In this document: positions 1-64,000 of the stretch, one piece after another
Numbering within the stretch: the first letter of the stretch is position 1
Layout of the letters: each line of letters starts with the position of its first letter
Assembly (NCBI RefSeq): GCF_017876755.1
Contig: NZ_JAGIOO010000001.1
Location: 1,054,001 to 1,118,000, forward strand
DNA from: Crossiella equi
GTDB taxonomy: Bacteria; Actinomycetota; Actinomycetes; Mycobacteriales; Pseudonocardiaceae
Direction of reading: 5' to 3'
DNA length: 64,000 bases
The notes under the pieces: model-generated
Database searches by the model: none
Told to the model about the DNA's origin: nothing
What the model saw: only the letters and a program-made list of their open reading frames with translations
Position numbers and translations under genes: made by a program

Positions 1-1919
1 AGCTGGCCGCCCGCGGTGGCGGCGGCGAGGGTATCGGCGCTGAAGTGGTCGTAGCGGAACTGGTCGGTGTGCAGGTACCAGTAGGCGGTCTGGATCATCT
101 GGCGCGGCGGGCGCGCCCAGTCCAGCCCGAACGCCAGCTGGGACCAGCCGGTGATCGGGCGGCACTTCTCCTGCCCGACGTAGTGCGCCCATCCGCCGCC
201 GTTGACGCCCTGGCAGCCGGTGAGCGTGGTCAGGGTGAGGAAGGCTCGGTAGATGGTGTCGGAGTGGAACCAGTGGTTGGTGCCCGCTCCCATGATGATC
301 ATCGATCGGCCGCGGGATTCCTCGGCGTTGGCGGCGAACTCCCGCGCGATGCGCGCCGCCGCCCGCGCCGGCACACTCGTGATCGTCTCCTGCCACGCGG
401 GTGTGTACGGCGCGGTGGCGTCGTCGTAGCCGCTGGGCCAGGAGCCGGGCAGACCGTCCCGGCGGACACCGTACTGGGCGAGCAGCAGGTCGAAGACGGT
501 GGTGACCAGGTGCCCGCCGACCCGGCGCACCGGCACACCGCGGCGGACAGTGCCGGAGGGCTCGGCCAGGTCGAACCGGGGCAGCTCCACCTCCACGGTG
601 CTGCCTGGGATGTCGCCGCCCTCAAGGGACAACAGGGGGTCGGTCTCGCCGAGGTCGAGGTTCCAGCGCCCGGCACCTTGCTCGCCGTAGCGGAAGCCGA
701 GCGACCCGCCCGGCACCACCGGCTCCCCTGACCCTCGGTCGAGGAGGACGGTCTTGAACGCGGCGTGCTCGGTGCCCGCCTGGTTGTCCAGGTCGGCGGC
801 GGTGAGGAACTTGCCCGGCAGGTAAGTGCCGTCGCGTGCGTCCAGACGGACCAGGAAGGGCAGGTCGGTGTAGCGCTTGACGTAGTCGGTGAAGTAGGGC
901 ACCTGCTTCTCGACGAAGAACTCCCGCAGGATCACATGCCCCATCGCCATCGCCAGGGCACCGTCGGTACCGGGCTGCGCGGGTAGCCACTCGTCGGCGA
1001 ACTTGACGTTGTCCGCGTAGTCCGGTGCCACTGCGATGACCTTCTGGCCGCGGTAGCGTGCCTCGGCCATCCAGTGCGCGTCCGGCGTGCGCGTCACCGG
1101 CAGGTTCGAACCCCACATGATCAGGTACCCGGCGTCCCACCAGTCCCCGGACTCCGGCACGTCGGTCTGGTCGCCGAACACCTGCGGCGACGCGACGGGA
1201 AGATCGGCGTACCAGTCGTAGAACGACAGCATCGATCCACCGAGCAGCGACACGAACCGCGCCCCCGAGGCGTGCGAGACCATCGACATCGCCGGGATCG
1301 GCGAGAACCCCGCGACCCGGTCCGGGCCGTAGCGTTTGATCGTGTGCACGTGTGCGGCGGCGACCATCTCGGTCGCCTCGTCCCAGGTCGCGCGCACCAG
1401 TCCGCCTTTGCCGCGTGCCGCCTTGTACAGCCGGGCGCGTTCGGGGTCTTCGACGATCTCGGCCCAGGCGAGGACCGGGTCTCCGGTGCGGGCTTTGGCT
1501 TCCCGGTACATCTCCAGCAGCACACCCCGGACGTAGGGGTAGCGGACACGGGTGGGTGAGTAGGTATACCAGGAGAACGCGGCGCCGCGGGGACAGCCGC
1601 GTGGTTCGTACTCGGGGCGGTCAGGACCGACTGAGGGGTAGTCGGTTTGCTGGGCTTCCCAGGTGATGATCCCGTCCTTGACGTAGACCTTCCACGAGCA
1701 GGAACCCGTGCAGTTGACCCCGTGTGTGGAGCGGACGACCTTGTCGTGGCTCCAGCGGTCCCGGTAGAACTCGTCGGCTTGCCGTCCGCCGATTTTGTGC
1801 AGCGTCCGCAGGTCGGGCGAGACCTCGGCGTGGGTGAAGAACCGGCGGGTCCGCACCAGCGCGTCGGTCAGTTCGTTGTCCAAGCCTGGGCTGCTGTGGG
1901 GGTCGTTCTCGCTGCTCAC
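1..1919 (-). CDS. narG: Respiratory nitrate reductase alpha subunit (C-terminus outside window)
   Basis: Catalytic molybdenum subunit of the membrane-bound quinol:nitrate reductase, which reduces nitrate to nitrite on the cytoplasmic face. About 639 N-terminal residues are present; the reading frame runs off the left edge with no stop. The diagnostic FS0 iron-sulfur motif is visible: H66, C70, C74 and C109, with exactly the 34-residue gap before the last Cys seen in NarG. The segment around it (NCTGSCSWKVYVKDG, later RGCPRGAAF) and the later MWGSN stretch are typical of the family. I chose the GTG at 1917-1919 because AGGAGGA precedes it by a few bases. The nitrate transporter narK lies 155 bp upstream on the same strand, the usual narK-narGHJI order in actinomycetes; narHJI should continue beyond the edge. 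Confidence 0.95.
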   Translation of the reverse strand, partial: MSSENDPHSSPGLDNELTDALVRTRRFFTHAEVSPDLRTLHKIGGRQADEFYRDRWSHDKVVRSTHGVNCTGSCSWKVYVKDGIITWEAQQTDYPSVGPDRPEYEPRGCPRGAAFSWYTYSPTRVRYPYVRGVLLEMYREAKARTGDPVLAWAEIVEDPERARLYKAARGKGGLVRATWDEATEMVAAAHVHTIKRYGPDRVAGFSPIPAMSMVSHASGARFVSLLGGSMLSFYDWYADLPVASPQVFGDQTDVPESGDWWDAGYLIMWGSNLPVTRTPDAHWMAEARYRGQKVIAVAPDYADNVKFADEWLPAQPGTDGALAMAMGHVILREFFVEKQVPYFTDYVKRYTDLPFLVRLDARDGTYLPGKFLTAADLDNQAGTEHAAFKTVLLDRGSGEPVVPGGSLGFRYGEQGAGRWNLDLGETDPLLSLEGGDIPGSTVEVELPRFDLAEPSGTVRRGVPVRRVGGHLVTTVFDLLLAQYGVRRDGLPGSWPSGYDDATAPYTPAWQETITSVPARAAARIAREFAANAEESRGRSMIIMGAGTNHWFHSDTIYRAFLTLTTLTGCQGVNGGGWAHYVGQEKCRPITGWSQLAFGLDWARPPRQMIQTAYWYLHTDQFRYDHFSADTLAAATAGGQ

Positions 1920-2074
1920 CGGGGTGATTCCTCCTGACAATCGCGGGTGGGGTGTGATCGACAGGGCCGCTGCTTCGAGGCTGGTTTTCGCAGCTGGGTC
2001 GCAGATCGCTCGCCGACGGCGGGTCTACCCGGTGCGGGCGGGCGGGGCGAGGTCACCGTTGGTGTGCGCGGCGC

Positions 2075-3418
2075 TTACCTGGCTGAGCGACGCGACCCCG
2101 CCGGTTCGTCCTGGCTTTGGTTGCCGGGCAGTTGGTGGGTGCTCTGCTGATGACCGCGCTGCGACCGCCGCACGGTGGTCAGGGTGAAGGCGAGGGTGAT
2201 CGCGGCGACCGCTGCCAGCGCGGCCAGTCCGAGCGCGTAGGAGCCGAACGCGCCGTAGAGGGCACCCATGATCAGCGGCGGCACGAACCCGCCCAAACCA
2301 CCCGCGGCACCGACCACGCCGGTGACCGAACCGACCTTGGTTCCCGGCGCCAGCAGCGCGACCAGTGCGAACACCGCGCCGCTGCCAGCGCCGAGCGCGG
2401 CGGCCATGGCCAGAAACGCGATCGTGCCCACCGGCATCAACCCCGGTGTGAACGCCTGCACGGCGGCTCCGACCGTCACCACGGCCATGGCGGCGGTCAG
2501 CACCCGGACCGGGCCGAACCGGTCTGACAACCAGCCTCCCACCGGCCGCAGCACGACCGCGAGCAGCACGAACCCGGCCATCCGGTTGGCGGCGTCGGCC
2601 TGGGTGAGCCCGTAGGCGGTCTTCAGGTAAGCGGGCAGATAGACCGAGAACGCGACATAACCACCGAACGCGACGGCGTACAACCAGGACGCCTGCCAGG
2701 TCACCGGCAGCCTCGCGGTGTCGGCCAGACGGCGGGCCACCGGCTCGGGGGGCACGCTCCGTCCCGGAGCCTCCCGCAGCAACAGCGCCGCGACCGCCGC
2801 GTAGACGGCCAGCACGACCGCGGTGACGATGAACGGGGTCGCGACCTCGCCGGTGTGCACGAGTTGCACGGTGGTCAGGGCACTGATCGCCGTGCCGCCC
2901 ATGCCCGCGCCGAAGATCCCGATCGCCAGCCCGCGCCGCTGGGGCGGGAACCAGGCATTGACGAACGGCACCCCGACCGCGAACGCGGTGCCCCCCACAC
3001 CGAGGAAGAACCCGCCGATCAGCAGCGCGACCAGAGAGCCGTGCCCGACCAGGCCGAGGAACAGCACCGGCACGATCGTGATCGCCGACACCAGCGGGAA
3101 CATCACCCGCCCGCCGAACCGGTCGGTCAGCGCCCCGACCGGGATCCGACCCAGCGAGCCGACCACCACCGGCACCGCAACCAGCAGCGCCTGCTGGAAC
3201 GCACTCAACCCCAGGTTGTCCTTGAACAGCGGGCCGAGCGGGCTCAGCAGCGCCCACGCCCAGAAGTTGATCGCGAACCCGACCGTGGCCAAGGTCAGCA
3301 TCAGCACCCGCCGCCCGGCCATGGACTGTGGACCACCCGGTGCGGGCGGTGGCGAGCCCCGCTGCTCCGCTGGCGTTGCATCCGTCCCGTGGCTGGTTGT
3401 GCGGCGTGTCGAGTTCAT
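2075..3418 (-). CDS. narK: MFS nitrate/nitrite transporter, NarK family
   Basis: A 447-residue multi-pass membrane protein of the nitrate/nitrite porter branch of the major facilitator superfamily; it would import nitrate or exchange nitrate for nitrite across the cytoplasmic membrane. It shows about 12 hydrophobic segments, the MFS loop motif GALTDRFGGR near residue 95, a matching GGWLSDRFG loop in the second half, and a Gly-rich NNP-type signature (GAAGGLGGFVPP) in a late helix. The first 32 residues are Ser/Pro-rich and poorly conserved in character; Met33 is an alternative start, and neither start has a strong ribosome binding site. It lies directly upstream of narG on the same strand, so they are probably co-regulated, perhaps through the DosR-like palindrome about 110 bp upstream. 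Confidence 0.92.
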   Translation of the reverse strand: MNSTRRTTSHGTDATPAEQRGSPPPAPGGPQSMAGRRVLMLTLATVGFAINFWAWALLSPLGPLFKDNLGLSAFQQALLVAVPVVVGSLGRIPVGALTDRFGGRVMFPLVSAITIVPVLFLGLVGHGSLVALLIGGFFLGVGGTAFAVGVPFVNAWFPPQRRGLAIGIFGAGMGGTAISALTTVQLVHTGEVATPFIVTAVVLAVYAAVAALLLREAPGRSVPPEPVARRLADTARLPVTWQASWLYAVAFGGYVAFSVYLPAYLKTAYGLTQADAANRMAGFVLLAVVLRPVGGWLSDRFGPVRVLTAAMAVVTVGAAVQAFTPGLMPVGTIAFLAMAAALGAGSGAVFALVALLAPGTKVGSVTGVVGAAGGLGGFVPPLIMGALYGAFGSYALGLAALAAVAAITLAFTLTTVRRSQRGHQQSTHQLPGNQSQDEPAGSRRSAR

Positions 3419-3524
3419 CGGCGTCTCAGCCCGTCAGTCGCGCAGCTAGCTCGCTCGGTCGGCGAGCGCACCCAGCATCGATCGGCTGCCCCGCCACAAA
3501 CAGAGGCGACCGCCTATCCCCGAA

Positions 3525-3539
3525 AGGACCAATGTCCCT
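3525..3539 (-). promoter_or_regulatory. DosR/DevR-like palindrome upstream of narK
   Basis: Read on the narK strand the site is AGGGAC-ATTG-GTCCTT, an imperfect 6-4-6 inverted repeat. It fits the core of the dormancy-regulator box (GGGAC, four bases, GTCC) known upstream of nitrate and hypoxia genes in actinobacteria. It lies about 110 bp before the narK start. The assignment is by motif only; no dosR gene is in the window. Confidence 0.4.
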
Positions 3540-3644
3540 ACCCGCTGCAACGCTCACCGGGCTACCTGGACGGTGTGAACCAAACCCGGCACACCAGGCC
3601 AGGTCAACCCGATCCGGGCAGGTCAAACCGGGATCGGCGGCTGA

Positions 3645-3800
3645 CCGAGTGGGCCGAGCCCGGTCGACCGGCGCAGAACTGGCTCCAAGCACCACCTGGT
3701 CACCGACGCCACCGGCATCCCGCTCGCGGTCACCCTGACCGGCGGACACCGCAACGACGTCACCCAGCTGATCCGCCTACGAGAACCCATCCTGAACTGA
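3645..3800 (+). pseudogene. IS5-family transposase remnant
   Basis: This frame encodes GPSPVDRRRTGSKHHLV and then TDATGIPLAVTLTGGHRNDV, the stretch around the first catalytic Asp of IS5/IS1647-type DDE transposases (DxxGxPL followed by TGGxRxD). Only about 50 residues survive: an in-frame TGA lies just upstream at 3642-3644 and a TGA at 3798-3800 ends the frame. I see no terminal inverted repeats or second half of the element. It is a dead fragment between narK and the GNAT gene. Confidence 0.75.
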
Positions 3801-3941
3801 CCACCAAGAGGAGCCTGTGACCCGCCTGGCGTTCTACTGCGGCCACATTCGGCCCTGACCTGCACGTATCCCCTGCTTCGGCCCACTCACGGCGCCTCTG
3901 GCGACCACCATTCGCTCTTCCACAGGACACCAGCCGAAGCC

Positions 3942-4655
3942 GTGAACCCAGTACCCTCGCTCCTGATGATCAAGAATGCGTTCCGCTTGGTCCCGACCGG
4001 CAGCCGTACCCCGCCGTGGGTTGTCGACGGGGTGGGCTGGGCCGGATGGCAGGTGCGGTTGCGTGAGGTCCGCCCCGCGGACCAGCACACCCTGGCCAGG
4101 TTCGACCGGGACACCGCCCCCGGCGCGCAGGTCGGCGGCTACCGGCACTGGGCGACGCATCGGCGGAGCGGGGCCGGTTCCGGCGACCTGCACATCGCGA
4201 TCGAGACGCTGCACAACCAGACGCTGGTCGGGTCGCTGTGGATCCAGGCCGACCCGGCTTCCGGCTGGTTCAGCTACGGCATCGGGATCGGGCCACAACA
4301 CCGCCGCTGCGGTTATGCCGCTGACGCCGTCGCCACCCTGCTCGCGGTCATGTTCGAGCAGCGCGGCTACCGCGAGTGCGAGGTCAGCGTCAACGGCGGC
4401 AACTTCGCCTCGCTGGCGCTGCACGGAGAGCTCGGTTTCCGCGAGCAGAGCCGACCGCGCGACACCGAGCTGCGGCGGGGAGAAGTCAGGTATCCGGTGC
4501 TGATGGGCATCACCGCGGACCAGTTCGCCGCACATTACCCGGCCTTCGCCGCCGCTCGCGGTCCCGTGCGGCCGTCACGAGGACGACATTGGCGGACTCG
4601 GCGACGGGGACGGCACTGGCGCACCGAACACCTGCGTCGGGTTCCACCAAGCTGA
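3942..4655 (+). CDS. GNAT-family N-acetyltransferase
   Basis: A 237-residue protein with the GNAT fold signature. The central part reads like the RimJ/RimL branch: a strand ending VGSLWIQ, then GIGIGPQHRRCGYAADAV, which matches the acetyl-CoA-binding Q/RxxGxG/A motif (with C in place of the first Gly), then NGGNFASLALHGELGFRE, the usual NxxSxxLxxxLGF ending. It should transfer an acetyl group from acetyl-CoA to an amine; the substrate cannot be told. The last 30 residues are Arg-rich with a short repeat (RHWRT twice) and may not be conserved. GTG at 3942 is the longest plausible start; ATG at 3966 is an alternative. It converges on the RHS gene, with a hairpin terminator between. Confidence 0.75.
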   Translation: MNPVPSLLMIKNAFRLVPTGSRTPPWVVDGVGWAGWQVRLREVRPADQHTLARFDRDTAPGAQVGGYRHWATHRRSGAGSGDLHIAIETLHNQTLVGSLWIQADPASGWFSYGIGIGPQHRRCGYAADAVATLLAVMFEQRGYRECEVSVNGGNFASLALHGELGFREQSRPRDTELRRGEVRYPVLMGITADQFAAHYPAFAAARGPVRPSRGRHWRTRRRGRHWRTEHLRRVPPS

Positions 4656-4667
4656 CGGTTGCCGACG

Positions 4668-4703
4668 CCCGGTGGGGCGGCCACTCTCAGCCGCCCCACC
4701 GGG
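4668..4703. terminator. Bidirectional hairpin terminator between GNAT and RHS genes
   Basis: A perfect 13-bp inverted repeat, CCCGGTGGGGCGG, ten bases, then its complement. It sits in the 57-bp gap between two convergent genes, so it can end transcription from both sides. There is no clear T-run, as is common in high-GC actinomycetes. Confidence 0.75.
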
Positions 4704-4712
4704 TCCACACCG

Positions 4713-7700
4713 TCAGTACCTGGTACTGGTGGCGAACTCCAAGCCGACGCTGGGGCCTGGTACTTTGCCCAACGCGCCGGATGTGCCTACTCCCCAGGTC
4801 CCGATGTTCTTGCCGTCGAGGGAAACCGAGTATCCGCCATCCACCGGGCCGATGCTGCCATCGAAGGCCAGCGCGGTCCCACCCGCGTCATCGATGGTGC
4901 CGCCGATCCACTTGAAGCTGTAGCCCCTCGACCGGCCAAAGCCTTTGCCCAAACCCACGGAGTGCTTCTCACTCGTGCTCCTGCCGCGGGCACCGGTGCT
5001 CTCGAACAGCTCGCAGGTCTCCTCGGTGTAGGCATAAACCATGAAGCCAGTGGTCGCGGAGGTGCAGGCGGCCAACGTGGTGACCGTCGGCCGCTTGCGG
5101 CGTTCGGCTTCCTCCCTTGCCTGGCGTTCGGCGTCGGCCCTGCGGCGTGCCGCATCCTCCTCACGCTTGCGTGCCTCTGCCCTGAACTTCGCCACGCAAC
5201 CCTCGTCGAGCAGGGAGAGGGAGCAGTTCGGCTTGAGCGGCTGGCACAGCGGGCGCAGGCTCGGGCCCATGCACCGCCGAGGGTCGTTGGTGAGCCAGAG
5301 CGGCAGGGAAGACTGCGACTGTGGTGGTTTGCGCGGTTCCAGGCGCGGGTCGTAGCAGACCTCGGCCGGGTGGTCGCCCATCACCGGGCACATCAGCTGG
5401 GTGCCGTTGGGGTCGCTGAAGGTGGCCGGGTTGTTGTTGGCGTAGGCGAAACCGTTGAGCGACTGCGGGTCCTGGGGGACCACCAGCGGGTCCACGGAGA
5501 GGAAGCGGCCGGTGGCCGGGTCGTAGTCGCGCTGTCCCAGCCGGGTCAGGCCGGTGCTCTCGTCCTCCTTGCCGCCGACGAAGCCGGTGCGGCCGGGCAG
5601 GTCCTGCTTGGCCTGCCTCGGTCTGCCGAAGGCGTCCAGCCGCCGCCGGGTCTCCACGTGGGTGGTCGCCTCCACCGCCAGCACCGGGGTGCCCTGCGGG
5701 TCCTCGACCTGGTAGTAGAGCTTGCCGCTCTCGCGTACGGCGATGGTGCGCTGTTTGCCGTCGGTGTAGTACCTGGTCCCGCGCAATGTCTTGGCGGCGG
5801 TGTCGTAGCGGAGCTCACCGTGGGGCAGGTGCAGGGTGCGTCCGGCGGGGTCGGCGGTGAGCAGCAGCGTGCCGTCGACGGCGTGCACGTTGCGGGTGAC
5901 CCGGTCTCCTTCCTTCACCTCGGCCAGGTGGCCCTGGGCGTTCCAGGTCAGCTCCTGTTGTCCGCCGTGCTTGCCCGGGCGGGAGCCGACGGTGCCGGTG
6001 GGGTTGTTGTCGTAGCGTTCGACCGTGCGGCTGCCGTCCGGGTGGGCGGTGGTCACCGAGCGCAGCGCGTGGGGCTGGGCCTGCCCGGGTGCCGGGTAGT
6101 CGTAGGTGCGCACCAGGTCGGTGCCGGGGGTGGTGCCGTGCTGGGTCTCGGTGCGCCGGTTGCCGCTGGCGTCGTAGGTCAGCGACACCCGGTAGGGGGC
6201 GATGCCGCCCAGTGCCCCGGGACCGGTGCCGCAGTCGCGGGCCGGGGTCCAGGCCTGGGTGGTGCGGCGCAGGTGGTCCTGGGTGAAGCACTGGATGTCG
6301 GTGCCTTCGCTGCCCTCACCGCGGATGCGGGTCAGGTTGTCGGCCTGGTCACGCTGGTAGGTGGTCTCCTCCACCTTCAGCGTGCCGATCTCGCGTTCGG
6401 CCAGGGTCCGGGCGACCATCCGGGTGCCGTCGTCGTAGTAGGAGCGTTGGGAGAACACGGCGCCGTCGGGGCCTTGGCGGATCGCGGACAGTTCCTGGTA
6501 GGCGGTGAACTCGGTTTCCCGGATGTAGGTCCCGGCCGGGGAGGTCATGCCGCGCAGCAGGCCGAGTGAGTCGTAGCGGTAGAGCAGGGTCTCGGCGGGC
6601 AGGTCGGCGATCGCGGGCAGGCTCAGCGTGGCCAGGCTGCCGTCGGGGTGGAAGGAGCTGCGGGTGCGGTAGCTGCCCGGCAGGCCGGTTTCGGCCGCGG
6701 GCAGGCTCAGCTCGGTGTCCACCGGGCGGTAGGCCTCGTCGTAGGCCAGCACGGTGTTGCGGTAGGAGAGCTCGCCGACCTGGCGGGTCTGCGCGGCGGG
6801 TTGGCCCAGGACGGTTTTGCCGCCACCGCGCGGCACGGTGTCGTAGTCGTGTTTGACCAACAGCCGGTTGTCCCCGTCGTGGACGGTGGTGGGCCGGTTG
6901 AGGGCGTCGTAGTCGAAGCGGAGCTGCTTGCCGCGGGAGTCGGTCTTGGTGCGCAGCAGCCCGGCGTTGTCGTAGGTCATCTTCGACACGCCCTTGTCCG
7001 GGTCGTGTGACTCGATCACGTTGCCCAGCAGGTCGCGCACGGTGCGCAGCTGGTTGCCCGCCGGGTCGTGCATGGTCTCCAGCTGGCCGCGCAGGTCGTA
7101 GCGGTAGCGGGTGACGTCCTTGGCGCCGTCGGGCTGCCTGCCGTGGAACTGCCGTAGTTCGGTGGTGCGGCCGTGGGCGTCGGTGTAGGTGGCGGTGGTG
7201 GTGCCGCCCGGCGGCGGGATGAGCTCGATGTGGTCACCGAAGTGCCGGGTGGTGCTGCGCCGCTCCTCGGTCGGGGTCTTCAGGACGGTGGCGGTGGCGC
7301 GCTTGGCGCCGTCGAACTCGGTGAACACCTGGCGGGGCGGGGTGTGCTCCTTGCTGCTCTCCACCAGGTCGATGCCGGGCCTGCCCAGGGCGTGGAAGGG
7401 TTTGCTCTCCCGGACCTGGAGCCCCCTGGTGTCGTAGATGTGTTCGGTGACCAGCCGGTCGCCGGTCCAGGCCGGGGTCTGGGTCTGCCGTTCCCGCATC
7501 AGGCCGTCGTAGAGCTTGTGCTCGGCCACGTAGTCGCCTTCGCCGCGCAGGGTCTCGGTGGTGATCGCGCTGGCCCCGGCGCCGTCGCGGACGTGGTAGG
7601 TGAAGCGCTGGTGCGGGTTGTCCCGTCCGGCGACCTTGCCGGGGCGCCACACCGCGGTGATCCGGCCGAGCGGGTCGTGGGCGATCGTGGTGACCTTGTC

Positions 7701-10652
7701 GTTGGCGTCGACGGTGGACTCGGTGCTGCCCCAGTGCACCCGGTGCCGGGTGGTGGCGCGGTGCCCGAGCGGGTTGACCACGGTGGTGGACTGGGCCAGG
7801 CCGGTCTCGGGCTGGTAGGCGGTGGTGGTGCGCCGGTCCAGGGCGTCGAAGCTCTCCAGCACCCGGCCGTAGCCGTCGTGGCGGGCCCGGCTGAGCTGCT
7901 CGTAGTGCGGTGCGCCGTCGGTGAACCGGGTGGCCCGTTCGGTGCGGGTCACGTCACCGGCCGCTGGTGCCGTGCCCCAGGGCTTGTGGTCGTAGTGGGT
8001 GCGTTCGTCGCTGACCAGCTGTTCGGGCAGCTTGGCCTGCTTGTCACAGCCCACCGCGACGGTCTCGGTGCGGCTGACGAGGGTGTGCAGCCAGCCCGGT
8101 TCGTCGCGGGCGTAGCTGGTGCGGACGCAGCGGTCGTCCTCGGCGACCGCGACGTCGCCGAGGTCGTGGACCTCGACGGGCAGGTTGCGGTCGTCGTGGC
8201 GGGTCTTCTTCTCCACCCGGCGGGCGCCGCCCGGCACGGTGGTCTTGGTCAGCGTGCGGGCCTCGCCGGTGAAGCGGGCGGTGCGGTTGTGGGCCTGCGC
8301 GGTCTGCTTGACCTCGGCGTCGCGCACGGTGTCGGTGACGACCGGGCCGCCGATGCCGTTGCGCAGGATCTCCCCGCGCTGGAACCCCGCCAGCGCCTCC
8401 TGGTCCTCGATCTCCCGGTTCTCCGAGTCCGGCAGCGTCACCTTCTTGGCCCCGCCGGACGGGGCGAGCCGGTCACCGTGCATGCCCCGGAAGAAGCGCA
8501 GCTCCCGTTCCGGGCGGTCCGCGGCGGGCAGCAGGGCAGAGCCTTCGCGGACCTGCACGGCGGCGTAGCCGCGCCACTGCGTCCAGGAGCGCCGCTCCTG
8601 CGGGATGAGCTCGTTGTCGTGGTAGTGCCAGGCCGCGTCCCCGAGGTACTCGTAGTGGGTTTCCTGTGCCGGGGCGTGCAGGCCGCCGATGCGGTCGACC
8701 AGGGAGACGTGGTCGACGACGTACTTGTGGAACCAGTCGTCCTTGGCGATGCCGCCCTCGTGGGCCCAGTGCACGGGGAAGCAGCGCAGGCCGTTGCTCT
8801 CCGGCTTGGGCGTGGCGCCGGGGGCGCAGTTGGTCGGCTTGTAGGTGATGTTGGTTTCGCCGCCGTGCTCGTTGCGGATCGCGGTCAGCCGCATCTTCTT
8901 CAGCTGGGGCCGGTCGTCGCCGTTGGTGTGGACCCGGTTCTCCTTCATCTCCCCCGTGAAGCGCACCGCGGGCAGGGTGGCCGTGCCGCCGACGTGTCCG
9001 CTGTGGGTGATGGAGTCCAGCCACAGGGAGCCGCGGGTGGTGTCGCCGGGTTTGGGGAAGGAGTGGTTGAGCTGCCAGGAGTCCACCGGCTGGTACCGGT
9101 CCTCCGCCCACACCTCGGTGGTGATCTTGGCCAGGCGTTTGCCGGAGAAGAAGGCGGGTCCGTAGCTCTTGGCGCAGGTGGCCTCGTCGCACTGCTGGTC
9201 CCAGGGCACGTCCGGGTAGCTGACCGCGTCGCGGCGGGCGCAGTCGGTGCCGGGGGCGCAGCGGTCGGCATTGTCGAGGACCACCCGGGCCGGTGCGGGG
9301 CCGGGGACGCCCTCGCGGGTGCCGTAGTCGATGCGGCGCAGCACCCCGCCGCGGGTGTAGGTGGCCTTGGCCTTGCCCATGTTCAGGCCGTAGCCGTTGG
9401 TCTCCTTCTCGTAGGTGTAGTCGATGGTGTTGCCGTGCCGGTCGATGACCCGGTCCAGGTTCCACCGCCAGGCGCGGTCGCAGTGCGAGGTGTCGAAGGC
9501 ACCGGTGTGGCAGGGTTCGCCGGGGTGGTTGCCGAACACCGGCACCGTCCACACCGACTGGGCGGCCTGGCTGGCGCCGAAGAGGTAGCGGGTGCCGTCG
9601 CCCGTGGTCAGCTCCCAGTACTCGCCGAAGCGGTCGCTGCCGGGGTAGGTGTTGCCCTGTTTGAGCTGGAAGCGGGTGCCGTCGTCGGCGGCGGCCCGGT
9701 AGAAGCCCTCCCGTTCGCTCCACACCAGCTCGCCGGAGCGGCCGTTGAGGGAGAAGGACAGGTGGTGGCCACCGGCCCAGCACTGGTCGCCGGTCTTCTC
9801 CTTGGCCACGGTGCTGTCCTGGGCGCAGGCCTTGTAGGCGCGGGTGAGGTAGCCCGGCCACAGGTCCCAGCCCTCACCGGCCCAGCCGGGCTGGTTGTTC
9901 GCCCCGGCGATGCGTCCGTCCACCGAGCCGGAGGAGTAGCCCAGGCTCAGCTGGGGTGGTTTGCCGCCGGGGACGGGCGGCAGGCGGAAGGGGTGGTTCC
10001 AGCTGAAGTTGCCGCTGTGCGCGGCCACCTGCCAGTCACCGGCCGGGGCCAGCGGGGTGGCCTTGTAGTCACCGCTGGCCCCCTCGGGCGCGGCCTCCAG
10101 GGCGTACACGGTGCCGGGGGCGGCCTTGGCGGTGACCTTGGCCGCGGTGGTGTCGTTGCGGCTGGGCAGCGGGGTGCGGGTGCGGCATTCGGCGCGGTCG
10201 GGGGTCTGGGTCGCGCAGGCGGGCAGGGCGACCAGGCGCAGCCGGGCTGCCCAGTCACCGCCGAAGGCGTCGCGGAACCCCGCGTAGTCCACCGACAGGT
10301 CCAGGGGTGCCCCGGTGTTCTCCGCGGTCAGGACCAGACCGTTGACCCCGAGCGCCGCCGCGGTGGCGCGGTCCCGCACGGTGACCTCGGCCCGGCCGCG
10401 GGCCCCGTCGGCGCGGGCCGCGGTGACGGCGGCGGACTTCCCGGTCGGCCAGCTCACGGCGGCCGGTCCGGGCTTGGGCGTGGCCGGAGCACCGGGTGCG
10501 GGCGCGGGTGTGACGGGGCGGACCGGGGTGTGCGGGTCGACCTGGCCCGGGGTGAACCGGGCGGGTGCGGCCAGGGCCGGTAGGGCCGGGACGGTGGTCA
10601 GGACGGCGGCGGCCAGCAGCGCGCCGGCCGCGCGGACCCATCTGGTGGTCAT
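4713..10652 (-). CDS. Secreted giant RHS/YD-repeat protein
   Basis: A 1,979-residue exported RHS protein. Residues 1-28 form a signal peptide (basic start, Ala/Leu-rich core, PALA-AP cleavage site). The middle carries many YD-type repeats of the GNVIESHDPDKG and YDALNRPT kind, which in other RHS proteins build a closed beta-shell. Near residue 1710 is the RHS core-associated motif (DPATGRFLSVDPL) that marks the border to the variable tip. The tip (about 1745-1979) has a Cys-containing linker, a charged helix around 1817-1849 rich in E, R and A, and a Gly-rich beta-type tail. I do not recognise that tail as a known toxin. I chose ATG 10652, which has a G-rich site just upstream; GTG 10667 is in frame. 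It follows the LamG gene by about 40 bp and no candidate immunity gene lies downstream. Confidence 0.9.
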   Translation of the reverse strand: MTTRWVRAAGALLAAAVLTTVPALPALAAPARFTPGQVDPHTPVRPVTPAPAPGAPATPKPGPAAVSWPTGKSAAVTAARADGARGRAEVTVRDRATAAALGVNGLVLTAENTGAPLDLSVDYAGFRDAFGGDWAARLRLVALPACATQTPDRAECRTRTPLPSRNDTTAAKVTAKAAPGTVYALEAAPEGASGDYKATPLAPAGDWQVAAHSGNFSWNHPFRLPPVPGGKPPQLSLGYSSGSVDGRIAGANNQPGWAGEGWDLWPGYLTRAYKACAQDSTVAKEKTGDQCWAGGHHLSFSLNGRSGELVWSEREGFYRAAADDGTRFQLKQGNTYPGSDRFGEYWELTTGDGTRYLFGASQAAQSVWTVPVFGNHPGEPCHTGAFDTSHCDRAWRWNLDRVIDRHGNTIDYTYEKETNGYGLNMGKAKATYTRGGVLRRIDYGTREGVPGPAPARVVLDNADRCAPGTDCARRDAVSYPDVPWDQQCDEATCAKSYGPAFFSGKRLAKITTEVWAEDRYQPVDSWQLNHSFPKPGDTTRGSLWLDSITHSGHVGGTATLPAVRFTGEMKENRVHTNGDDRPQLKKMRLTAIRNEHGGETNITYKPTNCAPGATPKPESNGLRCFPVHWAHEGGIAKDDWFHKYVVDHVSLVDRIGGLHAPAQETHYEYLGDAAWHYHDNELIPQERRSWTQWRGYAAVQVREGSALLPAADRPERELRFFRGMHGDRLAPSGGAKKVTLPDSENREIEDQEALAGFQRGEILRNGIGGPVVTDTVRDAEVKQTAQAHNRTARFTGEARTLTKTTVPGGARRVEKKTRHDDRNLPVEVHDLGDVAVAEDDRCVRTSYARDEPGWLHTLVSRTETVAVGCDKQAKLPEQLVSDERTHYDHKPWGTAPAAGDVTRTERATRFTDGAPHYEQLSRARHDGYGRVLESFDALDRRTTTAYQPETGLAQSTTVVNPLGHRATTRHRVHWGSTESTVDANDKVTTIAHDPLGRITAVWRPGKVAGRDNPHQRFTYHVRDGAGASAITTETLRGEGDYVAEHKLYDGLMRERQTQTPAWTGDRLVTEHIYDTRGLQVRESKPFHALGRPGIDLVESSKEHTPPRQVFTEFDGAKRATATVLKTPTEERRSTTRHFGDHIELIPPPGGTTTATYTDAHGRTTELRQFHGRQPDGAKDVTRYRYDLRGQLETMHDPAGNQLRTVRDLLGNVIESHDPDKGVSKMTYDNAGLLRTKTDSRGKQLRFDYDALNRPTTVHDGDNRLLVKHDYDTVPRGGGKTVLGQPAAQTRQVGELSYRNTVLAYDEAYRPVDTELSLPAAETGLPGSYRTRSSFHPDGSLATLSLPAIADLPAETLLYRYDSLGLLRGMTSPAGTYIRETEFTAYQELSAIRQGPDGAVFSQRSYYDDGTRMVARTLAEREIGTLKVEETTYQRDQADNLTRIRGEGSEGTDIQCFTQDHLRRTTQAWTPARDCGTGPGALGGIAPYRVSLTYDASGNRRTETQHGTTPGTDLVRTYDYPAPGQAQPHALRSVTTAHPDGSRTVERYDNNPTGTVGSRPGKHGGQQELTWNAQGHLAEVKEGDRVTRNVHAVDGTLLLTADPAGRTLHLPHGELRYDTAAKTLRGTRYYTDGKQRTIAVRESGKLYYQVEDPQGTPVLAVEATTHVETRRRLDAFGRPRQAKQDLPGRTGFVGGKEDESTGLTRLGQRDYDPATGRFLSVDPLVVPQDPQSLNGFAYANNNPATFSDPNGTQLMCPVMGDHPAEVCYDPRLEPRKPPQSQSSLPLWLTNDPRRCMGPSLRPLCQPLKPNCSLSLLDEGCVAKFRAEARKREEDAARRRADAERQAREEAERRKRPTVTTLAACTSATTGFMVYAYTEETCELFESTGARGRSTSEKHSVGLGKGFGRSRGYSFKWIGGTIDDAGGTALAFDGSIGPVDGGYSVSLDGKNIGTWGVGTSGALGKVPGPSVGLEFATSTRY

Positions 10653-10690
10653 CTCTTCTTCCCCCACATGTTGTTCTCCCCCAAGGTGTT

Positions 10691-13600
10691 TCAGATCCTG
10701 GTGAGCAGGTGGCCGAGCACGGCGTCCTGCTGGTGCCCCTCGCAGAGGGGGTCGACGCTGTCGAAGCGTTCACCGTCGGGCCTGCGGCAGCGCAGCAGGC
10801 GCGTGGAGTCCTGGCCCGCCGGTGGCGCGGTGTGGATCCAGCCGAGCGTGCGCAGCTTGGTCTTGCCGTCGCAGGTGGTGGACAGGGAGGTGTAGGCGTC
10901 CGCACCGTCCAGGCAGGACTCCAGCGGCACGGTGCCGGGCTGGTGGGCCAGCGGCAGGATGCCCAGCCGGAACTCCTCGCGGTAGCCGGTGGGCACCCCG
11001 CCGAGCCCGCTGAGGTGGTCGCCGATGCCGTCCTGCTGGAGGTAGCGGACCAGACCGCCGTAGGGCCGCAGGTAGCCGAGCCGGTGCTCGACCTGCTTGC
11101 CCTCGCAGTCGGGGTGCACCGACTCGAAGTGCTCCCCGTTCTCGGTGCGGCAGCGCAGCAGCGGCACCGACGGCTGCCCGGCCGGTGGGTCCCGGTAGAT
11201 CGAGCCGAGCTTGGCCAGCACCGGGAAGCCCTCGCAGCCCGGGTCGCCGGAGGTGAACTGGTCGGTACCGGTCCGGCAGGAGTAGAGGGTCACCGTGCCC
11301 GGCGCACCGGTGGGTGCGAACCAGCCCAGCTCGTGCTCCAGGCGGTAGCCGGGTGGGGCGAGCCCGCCCGCGGCCGAACCACCGGTGGTGAAGTGGTCGC
11401 GGTTGTGGCCGTAGTAGCGGTTGAGGCCGTCCCGGATCACCGGCCGCCCGATGGCGGGGTGCTTGTGCTCCTCGACGAACTGGTGCTCGGTGCGCAGCCC
11501 GGCGGTGACGCGCAGCTCGTCGAGCTCGCCGCGCCAGTGCCGGACCGGGCCGCCGTCCTGCTGCGCGCGGCCGATCCGCAGCGGCCCCTCGGCGTTGCCC
11601 GCGGGCCGGAACCGCTGGACACCGCCGGGCCTGCCGTTGACGAAGATCCTGATCTCCTCGGCCGCGGCGTCGTAACGTCCGGCCAGGTGCGTCCACTCCC
11701 CCGGTCTCGGGGCCTCGGTGTCCAGCGCCAGGTCTTGGACCGCGCCGGTGGTGTCCGCGCGGCTCATGCCGAAGGCCCACCGGCCGCGCGCTCCGTCGTA
11801 GCCGAGGCTGAACCCGCTGGCGTGCGTGCCGTCCTGGCTGACCATGGTCATCGACTCGGCGCCGAGGCTGTCCACCCGGGCCCAGCCGGAGACGGTGAAG
11901 CTCTGGTCGGTGCGCACGGCCGGACCGGCGGTGCTCAGGTGGTCGTCCACGCCGTCCAGGCGCAGGCCGGACCCGAGCTTGCCGGTACCCCAGGCCGCTC
12001 CGCCGTGCAGGGTGGCGCCGCGGTAGTTGCCCGAGGTGTCCGCGGCCAGGTTCCCGGCGCTTTCCTCGGCGGCCCACAGCCCGGCTTCCTTGGCGGGTTT
12101 GGTGGCCAGGGTGTGGATGTCGGAGCCGTCGGCCACCTTGTCCGCCGGGTTGATCCGCCCGTCGCTGAGCACCCGGTGGTAGATGCGGACGTCGTCGATG
12201 GCGCCCTGCCAGTGGTCGGTCTCGGCCCGGTTGAACTGGGCCCGGCCGATCTGGACCTCACCGGCGCGGTGCCACCGCTTGGTGTGCTTCGCCGCTCCGG
12301 CGAAGCGGCCGTCGACGTAGATCTTGAGCTGGACCTCCGCCGCCGCGTCGTAGACGCCGACCAGGTGGGTCCACACCCCTTGGCGCACCGGCACATCGGC
12401 CTCGGCGCGGTCGCCCAGGAAGTTGTCCTTGTCCTCCTCGGGCATGGTGAAGGCCCACCTGCTGGGGTTGGTGCGGTACTGGAGGTAGAAGCTGCTGCCG
12501 CTGCCGCCGTCGACCCGCTGGCTGACCGCGGTCTGCCACGGGCCGTCCAGCCGGTCCAGCCGCACCCAGGCCGAGACGGAGAAGCTGTCCCCGGTGTGCA
12601 CGGTGGACTTGGGCCCGAAACCGACGTGTCCGTCGCGGCCGTCGAAGAGCAGCGCGTCCTGGTCGCGGCCTTCGGTCCAGCTCACCGGGCCCTGGGTGAA
12701 GGTGCCGGTGCTGCCCCGGCCGAGCGCGTCGGGCACGGTGGTGGCGGGCACCGCGCCGTCCAGCCGCCAGTGCTGCACGGGCGGGTACCGGGTGCTGCGC
12801 ACGAAGAACTCGTAGGTGGCCTTCGGGGAGACGTTGCCCGCGCGGTCCACCGCGTAGATCTCGGCGACGTTGCGGCTGTCCCTGGGCGGGGTGAGCGCGA
12901 TGGTGGCCTTGCCGTCCAACGCCTGCACCGGGAGGAGGTTCGTGGTGGTCAGCCGGTAGAGGAAGTGGTCGATGTCGGCTTCACCGGGTGCGCTGAGGGC
13001 GAACCGCCCGGTGAGCCCGATGCCGCCACCGGCCTGCTCCCGGGGGTAGTCGGTGGACTCGACCGTGGGCGCGGTGGCCGGTGGGGTCAGGTCGAGGGTG
13101 ACATCGCACCAGGGCGACCACTGGCTGTGCAGCTCACCGTCGAAGGCGCGCACCCGCCAGCCGATCCTGGCTCCGTCGGCGAAGGCGCCGTGCGGGATCG
13201 TCGCGGTGAACGGCGTCCCGGAGTTCTGCGTGCTGGTGCGGTGGCTGCCGACGGGCCGCGCCGCGCCGCGCACGAACCACTCGAACTCCGCGGCCACGTT
13301 GCCGCCGTCCGGGTCGTGCAGGGTGGCCGCCAGCTGCGGGGTGGTGGTCTTGACGTGGGGTTCGGCGGGCTGCACCGCGCAGCCCTTGCCCTCGGCGGTC
13401 AGCGCGACCGGCTGGTCGGGGTAGGTGTTGTAGTTGATCGCGATCTTGGGGTTGGTGTGGAACTTCTTCCAGGCCAGCGGGTCGTTCTCGTTCTCCGCGC
13501 GCAGCATCAGGGTGAGGAAACCGTTGCCGTTGACGGCGTTGACCGCGGCGGTGTGGATGTCCCAGCCCAGCCAGTCCGCCGGGCAGTTCGCGCTGTAGCC

Positions 13601-14746
13601 GCGTGCGACGTTGTGCGTGCCGACCAGCATCGTCGCGGCTGGCTGGGTCTCCCAGGTGTAGCCCTTCTCGAAGGTGTTGGTCTGCCACAGCTGGACAGGC
13701 CTTGGCTCACACTTGGGCGAGTAGCTGTTGAAGGCGGTGAAGCTGGACTTGCCGAGCACGATCCGCGGGTTCTTCAGGTGCCGGATGTCGTACTGGAAGT
13801 AGGACCGGGCCTGCACGGTCGGCGTCTCCCAGTTGCTGTAGCCGACCTTGGCGATGCCGTCCCCGTCCCCCAGCCAGTACGACTGGTTGCGGTAGGCGGC
13901 CGGGATCCCGTACACCAGGGCCCACCCGCCCGGTTCGGCGTCCCAGCCCGGGTCGATCTCCACCGGGAACCGGGTGGCCGGGTCGGCGAGCATGCCCGCG
14001 TCCGGGGTGAGCACCAGTTCCCCGTCGGTCACCCGCACCGGCATGGTGATCCGTTTCGCCTGTGCTCCGGCGGCCCGTGGGCCCACGGTGTCCGGGCTGT
14101 CCCACATCTGGGCGGGCGGTGCCTGGAACACGGTCCGGCCCTGCTCGTCGGCGGCGGTGAGCCCGCCGTCCCGGGCGGCGGTCACGCTCAGCCCCGTCGT
14201 CCTCAACCCGAACCGCAGCTGTCGCAGCGCGGGCTGGCGCGCCGCCTCGGCATTACGCACCACCAGCACGTGTCCGAAGCCGCTGACCTGCGCCGTCACC
14301 CGCAGGTCCACACCGGGCAGCACCTCGGGGTAGGTCGCGGTGGCCCCGGACAGCCGCGGTGCGGGCAGGGGCTTGGGCCAGCTCAGCTCCAGCCGCTGCT
14401 CGGCCCGTCCGAGCCTGGCCAGCGGTTCCAGGCCGCCGCCGGAGAAGCTGATCGGCAACGCGGCCGCCACCGGCGCCACCCGCCCACCGGACTCGGGCCG
14501 CAGCGTGACATCCGGCTCCCGCCAGCCCCCGCCCGAGCGCACCCGCACCGGCCGGGCGTGCAGCTCCAGCGTCCGGCTGCCGTCAGGTTCGGCGAAGACC
14601 TGCGCGGTCTCCGTCCTCTCGGCCTCGATCTCCACCCGCTGCCGCGGCGTGGCTGCGGCTGCGGTCGGTGTGCCGGGCACGCTGACCAGCCCGGCCAGCA
14701 CCACCAGGGCAGCGGGCAGCCGCCATCGCCGAAAATTGACCGTCAT
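10691..14746 (-). CDS. Secreted LamG-domain protein with C-terminal DUF5648-like repeats
   Basis: A 1,351-residue exported protein. Residues 1-32 are a signal peptide. The N-terminal third is a beta-rich region common in large actinomycete cell-surface proteins. Two LamG/concanavalin-like lectin domains follow, at about 650-865 and 880-1090; each has the FSVSAWVRLD or FTVSGWARVD strand, a YVDG or FVNG turn and a final IDDVRIY or LDELRV strand. From about 1100 there are six repeats of roughly 40 residues with the pattern LxxCxxxxxDxFxSxDPxCEG...LGY, resembling DUF5648. I chose ATG 14746 rather than an upstream start because it begins the signal peptide. The gene leads a two-gene operon with the RHS gene; similar LamG-RHS pairs occur in streptomycetes and relatives. 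A surface adhesion or accessory role for the RHS shell is inference. Confidence 0.85.
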   Translation of the reverse strand: MTVNFRRWRLPAALVVLAGLVSVPGTPTAAAATPRQRVEIEAERTETAQVFAEPDGSRTLELHARPVRVRSGGGWREPDVTLRPESGGRVAPVAAALPISFSGGGLEPLARLGRAEQRLELSWPKPLPAPRLSGATATYPEVLPGVDLRVTAQVSGFGHVLVVRNAEAARQPALRQLRFGLRTTGLSVTAARDGGLTAADEQGRTVFQAPPAQMWDSPDTVGPRAAGAQAKRITMPVRVTDGELVLTPDAGMLADPATRFPVEIDPGWDAEPGGWALVYGIPAAYRNQSYWLGDGDGIAKVGYSNWETPTVQARSYFQYDIRHLKNPRIVLGKSSFTAFNSYSPKCEPRPVQLWQTNTFEKGYTWETQPAATMLVGTHNVARGYSANCPADWLGWDIHTAAVNAVNGNGFLTLMLRAENENDPLAWKKFHTNPKIAINYNTYPDQPVALTAEGKGCAVQPAEPHVKTTTPQLAATLHDPDGGNVAAEFEWFVRGAARPVGSHRTSTQNSGTPFTATIPHGAFADGARIGWRVRAFDGELHSQWSPWCDVTLDLTPPATAPTVESTDYPREQAGGGIGLTGRFALSAPGEADIDHFLYRLTTTNLLPVQALDGKATIALTPPRDSRNVAEIYAVDRAGNVSPKATYEFFVRSTRYPPVQHWRLDGAVPATTVPDALGRGSTGTFTQGPVSWTEGRDQDALLFDGRDGHVGFGPKSTVHTGDSFSVSAWVRLDRLDGPWQTAVSQRVDGGSGSSFYLQYRTNPSRWAFTMPEEDKDNFLGDRAEADVPVRQGVWTHLVGVYDAAAEVQLKIYVDGRFAGAAKHTKRWHRAGEVQIGRAQFNRAETDHWQGAIDDVRIYHRVLSDGRINPADKVADGSDIHTLATKPAKEAGLWAAEESAGNLAADTSGNYRGATLHGGAAWGTGKLGSGLRLDGVDDHLSTAGPAVRTDQSFTVSGWARVDSLGAESMTMVSQDGTHASGFSLGYDGARGRWAFGMSRADTTGAVQDLALDTEAPRPGEWTHLAGRYDAAAEEIRIFVNGRPGGVQRFRPAGNAEGPLRIGRAQQDGGPVRHWRGELDELRVTAGLRTEHQFVEEHKHPAIGRPVIRDGLNRYYGHNRDHFTTGGSAAGGLAPPGYRLEHELGWFAPTGAPGTVTLYSCRTGTDQFTSGDPGCEGFPVLAKLGSIYRDPPAGQPSVPLLRCRTENGEHFESVHPDCEGKQVEHRLGYLRPYGGLVRYLQQDGIGDHLSGLGGVPTGYREEFRLGILPLAHQPGTVPLESCLDGADAYTSLSTTCDGKTKLRTLGWIHTAPPAGQDSTRLLRCRRPDGERFDSVDPLCEGHQQDAVLGHLLTRI

Positions 14747-15540
14747 GGGTCCGATCCCCCCAAGCTCCACGGCCGAGTGCCGCGCACGAAAAGCGTGCGG
14801 GTGGCGAGGGCTGGGGGTCAATCGACAAATGTCACCAGTTTCCCGGTACACATCGCCCGAGGCGGTGAACGGAACTCGCTGCTGGGCCTGCCCCCGCGTT
14901 CACCCTGGTTGGGGAGTCCGATGGCGATGCCCAGGTCGCTGTCCTCTCAGCTGCCGACGTAGCGGGTGACGAGCACGTGCTTGCGCCGGGGGCAGCTCCA
15001 CCAGCCGGGTCAGCTGTCCGTGGGGACAACCGCTGGGCGCACTGGATCCTGGACAGGCAGGTGACCGCAGCCGTGCTCTGCTGGGTTCCCGACGGCCACC
15101 GGCACCTCCAGGGCTTGGCAATCTCCCTGTGTCCCATTGGATCCGAGCGTCCTTACGGCTCTCAATACGGACTAGTACGTATTGAGCCGCGCCCGGCCCC
15201 ATGTCCACGATTGGGTACATGCCCACCGACCTCCATCGCCTGCGCACCCACGGCCACACCGCCCGCGTCAGCCGCAACGACCGCGCCGTCGCCGGGATGA
15301 GTGGCCGGTACGCCGACTCGTGCGACACCGTGCACACCACCGCCGAGACCCCTTCCGGCGTGATGTCGACTTCCGCCACATGACGCCCTGCGTCGAGCAC
15401 CACCCGGTGCACCGGCTCCGCGACGCCGAGGGACTCGTCGGCACCGGCCGCGGGGAGATCGGGACCTCCGTGGTCGCCCCTGGCTGTCCGCGCCAGGACG
15501 CTGGGGTTCTCGCTGGTGGTCTGCCGGGCAGGAGGACGTC
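14747..15540. other. Intergenic region without a recognisable gene
   Basis: About 790 bp between the divergent LamG and IclR genes. It holds open frames on both strands, for example 15201-15383 (+) and 14900-15412 (-), but neither has a ribosome binding site or a product I recognise. The clear structures are a 26-bp near-perfect palindrome at 15161-15186 and the strong Shine-Dalgarno GGAGG just before the IclR start. Confidence 0.5.
15161..15186. promoter_or_regulatory. 26-bp palindrome, probable operator
   Basis: Arms CTCAATACG and CGTATTGAG (9 bp, perfect) flank GACTAGTA, itself nearly symmetric around ACTAGT, so 24 of 26 positions fit dyad symmetry. It is noticeably AT-richer than its surroundings and lies about 355 bp before the IclR start. 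It looks like a homodimeric regulator's site; which protein binds it is unknown. Confidence 0.5.
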
Positions 15541-16335
15541 ATGACGATTGAGCAGCTTCGCGCCGCGGCCCCCACGGGCACCGGCCGGGACCCCTCCGCC
15601 AGCAAGGTGCTCACCGTCCTGCAGGCGTTCACCGCCCACCACGGCTCGGTCTCCCTCGGCGACCTGGCCAGCCACACCGCACTGCCCAAGACGACCGTGC
15701 ACCGCATGGTCGGCTACCTCCGCGGTGCTGGCCTGGTCGACCTCGTCGAGGGCCGGTTCCGGCTCACCGCCCGGGTGACCGAGCTGTCCTCGGCCGTGCC
15801 CGCCGCCGTCTCCCACAGCGTGCGGGAGTCGTTGCTGCCCTCCTTGACCGACCTGTACGAGGCCACCCGGGAAGCCGTGCACCTGTCGGTGCGGTCCGGG
15901 CGCAGCGTGCGGGTTGTCGAGCGGGTGCACGGCCGCCGGTCCGCCGCCGTGGCGGACCTGTTCCGGCACCCGCAGCCCGCGCACTGCACCGCCGCGGGCA
16001 AGGCGCTGCTCGCCGCGATCCCCGAACTCGCCGACGTCTGCCTGGCCGACGCGGTGGCCGGGCGGCTGGCCAAGCCCAGCCCGTTGACCATCACCACCGC
16101 TGACCGGCTCCGCGCCGAACTGGCCCGCATCCGCCGGGAGGGCGTCGCGGTCGACTCCGGGGAGTGGCGGCCCGGCATCACCGGGATCGCGGCCCCCGTG
16201 TGGGGAGCCGGGCGTGTCCTGGTGGGCGTGCTGTCCGTGGTCGGTCCCGCCGAGCGGCTCAACCCGCTCGCGATCGCCTGGCGGGTGCGCCGCACCGCGG
16301 AGCTGGCCTCCCGGGCCGAGTTCCACCAGAGGTGA
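15541..16335 (+). CDS. IclR-family transcriptional regulator
   Basis: A 264-residue regulator. Residues 15-80 form the winged HTH (SKVLTVLQAF, then LGDLASHTALPKTTVHRMVGYL), and the rest is the GAF-like IclR effector domain, with the family landmarks HCTAAGKALLA near 155 and GITGIAAPVW near 215. IclR proteins bind DNA as dimers or tetramers and answer to small carboxylates, aromatics or signalling molecules; the effector here is unknown. The ATG at 15541 has a strong GGAGG five bases upstream. It converges on the terpene synthase/P450 operon, whose regulation by this protein is possible but not shown. Confidence 0.9.
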   Translation: MTIEQLRAAAPTGTGRDPSASKVLTVLQAFTAHHGSVSLGDLASHTALPKTTVHRMVGYLRGAGLVDLVEGRFRLTARVTELSSAVPAAVSHSVRESLLPSLTDLYEATREAVHLSVRSGRSVRVVERVHGRRSAAVADLFRHPQPAHCTAAGKALLAAIPELADVCLADAVAGRLAKPSPLTITTADRLRAELARIRREGVAVDSGEWRPGITGIAAPVWGAGRVLVGVLSVVGPAERLNPLAIAWRVRRTAELASRAEFHQR

Positions 16336-16355
16336 GCTCGGCCCGGGAACCGGGC

Positions 16356-17306
16356 TCAGACCAACGACTTCACCGGCATCGGCGGCAGCTCGTGGTAGCG
16401 GCTGGACCGGCGGTGCCACCACAGGCTGCCCGCGATCCAGGACTTCAGGCCCTCGACGAAGGCGATCTGCTGAGCCGGGGCGCCGGGCCAGGCCAGGTCC
16501 TGCTGGAGCAGGTCGAACTCGGCGGTCCGCGCGTTGACCATCTCCGCCGCCGCGCTGACCGCCGCGGGCCAGCCCATGTCGGTGGCGTGGTGCAGCACGG
16601 CCACCAGGTTCGTCATCTCCCCGTGCCGGACCTCCTTGCCCACCGAGAGCACGTCGTTGCTCCAGCAGACGATGTCGTTGGCCGCCAGCCTCAGCTCTCT
16701 CAGCTGCTCGCTGGTGTTCGCGGGCCGTGCCCGCGGCTGGCGCTCGATCAGGTCGACGCAGGTCTCCACCGCGCCGCTGCACCGCCGCAGCGCCACGTAC
16801 GCCCCGAGATCCGGCGCGCTGCCGTCCCGGGCCCGGGCGGCGTCGGTGGCGTAGGAGCGGGCGTACTCCTCGGCGTGTACTCGGAAGCGCACCCGGAGCG
16901 GGACGGGCATCGGTCCGGCCAGCTCCCGCCACAGCTCGGCCAGCGCCGTGGTGACGGCGGTGGCCGGCCTGGTGGGCGTGTCGAGGTCCAGCGGGAGCAG
17001 GGGCAGCACGCCCTGGTCGATGCCCCCGGTGGCCGGGGCGCGGTTCTCGTCGAACTCGTCGTCGGCGATGAACAGCCACGCCAGCCACTTGGCGTAGGGC
17101 AGCAGGTCGGGTGCGTCGGGGTAGACGTAGGCGGCGCACTCGCCGAAGGCCGCCTCGGTGAAGCGCAGCCGCACCGCGGGGTCGGCGAGCAGCCCGGCGC
17201 ACAGCGCCCAGTCCAGCAGCTGGTCCTCGACCTCCTCGATGCGGACGTGTTCGTTGGCGCGGACGGGGAACGGGCACCACAGGTTGGGGGTGGGCGCACT
17301 GGTCAT
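16356..17306 (-). CDS. Class I terpene synthase
   Basis: A 316-residue bacterial terpene cyclase that would ionise a prenyl diphosphate, most often farnesyl diphosphate, and cyclise it. Both metal-binding motifs are intact: the Asp-rich DDEFDE at 82-87 and the NSE triad NDVLSVGKE at 217-225. An Arg pair sits about 43-46 residues before the NSE motif, the place of the diphosphate sensor, and the C-terminal SSRYH holds the conserved Arg-Tyr. The start at ATG 17306 is chosen because GGAGG precedes it; longer upstream readings are non-homologous. It lies 47 bp behind a cytochrome P450 in the same direction, so the primary terpene is probably oxidised by it. The product cannot be predicted from sequence; geosmin synthase is excluded by length and motif. 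Confidence 0.92.
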   Translation of the reverse strand: MTSAPTPNLWCPFPVRANEHVRIEEVEDQLLDWALCAGLLADPAVRLRFTEAAFGECAAYVYPDAPDLLPYAKWLAWLFIADDEFDENRAPATGGIDQGVLPLLPLDLDTPTRPATAVTTALAELWRELAGPMPVPLRVRFRVHAEEYARSYATDAARARDGSAPDLGAYVALRRCSGAVETCVDLIERQPRARPANTSEQLRELRLAANDIVCWSNDVLSVGKEVRHGEMTNLVAVLHHATDMGWPAAVSAAAEMVNARTAEFDLLQQDLAWPGAPAQQIAFVEGLKSWIAGSLWWHRRSSRYHELPPMPVKSLV

Positions 17307-17353
17307 CGGGTCCTCCGGGAGGGGGTCACGGGCCTGGCGGTGTGGTCGGCCGG

Positions 17354-18712
17354 TCACACCCTGGCCAGCGCGCGCGTGCGCAGCTTCAGACCCTTCGGCT
17401 GGAGGTTGGCCACGAACTTGGTCTCGGTGACCTGCACTCCCTCGGGCAGCTCCAGGTGCAGCTGCCGGGTGAAGGTCACCAGCGCGGCGAGCATCTCCAG
17501 CCGGGCGAAGCCGTCCCCGATGCACTTGCGCCGTCCGAACCCGAACGGCATGTACGCCTCCTTCAACGAGCTCGGCCGCACGTTGTCCCACCGCTCCGGC
17601 TTGAACGCCAACGGGTCCTCGTACAGTGCGGGGTCGCGGTGCAGCGTGGTCGGTGAGAAGACCAGCTCGGTGTCGCGCGGCACCGCGTACGGACCGAGGC
17701 GGGTGTCGGCCACGGCACGGCGCATCACCATCCAGGTCGGCGAGTACAGCCGCAGGCCTTCGGAGATGACCTGGTCGGTGTAGGTCAGCTTCTTCACGTG
17801 CTCCCAGCGCAGCTCGCCGTCACCGACCACGGACCGGACCTCGTCGCGGACCCGTTGCTGCATCTGGGGGTCCTGGGCCAGCCGGTAGCAGATCCAGGCC
17901 AGCGCGGTGGCCGTGGTCTCGGTGGAGGCGAGCAGGAAGGAGATGGCCTCGTTCTGCACCTGCTCGTCGGTCATCCGGTAGTTGGTCTCCTCGTCATTGG
18001 CGTTGCACATCAACGAGAAGAGGTCATCGCCATCGGCGTTGTCGGCGCGGTAGGAGCGCAGCAGGTGCTCGAAGACCCCGCGCAGCTCCCGCGAGCCGCG
18101 GTGGAACCTCCGGTTGCCCGGCAACGGGACCCAGGCCGGGAGCCAGCTCGGGTACATGAGCTGGGTGATGAGGCCGTGGATGACGATCGGGGTCGACCGC
18201 AGCACCTGCTCGCGGGCCTCCGGGGTCAGCTCGGAGCGCATCAGCGTGTCGATGGTGACCGACAGGGTCAGCTCGTTCATGTCGCGCAGGAAGTCCACCG
18301 GCTCCCCCGCACGCCAGGCGTCCACGCGGCTCTGCGCCGCGCCCACCATGACGTCGACCCACCGGTCAAAGGAGCTGGTCCGGAACGCGGGCTGCACCAT
18401 CCGCCGCTGCCGCAGGTGGAAGTCCCCCTCCGAGGTCAGCAGTCCCTCCCCGAAGGCGACCTTCGCCCGGTCGAAGATCTTGCCCTTGTAGTAGCTCTTG
18501 GCGTCGGAGACGAGCAGCTGGTGCAGGAGCTCCGGCGAGTTCACGACGTAGAGCTGCGTCGGTCCCGCGTGGATCCTCACCAGGTCACCCGCGCCCCGGA
18601 CTCCCTGGAGGAACGACATCGGGTCCCGCAGCAGCGCGGGCAGGTGGCCGACCAGGGGCCTGCGCCCCGGTGCGATCGGTACGTCCGGGTGCTCCGGTGC
18701 GGGATTCGCCAT
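17354..18712 (-). CDS. Cytochrome P450, terpene-cluster monooxygenase
   Basis: A 452-residue heme-thiolate oxygenase. Landmarks in order: the I-helix oxygen-activation segment LASTETTAT near 261-269, ExxR at 318-321 (SEGLRLY), the PERW segment at 372-375, and the heme-binding loop FGFGRRKCIGDGFA with the iron ligand Cys397. No N-terminal membrane anchor is seen, so it is soluble and would need separate ferredoxin and reductase partners, none of which is nearby. Start ATG 18712 has GAGGG close upstream. It is the first gene of the two-gene operon with the terpene synthase, and the obvious substrate is that enzyme's hydrocarbon. Confidence 0.92.
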   Translation of the reverse strand: MANPAPEHPDVPIAPGRRPLVGHLPALLRDPMSFLQGVRGAGDLVRIHAGPTQLYVVNSPELLHQLLVSDAKSYYKGKIFDRAKVAFGEGLLTSEGDFHLRQRRMVQPAFRTSSFDRWVDVMVGAAQSRVDAWRAGEPVDFLRDMNELTLSVTIDTLMRSELTPEAREQVLRSTPIVIHGLITQLMYPSWLPAWVPLPGNRRFHRGSRELRGVFEHLLRSYRADNADGDDLFSLMCNANDEETNYRMTDEQVQNEAISFLLASTETTATALAWICYRLAQDPQMQQRVRDEVRSVVGDGELRWEHVKKLTYTDQVISEGLRLYSPTWMVMRRAVADTRLGPYAVPRDTELVFSPTTLHRDPALYEDPLAFKPERWDNVRPSSLKEAYMPFGFGRRKCIGDGFARLEMLAALVTFTRQLHLELPEGVQVTETKFVANLQPKGLKLRTRALARV

Positions 18713-19156
18713 GCCCTCGATGCTGGTTCGTCGTGCCGGGCCTGGGAATCCCGCCGTTCCAAACCGAGGGACGAGGGCGGGAGGGGTAGGGTCGGTCGAC
18801 CTGGCACGGCGTGCCGCGGACCGGTTCGGGCACGGCGGCGGGAATGTGGAGGCATCGGTGCGGCGAGGCTGGGGCTCTGCGTGCTGGTGACCGCCGCACT
18901 GCTGGTCTGCCTCGTGCTGCCGGACCAGCCCGCCGCGCGTGGGAGACCACGGTCCGGGTCCGGTGGGGCTCACCTCCGGCGAGGTCAGCGTGCTCGGCGC
19001 GCGGCTCGGGCTGGCCCGCGACGGCGCACCGCCGAGCAGCCCACGTGGCCCGCCCACCGGGGGTCGCGTGCCGCTGTCCCCGACCGTTCAGCGAACCAGG
19101 AAGTCGAGCATGCGTTCACACATGTCCCAGCTCACCACCACGCGGGCGGCGCGGTG
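18713..19156. other. Intergenic region with a possible gene remnant
   Basis: About 440 bp between the divergent P450 and CadD-like genes. On the + strand around 18855-18930 one frame encodes a hydrophobic, signal-peptide-like stretch (ARLGLCVLVTAALLVCLVL). A different frame further on reads VGLTSGEVSVLGARLGLA. The frame switch suggests a decayed small secreted protein, but I cannot name its family. Confidence 0.3.
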
Positions 19157-19753
19157 ATGGACCTGGGACTCATCGGCCAGGCCGCGGGCCTGTTCGCCGT
19201 CACCAACATCGACGACATCCTCATCCTGGCCTTGTTCTTCGCCCAGGGCGCCGGGCAACGCCACGCGACCCGCACGATCGCGACCGGGCAGTACCTCGGA
19301 TTCGCGCTCATCCTGGTCGTCGCCGTGGCCGCGGCCTTCGGCGCCAGCTTCCTGCCGCAGGCCACGATCCCGTACCTGGGCCTGCTGCCCCTGGCCCTGG
19401 GGGTCAAGGCGGCGGTCCAGGCTTGGCGTCATCGCGGCGACGACGAGGAGGAGGGCACGGGCAAGGCGGGTGGCCCGAAGGCGATGGAGGTCGCCGCGGT
19501 CACCTTCGCCAACGGTGGGGACAACATCGGCGTGTACGTGCCCGTGTTCGCCACCGCCGGGGTGGGCGGCATGACCGGCTACGTGGTCGTCTTCCTCGTG
19601 CTGCTGGCGTTGTGGATCGCGGCCGGGCGGTACTTCGCCACCCGGCCCGCCATCGCGCGGACGCTGTCGCGGTGGGGGCACGTCCTGCTGCCCGTCGTGC
19701 TGATCGGCATCGGTGCCCTGATCCTCGTCGAAGGCGGTGCCTTCGGGTTGTAG
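19157..19753 (+). CDS. CadD-family cadmium resistance/transport-like membrane protein
   Basis: A 198-residue integral membrane protein with about five or six hydrophobic segments. The repeated polar-in-membrane motifs TNIDDILILALFF (16-28) and TFANGGDNIGVYVPVF in the second half are hallmarks of the CadD cadmium-resistance transporter family (LysE-like fold), where the Asn/Asp pairs are thought to lie in the transport path. Start ATG 19157 follows a GTG in frame at 19154; neither has a strong ribosome binding site. It ends only eight bases from the convergent erythromycin-esterase-like gene. Actual substrate (Cd or another cation) is not certain. Confidence 0.82.
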   Translation: MDLGLIGQAAGLFAVTNIDDILILALFFAQGAGQRHATRTIATGQYLGFALILVVAVAAAFGASFLPQATIPYLGLLPLALGVKAAVQAWRHRGDDEEEGTGKAGGPKAMEVAAVTFANGGDNIGVYVPVFATAGVGGMTGYVVVFLVLLALWIAAGRYFATRPAIARTLSRWGHVLLPVVLIGIGALILVEGGAFGL

Positions 19754-19761
19754 GGGGGCTT

Positions 19762-21078
19762 TCAGGACGCCTCCTGCCCCTCGACCTCCCGCGTCCGGGC
19801 ACGGGTGGTGCGGGAGAGGTAGGCGAGGCCGTCGAAATCGGTGGACAGGTGCACCACGGCGCTCTCCTTCCTCAGCGCCGACCAGAGCCCGATCATCGAT
19901 CCGTAGGCGCGCATGCGGTTCTTCCCTGCCAGCCACCGGGACATCCTGGGGGCATCCCGGGCGGCGCGGAGGTCGAGAGCGCAGTCACCACCGGCCTGGG
20001 CCAGGTGCCATTCGACCGTGCCCGGTTCGGCGGGGTCCATGACGAACTCGGCGAGCCTGGACGTCTTCAGGTCGACCGCCTGGAACCCGCCCTCGTTGGT
20101 GACCAGGGCCAGTGCGTAGTAGGCCTCGCCCAGGGCGGCGCGGAGTTCGGCGCCCAGCGAGACCTCCTTGCGGGTGCGGTTGGCGGCGGCCAGGTGGCCG
20201 TTGTGGGCCCACACCGCCACCTTGGCTCCCGGGCGCTCGGCGAGGATCCGCCGCACCGCCTCGCCCATGAAGCGGTCGCGCAGGTGGCCGGCCTGCTGGC
20301 CCAGCAGCGGCAGAGCGCGCAGCTCCGCGGCGCGTTCGATGGCCCACAGGTGCCACCGCGCCTCGCGCCACGCGTCGTCCTCGACGGGGTGCTCGGCAAG
20401 CCAGGCGGCGATGTCGCGGACCGTGTCCCGGGCGGCGAGTGCGCGTACGCGGTCGGGGTCGGCGGAGACACCAGGGAGCTTCCGCCACAGGTAGCGGAAC
20501 AGCTCACCCGCGATCCGGCGGAGGTTGACGGTGTGGAACTCCGTGCGCAGGTCCTCGGCGGCCGCGAGGAAGGCCTCCGCGCGGTCACCGTCGACGGCGC
20601 TGAGGTAGTCGGCCACGGATTCCCGGCCGACGCGTTCCAGCACCGGATCGATGCCGCGGAAGCGCACCCGCTGCTCCACCGGCAGGGCGGAGTTGTGCTC
20701 CCGCAGCCATTCGATGAGCGTGAGCACCTCGTCGGTGTCCCAGGTCCAGTACCCCAGTCGGTTCAACGCCTCGGACGCGGACCCGGCACCGTGCACGACG
20801 TAGTCGTCGACGGCGCGGCAGTTCGACCAGCCCGCCTCGATCGCGAACACGGTGAACCCCAGCTTGGTCACGAGGAACTCGACCAGCCGGTGTTTGAGGG
20901 TGAAGAACTCCCTCGTACCGTGCGTCGCCTCGCCCAAACCGACCACCTGGACACCGGCCAGCGCGGTGGCCAGCGGGGCCAGGTCGGCCACGCCCTCCCC
21001 CGGTTCGGCCGAGCGGAGCGGGATCGCGTGCTCGGCCATCCAGGAGATGACTTCGGCTTGTTCCGATGTGGGTGACAT
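19762..21078 (-). CDS. Erythromycin esterase family protein (EreA/EreB-like)
   Basis: A 438-residue protein of the EreA/ChaN-like hydrolase family. It has the family core motifs: VGLGEATHGTREFF near 47-60, with the Glu and His used to activate water, FAIEAGWSN near 85, and VWAHNGHLA near 300, with the second catalytic His. Ere enzymes open 14-membered macrolide lactones; family members with the same motifs occur in succinoglycan and other loci, so macrolide hydrolysis is possible but unproven. The start is set by GGAGG before ATG 21078. The upstream region carries a TTCGG...CCGAA dyad overlapping a possible -10 element. Confidence 0.85.
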   Translation of the reverse strand: MSPTSEQAEVISWMAEHAIPLRSAEPGEGVADLAPLATALAGVQVVGLGEATHGTREFFTLKHRLVEFLVTKLGFTVFAIEAGWSNCRAVDDYVVHGAGSASEALNRLGYWTWDTDEVLTLIEWLREHNSALPVEQRVRFRGIDPVLERVGRESVADYLSAVDGDRAEAFLAAAEDLRTEFHTVNLRRIAGELFRYLWRKLPGVSADPDRVRALAARDTVRDIAAWLAEHPVEDDAWREARWHLWAIERAAELRALPLLGQQAGHLRDRFMGEAVRRILAERPGAKVAVWAHNGHLAAANRTRKEVSLGAELRAALGEAYYALALVTNEGGFQAVDLKTSRLAEFVMDPAEPGTVEWHLAQAGGDCALDLRAARDAPRMSRWLAGKNRMRAYGSMIGLWSALRKESAVVHLSTDFDGLAYLSRTTRARTREVEGQEAS

Positions 21079-21094
21079 TCAGTGACCTCCCCCG

Positions 21095-21110
21095 TTCGGA
21101 GTGTACCGAA
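21095..21110 (-). promoter_or_regulatory. Dyad overlapping a -10-like element before the Ere-like gene
   Basis: On the gene strand, TTCGG-TACACT-CCGAA: a 5-bp inverted repeat around TACACT, which fits the actinomycete -10 consensus TAnnnT. It lies about 17 bp before the start codon, so a repressor bound here would block the promoter. Confidence 0.35.
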
Positions 21111-21214
21111 TGCCCGAATGGCCGATCATCGGCGACACTTCACCGTGGGCTGCGGCAAAACGCTCCGACGGGCCGAGGCCTACGCCCGGACAGGGGCGGA
21201 CACGATCTTCGTAC

Positions 21215-21430
21215 CGTGGCCCGCCGACCTGGAGCCCCCGCCGGTGGAACAAGCTTCCGGTCGGCGAGGAAGTAGTTGCGCCGCTTCTCCACCTCGGGCG
21301 GGACCGGCGCGTGCGGTCGGCTTCGTCGAGCGGGTCCGTGCTCACCAGCCAGTTGAGCACCTCCCTGCCCGAGGCCAGCAGCTCGCTCTGTTCCCACCAG
21401 GGCTTGGACCGCGTGTTGGGGAGTTCAGCG
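21215..21430 (-). pseudogene. Decayed coding fragment of unknown family
   Basis: Within the 372-bp gap, the minus strand reads KPWWEQSELLASGREVLNWL in one frame. After a one-base frame change near 21300 it continues as PVPPEVEKRRNYFLADRKL in another. The amphipathic, protein-like composition across the shift suggests a truncated, frameshifted gene end. I cannot assign a family, and no intact copy is in the window. Confidence 0.35.
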
Positions 21431-21451
21431 CGAGGTGGTCGCCGGTGGCGG

Positions 21452-24400
21452 TCAGGCCGGGATGCCCAGGGCCCGTGGGCTGAGCTCGGCCGCCTCCCGG
21501 CTGCCCAGGTCGGTGAACACCCGCAGCGCCTCGGCCTGGCGGGACTCGGCCGCCGCCGTGAAACCCGCGCGGCGGTCCAGCTCCGCCCAGGTGAGCAGCG
21601 TCCTGGCCCGCCACAGCGGCATGTCCAGCGCACGCCAGCGGCGTTCGGCCTCGCGGACATAGGCGTCGGCCGCGGACAGGGCGCCCGAGGCCAGGCACAG
21701 TTCGGCCAGGGTGCGCAGCAGGAGGGCCTGGCCGAACTCGTCGCGCAGTTCGGTGACCGTGGCCAGGGCCTCGTCCAGGGACAGGCGGGCACGTTCGGTC
21801 TGGCCCTGGCGGAGCAGGGCCTTGCCCAGGGCCTGTTGGGCGTAGGCGGCGGCCAGGCGGTCGCCGGTACCGGTGAACACCGCCAGGGACTGCTCGGACA
21901 GCTCGGCCGCCCGGCGCCAGTCCCCCACCGCGCGGTGCACCAGGCCGAGGTTGCGCAGCGCCCAGCCCTGGCCCCGCAGGTGGTCCATCGCCCGGTACGC
22001 GCTGAGCACGCGCTGGCCGACCTCCAGGGCCAGCTCGAACTCGCCCAGTTCCAGGTGCATGCGCGCGGTGCGGTTGTCGAGGTAGGCCAGGCCGTCGGTG
22101 TCGCCCGCCTCGGCCAAGGCCGGGCGGGCCAGAGCCAACAGGGCCAGCGCGTCGGCGAAGTGGCCCTGCTCGCCGCGCACGGTGGCCAGGCCTGAGCGGG
22201 CGATGGCCACGCCCCGGCGTTCGCCGTCGGCCTCGAAGCGGTGGATGGCCTGCTCGAAGTGCTCGCACGCCTCGGTGAAGCGCTCGCGTTCGTAGGAGAA
22301 GTGGCCGAGCCCGACCAGCAGGGCGGCCTCCGCGCGGCGGTCCTCGGCCCGGCGCACCGCCTCCAGCGCCACGTGCCGTGCCCGCAGCCACTCGGCGAAC
22401 TGCTGGCGGGCAGTGAGGAAGGACAGCAGGGCCGTGGCCAGCGCGCAGGCGTGCACGCCGAGTCCGTGCTCAGTGGCCTGCTCGATGGTGATGGTCAGGC
22501 CCAGCTGCTCGGTCTCCAGCCACTCGCCGGGCGCGCCCAGCACCGCGCGCACGGCCTCCTCCGGCGGGTGCCAGCCCGGTTCCACCACCGGCAGCAGCGG
22601 CAGCGCCCCGGAGAGCACTTCGGCGGAGGCGGCGCGCACCAGTGTCAGCCAGCCGGAGATCACCCGGACCAGCAGTGCCGCGCGGTCGGCCGCGGTCTCG
22701 TCGGCCTCACCCAGCTCCCGGCCCAGCAGGCGCACCAGGTCGTGGATGCGGTACCGCGCCTGCCCCGCCCGGTCCACGCCCGCGAAGTCGACCAGGTAGC
22801 CGTCGAGCAGCTCGTCCAGCAGGGCCTCCGCCTCGCCGGGCGGCAGGTCCAGGGCCGCGCCGAGCACCCAGGCGGGGAAGGTCGGCAGGTCCAGCAGGCT
22901 GAGCCTGCGGAAGGCGCGGCGGGCCGGTTCGGGCAGGCCGCGCACGGCCAGCGCGATACTCGGCCGCACCTTGAGGTCGCCGACGGCCAGCTCGTCCAGC
23001 CGCCTGCGCTCGTCGTCCAGTCTTTCCACCAGCTGACCTAGCGTCCACTGTGGACGGAAGACGAGCTTGGTGCCCGCGGTGCGCACGGCCAGCGGCAGGC
23101 CGCCGCCCAGGTCGACCACCCGCCGCGCGGCCTCGGGCTCGGCCACCACCCGGGCCTGCCCGGCCACCGCGCCCAGCAGTTCGAGCGCCTCGTCCGGGCA
23201 CAGCGCGTCCAGCTCGACCGGGACCGCGCCGGGCACGCCGAGCAGCCGCCGCCTGCTGGTGACCAGGACGCCGCAGCCGGGGGCGCCGGGGGTGAGCAGG
23301 TTGAGCTGGGCGAGGTCGGCGACGTTGTCCAGCACGAGCAGCACCCGGCGCGTGGCCAGGCGGGTGCGGAACAGACCCAGCCGCTCCTCGGCCGAGTCGG
23401 GCAGCTCGGTGGTGGGCAGGCCGGTCGCGCGCAGGAACCGGGCCAGCACCTCGGCCACCGGCAGGTGCGCGCGTTCCACCGCGCCCAGGTCGACGTGCAG
23501 CTGGCCGTCCGGGAACCCGGTGCGCACCTCGTGCGCCACCCGCACCGCCAGCGTGGACTTGCCGACCCCGGACATGCCGCTGATCAGGCAGATCGGCGTG
23601 GCCCGGCGGTCCGGGGCGGTGAGCGCGGCGCGCAGCACGGCGATGTGCTCGGCGCGGCCGATGAAGTCGGCGATGTCCGGTGGCAGCTGGCCGGGGCGGG
23701 CCCAGTCCTCGACGGGCGGCGCGGGCTCCGGCACCGCGGCGGTCACCGCGGCGGGTGCGCTGTGCAGGGCCTCGTCGCAGCGGACGATGGCCTCCTGCAA
23801 GCGTTGCAGCTCCTGGCCGGGTTCCAGGCCCAGCTCGTCGACCATGACGCGCCTGCCCTGCCGGTAGACCTCCAGCGCGCCCGCCTGCCGTCCGGCGCGG
23901 AACAGCGCGAGCATGAGCTGGCCGCGCAGCCGCTGGCGCAGCGGCTGTTCAGCCACCAGCGGCCCCAGCTCCCCGGCGACCTCGGCACTGCGGCCCAGGG
24001 CGAGCAGCGCCTCGGCCCGGTCCTCCACCGCGCTCCAGCGCAGGTCCTCCAGCCGCGCGGCCTCGGTCTGGCAGAACAGGCCGGGCAGCCCGGACAGCGC
24101 CGGGCCCTGCCACAGCGCCAGGGCCTGGGCGAGCGCCTCGGCGGCGGCCGCGACCGCACCGGCCGCGGTGTGCTGCCGGGCCAGCTCGGTGAGCTGCTCG
24201 AACTCGACCAGGTCGAGGGTGGCCGCACCGGGGTCCAGCAGGTAGCCGGGCGGCCGGGTGGCCAGCACCGGCGGCTGGGCACCGTCGGCGAGCGCGCGGC
24301 GCAGCCGGGAGACGTAGGACTGCACCACCCCGGCCGCGGTGTCCGGCGGGCTGTCGTCCCAGATCACCCGCGCCAGCCGGTCGGCGGGCACCATCCGGCC

Positions 24401-24511
24401 CCTGGCGAGCAGCAAGGCCGCCAGCAACGCCCTGGGCTTGGGGCCGCCGACCCCCAGTTCCCGGCCATCACCGGTCAGGGCCCGGACCGGGCCCAGCAAC
24501 TCGAAACGCAC
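21452..24511 (-). CDS. AfsR/SARP-family transcriptional regulator with NB-ARC and TPR domains
   Basis: A 1,019-residue AfsR-type regulator. Residues 1-95 form an OmpR-like winged HTH (FELLGPVRAL, later SYVSRLRRAL); about 100-245 are the bacterial transcriptional activation domain (VEFEQL...LGLEPGQELQRLQ). The NB-ARC ATPase starts near 285, with the P-loop GMSGVGKSTLAV and a Walker-B-like LLVLDNVADL; the C-terminal 400 residues are TPR-like helical repeats. Such proteins activate secondary-metabolite or differentiation genes by binding direct repeats about 11 bp apart, and ATP binding couples to oligomerisation. I chose GTG 24511, the start of the conserved HTH, preceded by GGGGG. It is divergent from the two secreted lectin-hydrolase genes, and iterons of the expected spacing lie between them. 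Confidence 0.92.
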   Translation of the reverse strand: MRFELLGPVRALTGDGRELGVGGPKPRALLAALLLARGRMVPADRLARVIWDDSPPDTAAGVVQSYVSRLRRALADGAQPPVLATRPPGYLLDPGAATLDLVEFEQLTELARQHTAAGAVAAAAEALAQALALWQGPALSGLPGLFCQTEAARLEDLRWSAVEDRAEALLALGRSAEVAGELGPLVAEQPLRQRLRGQLMLALFRAGRQAGALEVYRQGRRVMVDELGLEPGQELQRLQEAIVRCDEALHSAPAAVTAAVPEPAPPVEDWARPGQLPPDIADFIGRAEHIAVLRAALTAPDRRATPICLISGMSGVGKSTLAVRVAHEVRTGFPDGQLHVDLGAVERAHLPVAEVLARFLRATGLPTTELPDSAEERLGLFRTRLATRRVLLVLDNVADLAQLNLLTPGAPGCGVLVTSRRRLLGVPGAVPVELDALCPDEALELLGAVAGQARVVAEPEAARRVVDLGGGLPLAVRTAGTKLVFRPQWTLGQLVERLDDERRRLDELAVGDLKVRPSIALAVRGLPEPARRAFRRLSLLDLPTFPAWVLGAALDLPPGEAEALLDELLDGYLVDFAGVDRAGQARYRIHDLVRLLGRELGEADETAADRAALLVRVISGWLTLVRAASAEVLSGALPLLPVVEPGWHPPEEAVRAVLGAPGEWLETEQLGLTITIEQATEHGLGVHACALATALLSFLTARQQFAEWLRARHVALEAVRRAEDRRAEAALLVGLGHFSYERERFTEACEHFEQAIHRFEADGERRGVAIARSGLATVRGEQGHFADALALLALARPALAEAGDTDGLAYLDNRTARMHLELGEFELALEVGQRVLSAYRAMDHLRGQGWALRNLGLVHRAVGDWRRAAELSEQSLAVFTGTGDRLAAAYAQQALGKALLRQGQTERARLSLDEALATVTELRDEFGQALLLRTLAELCLASGALSAADAYVREAERRWRALDMPLWRARTLLTWAELDRRAGFTAAAESRQAEALRVFTDLGSREAAELSPRALGIPA

Positions 24512-24626
24512 CCCTACCCCCTGTGAGCCGACCACGGCAGCGCCAGCGGTCAACGGCGAACAGTGAAACCCGGTGCGGGCGGACAAATCAAGACGCAACC
24601 GGGTGTGACCTGCGTTGAAAGCGAAC

Positions 24627-24667
24627 CTGCAGCGGCGCTGCAGCGCACTGCACGCCGTCCTGCAGCG
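24627..24667. promoter_or_regulatory. Tandem CTGCAGCG iterons, candidate SARP binding site
   Basis: CTGCAGCG occurs at 24627, 24638 and 24660, and a variant CTGCACGC at 24648, giving steps of 11, 10 and 12 bases. Direct 7-8 bp repeats about one helical turn apart are what SARP regulators recognise, and the site sits between a SARP gene and the divergent CHAP gene. Confidence 0.55.
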
Positions 24668-24723
24668 CGGCCGTCGAACGTTCTCCCGGCAAGCAGGACA
24701 ACGGACCTAGGGGGATTCCGGAA

Positions 24724-26355
24724 ATGGGAGTGCGGAAGACGTTCACCACGCTGGCAGTGCTGCTGGCGATCGGCGGCGGAGGCCTGGTGACCTCGGCAAA
24801 CCTCGCTGTCGCCGACACCAGGGCCGCGTTGAGCACACAGGCTTTGTCCGGCGTGCGCCAGTCGATCGTGGACAACGCGAACCGGGAGATCGGCACCACC
24901 GCCGCACAGTGCGGCAAGTACAGCCCGAACTGCCCCGCGCAGGACTGGTGCGCCCACTTCACCAACTGGGTGTGGCGCCAGTCCGGGGCGCAGCAGTACC
25001 CGAACACCCCGGTCGCGCGAGGGGTCGGGCTGTGGGGCCAGCAGCGCGGACTGTTCAAACCCCGCGCTCAGGGCGCGACTCCCGGTGACATCGTGGTCTT
25101 CGGCACCCCCGGCAGCACTCCGGGCGGGCACGTGGCCATCGTCACCGCGGTCCACGCCGACGGCTTCATCACCACGGTCAACGGAAACTACGGCGGCACG
25201 CACTCGACCAACAGCAAGGTCGTGGCAACCCGGATCAACCCGAACACCGCGCGCTCCGGCGCCCAGAACCTGCCCATCTCCGGCTACGTCAGCCCGCCCG
25301 GTGAGGAGTCCTCGGTCGACGTCGGTCCGGCGACCACCTCCAGCAAGGCCACCTACCAGGCCAACACCAAGACCACCGAGGTCTTCGCCCGCGGCAGCGG
25401 CAAGGAGATGACCCACGTCTGGAACTCCGGCGGCAAGTGGTCGGCGTGGGAGGCCCACCAGCCGGACTACCAGCTGGCCACCAACCCGGTCTCCCTCTAC
25501 CTGGAGGACACCAAGACCACGGAGGCCTTCGCCCGGAACAACTCCGGCGAGCTCGTGCACACCTGGCACGAGCCGGGCAAGGGCTGGACGAACTGGGAGA
25601 CCATCCACGGCCAGAAGATCGTCGGCGAGCCGGTCGCGGTCTACAACACGCACTCCCGCACGCCGGAGGTCTTCGCCCGCAACGGCAACAACGAGCTGGT
25701 GCACACCTGGCACGAGTACGGCAAGGGCTGGGCGGCGTGGGAGACCATCGGCAACTGGCAGCTCGCCGGTGACCCGGTGGCGGTCTACGAGCCCGGTACC
25801 AAGACCACCGAGGTCTTCGCCCGGGGGTCGCAGGGCGAGCTCATGCACACCTGGCACCACCTGGGCAGCGGCTGGGCCGACTGGGAGTCGGTCAACGGCG
25901 GCGACAAGATCACCGGCCAGCCGTCGGTGGTGTACGAGGCCAGCACCAAGACCGTCGAGGTGTTCGCCCGCAACACCAACAACCAGCTGGTGCACACCTG
26001 GCACGCGCCCGGTGAGGGCTGGAGCGCCTACGAGACCCTGGGCGACTGGCGCCTGGCCAGCGACCCGGCGGGAGTCTACGACCCGACCACGCAGACCACC
26101 GAGGTCTTCGCCCGGGGCGAGTCCGGTGCGCTGATCCACCTCTGGCACGCCCGGGGCCAGGGCTGGTCGCCGTGGGAGACGTTGAACCCCGGCACCAAGT
26201 TCACCGGTGTCCCGGTCCCCGTCTACCAGCCGCACATCCGCACCGTCGAGGTCTTCGCCCGCGGTGAGGACGGCCGCCAGCTGCACACCTGGCACCCGTA
26301 CGGCAAGGGCTGGTCCGACTGGTCCGCGATCGGCGACTGGACGATCGCCGAGTAG
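24724..26355 (+). CDS. Secreted CHAP-domain amidase-like protein with PLL-type beta-propeller
   Basis: A 543-residue exported protein. A signal peptide covers about 1-31 (ending AVADT). Residues 45-195 are a CHAP/NlpC-P60-like cysteine peptidase or amidase domain: NCPAQDWCAHFTNWVW holds the candidate nucleophile Cys, and TPGGHVAIVTAVH the His. The rest is seven repeats of about 47 residues with the pattern TKTTEVFARG...GELxHTWHxxGxGWxxWE, typical of the PLL (Photorhabdus lectin-like) seven-bladed propeller that binds fucose or other O-methylated sugars. The likely job is peptidoglycan hydrolysis with glycan targeting outside the cell. It is followed 34 bp later by a paralogous propeller protein and is probably controlled by the adjacent SARP. 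Confidence 0.88.
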   Translation: MGVRKTFTTLAVLLAIGGGGLVTSANLAVADTRAALSTQALSGVRQSIVDNANREIGTTAAQCGKYSPNCPAQDWCAHFTNWVWRQSGAQQYPNTPVARGVGLWGQQRGLFKPRAQGATPGDIVVFGTPGSTPGGHVAIVTAVHADGFITTVNGNYGGTHSTNSKVVATRINPNTARSGAQNLPISGYVSPPGEESSVDVGPATTSSKATYQANTKTTEVFARGSGKEMTHVWNSGGKWSAWEAHQPDYQLATNPVSLYLEDTKTTEAFARNNSGELVHTWHEPGKGWTNWETIHGQKIVGEPVAVYNTHSRTPEVFARNGNNELVHTWHEYGKGWAAWETIGNWQLAGDPVAVYEPGTKTTEVFARGSQGELMHTWHHLGSGWADWESVNGGDKITGQPSVVYEASTKTVEVFARNTNNQLVHTWHAPGEGWSAYETLGDWRLASDPAGVYDPTTQTTEVFARGESGALIHLWHARGQGWSPWETLNPGTKFTGVPVPVYQPHIRTVEVFARGEDGRQLHTWHPYGKGWSDWSAIGDWTIAE

Positions 26356-26389
26356 TCCCGCCCCGCGCGAAACCTGAAGGAGCACAACG

Positions 26390-28009
26390 ATGTCACGCGC
26401 ACTGAAGGGGCTGCTCGTCGCCCTGACCCTCTCGACCGGGCTGGTCTCGGTCCCCGCACTGGCCGAACCGCTCGGCATCGAGGCCGACCTGCCCCGGATG
26501 TCCTGCGCCCCCGGCGGTCCCACGCCCGAGGACGCCGCCCTGGCCACCCAGCTGAACAGCCGCCTCACCAACAAGATGCGCGGCCACCTCACCAACTACG
26601 AGATCTCCTGCGCCCGGGCGGTGGTCAAGCACACCTACGACCGCGGCCTCAACACCAGGGCCGCCCAGATCGCCGTCGCCACGGTCATCGTGGAAACCTC
26701 GCTGCGCAACTACGACGGCGGGCACAGCAGCAGCGTCGGCCTGTTCCAGCAGCTCCAGAGCTGGGGCACCCGCGAGCAGCGGCTGGACCCGAAGTGGTCG
26801 ACCAACGCCTTCCTCGGCGCGATGGAGAAGACCTACCCCGGTGGCCGGTGGAACAAGCTGCCGGTCGGCGAGGTGGCGCAGGGCGTGCAGCGCTCGGCGC
26901 ACCCGACCCGCTACCAGCCCGAGGCCGCCGACGCGCAGCGCATCGTGGACGCGCTCGGCCAGCCGGGCGAGACCAGCGTGAACGTCCCGGCCAACCGCGC
27001 GGTCTACGAACCGAGCACCGCCACCACGGAGTTCTTCGCCCGGGGCGAGCGCGGCGAGATGGTGCACGTGTGGAACACCGACGGCCAGTGGTCGCCGTGG
27101 GAGACCCACCAGCCCGGGTTCCACATCAAGGGCAACCCGGTCTCGGTCTACGACACGGCCACCCAGACCACCGAGGTGTTCGCCCGGGACTCGGCCGACC
27201 GGCTCGTGCACACCTGGCACGCCCGGGGTGCGGGCTGGTCGAACTGGGAGGTCATCGGCGACGTCGCGCTGAAGGGCGACCCGGCCGCCACCTACGACGC
27301 GGCCACCCGCACGGTCGAGGTCTTCGCCCGCGACACCGCCGACCGCCTGGTGCACGCCTGGCACGAGCCCGGCAAGGGCTGGTCCGGCCTGGAGGCGCTG
27401 CACCCGGACTGGCGGCTGGCCAGCGACCCGGCGCCGGTGTTCGACCCGGCGACCGCGACCACCGAGGTGTTCGCCCGGGGCACGGACGGCACGCTGATCC
27501 ACACCTGGCACCCGCCGGGCAAGGGCTGGGCGGCCTTCGAGGTGCTGCCCGGCGGCACCATCCAGGGCACCCCGTTCCCGGTCTACGAGGCGCACTCGCG
27601 CACCGTGGAGGTCTTCGCCCGGGACACCGCCGACCGCCTCGTGCACGCCTGGCACCCGCCGGGCAAGGGGTGGGCCGGTCTGGAGGCGGTCCCCGGTGAC
27701 TGGCGCCTGGCCAGCGACCCGGTGGCGGTCTACGACCCGAGCACCACGACCACCGAGGTCTTCGCCCGGGGCGCCCAGGACGAGCTGATGCACGTCTGGC
27801 ACCAGAAGGGCGCGGGCTGGTCGAACTGGGAGGTGCTGCACAGCACCTGGAAGTTCAACGGCAAGCCGGTGGCGGTGTACGAGCCGAACACCCGCACGGT
27901 GGAGGTGTTCGCGCGGGGCTCGAAGGGCGAGCTGATGCACGTCTGGCACACCTTCGGCGACGGGTGGTCGGACTGGGCCCGCATCGGGGACTGGACGATC
28001 GCCGAGTAG
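26390..28009 (+). CDS. Secreted lysozyme-like/SLT-type protein with PLL-type beta-propeller
   Basis: A 539-residue exported protein. The signal peptide ends near residue 25 (PALA-EP). Residues 45-195 look like a lysozyme-fold transglycosylase module: the helix AAQIAVATVIVETSLRNY carries a Glu in the place of the SLT catalytic acid, followed by SVGLFQQ and RWNKLPVGEVAQGVQ, and then an ALG-rich end. Residues 200-539 are seven PLL-type repeats closely similar to those of the upstream protein. It has a good site (GAAGGAG) before ATG 26390 and forms an operon with the CHAP gene. Activity on peptidoglycan is inferred from the fold; the two proteins may cut different bonds while docking on the same glycan. 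Confidence 0.82.
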   Translation: MSRALKGLLVALTLSTGLVSVPALAEPLGIEADLPRMSCAPGGPTPEDAALATQLNSRLTNKMRGHLTNYEISCARAVVKHTYDRGLNTRAAQIAVATVIVETSLRNYDGGHSSSVGLFQQLQSWGTREQRLDPKWSTNAFLGAMEKTYPGGRWNKLPVGEVAQGVQRSAHPTRYQPEAADAQRIVDALGQPGETSVNVPANRAVYEPSTATTEFFARGERGEMVHVWNTDGQWSPWETHQPGFHIKGNPVSVYDTATQTTEVFARDSADRLVHTWHARGAGWSNWEVIGDVALKGDPAATYDAATRTVEVFARDTADRLVHAWHEPGKGWSGLEALHPDWRLASDPAPVFDPATATTEVFARGTDGTLIHTWHPPGKGWAAFEVLPGGTIQGTPFPVYEAHSRTVEVFARDTADRLVHAWHPPGKGWAGLEAVPGDWRLASDPVAVYDPSTTTTEVFARGAQDELMHVWHQKGAGWSNWEVLHSTWKFNGKPVAVYEPNTRTVEVFARGSKGELMHVWHTFGDGWSDWARIGDWTIAE

Positions 28010-28021
28010 GCGGAGCACGAG

Positions 28022-28052
28022 CGGGGCGCGGGCCGACCAGGTCCGCGCCCCG
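28022..28052. terminator. Hairpin terminator between convergent genes
   Basis: CGGGGCGCGGGCC, five bases, then GGTCCGCGCCCCG: a 13-bp stem with one wobble pair, placed 13 bp after the lectin-hydrolase stop and just before the end of the convergent SDR gene. Confidence 0.7.
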
Positions 28053-28067
28053 TCGGCGTCGCCGGGG

Positions 28068-28856
28068 TCACGGGGTGCGGAGCAGCCCGCCGTCGACGAC
28101 CCAGTTGGCGCCGACCGCGCTGGGCATGGTCGGCGAGGCCAGCAGGAGCACGGTGCGGGCGATCTCGGCCGGTTCGATCAGCGCGCCGGTGAGCATGCCC
28201 GTCTGGCTCGGGATGTCGGCGACCAGGGCGTCGTGGTCCACGCCCATGACCGCCGCCACCCGGCTCATGTAGCCGCCCGCCCCGGTGATCATGGGGGTGC
28301 GCACGGAGCCCGGGGAAACGGTGTTGACCCGGACCCCGTGCTCGGCCACCTTCTCCGCCAGTCCTCTGGAGAAGGCGTTGAGCGCGGCCTTCGCGGCGGC
28401 GTAGGACACCGGCACCCCGCGCGGGTCGCGGGCGGCGCTGGAGCTGGTGTTGACCACGGCGCCCCGTGACCGCACCAGCGCGGGCAGGGCGGCGCGGGTC
28501 GCCTCCACGGCGGAGCGCAGGTTGAGCCCGAGCGCGCGCTCCCAGGTCTCGGCCGCGCCGCCGAAGGGGTCGGCGATGTCGGCGTCGGAGGCCTCGCCCC
28601 CGCCGACGTTGTTGACCAGCACGTCCAGGCGCGGGTTGGCCGCCAGCACCTCCTCGACCATGCGCCGCGGGCCGTCCGGCGTGCTGAGGTCGACGGAGAG
28701 GAAGGTCGCGCCGGTGCCCTCCAGCTCGGGCGTGCTCTTCCGCGACACCGCGACGACCCCGGCCCCCTCGGCGAGGAACGCCTCGACGATCGCCAGCCCG
28801 ATACCGCTGCTCGCCCCGGTGACGAGGACGCGCTTGCCCGCAAGATCCAGATCCAT
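28068..28856 (-). CDS. SDR-family oxidoreductase
   Basis: A 262-residue classical short-chain dehydrogenase/reductase. The NAD(P)-binding motif TGASSGIG is at 14-21, NNVGGG near 87 replaces the usual NNAG, and the catalytic Ser-Tyr-Lys set appears as NTSSSA, then YAAAKAALNAF; PGSVRTPM follows. The C-terminus ends VVDGGLLRTP, usual for the family. It would oxidise or reduce an alcohol/carbonyl; the substrate is unknown. It is divergent from a TetR regulator, and the 120-bp gap between them carries repeated AACTGC half-sites, so it is probably the regulator's main target. Confidence 0.9.
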   Translation of the reverse strand: MDLDLAGKRVLVTGASSGIGLAIVEAFLAEGAGVVAVSRKSTPELEGTGATFLSVDLSTPDGPRRMVEEVLAANPRLDVLVNNVGGGEASDADIADPFGGAAETWERALGLNLRSAVEATRAALPALVRSRGAVVNTSSSAARDPRGVPVSYAAAKAALNAFSRGLAEKVAEHGVRVNTVSPGSVRTPMITGAGGYMSRVAAVMGVDHDALVADIPSQTGMLTGALIEPAEIARTVLLLASPTMPSAVGANWVVDGGLLRTP

Positions 28857-28891
28857 GGTGACTCTCCAGTGCCCGTCTGACTTGACCCCTT

Positions 28892-28929
28892 AACTGCAAC
28901 ATCTAAGTCGCAGTTCTGTCAACAACTGC
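28892..28929. promoter_or_regulatory. Candidate TetR operator in the divergent SDR/TetR gap
   Basis: AACTGC at 28892 and its complement GCAGTT at 28910 form an inverted repeat, and AACTGC recurs at 28924. The site lies between the divergently oriented SDR and TetR genes, where an autorepressor would sit. Confidence 0.4.
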
Positions 28930-28976
28930 GTCTCTATCTGCACAGATGTAAGCTGATCCGGGACAGTGGAGGTCGG

Positions 28977-29612
28977 ATGAGCCCAGACGAGAAGCCGAGG
29001 CGGGTGCGCGCGGACGCGGAGCGCAGCACCGCCCGGATCCTGGCCGCCGCCGAGGAGGTGCTGGCGGCCGACCCGAACGCCACGATCGAACGCATCGCCG
29101 ACGCGGCGGGCTTGGCGCGCGCCACCGTGCACCGACGGTTCTCGTCGAGGAAAGCGCTGTTGGAGGCGCTGACCTGCCTGCTGAACGAGCGCTACCTGAG
29201 CGCGATCGAACAGGCGCGGGTGGCCACGGCTCCCCCGGTCGCGGCCCTGCACCGCCTGACCGAGCTGCTGTTCGAGCTCAAGGTCGACAACCGGGCGATC
29301 ATGGAGCTCACCGCGGACCCCCGCACCCTGCGCACCCCGACCAACACCGAGGTCGACGCCGCACTCGACCTGCTGTTCACGCGGCTGCGCGAGGCCGGTG
29401 AGATCACCGCCGCCGACCCGGTGTGGTGCCGCGGCGTCTTCCTCGCGGTCGTGCACGAGGCCGCCCAGCTGGCCGCGGACTCACCGGACATGCCGCCGGT
29501 GGCCACCGGCCCGGCGGGCGAGACTGGGGCGCGCGCCGACCTGGCGTTCACGACCGTGCTCGGCGCGCTCGGAGCGAACGTCCACCGTGGACGGTCGAAC
29601 GCGGGTGCCTAG
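28977..29612 (+). CDS. TetR-family transcriptional regulator
   Basis: A 211-residue regulator. The HTH lies at about 30-58 (TIERIADAAGLARATVHRRF, in which the recognition helix follows AGLARAT), preceded by an Arg/Glu-rich helix that begins at residue 10. The rest is the helical ligand-binding and dimer domain, without features that reveal the ligand. ATG 28977 has GGAGG seven bases upstream. It is divergent from the SDR gene at 28068-28856, the arrangement in which TetR proteins commonly repress both genes. Confidence 0.9.
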   Translation: MSPDEKPRRVRADAERSTARILAAAEEVLAADPNATIERIADAAGLARATVHRRFSSRKALLEALTCLLNERYLSAIEQARVATAPPVAALHRLTELLFELKVDNRAIMELTADPRTLRTPTNTEVDAALDLLFTRLREAGEITAADPVWCRGVFLAVVHEAAQLAADSPDMPPVATGPAGETGARADLAFTTVLGALGANVHRGRSNAGA

Positions 29613-29752
29613 GCAGCTGGGCTGACCGGGTACCGAAGGGTTCGAGTTGCGATCCGCAGTGCCGGATGTGCGCGGGACCGCTCGGCGCTGTTGCCGGGCA
29701 ACGCGGCGAGTGGCTCAGCTGCCCCGGCACGTCACCCGCTTGGCCGAACGCA

Positions 29753-29767
29753 GCACAACCGTTGTGC
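29753..29767. promoter_or_regulatory. Perfect palindrome upstream of an SDR gene
   Basis: GCACAAC-C-GTTGTGC, a perfect 7-1-7 dyad whose edge lies 14 bases before the SDR start at 29782. That position overlaps the expected ribosome binding region, so a bound repressor would block the gene directly. Confidence 0.4.
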
Positions 29768-29781
29768 CACAAGCTCTTCCC

Positions 29782-30513
29782 ATGGACATGAACGGCTGCA
29801 CAGCACTGGTCACCGGCGGCACGGCGGGCATCGGGCGGGCCACCGCCCACGCGCTGGCCGCACGGGGAGCACACGTCCTGGTCTCCGGCCGGGACACCGA
29901 GCGCGGCGCTGCGGTGGCCGCCGCGGTCGGGGCCGACGGCGGCCGGGCGGAGTTCCTGGCCGCCGACCTGGCCGACCTGGACTCCGTGCGGGCGCTGGCC
30001 GACCAGGCAGGCGAGGTGGACGTCCTGGTCAACAACGCGGCCATCTTCCCGATGGCCCCGACTGCGGACCACCCCGCCGACCTGTACCAGCTGATCTTCG
30101 ATGTGAACGTGCGCGCGCCGTTCTTCCTGGCCTCCGCGCTGCTGCCCGGCATGCTCGCTCGCGGCCGGGGCACCATCGTGAACGTGGGCTCGGTGGCCGC
30201 GGTCAGCGGGGTACCTGGTTTCGCCGCGTACTCGGCGTCGAAGGCCGCCCTGGAGGCGCTGACCCGGGCGTGGGTGGCGGAGTTCCAGGGCACCCCGATC
30301 CGCGTGAACACCGTGGCACCGGGTCCGACCGCCACCGAGACCATGGTCGCCTTCGGCCCGGAGGCGGTGGAGCTGGCCCGCCAGGACATCCCGCTGGGAC
30401 GCATCGCGACCCCGGAGGACGTGGCGGACGCGGTGGTCTTCCTGGCCTCCCCGGCGGCCGCGCACCTGCACGGCGTGCGCCTGCCCGTCGACGGCGGCCG
30501 GGCAGCGGTCTAG
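29782..30513 (+). CDS. SDR-family oxidoreductase
   Basis: A 243-residue classical SDR, a different subgroup from the one at 28068. Motifs: TGGTAGIG at 11-18 for the cofactor; NNAAIFP near 85; the catalytic Ser in NVGSVAAVSG; YSASKAALEAL with Tyr and Lys; and the PGPTATETM loop. It ends LPVDGGRAAV. The start ATG 29782 begins MDMNGCTALVTGG; there is no strong ribosome binding site, and a perfect palindrome sits just upstream. Substrate unknown. Confidence 0.9.
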   Translation: MDMNGCTALVTGGTAGIGRATAHALAARGAHVLVSGRDTERGAAVAAAVGADGGRAEFLAADLADLDSVRALADQAGEVDVLVNNAAIFPMAPTADHPADLYQLIFDVNVRAPFFLASALLPGMLARGRGTIVNVGSVAAVSGVPGFAAYSASKAALEALTRAWVAEFQGTPIRVNTVAPGPTATETMVAFGPEAVELARQDIPLGRIATPEDVADAVVFLASPAAAHLHGVRLPVDGGRAAV

Positions 30514-30609
30514 CTCTGGTCACGAACCTCGCCAGTGCCGCGAGCGCCGCGGGGCAGCCGGGCCTGCGGCCAGGTCTGGACGAGCAGCCCCCGGCGGTGG
30601 CCCGATATC

Positions 30610-30615
30610 TACGCT
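30610..30615 (+). promoter_or_regulatory. -10 element placing a leaderless start on the cyclase-family gene
   Basis: TACGCT fits TAnnnT and ends six bases before the ATG at 30622, so transcription would begin at or next to the start codon. No Shine-Dalgarno is present, which fits leaderless translation, common in actinomycetes. Confidence 0.4.
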
Positions 30616-30621
30616 GGGCAG

Positions 30622-31499
30622 ATGACGACCAACCTGGACGGGCTGCCCAGCAACTGGGGCCGCTGGGGGCCGAGGACGAGCTCGGCACCCTCAACCTGAT
30701 CACCGACGAGGTGCGGGCGCGCGCCGCGCTGGAGGTGCGCACCGGCCGTTCGGTGTCCCTGGCCGTGCCGATCGAGCCCGCGCCGGTGTTCAGCGGGCCG
30801 TTCGGACCGGGGTCGGCGGAGGTCTCGCCGGTGCAGCAGATCATGGCCTACACCGGGAGCCCGGCCCAGGCCGCGGCCGATGTCCTGCTGGTGACCAACC
30901 ACCACACGAAGTCCACACACCTGGACGCCCTGTCGCACATCATCACCGACGGGCAGGTCTACCCCGGGCGTCCCGCGCAGGACAGCGTGACCATGGGCGG
31001 GGTCCGGCGCGGGTCCACCACCGCCTTCGCCGCGGGCATCGTCACGCGCGGGGTGCTGCTCGACCTCGGCCACGACGGGCCCGTGCCCGCCGAGCACCGG
31101 GTCAGCGCGCGGGACCTGACCGAGGCCGAGGAGCGGCACGGGGTGCGGGTGGAGTCCGGGGACGCGCTCGTGGTGCGGTTCGGCTGGGTGGCCACGCGCT
31201 ACCGCGGCAACCCGATGCCGGGCATGAGCCTGGACGCGGTGCACTGGCTGCACGAGCGCGGGGTCAGTCTCTACGCCGGGGACCTCGGCGACGCCTACCC
31301 CATGCGGCCCGGGGTGCCCTCGGCGTTGCACGGGGTGGCCCTGCCGTTGCTGGGCATGCCGCTCGTGGACGCCGTCGACGCCGATGAGCTGGCCGCCGTG
31401 TGCGCCGAGCTCGGGCGGTACAGCTTCCTGTTCGTCGCGGCCCCGCCCCGCATCCACGGCCTCACCGGGGTGCCGGTGAACCCGGTCGCGATCTTCTGA
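30622..31499 (+). pseudogene. Cyclase-family (kynurenine formamidase-like) protein with a frameshift
   Basis: The gene starts at ATG 30622 as MTTNLDGLPSNWGRWG, the conserved opening of the actinomycete cyclase family (PF04199 type). Within a run of five G at 30665-30669 the frame is lost; homology resumes one frame over as AEDELGTLNLITDEV and runs to 31499 with the metal-binding HTKSTHLDALSH segment intact. One missing G would restore a protein of about 292 residues. Family members hydrolyse amide or lactone bonds using Zn or Mn. An alternative is a real start at GTG 30597 in the second frame, but that loses the NWGRWG motif. Whether this is a true mutation, a sequencing slip or slippage at the G run cannot be told from one sequence. 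Confidence 0.7.
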
Positions 31500-31506
31500 C
31501 CGCCGC

Positions 31507-31541
31507 GGCGGAGGCAGGGGCTGTCACTCCCCGCCTCCGCC
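31507..31541. terminator. Bidirectional hairpin at the end of the ectC operon
   Basis: GGCGGAGGC-A-GGGG, eight bases, CCCC-GCCTCCGCC: a 13-bp stem with one bulged A between the ends of the convergent cyclase and ectC genes. Confidence 0.7.
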
Positions 31542-31551
31542 TCGTGGCGCT

Positions 31552-31953
31552 TCAGGCCGACTGCATCTCGTTCGGCGCGTAGCTGGACGGGGCGTCCGCG
31601 CTCAGCGTGTGCGCCTCGTGGCCCCGCAGCGGCGGGTTGAACACGCACACCAGGCGCATGCCGTGGTCGGAGCGCAGGATGTGCGGCTCGCCCTGGTCCG
31701 GGCAGTACATGGTGCCGACCGTGATCTCGTGGACCTGGCTGGCGGTGACCACCTGGCCGGAGCCCTCCACGCAGTAGCAGGCCTCCAGGTGGTGGTCGTA
31801 CTGCAGGTGGGCCTCGGCGCCCGGCTGCACGTAGGTGTCGGTCAGGGCGTAGCCCTTGCCATCGGCCTCGATGAGCAGGCGGCGGCTGCGACCGTCGCCC
31901 CAGGCCACGTCGCGGTCGGTGCCGACGATCTCGTTCAGGGTGCGGATCAACAT
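31552..31953 (-). CDS. ectC: L-ectoine synthase EctC
   Basis: A 133-residue single-cupin enzyme. Ectoine synthases cyclise N-gamma-acetyl-2,4-diaminobutyrate to the tetrahydropyrimidine ectoine with loss of water. The expected iron ligands are in place at E57, Y83 and H91, as are Y52 and H55 around the substrate and the C-terminal Glu/His pair of the GxExH segment (GHEAH). Length and numbering match characterised EctC almost residue for residue, so the enzyme looks active. ATG 31953 has AAGGAG upstream. It is the last gene of a leftward operon with EctD, a methyltransferase, a free adenylation domain, a carrier protein and another methyltransferase. No ectA or ectB is present, so its substrate may be made elsewhere or may be a cluster-specific acylated diamine. 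Confidence 0.93.
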   Translation of the reverse strand: MLIRTLNEIVGTDRDVAWGDGRSRRLLIEADGKGYALTDTYVQPGAEAHLQYDHHLEACYCVEGSGQVVTASQVHEITVGTMYCPDQGEPHILRSDHGMRLVCVFNPPLRGHEAHTLSADAPSSYAPNEMQSA

Positions 31954-31980
31954 GGTGGGACTCCTTACGTCTCTACGGGA

Positions 31981-32874
31981 TCAGGCGAGCGGGGTGAAGG
32001 CGCGGTCGGCCAGGTACTCGGGGCGGCGGGCCGGGGCGGCGAACGGTTCCACCAGCGCGTTGTCCACGCTGTTGAAGACCACGAACAGGTTCTGCCGCGG
32101 GTAGGGCGTGATGTTCTCCGCCGAGCCGTGCATGCAGTTGCAGTCGAAGGCCACCGCGGAGCCGGGGGCGCCGAGCACCTGGTGCACACCGCCGTTCTCA
32201 TCGGCGATGCGGCGCAGCAGCTCGCCCTCGGGCACGCCGATCTCCTGCTTGGCCAGCGAGGACTTGTGGTTGTCCGGCGGGGTGGGCGCCGAGCAGGACA
32301 GGAACCACTTGTGCGAGCCCGGGATGATCATCAGCGGACCGTTGTGCGGGTAGTTCTCGGTGAGGCCGATGGAGAAGCTCAGCGCCCGCACGCGCGGCAT
32401 GCCGTCCTCGGCGTGCCAGGTCTCGAAGTCGGAGTGCCAGTAGAAGCCGCTGCCGGTGAAGGCGGGCTTGGCGTTGATGCGGGTCTGGTGGATGTAGACC
32501 TCGGAGCCGAGCAGCTGCCGGGCCACGTCCACCAGGCGCGAGTCCCGGATGATGCGGTTGTAGAGCGGGCTGACCGCGTGCACCTGGAAGATCGAGCGGA
32601 CCTCGTCGGCGGCGGGCTCGATGACGTAGCGCTCGTCGGTGTGCCGCTCGGGCAGCTGGGACAGCCGGTCCAGCTCCTCGCGGCAGGCCTGGACCTCCTC
32701 GGGGGTGAGCAACGCGTCGAAGGTGAGGAAACCGTTGCGCTCGTAGTTGTCCAGCGCCTCGGGGCCCAGTGGGCCGTCCTCCAGGCCGCCGTAGACCACC
32801 GGGTCCTGGCGGCGGCGGATCTCCCCGGGACGGCCGTCCCGGGTGCGGTAGACCTGCACGTCCTGCGTCAGCAC
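31981..32874 (-). CDS. ectD: Ectoine hydroxylase EctD
   Basis: A 297-residue non-heme iron, 2-oxoglutarate-dependent dioxygenase that converts ectoine to 5-hydroxyectoine. The family signature FYWHSDFETWHAEDGMP is intact. The iron triad is H147, D149 and H249, and R260 is placed to bind 2-oxoglutarate; these are one residue off the numbering of characterised EctD. GTG 32874 is the start. It lies 27 bp upstream of ectC and 35 bp downstream of a methyltransferase gene in one operon. In usual ectABCD operons it follows ectC; here ectD precedes ectC and sits among NRPS genes, suggesting it hydroxylates an ectoine-like unit of a natural product, although plain 5-hydroxyectoine synthesis remains possible. 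Confidence 0.93.
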   Translation of the reverse strand: MLTQDVQVYRTRDGRPGEIRRRQDPVVYGGLEDGPLGPEALDNYERNGFLTFDALLTPEEVQACREELDRLSQLPERHTDERYVIEPAADEVRSIFQVHAVSPLYNRIIRDSRLVDVARQLLGSEVYIHQTRINAKPAFTGSGFYWHSDFETWHAEDGMPRVRALSFSIGLTENYPHNGPLMIIPGSHKWFLSCSAPTPPDNHKSSLAKQEIGVPEGELLRRIADENGGVHQVLGAPGSAVAFDCNCMHGSAENITPYPRQNLFVVFNSVDNALVEPFAAPARRPEYLADRAFTPLA

Positions 32875-32909
32875 GTGACATCGTTCCTTTCTGGCGGCGT
32901 GGGCCGGGG

Positions 32910-33653
32910 TCAGCTGAGGGCGTCGGACCAGCTGCGGACGCCGAAGACCCGGTAGCGGTTGAGGGTGCGGGCGGGCGTGGGCAGGCGGCCCGCGCGCTCC
33001 AGCTCGTCGGCGGCGCGGATCACGCCGGGGTACTCCTGGGCGCAGTAGTCGTCGAAGACCACCACGCTGTCCTCGTCCAGGTACGGCTCGATGGCCTCGA
33101 AGTCGGACAGGGTGTTCTCGTAGGTGTGCAGCGCGTCGATGAACAGCAGCCGCACCGGACCGTGCACCCAGTTCCGGCCCGCCTCCGGGGCGTCCGCGCG
33201 CTCGATGTCGACGAGGTCGAGCAGGCCCAGGCGGCGGAGGTTGTGCACCATGAGGTCGTAGGTGGTGGCCTCGGCCTGCGGGTCCTCGGAGTTGATGTCG
33301 CCGGTGCCGCCGCGGTGCGGGTCGATGGCGACCACGCGTCCGGCACCGGAGGCGCGGACGCCCAGGGCCATGATCGCGGTGGAGCGGCCGAGGAAGGAGC
33401 CCACCTCGACGGCCACGCCCTTGCCGGGCGCGTTCTTGGCCAGGGAGTAGAGCACCAGGCTGTCCGCGCGCTCGCGGTTGAAGCCCGCGATCGAGTCCAC
33501 GGCGTCCCAGACGCCGTGCCGGAACTCGGCGGGGCCGCGCAGTTCCAGCAGCGCGGAGTTGACCTCCTTGGCCGCGCGGGTGCCGATGTCCTGCACGGCG
33601 CGGGCGATGGTGCTGGCGTACCAGACGAGGTCCTTGTGCTGTGTGGTGGTCAC
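32910..33653 (-). CDS. Class I SAM-dependent methyltransferase
   Basis: A 247-residue methyltransferase of the Methyltransf_24 type. The SAM-binding glycine loop is VAVEVGSFLGRSTAIMALGV near 75-95, followed by an acidic ribose-binding strand end (VVAIDPH), then LLFIDALHTYE near 170 and VVVFDDY near 195. The last two resemble the metal-binding Asp residues of TylF/MycF-like and catechol-type O-methyltransferases. It should methylate a hydroxyl (or possibly an amine). GTG 33653 overlaps the stop of the adenylation gene by four bases (GTGA) and has GGAG upstream. It lies between the A-domain gene and ectD, so a carrier-bound amino acid or its hydroxylated product is a reasonable substrate. Confidence 0.85.
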   Translation of the reverse strand: MTTTQHKDLVWYASTIARAVQDIGTRAAKEVNSALLELRGPAEFRHGVWDAVDSIAGFNRERADSLVLYSLAKNAPGKGVAVEVGSFLGRSTAIMALGVRASGAGRVVAIDPHRGGTGDINSEDPQAEATTYDLMVHNLRRLGLLDLVDIERADAPEAGRNWVHGPVRLLFIDALHTYENTLSDFEAIEPYLDEDSVVVFDDYCAQEYPGVIRAADELERAGRLPTPARTLNRYRVFGVRSWSDALS

Positions 33654-35197
33654 GTTGTCGCTCCGAAGGTCGGCTGGGTGTGGCGGTGGGTGAGCGCGCG
33701 GCGGTCGACCTTGCCGCTCGGGGTGAGCGGGAAGACGGCCTCGCGCTCGGTGCGGGTGGGGAGCATGTAGGCGGGCAGGCGCGGGGTCAGCCACGCGAGC
33801 ACCTCGTCGTGGCCGGGCTCGGCGCCCTCGGCCGGGACGAGCACGGCGACCAGGTGGCGGTCCTCGCTGCCGCCGACCGCGAGCACCGCGCAGTCGGCGA
33901 GGCCGGGCATCGAGGCCAGGGCCGCCTCGATCTCGCCCAGCTCCACCCGGAACCCGCGCACCTTGACCTGGCTGTCCATGCGCCCCAGGCATTCCAGGTC
34001 GCCGTCGGCGTTGCGCAGGCCGAGGTCGCCGGTGTGGTATGCCCGCACCGACGGATCCAGCGGGTCGGGGCGGAAGCGCTGCGCGGTGGCCTCCGGCAGG
34101 TTCCAGAAGCCGGGCCCCACGCTGTCACCGGACACCACGAGCTCGCCGACCTCCCCGTCCGGCAGCACCCGCCCGTCCGGGCCGAGCACGTGCACGGTGG
34201 TGTTGGCCAGCTCCCGGCCGATGGGCGGCAGCACCGGCCAGCTGTCCACATCGGACGGTAGTCGGTGCGTGGTGGAGATGAAGACCTCCACCGTGCCCCA
34301 GTGGTTGAGCAGCGAGCAGTCCGGCAGCGCGCGGAACAGCGCCCGGATGTGCTCGTTGACCTGGAGCTGCTCCCCGCCGGCGAACACCTCGCGCAGCGGG
34401 TGCGTGGCCGGGCCGACCCCCTCGGCGAAGGTGGCCAGCGCCTGGAGCGTGACGAACGGGATGAACAGGCGGTTGATCCGTTCGGCCGCGATCAGCTCCC
34501 AGAGCAGCTCCGGGTCGTAGCGGACCTCGTCCTCGCAGCAGACCAGCGTGCCGCCCGCGCACAGCGTGGCCAGCACCTCCAGGTAGGAGATGTCGAAGGA
34601 CACCGGGGCGAACTGGAGGGTCCGCGAGCCGGGGCCGCACCTGCTGTCGGCGACCTGCCAGGTGATGACGTTGTCCAGGCCGCCGTGCTCGTACCGCACG
34701 CCCTTGGGCCGCCCGGTCGAACCGGAGGTGTAGGTGATGTAGGCGAGGTCGCCCGGCCCCGGCGTGCCGACCGGCTGGGCCGCCCGCGCGGGGCGGTCCG
34801 GCCAGGCACCGAGCGCGAGCCCGCCCTCGGTGGCCAGCGTGGTCAGCTCACCGAGGCGGCCGAACTCCCCGGCGTGCCCGAGCACCAGCTCCAGCCCGGT
34901 GTCGGCGCGCATGAAGTGCAGGCGGTCGACCGGGTAGGACAGGTCCAGCGGCACGCACACGCTGCCCGCGCGGAGCAGGGCGATGATCGCGACCACCAGG
35001 TCCGTGCCGCGCCGGGCGTGCAGGCCGACCGGGACCCCGAGCCCGGCACCGGCCTGGGCCAGCACCGTCCCGAGGCGTTCGGTGCGCGCCCACAGCTCGC
35101 GGTAGCTCAGCTCGGTGCCCCCGTCCCGGACCGCCGCCGCCTCGGGTGTGGCGGCGACGTGCCCGGCCAGCAGGTCCAGCACGCGCCGGGTGCTCAT
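33650..35197 (-). CDS. Free-standing NRPS adenylation domain
   Basis: A 515-residue amino-acid adenylating enzyme without fused carrier. Core motifs in order: A3 YTSGSTGRPKG near 165, A4 FDISYLE with the Asp that binds the alpha-amino group, a variant A5 NHWGTVE in place of NxYGPTE, A7 YHTGDLG, A8 GRMDSQVKVRGFRVELGEIE, and A10 PLTPSGKVD with the catalytic Lys. It should activate an alpha-amino acid as the adenylate and load the separate carrier protein encoded just upstream, whose stop it overlaps by four bases (ATGA). The unusual A5 (W for Y, V for T) changes specificity-pocket neighbours, so I do not predict the amino acid. Confidence 0.93.
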   Translation of the reverse strand: MSTRRVLDLLAGHVAATPEAAAVRDGGTELSYRELWARTERLGTVLAQAGAGLGVPVGLHARRGTDLVVAIIALLRAGSVCVPLDLSYPVDRLHFMRADTGLELVLGHAGEFGRLGELTTLATEGGLALGAWPDRPARAAQPVGTPGPGDLAYITYTSGSTGRPKGVRYEHGGLDNVITWQVADSRCGPGSRTLQFAPVSFDISYLEVLATLCAGGTLVCCEDEVRYDPELLWELIAAERINRLFIPFVTLQALATFAEGVGPATHPLREVFAGGEQLQVNEHIRALFRALPDCSLLNHWGTVEVFISTTHRLPSDVDSWPVLPPIGRELANTTVHVLGPDGRVLPDGEVGELVVSGDSVGPGFWNLPEATAQRFRPDPLDPSVRAYHTGDLGLRNADGDLECLGRMDSQVKVRGFRVELGEIEAALASMPGLADCAVLAVGGSEDRHLVAVLVPAEGAEPGHDEVLAWLTPRLPAYMLPTRTEREAVFPLTPSGKVDRRALTHRHTQPTFGATT

Positions 35198-35442
35198 GGC
35201 CGGGCTCCCGCGGCCAGGCGGTCGTCGATGGCCTCGGTCAGCTCGGCCACGCTCGGGTGGTCGAAGAGCAGCTTGACTGGCAGCCGGGTGCCGACCGCCG
35301 CGGAGATCGCCTTCATCACGTGCACGGCGCGCAGCGAGTGCCCGCCGACGCGGAAGAAGCTCTCCTCGTCGGTGAAGTCCTCCCGGCCGAGGGCGGCGGC
35401 GAAAGCCGCCCGCACCGAGGCCGGGTCACAGGAATGCTCCAT
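35194..35442 (-). CDS. Free-standing peptidyl carrier protein
   Basis: An 82-residue carrier protein. The phosphopantetheine attachment site is FFRVGGHSLRAVHVM, with the Ser in GGHSL. The length is that of a single carrier domain. ATG 35442 has GGGGA eight bases upstream; the leader GGACCACTGGGGA is shared with two other cluster genes. Its stop overlaps the start of the adenylation gene, its presumed loading partner, so the two make a discrete A/PCP pair that can hold an amino acid for modification by the cluster's methyltransferases or other tailoring enzymes. Confidence 0.9.
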   Translation of the reverse strand: MEHSCDPASVRAAFAAALGREDFTDEESFFRVGGHSLRAVHVMKAISAAVGTRLPVKLLFDHPSVAELTEAIDDRLAAGARP

Positions 35443-35450
35443 CAGTATTT

Positions 35451-35463
35451 CCCCAGTGGTCCC
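35451..35463 (-). promoter_or_regulatory. GGACCACTGGGGA leader motif, first carrier gene
   Basis: On the gene strand GGGACCACTGGGG immediately precedes the start and includes the ribosome binding site. Very similar sequences occur at 36604-36615 before the second carrier gene and at 39765-39776 before the exporter gene. Confidence 0.3.
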
Positions 35464-35482
35464 GCGAATGAGCTCGGTCAGC

Positions 35483-36511
35483 TCATCCGGTGACGGTGAA
35501 TTCCAGCAGCGCCAGTGCTGGGTACTCCAGCTGCTTCGCCGAGTCAAGACGCAGACCGGCTTCGGCGCCGAGTTTCCGGAAGTCGTTCTCGGTGCGCTCC
35601 TTGCCGTCGAGCAGCACCATCATCAACAAATTCGCGTACGCCGCGAACAACCCCTCGCGCTCCTCGTCCAGGAGCCTTTCCACCAATACCACGCGACCGC
35701 CCGGTCCGGCAGCCTCGGCCATACGACGGAGGATCTTCACCCCATTTTTGTCGTTCCAGTTGTGCACGCAGTTGGCGATGAGGTAGAGGTCCGCGCCGGT
35801 GGGCAGCGGATCGAAGAAGCTGCCGCCGACGACCTCGCAGCGGTCGGCCACCCCGGCCTGCGCCAGCACCGGCGGGGCGTCCGCGATGACGGTGTCCAGC
35901 TCGAACAGGGTGGCCCTCAGGTCCGGGTGCGTGCGCAGCAGCTCGGCCACCAGCGCGCCGGTGCCGCCGCCGACGTCGACCACGTGCTTGACCGAGGACC
36001 AGTCATAAGCCCTGGCCACCTCAGGCGCGAAGCCGTTGACGTGCACCGCGAGCGAGCCGTTGAAGGACTCGGCCAGCTCGGCGTCCTCGTCCAGGTCCTG
36101 CCAGAAGCTCTTGCCGTAGACGTCCTCGTAGTTCGGCCCGCCGGTGCGCACGGAGGTGAGCAGCCCGGCCATGGCCGGTTCCATCCGGGCCTCGATGCGG
36201 CGGCCCGGCTGCTCCAGGTCGAGCCAGCGGCGCATGCCCGCCGGGTGCTCCTCGGTGAGCACCTCGCCGACCTCGGTCACCGCGTAGGTGCCCGGTTCGG
36301 GTTCGGTGAACAGACCGATGAGCACGAGGTAGTGCATTGTGCGGCCGAGCGCCTCCGCGTCCGTACCGCTCTTGTCGGCGAGTTCGGTGAGCGTGGTCAC
36401 GCCGGATTTGACGAGATCGGGCAGCCGCAGCGTCGCGGCAACGCGAATGGTCGACGGCGTGAGCATCGACGCCATGCGGACCAAATCGGACAACGGGTCA
36501 ATCGTGGTCAC
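35483..36511 (-). CDS. SAM-dependent O-methyltransferase (Methyltransf_2 type)
   Basis: A 342-residue methyltransferase with an N-terminal helical dimerisation domain (1-110) and a C-terminal Rossmann domain. The SAM loop is VVDVGGGTGALVAELL near 176-190; the catalytic His lies in NCVHNWND near 250, the HxxWxD-like motif of small-molecule O-methyltransferases such as the plant caffeate and bacterial tetracenomycin types. GTG 36511 is chosen because GGGGGA precedes it and it opens the conserved dimer helix. It is the first gene of the leftward operon ending in ectC. It starts from a divergent promoter region shared with the second carrier protein. Confidence 0.9.
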   Translation of the reverse strand: MTTIDPLSDLVRMASMLTPSTIRVAATLRLPDLVKSGVTTLTELADKSGTDAEALGRTMHYLVLIGLFTEPEPGTYAVTEVGEVLTEEHPAGMRRWLDLEQPGRRIEARMEPAMAGLLTSVRTGGPNYEDVYGKSFWQDLDEDAELAESFNGSLAVHVNGFAPEVARAYDWSSVKHVVDVGGGTGALVAELLRTHPDLRATLFELDTVIADAPPVLAQAGVADRCEVVGGSFFDPLPTGADLYLIANCVHNWNDKNGVKILRRMAEAAGPGGRVVLVERLLDEEREGLFAAYANLLMMVLLDGKERTENDFRKLGAEAGLRLDSAKQLEYPALALLEFTVTG

Positions 36512-36567
36512 TTGTCCCCCAGGAGAAGTGTGTGATGGGAAAATGTCGAAACGCGGTATCGCGTGGC

Positions 36568-36598
36568 TTGACTGAGGCTTACTGTTGACCCCAGTCAA
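36568..36598. promoter_or_regulatory. Divergent promoter/operator region
   Basis: TTGACTG at 36568 and its complement CAGTCAA at 36592 frame the region; inside, TTGAC-CCCA-GTCAA (36585-36598) is a perfect smaller dyad. The TTGACx arms also look like -35 hexamers facing both ways, between the O-methyltransferase (-) and carrier protein (+) genes. Confidence 0.45.
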
Positions 36599-36603
36599 TT
36601 GCA

Positions 36604-36615
36604 ACCACTTGGGGA
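36604..36615 (+). promoter_or_regulatory. ACCACTTGGGGA leader motif, second carrier gene
   Basis: ACCACT followed by TGGGGA and then AAT...CTGATG. It repeats the leader of the first carrier gene with one extra T and contains the ribosome binding site of the gene at 36624. Confidence 0.3.
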
Positions 36616-36623
36616 GAAATCTG

Positions 36624-36872
36624 ATGAACGAGACCGGTTCGCGGGTCAGCCAGAGCGTCGCGGAGGCGGGGCGGCAGGCCTTGGGCACCGACGCCCCGAT
36701 GGCGGGCGCCAACTTCTTCGAGCTGGGTGGTGACTCGCTGGCCGCGGCCAAGATGGCCGACGGGCTGAGCACCGACCTCGGGGTCGAGGTCCCGGCGGAG
36801 CTGATCTTCGACGCGGACGACCTGCAGGACCTGGCGGCCAAGCTGGAGGCCCGCCTGAACGAGCCTGGCTAG
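36624..36872 (+). CDS. Second free-standing carrier protein
   Basis: An 82-residue carrier domain; the attachment Ser is in FFELGGDSLAAAKM, and GGDSL rather than GGHSL suggests a partner different from that of the first carrier. ATG 36624 has GGGGAG upstream. It stands alone on the plus strand and converges on the free condensation-domain gene: the two stops share CTAG, so the genes overlap by four bases. Its likely partners are that condensation domain, the free A domain, or the acyl-CoA synthetase of the rightward operon. Confidence 0.9.
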   Translation: MNETGSRVSQSVAEAGRQALGTDAPMAGANFFELGGDSLAAAKMADGLSTDLGVEVPAELIFDADDLQDLAAKLEARLNEPG

Positions 36873-38212
36873 ACCAGTACCGCGTCGGCGACCGCCGCCG
36901 CCAGGTTGTCGGGTGTGCAGTTCCGCAGTACCGCGGACATCCGGCCGACCAGGCGAGCGGCGGTCGGCGCGTCCACGACCTCCTCGTTGTGGAAGCAGCC
37001 GAGGTAGACCTCGGTGCCGAACCCGACGACGAAGATGAGGTCGTAGGCCTTGTACCGCACCTGCTCGCTGTAGGCGGACAGGTCCACCGGCTCGACCGCC
37101 AGACTGGCCTCGGCCGGGGCCGGGTCCTCGCCGGGCATGACGAACTCGAAGGCCACGTTGAGCGCCCGCCCGCCCGCGCCGGTGCGGATGCGGTGCAGCT
37201 GCTCCCCGGCCCGCTCGTACCCCTGTTCCGCCAGCTCGGCCAGCAGGCGGGTGTAGCTGTAGGGCGGCCGGGTGTGCCGGGCGCTGTCCATTGTGGACTT
37301 CATGGCGCCCCGGGCCAGCTCACCGAGTGCCAGCCCGGCGGGCAGGTCCACCCGGATGTCGGCCAGGCGGTGGAACACCCCGGCCAGCTCGCGGGTGCCG
37401 CGGCCGTCCCGGCCCAGCAGCGCGGTGGTCAGGCGCACCGCGCCGCTGCCGTACTCCGCGCCCACCGCCGCCGCGGCCGCACCGAGCGTGGCGGCGAACG
37501 GGGTGGCCTTGGCCTTGGCGGCGAAGGCCTTTACCGCAGCGGTGGTCTCGCTGTCCAGCCCGGAGTCCAGGCGGGTGAGCAGACCGTCGTTCCGCCGCAC
37601 CGCCGGGTCAACGACGTCCACGGCGGACGCGGTGAACGCGGTGCGCCAGAACGACAGCTGCTCCCCGGTCAGCCGCTCCCCCGCCGCCGCCTGTTCGCTG
37701 ACGTGCCCGGCGAAGCTGCCGGGCACCGGCTCCAGGGCGGGGCCCTCGCCGAGGCGGTGGCGGTAGGCGGTGAACACCTCGGTCAGCACCAGGGCGCTGG
37801 ACCAGCTGTCCGCGGCGATGTCGTGCTCGGCCATCGCCAGCAGGTGGTCGTCCCCGGCCAGCCGGAGCAGCCGCACGCGCAGCGGGCCCTCGGTGGCGAC
37901 CGCGATGTCCTCGCTGACCAGCCGCCAGGCCGCGTCCACGGCCTTCTCGTACTCCTGCGCGGAGAAGCCGTCCAGCACGGTCACCGGGAACTCGTTGACC
38001 GGCGGCGCGATGTGCTGTACCGGCTCGCCCGCGCGGTCGACCCGGATGCGCAGGGCGTCGTGCCGGTTGACCACCTCGGTGACCGAGGCGGTGAACGCGG
38101 CCACGTCCAGCGGGCCGCGCAACCTGCGCACGGTGGTGATGGTGCGGTGCCGGAAGTCCGGTGCGCACATCTGGAAGTACAGCTGCTGTTCCAGGGAGAG
38201 CGGGAGGCTCAT
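36869..38212 (-). CDS. Free-standing NRPS condensation domain with altered active site
   Basis: A 447-residue condensation-domain protein of full family length. It starts with the C1-like SLEQQLYFQM, has the NRHDALRIR segment near 50, and the active-site region AEHDIAADSWS near 135. Aligned with the usual HHxxxDG, the second, catalytic His is Asp here and the final Gly is Ser. The later YSYTRLLAEL and GFGTEVYLG segments are normal. It may have lost amide-forming activity, use another base, or recruit tailoring enzymes to carrier-bound substrates as X domains do. ATG 38212 overlaps the exporter's stop by four bases, so the two are translationally coupled. Confidence 0.85.
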   Translation of the reverse strand: MSLPLSLEQQLYFQMCAPDFRHRTITTVRRLRGPLDVAAFTASVTEVVNRHDALRIRVDRAGEPVQHIAPPVNEFPVTVLDGFSAQEYEKAVDAAWRLVSEDIAVATEGPLRVRLLRLAGDDHLLAMAEHDIAADSWSSALVLTEVFTAYRHRLGEGPALEPVPGSFAGHVSEQAAAGERLTGEQLSFWRTAFTASAVDVVDPAVRRNDGLLTRLDSGLDSETTAAVKAFAAKAKATPFAATLGAAAAAVGAEYGSGAVRLTTALLGRDGRGTRELAGVFHRLADIRVDLPAGLALGELARGAMKSTMDSARHTRPPYSYTRLLAELAEQGYERAGEQLHRIRTGAGGRALNVAFEFVMPGEDPAPAEASLAVEPVDLSAYSEQVRYKAYDLIFVVGFGTEVYLGCFHNEEVVDAPTAARLVGRMSAVLRNCTPDNLAAAVADAVLV

Positions 38213-39726
38213 GCCTGCTCCTCGACGGGTGCGGGTGCGCCGCCCATGGGCTTCTCCTTGACGCAGGCCATGAGCAGCACGGCCACGGCCAGGGCGGGCG
38301 CCAGGTACAGGAAGATCTGGGGCAGCGAGTCCGCGTAGGACTGGGCGACCCCGGCCCGCAGCTCCGGCGGCAGGCCGCGCACGAGCTCCGGGGTGACCGA
38401 GGTGCCCCCGGGCAGCCCGGCGGGCAGGTTCGCCGCCAGCCGCCCGGTGAACACCGCGCCGACCAGCGCCACGCCGAGCGAGGCGCCGACCTCGCGGAAG
38501 TAGGTGTGCGCGGAGGTGGCGGTGCCCAGGTCGGCCTGCGGCACCGAGTTCTGCACCGCGACCACGAGCACCTGCATGGCCAGGCCCATGCCCACCCCGA
38601 CCACGGCGGTGTAGACCGCGCTGAGGTAGAGCGGGGTGGTGCTGCCCATGAGCGACATCAGCACGAACCCGAGCGTGATCACCGCGGTGCCCGCCACCGG
38701 GAACACCTTGTACCGCCCGGTGCGCGCGATCTGCTTGCCGGTCCAGGTGGACACGATGACGAAGGCCACGACCATGGGCAGCATCAGCAGCCCGGACTCG
38801 GTGGCGTTGACGCCGTTGGCCATCTGGAAGAACGTGGGCAGGTAGCTGGCCGCGCTGAACATGGCCGCACCGACGAGCAGGCCGACCAGCGAGGTCAGCA
38901 CGAACACCGGGTCGCGGAACAGGTGCGGCGGGATCACCGGCTCGGCCGCGCGGCGTTCGGCGAGCACGAACAGCACCGCGCACACCACCACACCCGCGGC
39001 GAGGCCGAGGACCACCGGCGAGGTCCACGGGTAACGGGTACCGCCCCAGCTGGAGACCAGCACGATGCCGGTGCTGCCCAGCGCGAGCAGCGCGGTGCCC
39101 GCCCAGTCGAGCTTGAACGCCCGGCCGGTGGCACCCGGCTTCAGGAACGCGGTGACGAAGAAGATGGTCAGCGCGCCGATCGGCAGGTTGACGAAGAAGC
39201 ACCAGCGCCACGACGCGGCGTCGGTGACGATTCCGCCGAGGAACGGTCCGGCGACCGAGGCGACCCCAAATACCACACCGAGGAAGCTCATGTACCGGCC
39301 GCGTTCCCGGGGCGGTACCACATCGGCGATGATCGCCTGCGACAGCACAAAAAGGCCGCCGCCGCCAATGCCCTGGACCGTGCGCGCGACTACCAGACCG
39401 GTGCCGCTCTGGGCAAGCCCGCACAGCAGTGACCCGAGCAGGAAGACCGAGATCGAGACCAGGAATACGTTCCTGCGCCCGGACAGGTCGGACAGCTTGC
39501 CGTAAATGGGCATGCAGATGGTGGAGGCGAGCACGTAGCTCGTGACCACCCAGGGCATGTCGTCGACTTCGCGCAGGTCACCCACGATGGTGGGCAGCGC
39601 GGTGGACACGATGGTCTGGTCGAGCGAGGCCATCAGCATCGCCAGCACCAGGCCGGTGAAGACTATTCGAATCCTCCGGGTATCGGGCTCTTTGTCCGTT
39701 TTGGACTGGGTTGTGCTCACCTGCAT
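38209..39726 (-). CDS. MFS exporter, DHA2 (EmrB/QacA) family
   Basis: A 505-residue drug:H+ antiporter with about 14 transmembrane segments. Typical DHA2 motifs are visible: LDQTIVSTALPTI in helix 1, GKLSDLSGRRNVFL in the loop after helix 2, ARTVQGIGGGGLF in helix 4, and GPFLGGIVTDAASWRWCFFVNLPIG in helix 5. It should export a small hydrophobic or amphipathic compound and is the natural candidate for product efflux and self-protection in this cluster. ATG 39726 (or GTG 39720) is the start. It leads a two-gene operon with the condensation protein and is divergent from the rightward operon across a 254-bp gap. Confidence 0.92.
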   Translation of the reverse strand: MQVSTTQSKTDKEPDTRRIRIVFTGLVLAMLMASLDQTIVSTALPTIVGDLREVDDMPWVVTSYVLASTICMPIYGKLSDLSGRRNVFLVSISVFLLGSLLCGLAQSGTGLVVARTVQGIGGGGLFVLSQAIIADVVPPRERGRYMSFLGVVFGVASVAGPFLGGIVTDAASWRWCFFVNLPIGALTIFFVTAFLKPGATGRAFKLDWAGTALLALGSTGIVLVSSWGGTRYPWTSPVVLGLAAGVVVCAVLFVLAERRAAEPVIPPHLFRDPVFVLTSLVGLLVGAAMFSAASYLPTFFQMANGVNATESGLLMLPMVVAFVIVSTWTGKQIARTGRYKVFPVAGTAVITLGFVLMSLMGSTTPLYLSAVYTAVVGVGMGLAMQVLVVAVQNSVPQADLGTATSAHTYFREVGASLGVALVGAVFTGRLAANLPAGLPGGTSVTPELVRGLPPELRAGVAQSYADSLPQIFLYLAPALAVAVLLMACVKEKPMGGAPAPVEEQA

Positions 39727-39764
39727 ACGTCCTCATCACACGCGAAGCGGTGCGCGCGGGAAAT

Positions 39765-39776
39765 CCCCAGTGGTCC
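39765..39776 (-). promoter_or_regulatory. GGACCACTGGGG motif upstream of the exporter
   Basis: The same GGACCACTGGGGA-type sequence as before the first carrier gene, here about 40 bp before the exporter start and so not its ribosome binding site. A partial copy in the opposite direction (GACCACTGG) is near 39850. Confidence 0.3.
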
Positions 39777-39980
39777 AAGCAGAACGGATTCACCGACGTG
39801 AAGCCCCCAGGCGCGTTTCGGCGGTTCCTTCCTACCACAGCACCGCAAGACCACTGGCACGTCAGGGAAATCGCCACCGTGAGCACTTGAACGGGTGATG
39901 CCGAATACAACATCTTCGAAATTCGTCCACATCGGACCGACGCACCCTTACGCTCCGCCGGACCCGAGGGAGGGGTTCAC

Positions 39981-41360
39981 ATCAACGAACACACCGGCCT
40001 GCCGCACTCGCGGCAGCCCTACACCTATGCCCGCAGGGAGCTGGTGGAACCGGACTGGCGCCGCTTCCCCGGCTGGCGGGACGTGACCGAGGCGCAGTGG
40101 CGGGACGCACAGTGGCAGCGCTCCCACTGCGTCAAGAACGTGAAGCAGCTGCGCGAGCTCGTGGGCGACTGGCTAACCGAATCCTTCTACGAGGACTTGG
40201 CGGCCGACCAGCAGCACCTGGCCACCATGTCGATGCTGATCCCACCGCAGATGCTCAACACGATGGTGCCCGGAGGGGCGGCCGGACGGGCGGAGTTCAC
40301 CGAGGCCTTCCTGGCCGACCCGGTGCGCCGGTACATGCTGCCGGTGGCCTCCGACCGCGACACCGACTGGCCTTCGCACCCGCACGCCGAGCGTGACTCC
40401 TTGCACGAGGCGGAGATGTGGGTGGTGGAGGGGCTGACGCACCGCTACCCGACGAAGGTGCTGGCGGAGCTGCTGTCCACCTGCCCCCAGTACTGCGGGC
40501 ACTGCACGCGCATGGACCTGGTGGGCAACTCCACACCGACCGTGGCCAAACACCGGCTCGCGCTCAAGCCGGTGGACCGCCAGGACCGCATGCTCGACTA
40601 CCTCCGGCGCACGCCCGGCGTGCGCGATGTGGTGGTCAGCGGCGGGGACGTGGCCAACGTGCCGTGGCCGCAGCTGGAGGCCTTCCTGTTGCGGCTGTTG
40701 GACATCGAGTCCATCCGTGATGTCCGGCTCGCCTCCAAGGCGCTGGCCGGGCTGCCGCAGCACTGGTTGCAGCCCGCGGTGCTGGAGGGTATGACGCGCG
40801 TGGCCGGGCGCGCACGGGCGCGTGGGGTGAACCTGGCCCTGCACACACATGTGAACCACGTGCGGTCGGTGACGCCCCTGGTGGCGGAGGCCGCGCGGGC
40901 GGTGCTCGACGCCGGGGTGCGGGACGTGCGCAACCAGGGCGTCCTGATGCGCGGGGTGAACGCCACCCCGGAGGACTTGCTCGACCTGTGCTTCGCGTTG
41001 CAGGGTGAAGCCGGGGTGCTGCCCTACTACTTCTACCTGTGCGACATGATCCCGAATGCCGAGCACTGGCGGGTCGCGGTGTGGGAGGCGATCGGGCTCC
41101 AGCACGCCATCATGGGCTACCTGCCCGGCTACGCCACCCCGCGCATCGTCTGCGACGTGCCGTACGTGGGCAAACGCTGGGTGGACCAGGTCGCGGAGTA
41201 CGACCGCGAGCTCGGCGTGTCCTACTGGACGAAGAACTACCGCACCGGTCTGGACGGCGACGGGGACGGGGTGCTGGAGCAGCGCCACGTCTACTACGAC
41301 CCGATCGGGACGCTGCCGGAGTCCGGCCGGGCCTGGTGGACAAAGCAGCGGATTTCTTGA
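39981..41360 (+). CDS. KamA-family radical SAM aminomutase-like protein
   Basis: A radical SAM, PLP-type protein of the lysine 2,3-aminomutase superfamily, about 459 residues. The iron-sulfur motif CxxxCxxC is C168, C172 and C175 (STCPQYCGHCTR), followed by SGGDVANV. The C-terminal GYLPGYATPRIVCDVPYVGK matches an actinobacterial KamA subgroup and differs from the PGGGGK segment of true lysine aminomutases, so the substrate may differ. Conserved-looking sequence (PYTYARRELVEPDW) extends upstream of the first GTG at 40044, and the only well-placed Shine-Dalgarno, GAGGGAGGGG at 39966-39975, lies five bases before an ATC codon at 39981. I therefore propose a rare ATC start. Role: alpha-to-beta amino shift giving a beta-amino acid (inferred). 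First gene of the rightward operon. Confidence 0.85.
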   Translation: MNEHTGLPHSRQPYTYARRELVEPDWRRFPGWRDVTEAQWRDAQWQRSHCVKNVKQLRELVGDWLTESFYEDLAADQQHLATMSMLIPPQMLNTMVPGGAAGRAEFTEAFLADPVRRYMLPVASDRDTDWPSHPHAERDSLHEAEMWVVEGLTHRYPTKVLAELLSTCPQYCGHCTRMDLVGNSTPTVAKHRLALKPVDRQDRMLDYLRRTPGVRDVVVSGGDVANVPWPQLEAFLLRLLDIESIRDVRLASKALAGLPQHWLQPAVLEGMTRVAGRARARGVNLALHTHVNHVRSVTPLVAEAARAVLDAGVRDVRNQGVLMRGVNATPEDLLDLCFALQGEAGVLPYYFYLCDMIPNAEHWRVAVWEAIGLQHAIMGYLPGYATPRIVCDVPYVGKRWVDQVAEYDRELGVSYWTKNYRTGLDGDGDGVLEQRHVYYDPIGTLPESGRAWWTKQRIS

Positions 41361-41470
41361 ATATCTCTTTACTGTCGGCCGCAAGAACTTCGATCGGACC
41401 GTCGTTGCGACGGAAGAACCGCGTGCTACGGTGCGATCGGGGAAGCATGAAAAACTGGGGAAGGTTCGAC

Positions 41471-42286
41471 ATGGCTCCGCACGAGAAACGTGTGCTCAAT
41501 CCTGGGGAAAGCAACGCGCAGCTTTCCTACGCGTACAACACGGGCAGCCACTACGAGGGCGTGCTCAACCTGACCGCGGCGCTGGACGCGCTCATCTCCG
41601 AAGACGACGTCCTGCACCCGGAACAGCCTTTCTTCCAGGTCACGCACCTGGTCACCGAGTACTCCTGGGCCCACGTGCACTACGAGCTGCGCCGTGTGAT
41701 CCGGCACCTGGACGAGGGCCGCTACGCCGCCGCCACCCGCCTGGTCGACCGGTCCACCGAGGTCAGCCGCATGGGCAACCACGGCGTGAAGCTGCTGCTG
41801 GACCACCTGCCGCAGCACAGCCTGCTGACCATGCGCAACACGCTGCCGCAGGACGCCACCGGGCTGGACTCGCCGGGGTACCGCAACCTGCGCCGCATCG
41901 CCAAGGTCGTGTGGAAGCACTTCGAGAACGCCATGCTCCGTGAGGGCGTGGACCTGGCCGGGCTGATCCAGATCCAGAACGACACCGCGGCTGGGGAGCC
42001 CGTGTCGCCGCAGGTCGAGGCCCTGGCGCTGGTCCGGGAGGCGCTGCTGCGCCTGGACGCCTGCATGCTGGAGTGGAAGCAGACACACCTGACCATGGTG
42101 TGGTCGCAGCTGGGCGGCCTGCCCAGCCTGCGGGCCAGCGAGAACGGATCCCGCACCGAGGACGACACGCTGCCGGTGAGCCTGGGTGGACGGCCCATCT
42201 CCGGTGTGCAGCACCGCGCGGACAAGACCCTCTTCCCCGCCCTGTGGCGGGCCGCCGAGGACGCGTACCACCGCCTCTCGGTCTGA
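41471..42286 (+). CDS. Tryptophan 2,3-dioxygenase-like heme protein
   Basis: A 271-residue, mostly helical protein of the TDO superfamily. Matches to the family: the opening LSYAYNTGSHYEGVLNL, the distal-side FFQVTHLVTEYSW with H59, LDSPGYRNLRR near 140 (the GFxSxxFR segment of TDO), and KQTHLTMVWSQLG with H206 in the place of the proximal heme ligand. It is shorter than catabolic TDOs. MarE of maremycin biosynthesis is a TDO-like protein that mono-oxygenates beta-methyltryptophan to an oxindole; with the methylation cassette downstream, a similar role on tryptophan or beta-methyltryptophan is the best inference. ATG 41471 has GGAAGG six bases upstream; ATG 41447 is also possible. Confidence 0.8.
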   Translation: MAPHEKRVLNPGESNAQLSYAYNTGSHYEGVLNLTAALDALISEDDVLHPEQPFFQVTHLVTEYSWAHVHYELRRVIRHLDEGRYAAATRLVDRSTEVSRMGNHGVKLLLDHLPQHSLLTMRNTLPQDATGLDSPGYRNLRRIAKVVWKHFENAMLREGVDLAGLIQIQNDTAAGEPVSPQVEALALVREALLRLDACMLEWKQTHLTMVWSQLGGLPSLRASENGSRTEDDTLPVSLGGRPISGVQHRADKTLFPALWRAAEDAYHRLSV

Positions 42287-42457
42287 GCCAACGGCTTCAC
42301 CTATTCGCAAAACCTCCTGTTCCAGTTGCGCTCGACGCTGCGCATTCAGGCAATGGGGACGCACAAAGAATTCCGTCACTGGGGGCGGTTTCTTCTCGAA
42401 TCTTCGGTGTGCTTGGCAGTGCCGCGCGCCCGAAATCGGACGGTTTGGAGTACAACA

Positions 42458-44350
42458 ATGACGCGGCTCATGCCCGTCGCCGACGTGGACGTCGTGCGCG
42501 ATGAGGTCAAGGCGGAGATCGAGGGGCACACCGTCCTGAGCGGGTTCCTGGAGACCGTCGAACGGTTGGGCGACGCGGACTCGATGCTGTGGAAGGACGG
42601 CGACGAGTGGAAGTCGCTGACCTGGAACCAGTACCGCGACCAGGTGCGCGAGATCGCGCTGGGCCTGGAGCTGATCGGCTTCCGCCCCAAGGAGTTCGCG
42701 CTCCTGGTGGCCCGCAACCGGCCCGAGCCGCACATCGCCGACCTGGCCGCCCAGGCCGCGGGCGGCGTGGCCACCTCGGTGCACACCACGCTGTCCCCGG
42801 CCCAGGTCGCCGAGATCGCGGACAACTCCCAGGCCACCGTCGCCTTCGTGGAGAACCGCGAGCTGCTGGCGAAGTTCGAGGAGGTCCGCGACCGCCTGCC
42901 GCACCTGCGCACCGTGGTGCTGCTGACCGGTGAGGTCGCCCCGGAGGAGGCGGGCTGGCTGACCACCTGGGAGCAGCTGCGCTCGCGGGGCGCCGAGCTG
43001 GTGCCGTCCCGGCCGGACTTCTTCACCGAGGCCACCACGCGCCTGACCTCCGACGACCTGGCCACCGTCGTCTACACCTCCGGTACCACCGGCAAGGCCA
43101 AGGGCGTCATGCTCGCCCACCGCAACGTGCGCTGGTCGATCGCGGCCGGGTTCCGCGAGCCGGACGGCAGCAAGCCCGCTGAGCCGGAGCAGGGCACGCT
43201 GCCCACCCAGAACCTCAAGATCATCTCCTACCTGCCGCTGGGCACGGTCGGCGCGCGCATGGTCGACCACTGGGGCCACGTGATCATGGGCGGGGCGGTC
43301 ATCAACTTCTGCCCGGACCCGGCGAAGCTGTTCGAGTACCTGCGCGAGGTGCGGCCCTCGCTGCTGATGGGCGTGCCCGCGATCTTCGAGAAGCTGCATT
43401 CCGAGCTCAACGCGGCCATCGACAACGATCCCCAGCCCGACCGCGCGGCACTGGTCCGCCGATGTCTGGCGGTGGGCAAGCAGCTGGCGCGCTACCAGGA
43501 CCGGGGCGAGGAGGTGCCCGAGGACCTGCGCGGGGCCGCCGAGCAGGTCAAGCCGGTGCTGCGCGCGATCCTGGCCAAGGCCGGGCTGGACGAGTGCCTG
43601 CGCGCGGTCAGCGGCGGGGCGCCGATCGACCCGGAGATCATCGAGTTCTTCCAGTCGCTGGGCCTGTCCATGACGCAGTCCTGGGGCATGACCGAGCTGA
43701 CCACCTCGGTGACCAGCGACGGGCCCAACGGCAGCGTGGGCAGACCGTACCCGGGCGTGGAGATCGGGCTGGCCGACGATGACGAGATCATCATCCGCGG
43801 CGGCATGGTCATGCAGGGCTACTACCGCGATCCCGAGGCCACCGCCGAGGTGCTCTCGCCGGACGGCTGGTTCCGCACCGGGGACATCGGTGCCTACGAC
43901 GAGCAGGGCAGCCTGCGCATCGTGGGGCGCAAGAAGGAGCTGATCATCAACTCGGCGGGCACGAACATCGCGCCGACGAAGATCGAGTTCCTGTTGCAGC
44001 GGCACCAGCTGGTCGGCGCGGCCTGCGCGATCGGCGACCGGCGTCCACACGTGACCGCGCTGCTCACCCTCAACCCCGACCGGGCCGCGGAGTGGGCGGC
44101 CGAACGCGGGCTGGACCCGGATCTGGCCCAGCTGAGCCAGAATCCCGACCTGCTCGCCGAGATCGGCGAGGCGGTGCACAAGGCCAACGGTGAGCTGTCC
44201 AAGGCCGAGCAGGTGCGTGCCTTCCGCGTGCTCCCGGTGGAGTGGTCGGTGGACGGCGGGGAGCTGACCGCGAACTTCAAGAAGCGGCGCAACCCCATCG
44301 CGGAGAAGTACGCGGAGGTCATCGAGCAGCTGTACCGGGACGGGCGATGA
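42458..44350 (+). CDS. Long-chain acyl-CoA synthetase-type AMP-forming ligase
   Basis: A 630-residue ANL-superfamily enzyme of the FadD15/long-chain type rather than an NRPS A domain. Motifs: VVYTSGTTGKAKGVML near 206-221, SWGMTELT near 410, GWFRTGDIG near 470 and the hinge GRKKELIINSAGTNIAP with conserved Lys residues. It would activate a carboxylic acid, probably fatty or aryl, as the adenylate and pass it to CoA or to a carrier protein. ATG 42458 has GGAG seven bases upstream. Its stop overlaps the start of the NRPS-PKS gene by four bases (ATGA), so it probably supplies the acyl starter for that protein's N-terminal condensation domain, suggesting an acylated product. Confidence 0.9.
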   Translation: MTRLMPVADVDVVRDEVKAEIEGHTVLSGFLETVERLGDADSMLWKDGDEWKSLTWNQYRDQVREIALGLELIGFRPKEFALLVARNRPEPHIADLAAQAAGGVATSVHTTLSPAQVAEIADNSQATVAFVENRELLAKFEEVRDRLPHLRTVVLLTGEVAPEEAGWLTTWEQLRSRGAELVPSRPDFFTEATTRLTSDDLATVVYTSGTTGKAKGVMLAHRNVRWSIAAGFREPDGSKPAEPEQGTLPTQNLKIISYLPLGTVGARMVDHWGHVIMGGAVINFCPDPAKLFEYLREVRPSLLMGVPAIFEKLHSELNAAIDNDPQPDRAALVRRCLAVGKQLARYQDRGEEVPEDLRGAAEQVKPVLRAILAKAGLDECLRAVSGGAPIDPEIIEFFQSLGLSMTQSWGMTELTTSVTSDGPNGSVGRPYPGVEIGLADDDEIIIRGGMVMQGYYRDPEATAEVLSPDGWFRTGDIGAYDEQGSLRIVGRKKELIINSAGTNIAPTKIEFLLQRHQLVGAACAIGDRRPHVTALLTLNPDRAAEWAAERGLDPDLAQLSQNPDLLAEIGEAVHKANGELSKAEQVRAFRVLPVEWSVDGGELTANFKKRRNPIAEKYAEVIEQLYRDGR

Positions 44351-47300
44351 CCTCCCGACCGGCCAGTGCCACCCAGCTGGAGATGTGGCTGGCGGTGCAG
44401 GGCGAACCCGAGTCCGGCCGGTACAACGCGAGCATCGACCTGGAGTTCAGCGCACCGCCGGACGTGCCCGCGCTGCGGGCCGCGCTGGCCGACGTGCTGG
44501 CCCGCCACCCGGAGCTGCGCGGCTGCTTCGTGCTGGAGGGCGGCGAGCTGCGCCAGGTGGTGCGGCCCGGGCTGGCCGCGAGCCTGCTGGAGGTCGCGCG
44601 GCCCGGTCCGTACGACCGGGAGGCAGCGCTTGCCTGGGCCCGCGCGGAGGGCGACCGGCCGTTCGACCTGGCCTCCGCGCCGCTGCTGCGGGCGGGCCTG
44701 CTCACCTGTCCGGACGGCGCGCTGCTGGTGCTGACCGTGCACCACATCGTCACCGACACCTGGTCGATGGAGGTGCTGGCCAAGCACCTGCTCACCGCCT
44801 ACCAGGCCCGGCTGGACGGCCAGACCACCGACCTGCCCGGACCGTCCGAAGTGGACGCCGAGGACACGGCCGAGGAGGACCTGGCGCACTGGGCGGAGCT
44901 GGTCGCCGACGGCTGGACCGCGCTGGCGGTGCCCGCCGACCTGGTCCGCCCGGAGTCCGGCGCAGGCGGCGGCGGCACGCTCGTCGCCGAGCTGTCCCCG
45001 GCCGCCCTGACCGGGCTGCGCGAGCTGGCCGAGACCGAACGCGTCTCGGCGGCGACCGTGCTGCTCGCCGGGTGGGGCCTGGTGCTCTCGGCGTGGAGCG
45101 GGGAGCCGGACGGGGTGCTCGGCATGCCGTTCAGCGGCCGCAGCGACCCGCGCCTGGACCACGAGATCGGCCTGCACACCCGTGTGCTGCCGGTGCGCGT
45201 GCGCCTGGACGAGTCCGCGACCTTCCAGGACCTCCTGGACGCCACGCGTGAGCAGGTGCTGGACGGCCTGGAGCACGAGCGCGTCCCGCTGGACCGGCTG
45301 CGCACGGCGCTGGCCCGGCACGGCGCGGACGCCGGGGTCTACCGCGCGGTCTTCGACCACCGCTGGGCCGAACCGGTGTCCTGGACCGTGGCCGGTACAA
45401 CCGTGCGGCTGCTCGACCACGAGGTGGAGGGCGTCAAGTACGACCTCGGCCTGGCGGGCATCGAGGGCCCGGAGTCCTTGCGGCTGCGGGTGGACTACGA
45501 CACCGGGGTCTACCGCGAGAGCACCGTGCGGCTGGTGCTGGACCAGCTGACCGCGCTGCTCACCGCGGCGGTCGCCAACCCGGAGCGGCGCTGCCGCGAC
45601 CTGCTGGCCGGGCTGGCGACCCCGGCCCCGGCACGACCGTCCGAAGAGGACGGGACCGAGGCGTTGCTGCCCGAGCTCGTGCTCGGCCACGCACGGCGTG
45701 ACCCGGCCGCGCTCGCGGTCCGGCACGGCGAGGACGTGCTGACCTACGGCGAGCTGGCCGACCGCGCCGGTGCGCTGGCGAACTGGCTGCGGGCACGTGG
45801 GGCCGGGCCGGAGCGGATCGTCGCGCTGGTGCTGCCGCCCGGGGCGGACACCGTGGTGGCCATGCTCGCGGTGGCCCTCTCCGGTGCGGCCTACCTGCCA
45901 CTGGACCCGGCCTACCCGGCCCACCAGCGCGCACTCGTCCTGGAGGACGCCGCACCGGTGGTCGTGCTCGGCGCGGACGGGTACGCCCTGGCCGACGCGC
46001 TCACCGAGTCCGCCGGGCTGCCGGTCACCCCGCCGGTGGCCGGGATCGGGCCCGGGAGCACGCTCAACGTGCTCTACACCTCCGGGTCCACCGGCAAGCC
46101 CAAGGGCGTGGTGTTGCCGCACATCGGCATCGCCCGGCTGATGGGCTCGCACCGGTTCCTCAAGCTGGCGCACACCGACGTCATCGCCGGGCTGTGCCCG
46201 CTGAACTTCGACGGCGCCACCTTCGAGATCTGGGGCGCGCTGGCCCACGGCGCGGCGCTGCTGGTGCTGGACAAGGACATCGTGCTCAGCCCGGCCGAGC
46301 TGCGGGAGCAGGTGCGCACGCACGGCGTGACCACGCTGGTGATCACCACTCCCCTGCTCAACCGGATCATCGAGGACACCCCGGACCTGCTCCAGTCGCT
46401 GCGCCGGGTGTACTTCGGCGGCGAGCGCATCTCGGTGCCGCACGTGCGGCGCGCGCTGCGCTGGTGCGCCCCCGGCACGCTCGTGCACAGCTACGGGCCG
46501 ACGGAGAACTCGTTCACCTCGACCTGGTGGCCGATCGAGTCGGTGGGCGAACGCGAGCGCACCGTGCCGATCGGGGTGGCCGTGCCGGAGACCGAGCTGC
46601 ACGTGGTCTTCGAGGGCACCACCACGCCCGCCCCGGCCGGGGTGATCGGCGAGCTGCTGCTCGGCGGCCCCGGCCTCGCGCACGGCTACCTCAACGACCC
46701 GGAGCGCACGGCGAAGGTGTTCGTGCCCAACCCGTTCGGGCCCGGGACGCTCTACCGCACCGGCGACCGCGTGCGCTGGACCGCCGAGGGCCTGCTGGAG
46801 TTCGTCAGCCGCGCCGACAACCAGGTCAAGATCCGCAGCCAGCGGGTCGAGCTCGGTGAGGTCGAGTCCGCGCTGCTGGCGCACGAGCTGGTCGAGGCGT
46901 GTTTCGTCACCACCGCGCAGAACCAGCGGGACGAACGGGAGATCGTCGCCTACCTCGTGTGGGCCGGACCGTCCGATGTGGACACCCTGCGGGCGCACCT
47001 GCGCAAGGTGCTGCCCTCCTTCGCGGTGCCCACGCACCTGGTCGGGCTGGACGCGCTGCCGCTCAACCGCAACGGCAAGATCGACCGGCCGCGCCTGCCC
47101 AAGCCCGAGGCGGCCCCGGCCCCGGCCCCGGTCGCCGAGCCGGTGCCCGAGCCCGCGCGGCCGCTGGGTGCCCTGGACCAGGTCCTGGCGGCCTGGCGCG
47201 AGGTGCTCGGGGTGGCCGAGGTGACCGCGCGGGACAGCTTCTTCGACGTCGGCGGCCACTCGCTGCTGGTGGTCAAGCTCCAGGAGGCGCTGCGCGCCCG

Positions 47301-48660
47301 GACCGGGGTCACCGTGTCCATCGCGCAGCTCATGGGCAACCCGACCGCCGCCGACCAGGCCGAGCTGCTCTCCGGCGCCGCGCCGGTGACCGCGCTGCCC
47401 GTGGTGCTGCGCGGGGCCGACGCCGCCGAGGACATCGCGGTGATCGGCATGGCCGGGCGGTTCGCCGGGGCGCGGGACGTTGAGGAGTACTGGGCGAACC
47501 TGCGTGCCGGGCGTGACTGCCTGACCACCGGCCGCCCGCCGGTCGAGCACGCCGACGGCTCCCGCACCGTGTACCGGTACGGGCTGCTGGCCGACGGCCT
47601 GGCCTACGACGGTTGCCTGTCCGGCATCGGCGCCGACGAGCACCGCCCGGTGGACCCGCAGCACGCGGTGTTCTACGAGTGCCTGTGGGCCGCGGTGGAG
47701 GACGCCGGGCTGCGCATGTCCGACCTGCGGGGGCGCACCAGCCTCTACGGCGGCCGCGCGGTGCCCGGCGTCAAGCCGAACGCCGAGGGGTTCCTCCCGG
47801 CCGGGGAGGTGGTCTTCACCGAGGCCACCTTCATGACCACCTGGTTCTCCTACCACCACGACCTGGGCGGCGAGTCCATGCTGGTGGACTCCGGCTGCTC
47901 CACCGCGCTGGTCGCGGTGCACCTGGCGGCGGAGAGCCTGCGGCGCGGCGACTGCGACTACGCGCTGGCCGGTGGCGTGTCCATCCAGGCCAACGCGGAC
48001 GGCTCCTACCTCTGGGAGCCAGGGCAGGTCTTCGCCGAGGACGGCGTGTCCCGGCCCTTCGACCGCCGCACCACCGGGGTCGTGGCCGGGGACGGGGCGG
48101 GCGCGGTGCTGCTGCGCCGCCTGTCCGACGCCCGCCGCGACGGCGACCCCATCCACGCGGTGATCAAGGGCTCGGCCATCAACAACGACGGCCTGCGCAA
48201 GGTCGGCTACACCGCGCCCGGGGTGGACGGCCAGGCGAAGGTCCTGGCGAGGGCGCTGGCCCGCGCCGGGGTGCCCGCCGCCGAGGTCGGCTACGTGGAG
48301 ACCCACGGCACCGGCACCCGGCTCGGCGACGCGGTCGAGCTGGGCGCGCTGACCCAGGTCTACGGCGAGGGCGGGCCGCTGGCGCTCGGCTCGGTCAAGG
48401 CCGCCATCGGGCACACCGACACCGCCGCGGGCATCGCCGGGCTGATCAAGGCCGCCCTGGCCGTACGGGAGGGCTTCCTGCCCGCCACACCGAACGTGGC
48501 CGAGCCGGTGGCCGACCTGCCCGAGCGGTTCGAGCTGCTGCCCGAGGGCCGCGCCTGGTCCCGCCCGGACGGCCCGCGCACCGCCGGGGTCAGCTCGTTC
48601 GGGCTCGGCGGCACCAACGCACACGTGATCATCCAGGAGCACCGCGAGGAGGACCGGTGA
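44347..48660 (+). CDS. Hybrid NRPS-PKS, domains C-A-PCP-KS
   Basis: A 1,437-residue megasynthase. Condensation domain at 1-430 with an intact HH pair at H132/H133 (HHIVTDT). Adenylation domain at about 440-925: YTSGSTGKPKG, FDGATFEIW with the alpha-amino-binding Asp, SYGPTEN, YRTGDRV and NRNGKIDRP. Carrier domain near 940-1015 with Ser972 (GGHSL). Ketosynthase from about 1028 to the end: active-site C1184 in DSGCSTA (usual DTACSSS), H1320 in THGTGT and H1356 in VKAAIGH. An acyl group would be joined to an amino acid, and the aminoacyl chain passed to the ketosynthase for C-C extension. No acyltransferase, reductive domain, acyl carrier after KS or thioesterase is present, so malonyl loading must come in trans. 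Confidence 0.95.
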   Translation: MTSRPASATQLEMWLAVQGEPESGRYNASIDLEFSAPPDVPALRAALADVLARHPELRGCFVLEGGELRQVVRPGLAASLLEVARPGPYDREAALAWARAEGDRPFDLASAPLLRAGLLTCPDGALLVLTVHHIVTDTWSMEVLAKHLLTAYQARLDGQTTDLPGPSEVDAEDTAEEDLAHWAELVADGWTALAVPADLVRPESGAGGGGTLVAELSPAALTGLRELAETERVSAATVLLAGWGLVLSAWSGEPDGVLGMPFSGRSDPRLDHEIGLHTRVLPVRVRLDESATFQDLLDATREQVLDGLEHERVPLDRLRTALARHGADAGVYRAVFDHRWAEPVSWTVAGTTVRLLDHEVEGVKYDLGLAGIEGPESLRLRVDYDTGVYRESTVRLVLDQLTALLTAAVANPERRCRDLLAGLATPAPARPSEEDGTEALLPELVLGHARRDPAALAVRHGEDVLTYGELADRAGALANWLRARGAGPERIVALVLPPGADTVVAMLAVALSGAAYLPLDPAYPAHQRALVLEDAAPVVVLGADGYALADALTESAGLPVTPPVAGIGPGSTLNVLYTSGSTGKPKGVVLPHIGIARLMGSHRFLKLAHTDVIAGLCPLNFDGATFEIWGALAHGAALLVLDKDIVLSPAELREQVRTHGVTTLVITTPLLNRIIEDTPDLLQSLRRVYFGGERISVPHVRRALRWCAPGTLVHSYGPTENSFTSTWWPIESVGERERTVPIGVAVPETELHVVFEGTTTPAPAGVIGELLLGGPGLAHGYLNDPERTAKVFVPNPFGPGTLYRTGDRVRWTAEGLLEFVSRADNQVKIRSQRVELGEVESALLAHELVEACFVTTAQNQRDEREIVAYLVWAGPSDVDTLRAHLRKVLPSFAVPTHLVGLDALPLNRNGKIDRPRLPKPEAAPAPAPVAEPVPEPARPLGALDQVLAAWREVLGVAEVTARDSFFDVGGHSLLVVKLQEALRARTGVTVSIAQLMGNPTAADQAELLSGAAPVTALPVVLRGADAAEDIAVIGMAGRFAGARDVEEYWANLRAGRDCLTTGRPPVEHADGSRTVYRYGLLADGLAYDGCLSGIGADEHRPVDPQHAVFYECLWAAVEDAGLRMSDLRGRTSLYGGRAVPGVKPNAEGFLPAGEVVFTEATFMTTWFSYHHDLGGESMLVDSGCSTALVAVHLAAESLRRGDCDYALAGGVSIQANADGSYLWEPGQVFAEDGVSRPFDRRTTGVVAGDGAGAVLLRRLSDARRDGDPIHAVIKGSAINNDGLRKVGYTAPGVDGQAKVLARALARAGVPAAEVGYVETHGTGTRLGDAVELGALTQVYGEGGPLALGSVKAAIGHTDTAAGIAGLIKAALAVREGFLPATPNVAEPVADLPERFELLPEGRAWSRPDGPRTAGVSSFGLGGTNAHVIIQEHREEDR

Positions 48661-49757
48661 GCGAGCGCGAGACCTGGCTGCTGCCGCTGTCCGCGCGGCA
48701 CCCCGCCGTGCTGGCGGCGATGCGGCTGCGGCTGGCCGACTGGCTGCGGGCCCACCCGGACGCCTCGTTGCGGGACGTGTCCTTCACCCTGGCCCGGGGT
48801 CGCGAGGAGTTCGACCACCGCTGCGTGGTGCTCGCCAGCGACCACACCGAGGCCGTCGAGGCGCTGGCCGCGCCGGTCAGCGCACGGCGCGTGCACGGCC
48901 GGGTCGGCGCGTCCTTCCTCGGCCCCGAGGCGGCCGACCCGTGGGTGAGCCTGGCCGACCGCTGGTGCCAGGGCGTGCCCGCCGACCTCACCCAGCGGCG
49001 GAACGGGCGGCGCCTGCACCTGCCCGGCTACGCCTTCCGCCGCGCGGGCATGGCCGTGCCGCCGGTGGAGCCCGCCGAGGTGCTGGCCCTGGCCGGGCTG
49101 ACCGACGCGGTGCTGGCCACCGCGGGCCCGGCCGAGCTGGACCGCTACCAGCACCGCCTGCGCCGCCTCACCGGCGTGGGCCCCGACCTGGCCGGTGCGT
49201 CCACTGTGGACGCCGTGACCAAGGCGCTGGCCGACGCGCTGGCCACCGACGGCGCGGACACCGACCCGGACGTGGAGTCGGTGACCCCGCTGGCGCCGGT
49301 ACCGCTGCGCCTGGTGTTCACCGACCAGGTGCGCACCCAGGGCCGCGAGGACAACAACGTGCTGGCCACGGTCCGCCTGGACGGGCCCCCGGACACCGTT
49401 GCCCTGCAACGGCTGTTCACCGACCTGCAAGCGCGGGAGCCCGCGCTGCGCACGGTCGTGCACCGCGACGGCGACCGCTGGTTCGCCCACGTCCGCACCC
49501 GGCCGCTGGCCGAGCTGACCGTGGCCGAGGCCACCACCGACGAACACAGCCGGGCGGCTGTCACCGAATGGGCCACCACCCCGTTCGAGCTGCTCGACGC
49601 ACCACTGGTCCGCGCCCTGGTCACCACCCGAGGGGACCTGGCCGTGCTCGCCTACCGCGCGATCACCGGACCCGACGAGCTCAACGCCATGCTCGGCCGC
49701 CTCCACGAGGAGTACCGGGCTGGTCTGTCCCGAACACTGGAGGGGAACTTCGCATGA
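48657..49757 (+). CDS. Split PKS post-KS linker fused to a partial condensation domain
   Basis: A 366-residue protein that continues the assembly line as a separate chain. Residues 1-150 match the region that normally follows a ketosynthase (LLPLSARHPAVLAAM, then LARGREEFDHRCVV and LPGYAFRR), the flanking subdomain that usually leads to an acyltransferase, which is missing. Residues 215-360 look like the N-terminal half of a condensation domain; the place of HHxxxDG reads YRAITGPDE, so it is not catalytic. It starts at GTG 48657, overlapping the KS stop by four bases, with GAGGAGG upstream, so it is a true second gene and not a sequencing break. A docking or gatekeeping role is inference. Confidence 0.75.
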   Translation: MSERETWLLPLSARHPAVLAAMRLRLADWLRAHPDASLRDVSFTLARGREEFDHRCVVLASDHTEAVEALAAPVSARRVHGRVGASFLGPEAADPWVSLADRWCQGVPADLTQRRNGRRLHLPGYAFRRAGMAVPPVEPAEVLALAGLTDAVLATAGPAELDRYQHRLRRLTGVGPDLAGASTVDAVTKALADALATDGADTDPDVESVTPLAPVPLRLVFTDQVRTQGREDNNVLATVRLDGPPDTVALQRLFTDLQAREPALRTVVHRDGDRWFAHVRTRPLAELTVAEATTDEHSRAAVTEWATTPFELLDAPLVRALVTTRGDLAVLAYRAITGPDELNAMLGRLHEEYRAGLSRTLEGNFA

Positions 49758-50827
49758 CCGTCACCGACGTGACCAGGATCGACCGCATCGAGGACAACCC
49801 GGTGCTGGCCCAGGACTGGCGCGGCCGCGCGCCGCTGCCGATGAGCGCCGACAGCGCGTTCAACGGCTACATCGCCGCCAACGTGCTCTTCGCGCTCAAC
49901 CGCCTCGGGGTACTGGCCGAGTTCGAGACCGCCGGGTACGTCGACGTCCCGGCCTTCTGCGCGCAGCGCTCGGTGGACGAGCCGATGTTCCGCTCCTTCG
50001 TCCACGCCGCCCGCTCCTTCGGGCACGTGCACGTCGACGGCGACAAGGTCTCCCTCACCGACGCCGGGCGCGAGGTCGTGCGCATGCACGGCTTCTTCAC
50101 CTGGGCCGTGGGCGGCTACAACGAGGTCTTCGCCAACGCGGGCACACTGGCCACCGGCGAGCGCCGGTACAGCCACGACGTGCTGCGCGATGAGGGCATG
50201 GTGGCGCTGGGCTCGGCGCAGTGCGACCGCGAGCTGATGGCGCACATCCTCGACGAGGTGCTGGCCGAGGTGGACTTCAGCGTGCTGGCCGACCTGGGCA
50301 GCGGCACCTCCGCCCGCGTCAGCCGCGTGGTCAAGGGCCGCCCCGGCGCCCGCGGTCTGGGCCTGGACATCAGCGGTCCGGCCACCGAGATCGCGCACCG
50401 CACCATCGCCGAGGCCGGGATGGCCGACCGGGTGCGCGCCATCCAGACCGACGTGCTCGACGTCGTGCTGGCCGCGGAGCACCGCGAGGCCATCGCCGAG
50501 GTGGACGCGGTGATGAGCTTCTTCCTGCTGCACGACCTCCTGGCCAACCCCGCCACCCGCCGGGACATCCTGCCCCGCATGCGCGAGGTCTTCCCCAAGG
50601 CCCGCACGTTCCTGCTCGCCGACACGGTGATCCGCCCGCAGCGCGACGAGGACGCCACGCTGCCGGTGTTCTCCACCGGGTTCGAGCTGGCGCACGCGCT
50701 GATGGGCGTGCCGCTGCACACCAAGGAGGCCTACGAGGAGCTGTTCACCGAGGCCGGCCTGCACATCCGCCGCGCGGTGCCCTTCGGCGCCCCGCACTCG
50801 TGGCTGTTCGTCCTGGAAGCGCGGTGA
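49754..50827 (+). CDS. SAM-dependent C-methyltransferase, beta-methyltryptophan cassette type
   Basis: A 357-residue methyltransferase with an N-terminal helical domain and a Rossmann domain whose SAM loop is LADLGSGTSARVSRV near 180. MSFFLLHDLLANP near 250 and the C-terminal HSWLFVLEAR complete the fold. Together with the next two genes (cupin, fold-type I aminotransferase) it matches the gene sets MarI/MarH/MarG of maremycin and StnQ1/StnK3/StnR of streptonigrin, in which the methyltransferase adds a methyl to the beta-carbon of indolepyruvate. Alpha-ketoacid methyltransferases of the MppJ and MrsA kind are close alternatives, so the keto acid could be another. ATG 49754 overlaps the previous stop by four bases. 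Confidence 0.8.
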   Translation: MTVTDVTRIDRIEDNPVLAQDWRGRAPLPMSADSAFNGYIAANVLFALNRLGVLAEFETAGYVDVPAFCAQRSVDEPMFRSFVHAARSFGHVHVDGDKVSLTDAGREVVRMHGFFTWAVGGYNEVFANAGTLATGERRYSHDVLRDEGMVALGSAQCDRELMAHILDEVLAEVDFSVLADLGSGTSARVSRVVKGRPGARGLGLDISGPATEIAHRTIAEAGMADRVRAIQTDVLDVVLAAEHREAIAEVDAVMSFFLLHDLLANPATRRDILPRMREVFPKARTFLLADTVIRPQRDEDATLPVFSTGFELAHALMGVPLHTKEAYEELFTEAGLHIRRAVPFGAPHSWLFVLEAR

Positions 50828-50833
50828 GCTGAG

Positions 50834-51199
50834 ATGGCCGAGATCCACACCAACCTGCCCATCCCGCTGGCCGTGGCCGGGCACCACCAGCCCGCGCCGT
50901 TCTACCTGACCGCGGACATGTTCGGTGGCCTGCCCGTGCAGCTGGCGGGCGGCGAGCTGAGCGCGCTGGTCGGCAAGCCGGTGGCCGACCCGCACACCCA
51001 CGAGGTCGACGAGATCTACTTCCTGGTCTCCCCCACCCCCGGCGGCGCGCGCATCGAGGTCCAGCTGGACGGGGAGAAGTACGAGCTGACCTCCCCGGCG
51101 GTCATGCGCATCCCGGCGGGCGGCGAGCACTGCTTCCTCACCCTGGAGGCCGAACGCGGCAGCTACTGCTTCGGCGTGCTCATCGGGGACAGGACGTGA
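50834..51199 (+). CDS. Small cupin, MarH/StnK3-like
   Basis: A 121-residue single-domain cupin with a complete metal site: H54, H56 and E60 in HTHEVDE and H99 in GGEHCF. In the beta-methyltryptophan pathways the equivalent cupin works with the aminotransferase to set the beta-carbon configuration, probably by epimerising the methylated keto acid. It starts six bases after the methyltransferase stop and overlaps the aminotransferase start by four bases, exactly the company expected for that role. Cupins are versatile, so an oxygenase role cannot be excluded. Confidence 0.78.
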   Translation: MAEIHTNLPIPLAVAGHHQPAPFYLTADMFGGLPVQLAGGELSALVGKPVADPHTHEVDEIYFLVSPTPGGARIEVQLDGEKYELTSPAVMRIPAGGEHCFLTLEAERGSYCFGVLIGDRT

Positions 51200-52248
51200 G
51201 CAGCGCGCTGGCCGCCGCGCACGCCGCCCGCACGGACGGCATGACCCGGCTGCACCTGAGCGAGAACGTGCACGGTGCCAGCCCGGCGGCGATCCGTGCC
51301 GCCTCGGCCGCGCTGGCCTCGGTCAGCGTCTACCCCGACCCGGCGCGGGCCGGGGTGGCCGAGGCCGTCGCCGCGCACCACCGGCTCGCGCCCGCGCAGG
51401 TGGCGGTGGCCAACGGCAGTGACGAGCTGGTGCTGCTGACCAGCCTCGCCCTCGGCGACCCGGCCAAGCCCGGTCTCACCACGGCGGGCACCTTCCCCGG
51501 GTACGAGACCTGCCTGACCACCGGCGGCCGGGGCTGCACGGCACTGCCGCTGTCCGGCGGGCGGCTGGACGTCGAGCGGTTCGCCGCCGAGCTGCCCCGG
51601 CACGGCATCGGGTACGTGTGCAACCCGCACAACCCGAGCGGCGCCGTGCTCGACCGGGACGAGCTGGCGCACCTGGTGCGCGCGGCCGGGAGCAGTGGTG
51701 TGCCGCTGGTCTTCGACGAGGCCTACCTGGAGTTCGCCGACCCGGACACCCCGCAGGTCCGCGACCACCTGGACGGGGACGCACCGGTGGTGGCCCTGCG
51801 CACGCTGTCCAAGGCCTACGGGCTGGCGGCGCTGCGCATCGGATATGCCATCGGCGCGGCCGGCCAGCTGGCCGCGCTGCGGGCGGCGCAGGGCACGATG
51901 CCGTTCAGCGCCAACACGATCGCCCAGGCGGCGGCGATCGCGGCCCTGGCCGACCAGGACCACCTGGAAGACGTCCGGAAGTCCAATGTGGACCGCCGCG
52001 AGTGGTTCTACGCCCAGCTGGCCGCCCGGGGCCGGGGCTTCCTGCCCTCGGTGACCAACTTCGTCGCGGTCGCGGTCACCGACTCCCGCACCGCGCAGGA
52101 CCGGCTGGCCGCCGAGCACCGGATCCTGGTGCGCGACGCGGGCCTGTTCGGCTTCCCGGGCCACCTGCGGGTGTCCCTGGGCCACCAGGACGACCTGCTC
52201 CGCCTGCTCGACGCCCTGGACGAGATCGCACCGGTGGAAGGGAAGTGA
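51196..52248 (+). CDS. Fold-type I PLP aminotransferase (HisC-like), MarG/StnR-like
   Basis: A 350-residue aminotransferase of the histidinol-phosphate aminotransferase group. PLP-site features: NGSDELVLL near 75, the conserved NPHNPSG near 140, the FDEAYLEF Asp, and the Schiff-base lysine K206 in TLSKAYGLAALRIGY. By context it would convert tryptophan to indolepyruvate and then reaminate the beta-methylated keto acid. A true histidine-biosynthesis role is unlikely, as no other his gene is nearby and the gene is overlapped by four bases on both sides within the biosynthetic operon. Alternatively it could supply an amine for the EctC substrate. Confidence 0.85.
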   Translation: MSSALAAAHAARTDGMTRLHLSENVHGASPAAIRAASAALASVSVYPDPARAGVAEAVAAHHRLAPAQVAVANGSDELVLLTSLALGDPAKPGLTTAGTFPGYETCLTTGGRGCTALPLSGGRLDVERFAAELPRHGIGYVCNPHNPSGAVLDRDELAHLVRAAGSSGVPLVFDEAYLEFADPDTPQVRDHLDGDAPVVALRTLSKAYGLAALRIGYAIGAAGQLAALRAAQGTMPFSANTIAQAAAIAALADQDHLEDVRKSNVDRREWFYAQLAARGRGFLPSVTNFVAVAVTDSRTAQDRLAAEHRILVRDAGLFGFPGHLRVSLGHQDDLLRLLDALDEIAPVEGK

Positions 52249-52994
52249 GCGAGATGTTGCGACACTGGCCGATCGCGGGCCTGCGCCTGAGCACCCCCGA
52301 GGTGGAGCTGCGCTGGCCGAGCCTGGCCGACCTGGACGAGCTGGCCGAGGTCGCCGCGGGCGGGGTGCACGACCCGAAGGACATGCCGTTCTTCTCCCAC
52401 TGGACCGACGGCCCGCCGGAGCTGGTCGCCCGCCGGGTGGTCCAGCGCCACTGGAACTCCCTGGGCGCCTGGACCCCCAACGACTGGACGCTGTACCTGG
52501 TCGCGGTGCACCAGGGCCAGGTCATCGGCTGCTACAGCATGGGCGCCCGGGACTTCCACCTCACCCGCGAGGTCCTGGGCACCGCGTGGCTGGGCACCCC
52601 GTTCCAGGGCAAGGGCCTGGGCACCTACGCCCGGGCGGCCATGCTGCACCTGGCCTTCGAGGGCCTGGGCGCGGACTACTCCTTCTCCGTGGTCCAGCGG
52701 TCCAACACCGCCTCCCAGACGGTGTTCAAGAAGCTGGGCTTCCAGCTGGACGGCATGCAGGTCAACCAGGTCCGGGGCCGCCAGGTCCTCAGCGACCGCT
52801 ACCGCATGGACCGCCAGACCTGGGAGGAGAACCGCTCGATCCCGGTCGAGGTCCACGGCCTGGCCCCGGCCCTGCCGCTGTTCGGCCTCGGCCCGGACAA
52901 CGCGCCCACGGCCGAACCGGTGGCCGCGCGGCCGATGGTGACCGCCGAGGTGCTGTCCGGGGTGCGGGTGGACTTCGAGGGCTCGGACGCCTGA
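52245..52994 (+). CDS. GNAT-family acetyltransferase in the biosynthetic operon
   Basis: A 249-residue GNAT of the RimJ/RimL-like type: an acceptor-side N-terminal half, TAWLGTPFQGKGLGTYARAA near 115-134 holding the acetyl-CoA loop QGKGLG, and SNTASQTVFKKLGF near 160. A 55-residue Pro/Ala-rich tail follows. It would acylate an amine. Within this cluster it could cap the product, give self-resistance, or, as EctA is also a GNAT, make an N-acetyl diamine for EctC; the last is speculation. GTG 52245 overlaps the aminotransferase stop by four bases; ATG 52254 is an alternative. It is the last gene of the rightward operon. Confidence 0.85.
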   Translation: MSEMLRHWPIAGLRLSTPEVELRWPSLADLDELAEVAAGGVHDPKDMPFFSHWTDGPPELVARRVVQRHWNSLGAWTPNDWTLYLVAVHQGQVIGCYSMGARDFHLTREVLGTAWLGTPFQGKGLGTYARAAMLHLAFEGLGADYSFSVVQRSNTASQTVFKKLGFQLDGMQVNQVRGRQVLSDRYRMDRQTWEENRSIPVEVHGLAPALPLFGLGPDNAPTAEPVAARPMVTAEVLSGVRVDFEGSDA

Positions 52995-53013
52995 GCCGCC
53001 CGTCCACACCGGA

Positions 53014-53042
53014 CCGCCCGCGGCCGCTCAGGTCGCGGGCGG
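53014..53042. terminator. Hairpin at the end of the biosynthetic operon
   Basis: CCGCCCGCG and its complement CGCGGGCGG, 11 bases apart. The hairpin spans the last codons of the convergent LuxR-type gene and lies 19 bp after the GNAT stop. Confidence 0.55.
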
Positions 53043-55166
53043 ACCCCGGTGCCCCAGCCAGTCCGCGACCTCGGTCCGGCTGCTGAGGTCGAGCTTGGCC
53101 AGCACGCTGGCCACGTGGGACTCGACCGTGCCGCGTGCGATGCCCAGCTGGCCCGCGATGTCGCGGTTGGTCAGCCCCCGCCCCACCAGCTCCGCCACCT
53201 GGGCCTCCCGCGCGGTCAGCAGCCGCGGCGGTTTCGGCTCGTGCCGGGTGGTGGTGCGGGCGAAGGCCACCGCGCGCGCCACGTCCGCGCCGTGGCGGCG
53301 GCCCCGGTCGTGGGCCGCCTGGTAACCGCGCTCGCCCAGTACCGGCAGCAGCTCGCGGGCCCAGCCGGGGTCCGGGTCCGGCCACAGCCCGTGGCTGGCG
53401 CCGAGCAGCTGGGCGGCCTGCACGTGCCTGCCGGTGGCGCGGTGCACCTGGGCCAGCAGGCGCAGGTGCTGACAGGTGCCGAGCACGTCCTCGAACCGCG
53501 CCGCGTTGAACAGCCCGGCGAAGGCGGCCTGGGCGGCGGAGGCGTGGTCGCCACGCGTGAGGTGGGCCTGCCCCAGGGCGTGGTGGAAGTGCGTGCGCAC
53601 CCAGTCGTGCCGGTCCGGGCCGCAGTCGGCGAGGTGGCGGGCGGGTGCGGCCGGGGCGGTCGGGGTCAGAGCCAGCCGCGCCGCGGTGGCGGCGAGCCGG
53701 GAGGTGGGGTGGCCCGCGGCCTGGAAGGCGTCCGCGGCCTGGCCGAACAGCGCGGCGGCGCGGGTCCGGTCGTCGGCGAGCAGTGCGGCGTGCGCCAGGA
53801 CCAGCAGGCCCTGGCCGGTGGCGGTGGCGTCGTCGTGCTGCCTGCCCCAGGCCAGCACCTCCCGCGCCAGCCCGGCCGCCGCGGCGGTGCCGTCGAGGTG
53901 GGCCGCGACGAACTGGGCACCGGCCCGTGCCGCACCGGGTTCGACGGTGCCCGCCAGCGCCCGCCGCGCCCAGCGCCGTCCCTCGGCCGGGTGGCCGCAG
54001 CCGTGCCAGAAGAAGTCCAGCGCCGCCACCAGGGTCAACGCCTCGGTGGCCAGGCCCGGGGTGGCCAGCGCGTGCTCCAGTGCGGCGCGGACGTTCCCGC
54101 GCTCGGTCCGGAACTGGGCGGCGAGCGCGGCCTGGTCGGTACCGGCGCGCCAGCGGCGCTGGGCCTGGACGGCGAGCGCGGTGACGTGGCGGAGGTGGCG
54201 GGTGCGGATCCGGGACAGCTCCCCGCGCCCGCGCAGCACCTCCACCCCGAACTGGCGCATCGCGGCGGTCAGCCGGTACCGGCCCTCCACCACCTGCACG
54301 ACCGACTTCGCGGTCACCGCCCGCAGCACGGACCCCGGGTGGAACCCGTCGTCCGCGCACACCGCCTCGACGGACTCGCGTGAGGCGCTGTCGGCGAAGA
54401 CCGCCAACCGGGTCCACAGCAGCTGTTCCCCGGTCGAGAGCAGGTCGAAGCTCCACCGGAGGACGGCGTGCAGCGTCCGGTGCCTGGGGTGCCTACCCGG
54501 GCTGGTGCGGTCCAGCAGCGTGAAGTCGGCGGCCAGGCGCGCGGCCAGGGCCTCCGGGGTCAGCGTGCCCAGCCACGAGGCCGCGATCTCGATGGCGAGC
54601 GGGACCCCGTCGAGGCGGGCGCAGACATCGTGGACGGCCGCCCAGTTGTCCGAGGTCAGGACGAACCCGGGCCACCGCTGCGCGGCGCGGTCGGTGAACA
54701 GCCGGACCGCGTCCAGCCGCCTGGCCTCCGCCGCCCCCGACACCTCGGGCAGCTCGAACGGTCGCAGCCGGACCACGTGCTCGCCCGGCACCCCCAGCGG
54801 CTGCCTGCTGGTGACGAGCACCCGCAGCCCCGGCACGGCCGCCAGGAGCTCGCCGAGCTGCTCGGCGCACGCGGCCACGAGGTGCTCGCAGCTGTCCACG
54901 ACCAGCAGCGACCCCTGCCCCAGCGGCAACCCAGCCAGTCCGGCGGCCAGACCCGCCTCGTCCCGCACGGCGTCCAGAGCCAGCCAGTGCACCGTGGTCC
55001 GCTCGGCCAGGCGCCTGCCGGCGGCCACCGCGAGCCGGGTCTTGCCCACCCCGCCCAGCCCGGTGAGCGTGACCAGGCGGTGCCCGGCGAGCAGCGCGCA
55101 CACCTCGGCCAGCTCGGCACGGCGCCCGACGAGCCGGTTCGGCGGGACGGGCAACGCTCCCGGCAA
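53028..55166 (-). CDS. LuxR-family regulator with AAA-type ATPase domain
   Basis: A 712-residue regulator. The N-terminal NTPase domain has the P-loop LTGLGGVGKTRLAV near 35 and LLVVDSCEHLV near 90, with the STAND-type RLDGVPLAIEIAASWL segment near 210. A long helical TPR-like middle follows, and a C-terminal LuxR HTH (LTAREAQVAELVGRGLTNRD and TVESHVASVLAKL). Such proteins are common pathway-specific activators next to secondary-metabolite clusters and act as ATP-dependent switches. I chose TTG 55166, which has GAGGA six bases upstream and directly precedes the conserved NRLVGRRAEL; the longer reading to 55292 has no better signal. It converges on the biosynthetic operon, so control of that cluster is likely but inferred. 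Confidence 0.9.
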   Translation of the reverse strand: MPGALPVPPNRLVGRRAELAEVCALLAGHRLVTLTGLGGVGKTRLAVAAGRRLAERTTVHWLALDAVRDEAGLAAGLAGLPLGQGSLLVVDSCEHLVAACAEQLGELLAAVPGLRVLVTSRQPLGVPGEHVVRLRPFELPEVSGAAEARRLDAVRLFTDRAAQRWPGFVLTSDNWAAVHDVCARLDGVPLAIEIAASWLGTLTPEALAARLAADFTLLDRTSPGRHPRHRTLHAVLRWSFDLLSTGEQLLWTRLAVFADSASRESVEAVCADDGFHPGSVLRAVTAKSVVQVVEGRYRLTAAMRQFGVEVLRGRGELSRIRTRHLRHVTALAVQAQRRWRAGTDQAALAAQFRTERGNVRAALEHALATPGLATEALTLVAALDFFWHGCGHPAEGRRWARRALAGTVEPGAARAGAQFVAAHLDGTAAAAGLAREVLAWGRQHDDATATGQGLLVLAHAALLADDRTRAAALFGQAADAFQAAGHPTSRLAATAARLALTPTAPAAPARHLADCGPDRHDWVRTHFHHALGQAHLTRGDHASAAQAAFAGLFNAARFEDVLGTCQHLRLLAQVHRATGRHVQAAQLLGASHGLWPDPDPGWARELLPVLGERGYQAAHDRGRRHGADVARAVAFARTTTRHEPKPPRLLTAREAQVAELVGRGLTNRDIAGQLGIARGTVESHVASVLAKLDLSSRTEVADWLGHRGPPAT

Positions 55167-55295
55167 GACTGGTCCTCTTCTGTGGCACTGGGTGGGGTTT
55201 CCACCGAGCGTGCCAGCGAGGCCAGCCAAGATCGTTGTAGGCGCCCACAGGAATGGACGGGCCGGTTTTGTCCCGGACGACAACCCGGGCACGGC

Positions 55296-55571
55296 TCAGG
55301 CGAGGTCGACCACCTGGTGGCCGTCCGGGCGCAGGCCGGGACCGGTGTCCAGGCGGCGCGGGTTGACCACCGGGAGCTGCTCGACCCCCGTCCTCGGGCC
55401 GCAGCGCCTCCCGGATCACCGGGTTGGCGAAGCCGTCGCCGTAGAACTCGGGGGTGTCCACGTGGTCGACCCCAGCTCCACGGCCCGGCGCGGCAGCGCG
55501 ACGGCCCCGGCGGGCCGCTCGTGCAGCCGTTCGAGCCGCAGGGCGCCGTACCCGGCGAACGGAGCGGTCAT
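55296..55571 (-). pseudogene. Decayed aldo/keto reductase
   Basis: It begins at ATG 55571 as MTAPFAGYGALRLER and runs in frame to VELG. A missing base in a G run (near 55470) breaks it, and the next frame reads VDHVDTPEFYGDGFANP, the conserved NADPH-dependent AKR segment with the catalytic Asp and Tyr. After REALRPED a further jump leads to LPVVNPRRLDTGPG and a stop at 55296, so an internal piece and the C-terminal half are lost. Its start overlaps the stop of the TetR gene by four bases, so it was once co-transcribed with it. Confidence 0.75.
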
Positions 55572-56125
55572 GACAGGTCCTCCTCGATCGGGCCGCGCAG
55601 CGCGACGGCCAACAGCTCGGCCAGGTACAGCGCGGCGACCCGCCGCGCGAGCGGGGCGGCCAGCTCCCGCGCCCGCTCCGGTTCGTGCTGCCCGGCCTTG
55701 GCCAGCCAGGCCACCACGCAGTCGTGCACCAGCCCACGCAGCCGCCCGACCATGTCGCCGACGATCGCGCCGAGCGCCGGATCAGTGGTCGCCTCGCCCC
55801 AGATCTGCACCACGAACCGGGCCTCGACGGGGTTGATCTCGGCGACCAGGCGGGCCAGCAGCTCATCGGGATCCGGCGGGGCCGCGCTGGCGGCGTACCC
55901 CCTGAGCACCTCGGCCCGCCTGGCGAGCACCACGGTCGCGGTGGCCTGGACCAGGTCGGCCTTGTTGCGGTAGTGCGCGTAGATCGACCCGGCGGACAGG
56001 CCCGACTCGGCGGTGATGTCGGCGATCGAGGTCCGCTCCAGGCCACGCCGCCCGAAGCAGCACAACGCCGCCTCGGCGATCTGGGTGCGCCGGAGCTCCT
56101 TGCGCGCGTCGGTCAGCCGTGGCAC
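55568..56125 (-). CDS. TetR-family transcriptional regulator
   Basis: A 185-residue regulator with a standard TetR HTH at about 25-47 (TSIADITAESGLSAGSIYAHY) followed by the NKADLV helix. The C-terminal helical domain includes the RGLVHDCVVAWLAKAG and LYLAELLAVAL helices and reveals no ligand. GTG 56125 has GGGAGGGGG upstream. A perfect AAGAAC-TCTG-GTTCTT palindrome just before this is a likely self-operator. The gene it overlaps downstream is a broken aldo/keto reductase, so it may now regulate little beyond itself or genes elsewhere. Confidence 0.9.
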   Translation of the reverse strand: MPRLTDARKELRRTQIAEAALCCFGRRGLERTSIADITAESGLSAGSIYAHYRNKADLVQATATVVLARRAEVLRGYAASAAPPDPDELLARLVAEINPVEARFVVQIWGEATTDPALGAIVGDMVGRLRGLVHDCVVAWLAKAGQHEPERARELAAPLARRVAALYLAELLAVALRGPIEEDLS

Positions 56126-56141
56126 CGAGCCCCCTCCCAAA

Positions 56142-56157
56142 AAGAACTCTGGTTCTT
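56142..56157. promoter_or_regulatory. Palindromic operator of the TetR gene
   Basis: AAGAAC-TCTG-GTTCTT, a perfect 6-4-6 dyad 17 bp before the TetR start, in an AT-richer patch. Position and size suit autorepression by the TetR protein. Confidence 0.5.
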
Positions 56158-56379
56158 CTTGTTCGAAGACTAGCAGAACTACCGTTTTGTTTGAGCTGGG
56201 TCCGGTAACGCCAGCGGGCATCGGCCCGACACGCCAGCGCCGGAGGCCCGGCCACCGCCCTACCCCCCGAGGCGGTCCGGGCCTCCGGCCCACGAAGCCC
56301 GTCGACGTCCTCCCGTCCCCCGTGTGGGGGAGAATCACGGCGCCGTGCCACGCACCGTGCAGGCGGAGGGAGACCCACT

Positions 56380-57204
56380 GTGCCGATCCGGCTGGGACCG
56401 CACGTCGAGCAGCTCGCCCCGGAGACCGGCCGGGCCTACCCCGGCGGCGGGCCGCTGGTGGTCACGGGGGCGGACACCCGCCTGGTGATCGACTCGACGC
56501 TGACCACCGAGCTGCCCGGGCACGACGGGTTCCTGATCAGCCACCACCACGAGGACCACGTGGCCGGGATCGCCGCCTCCGGCAAGCCCGCCGCGGTGCA
56601 CCCGGCGGACCTGGCCTCGGTCTCGGACTGGTCGGCCTTCACCACGGCCTGCGGCTACCCGGACCCGCGCTGGGTGACGCTGATGAACGAGGACTTCCAG
56701 TGGGCCGCGATCGAGAACGTGCGCCCGCTGGACCTGGACACCGTGCACGACCTGGGCGGCGGCGTCACCGTGCGCGCCATCCACCTGCCGGGCCACACCC
56801 CGGGCCACTGCGGCTTCCTCATCGAACCGGACGGCGTGTTCTACCTCGGCGACATCGACCTGACCCGCTTCGGCCCCTACTACGGCGACGCGCACGCCGA
56901 CCTGACCGGCACCCGCCAGTCGCTGGACGCCGTCGAGTCGATCCCGGCCGCCGTGCGCGCCACCTACCACCAGAAGGGCCCGTTCCAGACCGACGCCGAC
57001 TTCCTGACCGCGCTGCGCGACTACCGCGAGATCCTGGACCGCCGCCACCACCAGGTTGCCGAGGCCTACGCCCAGGACCCCTCGGTGACGGCGGAGCGGC
57101 TGGTCGGGCAGGGCATCGTGTACCGGCCCGGCCGCTCGCCGTCCTGGGGCCCGGACGCCGAGCGGCGGATGATCCAGCGGCACCTGGACGAGCTGCGGGG
57201 TTGA
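56380..57204 (+). CDS. MBL-fold metallo-hydrolase
   Basis: A 274-residue metallo-beta-lactamase-fold protein. The first metal motif HxHxDH is present as SHHHEDHVAG near 50-57. A His in LPGHTPGHCG near 135 and the bridging Asp in FYLGDIDLT near 155 complete the binuclear site, and a late YHQKGP may supply the last His. The subfamily includes glyoxalase II-like and many uncharacterised hydrolases; I cannot name the substrate. GTG 56380 is used with GGCGGAGGGAG about eight bases upstream. Confidence 0.85.
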   Translation: MPIRLGPHVEQLAPETGRAYPGGGPLVVTGADTRLVIDSTLTTELPGHDGFLISHHHEDHVAGIAASGKPAAVHPADLASVSDWSAFTTACGYPDPRWVTLMNEDFQWAAIENVRPLDLDTVHDLGGGVTVRAIHLPGHTPGHCGFLIEPDGVFYLGDIDLTRFGPYYGDAHADLTGTRQSLDAVESIPAAVRATYHQKGPFQTDADFLTALRDYREILDRRHHQVAEAYAQDPSVTAERLVGQGIVYRPGRSPSWGPDAERRMIQRHLDELRG

Positions 57205-57205
57205 C

Positions 57206-57640
57206 CCACCGACTTCAGGACGCCGTTGGCGGGGTCTGTGGAGAAGTCGGGCACGTTCGCGTCGACGAGCACCGCACCGGAGCCCCAGCCGGGGTTCTTG
57301 TACACGAAGTGGGTGGCCACCTCACCCGCGATCGAGTGCGACACCAGCACCACGTCTTCCACCCCCAGCTGCCTGAGCCCGGTTTCCAGGTCTGACACCG
57401 CGTTCTCCCCCCGCCACGGCCCGGACACCTCGTCGCTCTCGCTCCCACCGGCCCGGTCGTAGGTGATGACCTTCGACCCGGTGCTCGTGGCCAACCGCGG
57501 CGCCAGGTCCTTCCAGTACGACGAGCTCAGCCCGCACCTTGTGCGGCACGGACTCGGGTGTGCTGTTCGAGGGCTCCGTCGTCGAGCAGCCCGCGAACGA
57601 GATGGCCACCAGGACCGCGAGGACCCGCCCCGGGCAGCCT
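57206..57640 (-). pseudogene. Decayed lipoprotein alpha/beta hydrolase
   Basis: Near 57630-57560 one minus-strand frame gives a lipoprotein signal (VLAVLVAISFAGCSTTEP) with the lipobox Cys. After a frame break near 57540 another frame gives GLSSSYWKDLAPRLA, VITYDRAGGSES and VVLVSHSIAGEVATHF, the alpha/beta hydrolase core with the nucleophile elbow SHSIAG. The frame stops being hydrolase-like at about 57206, where the reading runs into the antisense of the neighbouring MBL gene, so the C-terminal part and catalytic His are gone. The upstream 57640-57749 stretch holds no clear gene, though one frame (RDLATRTATPM) looks weakly coding. Confidence 0.7.
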
Positions 57641-57749
57641 CGGCGAGCGCCAGGTCCACCGTGGGCTGGCGCATCGGGGTGGCCGTGCGGGTGGCCAGGT
57701 CGCGGACCAGGCCCGCGCGTGCGGTCGGACGGGTGCTTCTGGGTACCGG

Positions 57750-58709
57750 CTACCGCCCGCCCGCCGGGACCTGCGCGAGCACCGTGCCCAGGAACAGCTC
57801 GATCACCGCGGGCACGTCCGCGCCCAAAGCCACGTCCACCAGGGGCCCCGACGCCACCCCGGGCCCCAGGCTGTGCCGCGGCCGACGGTCCACCTGGGTC
57901 TGGCCACGGCCCTTGCCCGGCGCCAGGTCGACCTCGACCGGGAAACGCCCGAACGTGATCAGCTCGGGGGCGACCAGACAGCACAGCGCACCGGCGTCGC
58001 CGATGAGCCCGAAGTCCTGGCCCAGCTCCTCGCTCTCGGCGGAGACCTGGTGGCCCAGGAAGACACCGAGGCCTTGGGCGACGGCGTTGCCCGAGGCCAG
58101 CAGCTCGGCGATCCTCGGCCGGGTCACCGCGACGGTGTTGAAGACGTCCAGGCCGTACATGGTCAGCGGGATCCCGCTGTTCAGCACGATGTCGGCGGCC
58201 TCCGGGTCGTGCCACACGTTGAACTCCGCCACCGCGGTCGCGTTGCCCACCGAGGCCGAGCCGCCCATGAAGACGATCCGGTCGATCTTGTCCGCCACCC
58301 GCGGGTAGGTGCGGAGCAGCAGCGCGAGGTTGGTCATCGGCGCCAGGGCGACGAGGGTCGTGGGCCGTTCCGCGGCGAGCAGCAGGTCGCGCATGAGCTC
58401 CACGGCGTGCCCGGGCACCGGTCCCCGGGCGCTCGCGGGCAGTGCCAGGCCGCCGATGCCGTCCTCGCCGTGGATCGCCGAGGCGTCGCGCGCGGGTGAG
58501 ATCAGCGGCCGGTCCGCGCCCGCCGCCACCGGGATGTCCGGGGCGTCGGCGAGGTCGAGCAGTTTCAGCGTGTTGGCCACGACCTTGTCCAGCGAGACGT
58601 TGCCCGCCACGCACGTGATCGCCTTGACGGTGACCGCGGGGTGCTTCATCGCGAACAGGATCGCCATCGCGTCGTCGATCCCCGTGTCGACGTCGAGCAT
58701 GATGTCCAC
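57750..58709 (-). CDS. Nucleoside hydrolase (IunH/RihA-like)
   Basis: A 319-residue enzyme of the inosine-uridine nucleoside N-ribohydrolase family, which splits nucleosides into base and ribose in salvage. The calcium-binding signature DVDTGIDDA is at 6-14, HGEDGIGG near 80 and FMGGSASVGN with AEFNVWHDPEAA near 155-180 supply further ligands, and TMYGLDVFN near 200 fits the active-site loop. GTG 58709 has GAGAGG seven bases upstream. It follows a NUDIX gene by 11 bp and was probably transcribed with the XRE-NUDIX set. The specific nucleoside is unknown. Confidence 0.9.
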   Translation of the reverse strand: MDIMLDVDTGIDDAMAILFAMKHPAVTVKAITCVAGNVSLDKVVANTLKLLDLADAPDIPVAAGADRPLISPARDASAIHGEDGIGGLALPASARGPVPGHAVELMRDLLLAAERPTTLVALAPMTNLALLLRTYPRVADKIDRIVFMGGSASVGNATAVAEFNVWHDPEAADIVLNSGIPLTMYGLDVFNTVAVTRPRIAELLASGNAVAQGLGVFLGHQVSAESEELGQDFGLIGDAGALCCLVAPELITFGRFPVEVDLAPGKGRGQTQVDRRPRHSLGPGVASGPLVDVALGADVPAVIELFLGTVLAQVPAGGR

Positions 58710-58720
58710 GGCAGTGCCTC

Positions 58721-59155
58721 TCAGTGCTGGGCGGGCAGGTGCAGCCCGTAGGTCGTGATCGCGGCCGTGCTGGGCCCGCCGCGGTGCAGGTCCAGGACGA
58801 ACCGGGACGGCCCGAACAGCGGCTCCGGCAGCTCGTCCGGCCGGAACCACGCCAGGGACGCGAACTCGTGGGTGGCCAGCACCTCGGGGTCGCCGACCAC
58901 GTCGCGCACGACCGCGCCGACCGTCCACACCGGACTCCGTCCGGGCAGCGGGGTCAGGCCGAGCGCGAAGACCTCGGCCTCCTGGGCGACCAGACCGGTC
59001 TCCTCCCGCAGCTCGCGGACCGCCGCCTGCTCGAAGGACTCCCCGGGGTCGACCTTCCCGCCCGCGAGCGACCAGGTCGGGGACTCACCCGCCTTGACCC
59101 GGTGGCCCAGCAACAGCCTGCCGTCCCGTTCGACGACCACACCCACACCGATCAC
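58721..59155 (-). CDS. NUDIX hydrolase
   Basis: A 144-residue NUDIX enzyme. The Nudix box GxxxxxExxxxxAxxELxEETG is present from GGKVDPGESFEQAAVRELRE to ETGL, with the metal-binding REEEx helix. Such enzymes cut nucleoside diphosphates linked to another group. The start GTG 59155 overlaps the XRE-cupin gene's stop by four bases and has GAGGG upstream. It lies between an XRE regulator and a nucleoside hydrolase, so a nucleotide clean-up or salvage role under that regulator fits. Confidence 0.9.
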   Translation of the reverse strand: MIGVGVVVERDGRLLLGHRVKAGESPTWSLAGGKVDPGESFEQAAVRELREETGLVAQEAEVFALGLTPLPGRSPVWTVGAVVRDVVGDPEVLATHEFASLAWFRPDELPEPLFGPSRFVLDLHRGGPSTAAITTYGLHLPAQH

Positions 59156-59769
59156 GGCCGGCCCTCCCCGTGTTCCGCCCCGCCGTGCGCGGTCACCAGC
59201 AGCAGCCGGGTCGCCGAGCCGGAGGGGAACAGCCACCGGTGCGGTTGCGCACCCCGGAACCAGGCCGAGTCACCGCCGTGCAGCCGCTCGGTCTCCCAGT
59301 CGCGGAACTGGATCTCCAGCGTGCCCTCGAGCACGACCACCAGGTCCTCCCCCGGGTGCTCGAACCAGTCCCCGGCGGGGGCCTCCGGCGCGGCGGTGAC
59401 CTCGTGCGCCGTGAGCAGCCCGCCCCGGCCGCCCGCGAGCGGGGTGAACCCGCCACCCGCGGTGACCCGTTCCGCCCCCGGCAACCGGGGCCCCTGCCCG
59501 CGCCGGGTGATCACCAGGTCGCGGGCGGGCGGGCGCGGCAGGAGGTCCTGCGGCGGGAGGTCCAGGGCCTCGGCGAGCCGGTAGAGCGTGGCGATGCTGG
59601 GCGCCGACCGACCGGTTTCGAGGTGGCTCAGGAACGCCTGCGACAGACCGGTGGCCGAGGCCAGCTCGGTGGCCGTGAGCCCGGCCCGCTTCCGCGCCTC
59701 GCGGATCACCGCCCCGATGCCCGCGGCCAGGTCCTCGCTCGGGCCCACCGCACCCTCGTCGCCCGGCAT
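59152..59769 (-). CDS. XRE-family regulator with C-terminal cupin domain
   Basis: A 205-residue regulator. HTH_3 domain at about 20-75 (IREARKRAGLTATELASATG, then SQAFLSHLETGRSAPSIATL), and a cupin domain at about 110-195 (WFEHPGEDLVVVLEGTLEIQ, then DSAWFRGAQPHRW). This architecture is common in repressors that sense a small metabolite through the cupin. ATG 59769 is the start. It heads a leftward operon with the NUDIX and nucleoside hydrolase genes and lies directly downstream of a long AT-rich dyad that is its probable operator. Confidence 0.9.
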   Translation of the reverse strand: MPGDEGAVGPSEDLAAGIGAVIREARKRAGLTATELASATGLSQAFLSHLETGRSAPSIATLYRLAEALDLPPQDLLPRPPARDLVITRRGQGPRLPGAERVTAGGGFTPLAGGRGGLLTAHEVTAAPEAPAGDWFEHPGEDLVVVLEGTLEIQFRDWETERLHGGDSAWFRGAQPHRWLFPSGSATRLLLVTAHGGAEHGEGRP

Positions 59770-59783
59770 CGCACTCCTCAGTT

Positions 59784-59837
59784 GCTCAGCTAATATTATC
59801 ACCGTATCCCAGTGGTCCGAATAATATCCAGCTGAGC
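59784..59837. promoter_or_regulatory. 54-bp AT-rich dyad before the XRE-cupin operon
   Basis: GCTCAGCTAATATTAT on the left and ATAATATCCAGCTGAGC on the right are complementary except for two central bases, with 21 bases between. It fills the gap between arsC and the XRE gene. It could serve as an operator with two half-sites or as the arsC terminator; there is no T-run. Confidence 0.55.
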
Positions 59838-59839
59838 CG

Positions 59840-60250
59840 CTATGCCGAAGGCGAGAGCAGCTCGGCCAGCAGGGCGCGTACCCGCCGGTCGATCTCGTCC
59901 CGGATGGGCCGCACGTCCGCCACCCCCCGGCCCGCCGGATCGGGCAGCGTCCAGTCCAGGTACCGCTTGCCCGGATAGACCGGACAGGCGTCGCCACACC
60001 CCATGCCGACCACGACGTCCGCCGCCCGCACCGCGTCGTCGGTCAACGGCTTGGGGAACTCCTTCGACAGATCCAGGCCGAGCTCGGCCATGGCGGCGAC
60101 CACGGCGGGGTTGACCGTCTCGGCGGGCGCGGACCCGGCGGAGCGGACGACCACCCGCCCGGCGGCGTGGTGGTCCAGCAGGGCGGCCGCCATCTGCGAG
60201 CGACCGGCGTTGTGCACGCAGACGAACAGCACCTCAGGCAGAGGGGACAC
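59840..60250 (-). CDS. arsC: Arsenate reductase, low-molecular-weight phosphatase type
   Basis: A 136-residue ArsC of the LMW protein-tyrosine-phosphatase fold, which reduces arsenate to arsenite. The anion loop CVHNAGRSQ at 11-19 carries the nucleophile Cys. GMGCGDACPVYPGKRYLDW near 85-103 supplies the second Cys pair, and the following DPAGR is also typical. GTG 60250 has AGGAG upstream. It follows the ACR3 gene by eight bases as the last gene of the arsR-ACR3-arsC operon. Confidence 0.93.
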   Translation of the reverse strand: MSPLPEVLFVCVHNAGRSQMAAALLDHHAAGRVVVRSAGSAPAETVNPAVVAAMAELGLDLSKEFPKPLTDDAVRAADVVVGMGCGDACPVYPGKRYLDWTLPDPAGRGVADVRPIRDEIDRRVRALLAELLSPSA

Positions 60251-60258
60251 GGGGACTC

Positions 60259-61308
60259 CTAGGTCGTGCGGTCGGGGAAGAACCGGCGCGCCCACAGCGC
60301 CGCGTACACCAGGGCCACCAGCACGGGCACCTCGATCAGCGGCCCGACCACCCCGGCCAGGGCCTGCCCGCTGGCGGCCCCGAAGGTCGCGATGGCCACC
60401 GCGATGGCCAGCTCGAAGTTGTTGCCCGCGGCGGTGAAGGCGAGCGTGGTCGTGCGTTCGTACGGCAGACCCGCCGCGCGGCCGAGCAGGAACGACCCGG
60501 CCCACATCACCGCGAAGTAGACGAGCAGCGGCAGGGCGATCCTCGCGACATCGCCGGGGCTGCCGGTGATCCGCTCACCCTGTAGCGCGAAGAGCACCAC
60601 GATGGTGAACAGCAGGCCGTAGAGGGCGGCCGGGCCGATCCGGGGCAGGAACCGCGTCTCGTACCACTCCCGCCCCTTGGCCCGCTCGCCGAGCCGCCGC
60701 GTCAGGTACCCGGCGACCAGCGGGATGCCGAGGAAGATGAGCACCGACCGGGCGATGGCCCAGGCGGAGATGGCCAGGTCCGCCTGTGGCAGCCCGAGCC
60801 AGCCGGGCAGCAGGTCAAGGTAGAACCAGCCGAGCGCGGCGAAGGCGAGGACCTGGAACACCGAGTTGAGCGCGACCAGCACGGCGGCGGCCTCGCGGTC
60901 CCCGCAGGCGAGGTCGTTCCAGATGATCACCATGGCGATGCACCGGGCCAGTCCCACGATCACCAGGCCGGTGCGGTACTCGGGCAGGTCCGGCAGCAGC
61001 AGCCAGGCCAGGGCGAACATCAGCGCCGGGCCGAGCACCCAGTTCAGCACCAGCGAGAGCAGCATGAGCCTGCGGTCGCCGGTCACGGTGCCCAGCCGGT
61101 CGTAGCGGACCTTGGCCAGCACCGGGTACATCATGACCAGCAGCCCGAGCGCGATGGGCAGCGAGATGCCGTCCACCTGGACCGCGTTCACCGCCTCGCC
61201 CAGGCCCGGCACCAGCCGTCCGGCGGCGAGCCCGGCCAGCATCGCGGCGACGATCCACACGGGCAGGAGGCGGTCCAGGGTGGACAGCCTCGCCACGACG
61301 GCGGTCAT
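60259..61308 (-). CDS. acr3: ACR3-family arsenite efflux permease
   Basis: A 349-residue membrane protein with about ten transmembrane segments, of the ACR3 (bile-acid/arsenite) permease family. Visible landmarks are GLARCIAMVIIWNDLACGD near 125, with the Cys thought to handle arsenite, and the helix-breaking AGNNFELAIAVAIATFG near 295. It extrudes arsenite using the proton gradient. ATG 61308 overlaps the arsR stop by four bases, and arsC follows. Confidence 0.93.
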   Translation of the reverse strand: MTAVVARLSTLDRLLPVWIVAAMLAGLAAGRLVPGLGEAVNAVQVDGISLPIALGLLVMMYPVLAKVRYDRLGTVTGDRRLMLLSLVLNWVLGPALMFALAWLLLPDLPEYRTGLVIVGLARCIAMVIIWNDLACGDREAAAVLVALNSVFQVLAFAALGWFYLDLLPGWLGLPQADLAISAWAIARSVLIFLGIPLVAGYLTRRLGERAKGREWYETRFLPRIGPAALYGLLFTIVVLFALQGERITGSPGDVARIALPLLVYFAVMWAGSFLLGRAAGLPYERTTTLAFTAAGNNFELAIAVAIATFGAASGQALAGVVGPLIEVPVLVALVYAALWARRFFPDRTT

Positions 61309-61664
61309 GCGCCCTGCTCCGGCGACTTCAGCACCTCGGACAGCGTGTGCAGCGCGGTGGGCAGCACGCGGTAGTACACCCAGGTGCCCCGCCGCTCCCC
61401 CTCGATCACCCCGGCCTCGCGCAACACCTTGAGATGGTGGGAGATCGTCGGCCCGGACAGCTCGAAGGCATCCGTCAGGTCGCACACGCACGCCTCGCCC
61501 CCGGCGTGCGAGGCGATCAACGACAGCAGCCGCAGCCGCACCGGGTCCCCCAGCGCCTTGAACACCCGGGCGAGCTCGGTCGCCTGGTCCTCACCGAGGG
61601 GCTGGCGCATCAGCGGCGAGCAGCACAGCGGCTCGGTCGCGACCAGCGGGAGCTGTTTCGACAT
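61305..61664 (-). CDS. arsR: ArsR-family arsenic-responsive repressor
   Basis: A 119-residue winged-helix repressor. The HTH is ELSGPTISHHLKVLREAGV near 67-85. Candidate As(III) ligands are the N-terminal CC pair (PLCCSP at 13-18) and two Cys in EACVCDLT near 58-62, a layout unlike the E. coli type and nearer to actinobacterial and proteobacterial ArsR variants that bind with N-terminal cysteines. It would repress its own operon and the divergent arsI until arsenite binds. Confidence 0.93.
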   Translation of the reverse strand: MSKQLPLVATEPLCCSPLMRQPLGEDQATELARVFKALGDPVRLRLLSLIASHAGGEACVCDLTDAFELSGPTISHHLKVLREAGVIEGERRGTWVYYRVLPTALHTLSEVLKSPEQGA

Positions 61665-61744
61665 ACTTCTATCTTGACAGTCGTCTACTTAGAGCGCAAT
61701 CTAACCAAGCCTTGTTTTGATGAACATCTATCCAAGGAGTACCC
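61665..61744. promoter_or_regulatory. Divergent ars promoter region
   Basis: An AT-rich 80-bp gap between arsR and arsI. On the + strand TTGACA at 61674 is a perfect -35 hexamer for arsI, with a weak CAATCT 17 bases later. GATG-AA-CATC near 61720 is a short dyad that may belong to the ArsR operator. Confidence 0.5.
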
Positions 61745-62161
61745 GTGTCCCGTGTACAGCTGGCCCTGCGAGTGGCCGACCTGGACGCCTCGATCGCCTT
61801 CTACACCAAGCTGTTCGGCGTCGAACCGGCCAAGCTCCGCCCCGGCTACGCCAACTTCGCCATCACCGAGCCCCCGCTCAAGCTGGTGCTCCTGGCGGGC
61901 GAGCCTGGTCAGGACACCGCGCTGGACCACCTCGGCGTGGAGGTCGAGAGCACCGAACAGGTCACCGAGGCGACCGACCGGCTGGCCGCCCTGGGCTTGT
62001 TCACCGACGTGGAGAACGACACCACCTGCTGCTACGCGGTGCAGGACAAGGTGTGGGTGCACGGTCCCGGCAAGGAGCCGTGGGAGGTGTACGTGGTCAA
62101 GGGCGACTCGGCCGAGTTCGGCGCCGGGCCGGAGCTGACCGACCCGGCCTGCTGCGCCTGA
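61745..62161 (+). CDS. arsI: ArsI/CadI-family glyoxalase-fold protein
   Basis: A 138-residue vicinal-oxygen-chelate protein of the ArsI/CadI family. ArsI is a Fe(II) dioxygenase that splits the C-As bond of methylarsenite. It has the duplicated beta-alpha-beta-beta-beta fold (VQLALRVADLDASIAFYTKL, then DHLGVEVEST), the vicinal Cys pair in DTTCCYAVQDKVWVHGP near 97-113 that binds the trivalent arsenical, and a second CC at the C-terminus. GTG 61745 has AAGGAG upstream. It is divergent from arsR and so part of the arsenic response. Confidence 0.88.
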   Translation: MSRVQLALRVADLDASIAFYTKLFGVEPAKLRPGYANFAITEPPLKLVLLAGEPGQDTALDHLGVEVESTEQVTEATDRLAALGLFTDVENDTTCCYAVQDKVWVHGPGKEPWEVYVVKGDSAEFGAGPELTDPACCA

Positions 62162-62169
62162 CGGGCGCC

Positions 62170-62922
62170 CTACACCCGCGACGAGTTCACCACTTCCCCC
62201 CGGCTGAGCATGCCGCCGTCGACCGGGTGGTCGCTGCCGGTGATGTACCAGGCCTCCGACGAGACCAGGAAGGACACCGCGGCCGCGATGTCGGCGGGGT
62301 CGGCCATCGTGCCGAGCGGGGTCGACGCGGCCAGCTGGTCCTGCGGCAGCGCGGCCGTCATCGGGGTGCGCACCGGGCCGGGTGAGACCGAGACGACCCG
62401 CACCCCCGCGTGGGCGTACTCCTGCGCGGCGGACCTGGTCAGGCTGCGCACCGCGCTCTTGGTGGCCGCGTAGGCACCCATCGAGTGCGGGGCGTTGGTC
62501 GCCGCCACCGAGGCGATGGTCACGATGACCCCGCCCGTCTCGGCCATCGCGCGCAGGCTGTGCCGCAGCACGTGGAAGGCGCCGAAGACGTTGACCCGCA
62601 TCACCTGCTCGAACCCGTCCTCGGGGCAGTCGGCGAGCGGGGCCAGCGGGCCGAGCACACCCGCGCAGTTGACGGTCACGTCCAGGCGGCGGTGCAACGC
62701 GAGGCAGTCCTCGACCACGGCCGCCACCGAGTCCGGGCTGGCCACGTCCAGCTCACGGCCCTCCGCCCGGCCGCCCGACTCGGTGATCTCCTTGGCCACC
62801 AGCACGGCCGCGGCCGCGTCGAGGTCGGCGACCCACACCAGGTGGCCGTCGGCAGCCAGCCTCCGGGCGCAGGCGGCTCCGATGCCGGAACCTCCGCCGG
62901 TGACCAGTGCGATCGGGCTCAT
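62170..62922 (-). CDS. SDR-family oxidoreductase
   Basis: A 250-residue classical SDR. TGGGSGIG near 9-16, VNCAGVLGP near 85 (NCAG for NNAG), the catalytic Ser in IASVAATNAP, YAATKSAVRSL with Tyr and Lys, and a C-terminal HPVDGGML. ATG 62922 has GGAGG upstream, which fixes the start; a longer reading has no such signal. It converges with arsI, eight bases apart, but has no known arsenic role. Substrate unknown. Confidence 0.9.
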   Translation of the reverse strand: MSPIALVTGGGSGIGAACARRLAADGHLVWVADLDAAAAVLVAKEITESGGRAEGRELDVASPDSVAAVVEDCLALHRRLDVTVNCAGVLGPLAPLADCPEDGFEQVMRVNVFGAFHVLRHSLRAMAETGGVIVTIASVAATNAPHSMGAYAATKSAVRSLTRSAAQEYAHAGVRVVSVSPGPVRTPMTAALPQDQLAASTPLGTMADPADIAAAVSFLVSSEAWYITGSDHPVDGGMLSRGEVVNSSRV

Positions 62923-63029
62923 CGTGCCTCCAGGCTCGGGGAAACGTCTGCCGAGCCATTCGACCGCACCGATCTTGACGGCGGCTTGATTCGGGTTCGG
63001 CCAGGAGGGTGAACCGTCCGGAATGGACA

Positions 63030-63062
63030 AACCGGACCTTCCCGCGAAGGGAAGATCCGGTT
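63030..63062 (-). terminator. Rho-independent-type terminator of the small secreted protein gene
   Basis: On the gene strand a 14-bp stem (AACCGGATCTTCCC and its partner, one G-U pair) closes a short UUCG-type loop and is followed by TTTGTCC. It starts 20 bp after the stop at 63082. Confidence 0.75.
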
Positions 63063-63081
63063 GCGGGTCAACGAACCCGGG

Positions 63082-63579
63082 TCAGCTGGCGGTGACGCGC
63101 AGCTCCAGCAGCACGGCCGGGTCGGGGCCCGCGCCGACGCCGACGCCGGTCCAGCCGTCGCGGTCCAGCGGCACGTCCTTGGTCTCGTTCCTGACCGTGA
63201 CCTTGGCGCTGCCCGCGCGGCCCGCGCCGTTGACCTGGTAGGCGTTCGGGATGTTCATGGTCAGCCAGCCGGACGTGCCGGTGACCTTGAAGCAGTAGTG
63301 GTGCTTGTCGGGGTCCTTGTCGCCCGGCACGTTCGTGCTGCGGACCTCGATCTCGCCGGGCGTGCCGCACTTGGCGTACTCGATGCGCCCGTCGCCCTTG
63401 ATGAGGCGGATACCGCGGTCGGCGAAGATCCTGGCCGCACCCGGGTACTCGTAGTTCTCCTCCAGCGGCGGCGGGGTGTCGTCCGCGCCCTGCTGGGCGG
63501 TGGCGGTGGACAGCCCCAGACCGGAGGCCAGCAGCACCACGCTGGCGGCGATCGTGGACGCGCGAGTGGTCATGCGCAT
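63082..63579 (-). CDS. Small secreted protein of unknown function
   Basis: A 165-residue exported protein. Signal peptide about 1-29 (basic start, SVVLLASGLGLS core, ATAQQ cleavage). The mature part has no repeat or domain I recognise. It starts with an acidic, Pro-containing stretch, contains two Cys about 30 residues apart (YAKCGTPG and HYCFKVTG) that could form a disulfide, and is otherwise beta-rich (SGWLTMNIPNAYQV, then KVTVRNET). ATG 63579 and ATG 63573 are both possible starts. Not linked in function to its neighbours. Confidence 0.75.
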   Translation of the reverse strand: MRMTTRASTIAASVVLLASGLGLSTATAQQGADDTPPPLEENYEYPGAARIFADRGIRLIKGDGRIEYAKCGTPGEIEVRSTNVPGDKDPDKHHYCFKVTGTSGWLTMNIPNAYQVNGAGRAGSAKVTVRNETKDVPLDRDGWTGVGVGAGPDPAVLLELRVTAS

Positions 63580-64000
63580 GAGGTGTCGCAACTCCTGAGT
63601 CGGATGAGTGGTAACGCCCGCGTCGACCCTCAACTACCCCGACGTGCCCAGGCGGAAGGCCCTCCCCCAAGGACATCACTGATTGCGACCGGCGGGCTGA
63701 GCGTAGGCGGCGGACCAGTGCCGATCAAACATCTGTGACCCAGCTCGCTGATCACCGGGCAGACCCGCACACGAAGTTGTTTTTCCCTGATTCGCCTGGT
63801 ACTCCTCAGGAAACATCTCGCGTTGAGGCCGGGGGGCGACGCGCCGACTGGGGAACGGGCTCGTGCCCGGTTCGGTGACTGGCGGGTCTCGGCCTCAGCT
63901 CTCCTCGCCACTTTCCGTTGCCGTGCCGTCACTTGCCCGCATCCGGTGCGCGTCTCGAACGGGTCTCGTGGATCTGATGGAGAGTTCGCTGTGACGATGC
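63580..64000. other. Terminal intergenic region, probable start of a further gene
   Basis: About 410 bp without a convincing gene. Near its end GGAGAG precedes GTG at 63991 by six bases, so a + strand gene probably begins there and leaves the window. A frame at 63630-63932 on the minus strand is Arg/Pro-rich and looks like chance. Confidence 0.4.
63777..63805 (+). promoter_or_regulatory. Candidate promoter
   Basis: TTGTTT, 17 bases, TACTCC: a sigma-70-like pair in an AT-richer patch, about 185 bp before the gene that seems to begin at 63991. Confidence 0.35.

Follow-up and report, generated by a model that had tools for sequence, protein, structure and literature searches.

EctC and EctD as the closing genes of a maremycin-like NRPS-PKS cluster in Crossiella equi

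In the window, i.e. the whole 64,000-nucleotide stretch of Crossiella equi DNA that was analysed, two salt-protection enzymes of the ectoine synthase (EctC) and ectoine hydroxylase (EctD) type end a gene cluster apparently built for a tryptophan-derived peptide, and the rest of their pathway is missing. This arrangement raises the question of what such a pair does there, and the answer developed below is that it probably makes and hydroxylates an unusual ring.

The operon and its cluster

According to the original prediction, EctC and EctD close a leftward operon together with an O-methyltransferase, a free carrier protein, a free adenylation domain and a further methyltransferase. Coordinates, strand, order and profile scores agree with this, all six products scoring above the cut-offs in profile searches, and the predicted order ectD-ectC is borne out. 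From 5' to 3' the operon reads O-methyltransferase, carrier, free A domain, methyltransferase, EctD, EctC; the features are given here by ascending coordinate:

31552..31953 (-): EctC, ectoine-synthase-like cupin of the orphan type, 133 aa; PF06339, NF009806; last gene of the operon
31981..32874 (-): EctD, Fe(II)/2OG ectoine-hydroxylase-like enzyme, 297 aa; TIGR02408, signature, contact residues
32910..33653 (-): SAM methyltransferase; PF13578 79 bits; GTG as start codon, in overlap with the stop of the A domain
33650..35197 (-): free adenylation domain A1; TIGR01733 347 bits; pocket DILFFGHISK
35194..35442 (-): free peptidyl carrier protein PCP1; PF00550 52 bits
35483..36511 (-): O/N-methyltransferase (OMT); PF00891 157 bits; first gene of the operon

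At both the PCP/A and the A/MT junctions, the stop codon of one gene overlaps the start of the next, and intergenic gaps amount to 35 nt (MT-EctD) and 27 nt (EctD-EctC); hence, co-transcription of the operon is likely. The remainder of the cluster comprises the following features:

36618..36872 (+): second free carrier protein PCP2; PF00550 45 bits
36869..38197 (-): stand-alone condensation domain; PF00668 100 bits
38209..39726 (-): DHA2-type MFS efflux transporter; TIGR00711 252 bits, cut-off 230
40044..41360 (+): KamA/lysine-2,3-aminomutase-like radical SAM protein; 2a5h 152 bits; TIGR03820 160 bits, below cut-off
41438..42286 (+): MarE-type heme oxygenase; 8vyy/9ca3 318 bits
42458..44350 (+): FadD-like acyl-AMP ligase; PF00501 210 bits
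44350..48660 (+): NRPS-PKS C-A-PCP-KS; A2 pocket DGFVYGSFTK
48657..49757 (+): KS C-terminal linker and partial condensation-like domain; PF22621 72 bits; PF00668 26 bits, below cut-off
49754..50827 (+): MarI-like C-methyltransferase, putatively for indolepyruvate beta-methylation; cassette position, homologues in relatives
50834..51199 (+): putative MarH-like cupin epimerase; 6j4b 221 bits, 7eqk 220 bits
51196..52248 (+): putative MarG-like PLP aminotransferase; PF00155 155 bits, cassette position
52245..52994 (+): GNAT acetyltransferase closing the conserved block; PF13302 59 bits

Membership of ectC and ectD in this cluster is well supported. The block in common with Crossiella sp. S99.2 spans 31533-52982 at 86-88% nucleotide identity, with one end 19 nt beyond ectC and the other at the GNAT gene, and thus places both genes in one ~21-kb cluster (31.55-52.99 kb). 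The left arm and the divergent right arm (40.0-53.0 kb), which carries the MarE- and marI-H-G-like genes, are parts of the same cluster. GNAT is 92% identical in S99.2, which also retains PCP2. For the single pair of window and S99.2, dN/dS is 0.17 for EctC and 0.32 for EctD, values that suggest purifying selection on both genes.

The structures 6j4b and 7eqk matched by the cupin are those which we take to be MarH and StnK3, respectively. Both structures matched by the heme oxygenase are of MarE, which forms the 2-oxindole in the maremycin pathway (PMC11904535), and the methyltransferase-cupin-aminotransferase cassette has the same order as marI-marH-marG (PMC4742848). The cluster thereby shows the MarE-type oxygenase and the cassette of the maremycin/FR-900452 type, the MarG and MarI roles being assigned from position only, and shares a hybrid NRPS-PKS with those clusters as well (PMC5454204, PMC4611700, PMC11904535). 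EctC, EctD, the PF13578 methyltransferase (MT24), the KamA-like gene and the A1 pocket of the window type are present in Crossiella but were not found in the related maremycin-like stretches of genus g9 used for comparison, where the methyltransferase was searched for at E 1e-5. OMT homologues of 55-56% identity lie near MarE-like genes in three maremycin-like stretches (L197, L199, L201) in which neither EctC nor EctD was found, and OMT therefore more likely serves the indole half of the product.

A similar division is seen in the adenylation pockets, which were read at what we take to be the PheA reference positions and with an assumed final K. The A1 pocket is DILFFGHIS in both clusters with EctC/EctD and DVEFVGQI[AV] in two clusters where neither was found, while that of A2 is near-constant, DG[FY][LV]YGSFT, across the four maremycin-like A2 domains read; the letters depend on the alignment, one A2 position being V in one and I in another. 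Assignment of the A1 substrate from the pocket led nowhere, as DILFFGHISK matches no assignable substrate.

Divergence from the ectoine pathway

Absence of ectA and ectB, as originally claimed, holds for the operon and, in the case of EctA, for the whole genome, where no protein reached the cut-off (best 23.9 of 120.6 bits, seven hits at E 1). The cluster GNAT was considered as a hidden EctA, which is not supported since it is missing from these seven hits. The EctB profile gave 15 genome matches, one of which, an EctB-type transaminase at 8.67 Mb, exceeds the cut-off (564.7 vs 552.2 bits); its gene adjoins NRPS modules more than 7 Mb from the cluster. EctC at 31552-31953 is the single PF06339 match of the genome, and the three further Crossiella genomes, those apart from S99.2, contain neither EctC nor EctD. 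Without EctA at the cut-off and with a lone EctC, a canonical ectoine locus elsewhere in the genome was rejected, and with it the alternative that canonical ectAB lie elsewhere and the operon plainly yields hydroxyectoine.

EctC matches PF06339 with 132 bits (cut-off 27) and NF009806 with 141 bits (cut-off 128). In P. lautus numbering it keeps the iron ligands E57, Y84 and H92 as well as S23, R25, T40, Y52 and F106. At position 21, however, G replaces W, a Trp being placed three positions earlier (W18), and at position 38 T replaces N, which in P. lautus EctC contacts the substrate carboxylate (PMC6344544). All 27 sampled ectAB-linked EctCs have W21, with H (22) or N (5) at position 38. The tree placed the window EctC outside the 36-row clade containing all of these 27 (fork 100/97), though with few columns for the number of rows and with L055, L056 and L085 flagged as long branches. 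Duplicates (L053, L094, L099, L100, L104), the masked L106 and L147, a copy of L042 (itself not in the set), were left out of tree and counts. Hence, EctC stands apart from compatible-solute versions: apart from the profile match it has neither their clade placement nor W21 with N/H38, nor ectA plus ectB in its genome. Instead, it resembles orphan EctC-type proteins (PMC5924519, PMC6344544, PMC3979721) in clade, shifted Trp and lack of ectAB alongside, but differs from them by an adjacent signature-bearing ectD.

The original claim of complete active sites in both enzymes stands for EctD but needs correction for EctC. This protein scores 399 bits against TIGR02408 (cut-off 336.5) and contains the signature FYWHSDFETWHAEDGMP, in accordance with FxWHSDFETWHxEDG(M/L)P (PMC5924519). 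All six residues reported to contact hydroxyectoine in S. alaskensis EctD (Q127, H144, T149, W150, R280 and L284; PMC6890836) are identical in the window, as mapped with a chain offset of 8 that was inferred from the iron ligands. By signature and contacts, EctD belongs to the ectoine-hydroxylase family. Nonetheless, it is at most 57% identical to EctDs outside Crossiella among the matches listed, reads HQTRINAKPA beside the contact Gln where the canonical rows printed have HQSR-N-[YFL]-[KM]PG, and forms with S99.2 EctD a long separate branch in the EctD tree, subject to the warning that long branches may meet. In comparison with the canonical EctABC(D) pathway, the pair thus shares the families, the EctC iron ligands and the EctD signature and ligand contacts, and differs in lacking ectA/ectB, in the clade and W18/T38 of EctC and in its NRPS-PKS setting.

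A proposed cyclic amidine in a peptide and competing readings

We consider it reasonably probable that EctC and EctD serve a single maremycin-like NRPS-PKS cluster as its dedicated enzymes, the former closing a cyclic amidine of the product and the latter hydroxylating it. Judging by homology, L-tryptophan would be beta-methylated by the marG-H-I-type cassette of the right arm, oxidised to the 2-oxindole by the MarE-type enzyme and taken up by C-A2-PCP-KS. In the left arm, free A1 would load a second amino acid onto PCP1, and EctC, perhaps with its substrate still carrier-bound, may form the cyclic amidine by letting an amine attack the amide of the side chain. The ring would be six-membered and ectoine-like in the case of an N-acyl-diamino acid, or five-membered and iminoproline-like in the case of a glutamine-type amide. 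Subsequently, EctD would hydroxylate the ring, the methyltransferase might cap the resulting hydroxyl and the stand-alone C domain would couple both halves. The KamA-like and FadD-like genes, for which no place in this pathway emerged, and the A1 pocket without an assignable substrate count against the reading. Recruitment into a peptide natural product, as first proposed, is thus favoured by the shared block, EctC tree and residues, EctD divergence, the missing EctA and the changed A1 pocket, while the cyclic amidine chemistry is what we infer for genes whose cluster membership is supported.

Anthelvencin/kikumycin-type pyrrolamides contain a 5-iminoproline-like unit, i.e. a cyclic amidine amino acid, and are assembled with stand-alone NRPS domains; EctC is a candidate lead for the maker of that unit. 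A point of resemblance is locus L055, described below, in which EctC neighbours a ligase of the pre-ATP-grasp/PGM1 type. Unlike the window, these systems are not known to involve MarE chemistry, and the names anthelvencin, noformycin and kikumycin were not found among the matches listed in the literature search.

It is rather unlikely, albeit to be taken seriously, that membership holds and EctC has turned into a cupin with a different catalytic role (as isomerase, hydrolase or lyase) while EctD hydroxylates a linear or proline-like carrier-bound amino acid, no amidine being formed. The changed W21 and N38, the remodelled HQTRINAKPA segment and the description of orphan EctC function as unresolved (PMC5924519, PMC6344544) speak for such a role; on the contrary, the iron ligands, R25, T40, Y52 and F106 of EctC and every reported hydroxyectoine contact of EctD are kept, which makes two enzymes adapted to a ligand resembling ectoine the simpler assumption. 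Production of free 5-hydroxyectoine for the peptide, with diaminobutyrate from the 8.67-Mb transaminase and GNAT standing in for EctA, would accord with the EctB-type score, the GNAT gene ending the conserved block and the retained contacts. It is nevertheless improbable, as the gene for the EctB-type protein is a neighbour of NRPS modules far from the cluster, GNAT matches PF13302 best and is missing from the EctA-profile hits, and EctC falls outside the ectoine-synthase clade.

That ordinary compatible-solute enzymes sit next to unrelated genes, with ectAB elsewhere, has the high family scores on its side but is largely refuted already by the absence of EctA, the lone EctC, the three Crossiella genomes devoid of the pair, the EctC phylogeny and the block shared with S99.2. 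Just as hard to uphold are decaying leftovers of a lost ect operon at the cluster edge: ectC is indeed the terminal gene, yet both frames are intact, dN/dS is low at the values given above and the EctC clade differs from that of ect operons.

Orphan EctC proteins across bacteria

The function of orphan EctCs is called unresolved in PMC5924519, PMC6344544 and PMC3979721, the last of which reports that ectD is missing from its 22 orphan-ectC genomes. Among the titles and abstract starts listed for open-licence papers, no EctC in an adenylation/carrier pathway was found. Of at least 582 confirmed relatives in an EctC scan, the best 80, i.e. those most similar to the window EctC, were kept, which makes the orphan sample non-random; several orphan loci are near relatives (e.g. 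those of Kibdelosporangium) and hence not independent. In this sample, an adenylation enzyme lies near EctC in 45 of 73 orphan loci as compared with 2 of 36 in the canonical clade, by probes taken from the window and from the orphan loci themselves; the L088 adenylation probe, which also carries a KS domain, was omitted (46/73 with it). With window A1 as sole probe, the counts are 42/73 and 2/36, and this link speaks in favour of the reading given above for the Crossiella pair. Genes were sought within 4 kb, ectA/ectB in each whole fetched stretch. Representatives of the labels A, ACP, ACAD, TrpD/A/F/C, EctC and EctD were checked with Pfam; further labels, EctA/EctB-type aside, were assigned by eye, and the unreliable 'amidase' (some resemble transporters) was unused. 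One scan pattern held C59, rendering the C59 difference between clades partly circular, whereas W18 and T38 occurred in no pattern.

The remaining 28 of these 73 orphan loci have no adenylation gene within 4 kb, and carrier-bound cyclisation is therefore no rule for the orphan clade. In the four members of the window's own 6-row clade apart from S99.2 (L055, L056, L072, L085), no gene for adenylation, a carrier or a dehydrogenase was seen in the 4 kb around EctC, which counts against the cyclic amidine reading of the Crossiella pair. L055 carries a weak AMP-ligase-like gene ~3-4.6 kb upstream, narrowly below threshold, and its EctC (56%) adjoins a pre-ATP-grasp/PGM1-type ligase. The EctD-EctC pairing recurs in S99.2, which shares the block, but in no other of the 73 orphan loci (EctD at E 1e-20, 60% coverage); L071 carries a PhyH-type protein as a more remote relative.

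More tentatively, and with the odds rather against it, orphan EctCs may be members of one extensive family of amidine cyclases coupled to carrier proteins in natural-product assembly. In its commonest form, an adenylation enzyme with the near-fixed pocket DLLQ-x-T-x-D-S would charge a free ACP with one amino acid, and EctC would cyclise it with no need for a free carboxylate, hence the change of N/H38 to T. An acyl-CoA-dehydrogenase-like enzyme, for which proline-to-pyrrole chemistry is a precedent, would then aromatise the ring, and TrpD/F/C/A paralogues would add a second one to give an indole-like aza-bicycle. The Crossiella cluster would be a variant with EctD hydroxylation in place of desaturation, and canonical ectoine synthase a specialised salt-stress branch.

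In general, EctC is regarded as diagnostic for ectoine producers (PMC5924519), so that genomes with such an orphan EctC risk being scored as producers. That orphan EctCs are linked to genes for A domains, ACPs and dehydrogenase-like enzymes points to a large number of pathways still to be explored. Since an orphan EctC is here tied to a defined cluster with partner hydroxylase, loading domain and carrier, its substrate and reaction become directly testable, and the window offers a route to test the role of many orphan relatives. If the cyclic amidine reading is true, the maremycin-like scaffold would contain an unusual building block, a cyclic-amidine residue bearing a hydroxyl group.

Operon structure and ectoine genes elsewhere in the genome

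The six-gene minus-strand operon proposed in the original prediction was borne out, each product matching its Pfam family above the cut-off, in the following order:

36511-35483, minus strand: O-methyltransferase
35442-35194, minus strand: carrier protein
35197-33650, minus strand: free adenylation (A) domain
33653-32910, minus strand: methyltransferase
32874-31981, minus strand: EctD
31953-31552, minus strand: EctC

The genome is a single contig of 9,440,186 bases, the window spanning positions 1054001-1118000. PF06339 (EctC) has one match in this genome, located in the operon, and no EctA match passes the cut-off (best match 23.9 bits, cut-off 120.6). Only one of the 15 EctB matches passes (564.7 against 552.2); it lies at 8.67 Mb and adjoins NRPS modules. 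EctD exceeds its cut-off at two sites, namely the operon and 450.7 kb, and the latter is another EctD in an NRPS-like setting. This second EctD (contig positions 450689-451564; L052:10668-11573 in a fetched stretch of the same genome) scores 388 bits, retains the signature and is not accompanied by ectC; it comes after genes for a methyltransferase, two dehydrogenase-like proteins, an A-PCP protein, a thioesterase and a copper amine oxidase, and before one for an aldehyde dehydrogenase. EctC matches, canonical or otherwise, occur in 315 of 390 Pseudonocardiaceae genomes; among four other Crossiella genomes examined, EctC or EctD is present in Crossiella sp. S99.2 only.

The maremycin-like cluster

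The assignment of EctC and EctD to a maremycin-like cluster is well supported. The window aligns with S99.2 at 86-88% identity in two segments, 31533-36865 and 36901-52982; homology stops 19 nt past ectC and, at the other end, near the end of a GNAT gene, thus delimiting a unit of about 21.4 kb with ectC as its terminal gene. Just beyond the ectC end in S99.2, a region that carries an arsenite-transporter-like gene (labelled by eye), matches are found to window positions 59856-60238 (75%) and 60283-61277 (80%), which start about 7 kb past the GNAT end in the window, outside the cluster. Hence, the block resides among some shared genes whose arrangement differs in the two strains. For this one pair of genomes, dN/dS (Nei-Gojobori) was 0.17 for EctC and 0.32 for EctD, both inside the range of 0.11-0.46 spanned by ten other genes tested. 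Outside the common block, a PF04199 'putative cyclase' gene (30516-31499, plus strand) converges on ectC; the family includes kynurenine formamidase. Judged by eye, the products of two adjacent genes (24724-26355 and 26390-28009, plus strand) resemble each other, look secreted and contain repeats of a blade-like unit.

Within the cluster, which also encodes KamA-like and FadD-like proteins, genes for a methyltransferase, a cupin and an aminotransferase are located downstream of a MarE-type gene (41438-42286), the cupin scoring 221 bits against 6j4b and 220 against 7eqk, which we take to be MarH and StnK3, respectively. This order is that of marI-marH-marG in the beta-methyltryptophan cassette (PMC4742848). 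The MarE-type gene itself reaches 318 bits against structures 8vyy and 9ca3, both of MarE (PMC11904535), an enzyme that converts beta-methyltryptophan to a 2-oxindole. Maremycin itself is encoded by a hybrid NRPS-PKS cluster that includes the beta-methyltryptophan cassette (PMC5454204).

A MarE-like protein is encoded in 6 of 386 family genomes (protein search, E 1e-20), and three maremycin-like stretches were found in two genomes of genus g9 (G081 and G083). All three comprise MarE (57-60% identity), the O-methyltransferase (55-56%), MarG (59-62%), MarH (85-89%) and MarI (53-63%, one further copy being cut at a stretch end), while two of the three carry a free A domain (49-50%) and two carry the C-A-PCP part (51-52%). 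EctC, EctD, the operon's PF13578 methyltransferase and KamA were sought in these stretches (40, 40 and 30 kb, one ending inside MarI and so covering its cluster only in part), and none was detected at E 1e-5. In one genus-g9 cluster, the free A domain is separated from the O-methyltransferase by a solute-binding-protein-like and a ThiF-family gene (L199:13126-15472).

Aligned adenylation pockets were read at what we take to be the PheA code positions. For the A domain of the C-A-PCP module, four copies were read, and their pockets are nearly identical (DG[FY][LV]YGSFT). That of the free A domain is DILFFGHIS in both Crossiella copies versus DVEFVGQI[AV] in two genus-g9 copies, so the residue it loads seems to differ in clusters where EctC and EctD are present.

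Orphan EctCs and their neighbourhoods

A tree of 110 EctC proteins places each of the 27 rows whose fetched stretch also encodes EctA and EctB inside one 36-row canonical clade (support 100/97). The window EctC lies outside it, in a 6-row actinobacterial clade (98/98) whose other rows come from S99.2, Nonomuraea, Micromonospora and two genomes of the family. Both ectA and ectB accompany 27 of 36 canonical-clade loci, and matches to either are found in 0 of 73 orphan-clade stretches. The neighbourhoods within 4 kb, which stem partly from near relatives, differ as well: an adenylation enzyme occurs at 45/73 orphan-clade loci (46/73 with a probe also holding KS) versus 2/36 canonical-clade loci, an acyl-CoA-dehydrogenase-like gene at 36/73 versus 1/36, a free carrier at 31/73 versus 0/36 and a TrpD-like gene at 20/73 versus 0/36, representative neighbours being verified by Pfam. 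On the other hand, 26 of the 73 orphan loci lack adenylation, carrier and dehydrogenase genes within this distance, including those of the window EctC's relatives besides S99.2 (L055, L056, L072, L085), which counts against a simple rule of linkage. Pockets were read for 32 free adenylation enzymes (380-620 aa) encoded in the vicinity of orphan EctCs. The form D[LI]LQ-x-T-x-D-S accounts for 26 of them; the remaining six, all from Pseudomonadota, show DLLHLAIDT, DLFQLAI[ND]T or DLFYIAWSC.

A cassette widespread in Actinomycetota and Pseudomonadota combines an adenylation enzyme, a free ACP, EctC, an acyl-CoA-dehydrogenase-like gene and some TrpD/A/F/C paralogues, the gene set varying among loci (L057, L058, L060-L066, L077, L078, L084, L086, L105, L110, L122, L128, L131, L134, L142, L147). 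In six Rhizobiales loci (L088, L098, L101, L103, L109, L114), the gene immediately downstream of EctC encodes a large protein with an adenylation domain (about 1,900-2,600 aa), the one in L088 additionally giving matches to KS probes; a possible phosphopantetheinyl transferase (by eye) is encoded nearby. At L055:8491-10341, EctC (56%) directly follows a pre-ATP-grasp/PGM1-type ligase, an arrangement reminiscent of pyrrolamide clusters. In Planktothricoides (L071:5703-11436), EctC is found amid PhyH-like hydroxylase, radical-SAM-like, Rieske-like oxygenase and sulfotransferase-like genes (by eye).

Conserved residues and the putative reaction

The window EctD keeps the EctD signature (PMC5924519) as well as each of the six hydroxyectoine-contacting residues described in PMC6890836. 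It shares 85% identity with its S99.2 counterpart, otherwise at most 57% among EctDs listed from 390 genomes, and occupies a long separate branch of the EctD tree; beside the contact glutamine it reads HQTRINAKPA versus HQSR-N-[YFL]-[KM]PG in the canonical rows printed.

According to PMC6344544, Paenibacillus lautus EctC binds its substrate via W21, R25, N38, T40, Y52 and E57, and iron via E57, Y84 and H92. W21 is present in all 27 ectAB-linked rows, with H (22) or N (5) at position 38; the frequent H38 in this alignment departs from that paper, which counts N38 among the conserved residues. In orphan rows the tryptophan is W18 (73/74), a shift already noted there for some orphan EctCs, and position 38 is T, A, C or M in 74/74, while the iron ligands, S23, R25, T40 and F106 are invariant and Y52 is kept in 72/74. 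Since position 38 contacts the substrate carboxylate, its change would fit a substrate without a free carboxylate, e.g., a thioester. Because catalytic and ligand residues are kept and EctC has a known side activity on glutamine (PMC5924519), the simplest reading is that in this maremycin-like cluster EctC would form a cyclic amidine, which EctD would hydroxylate.
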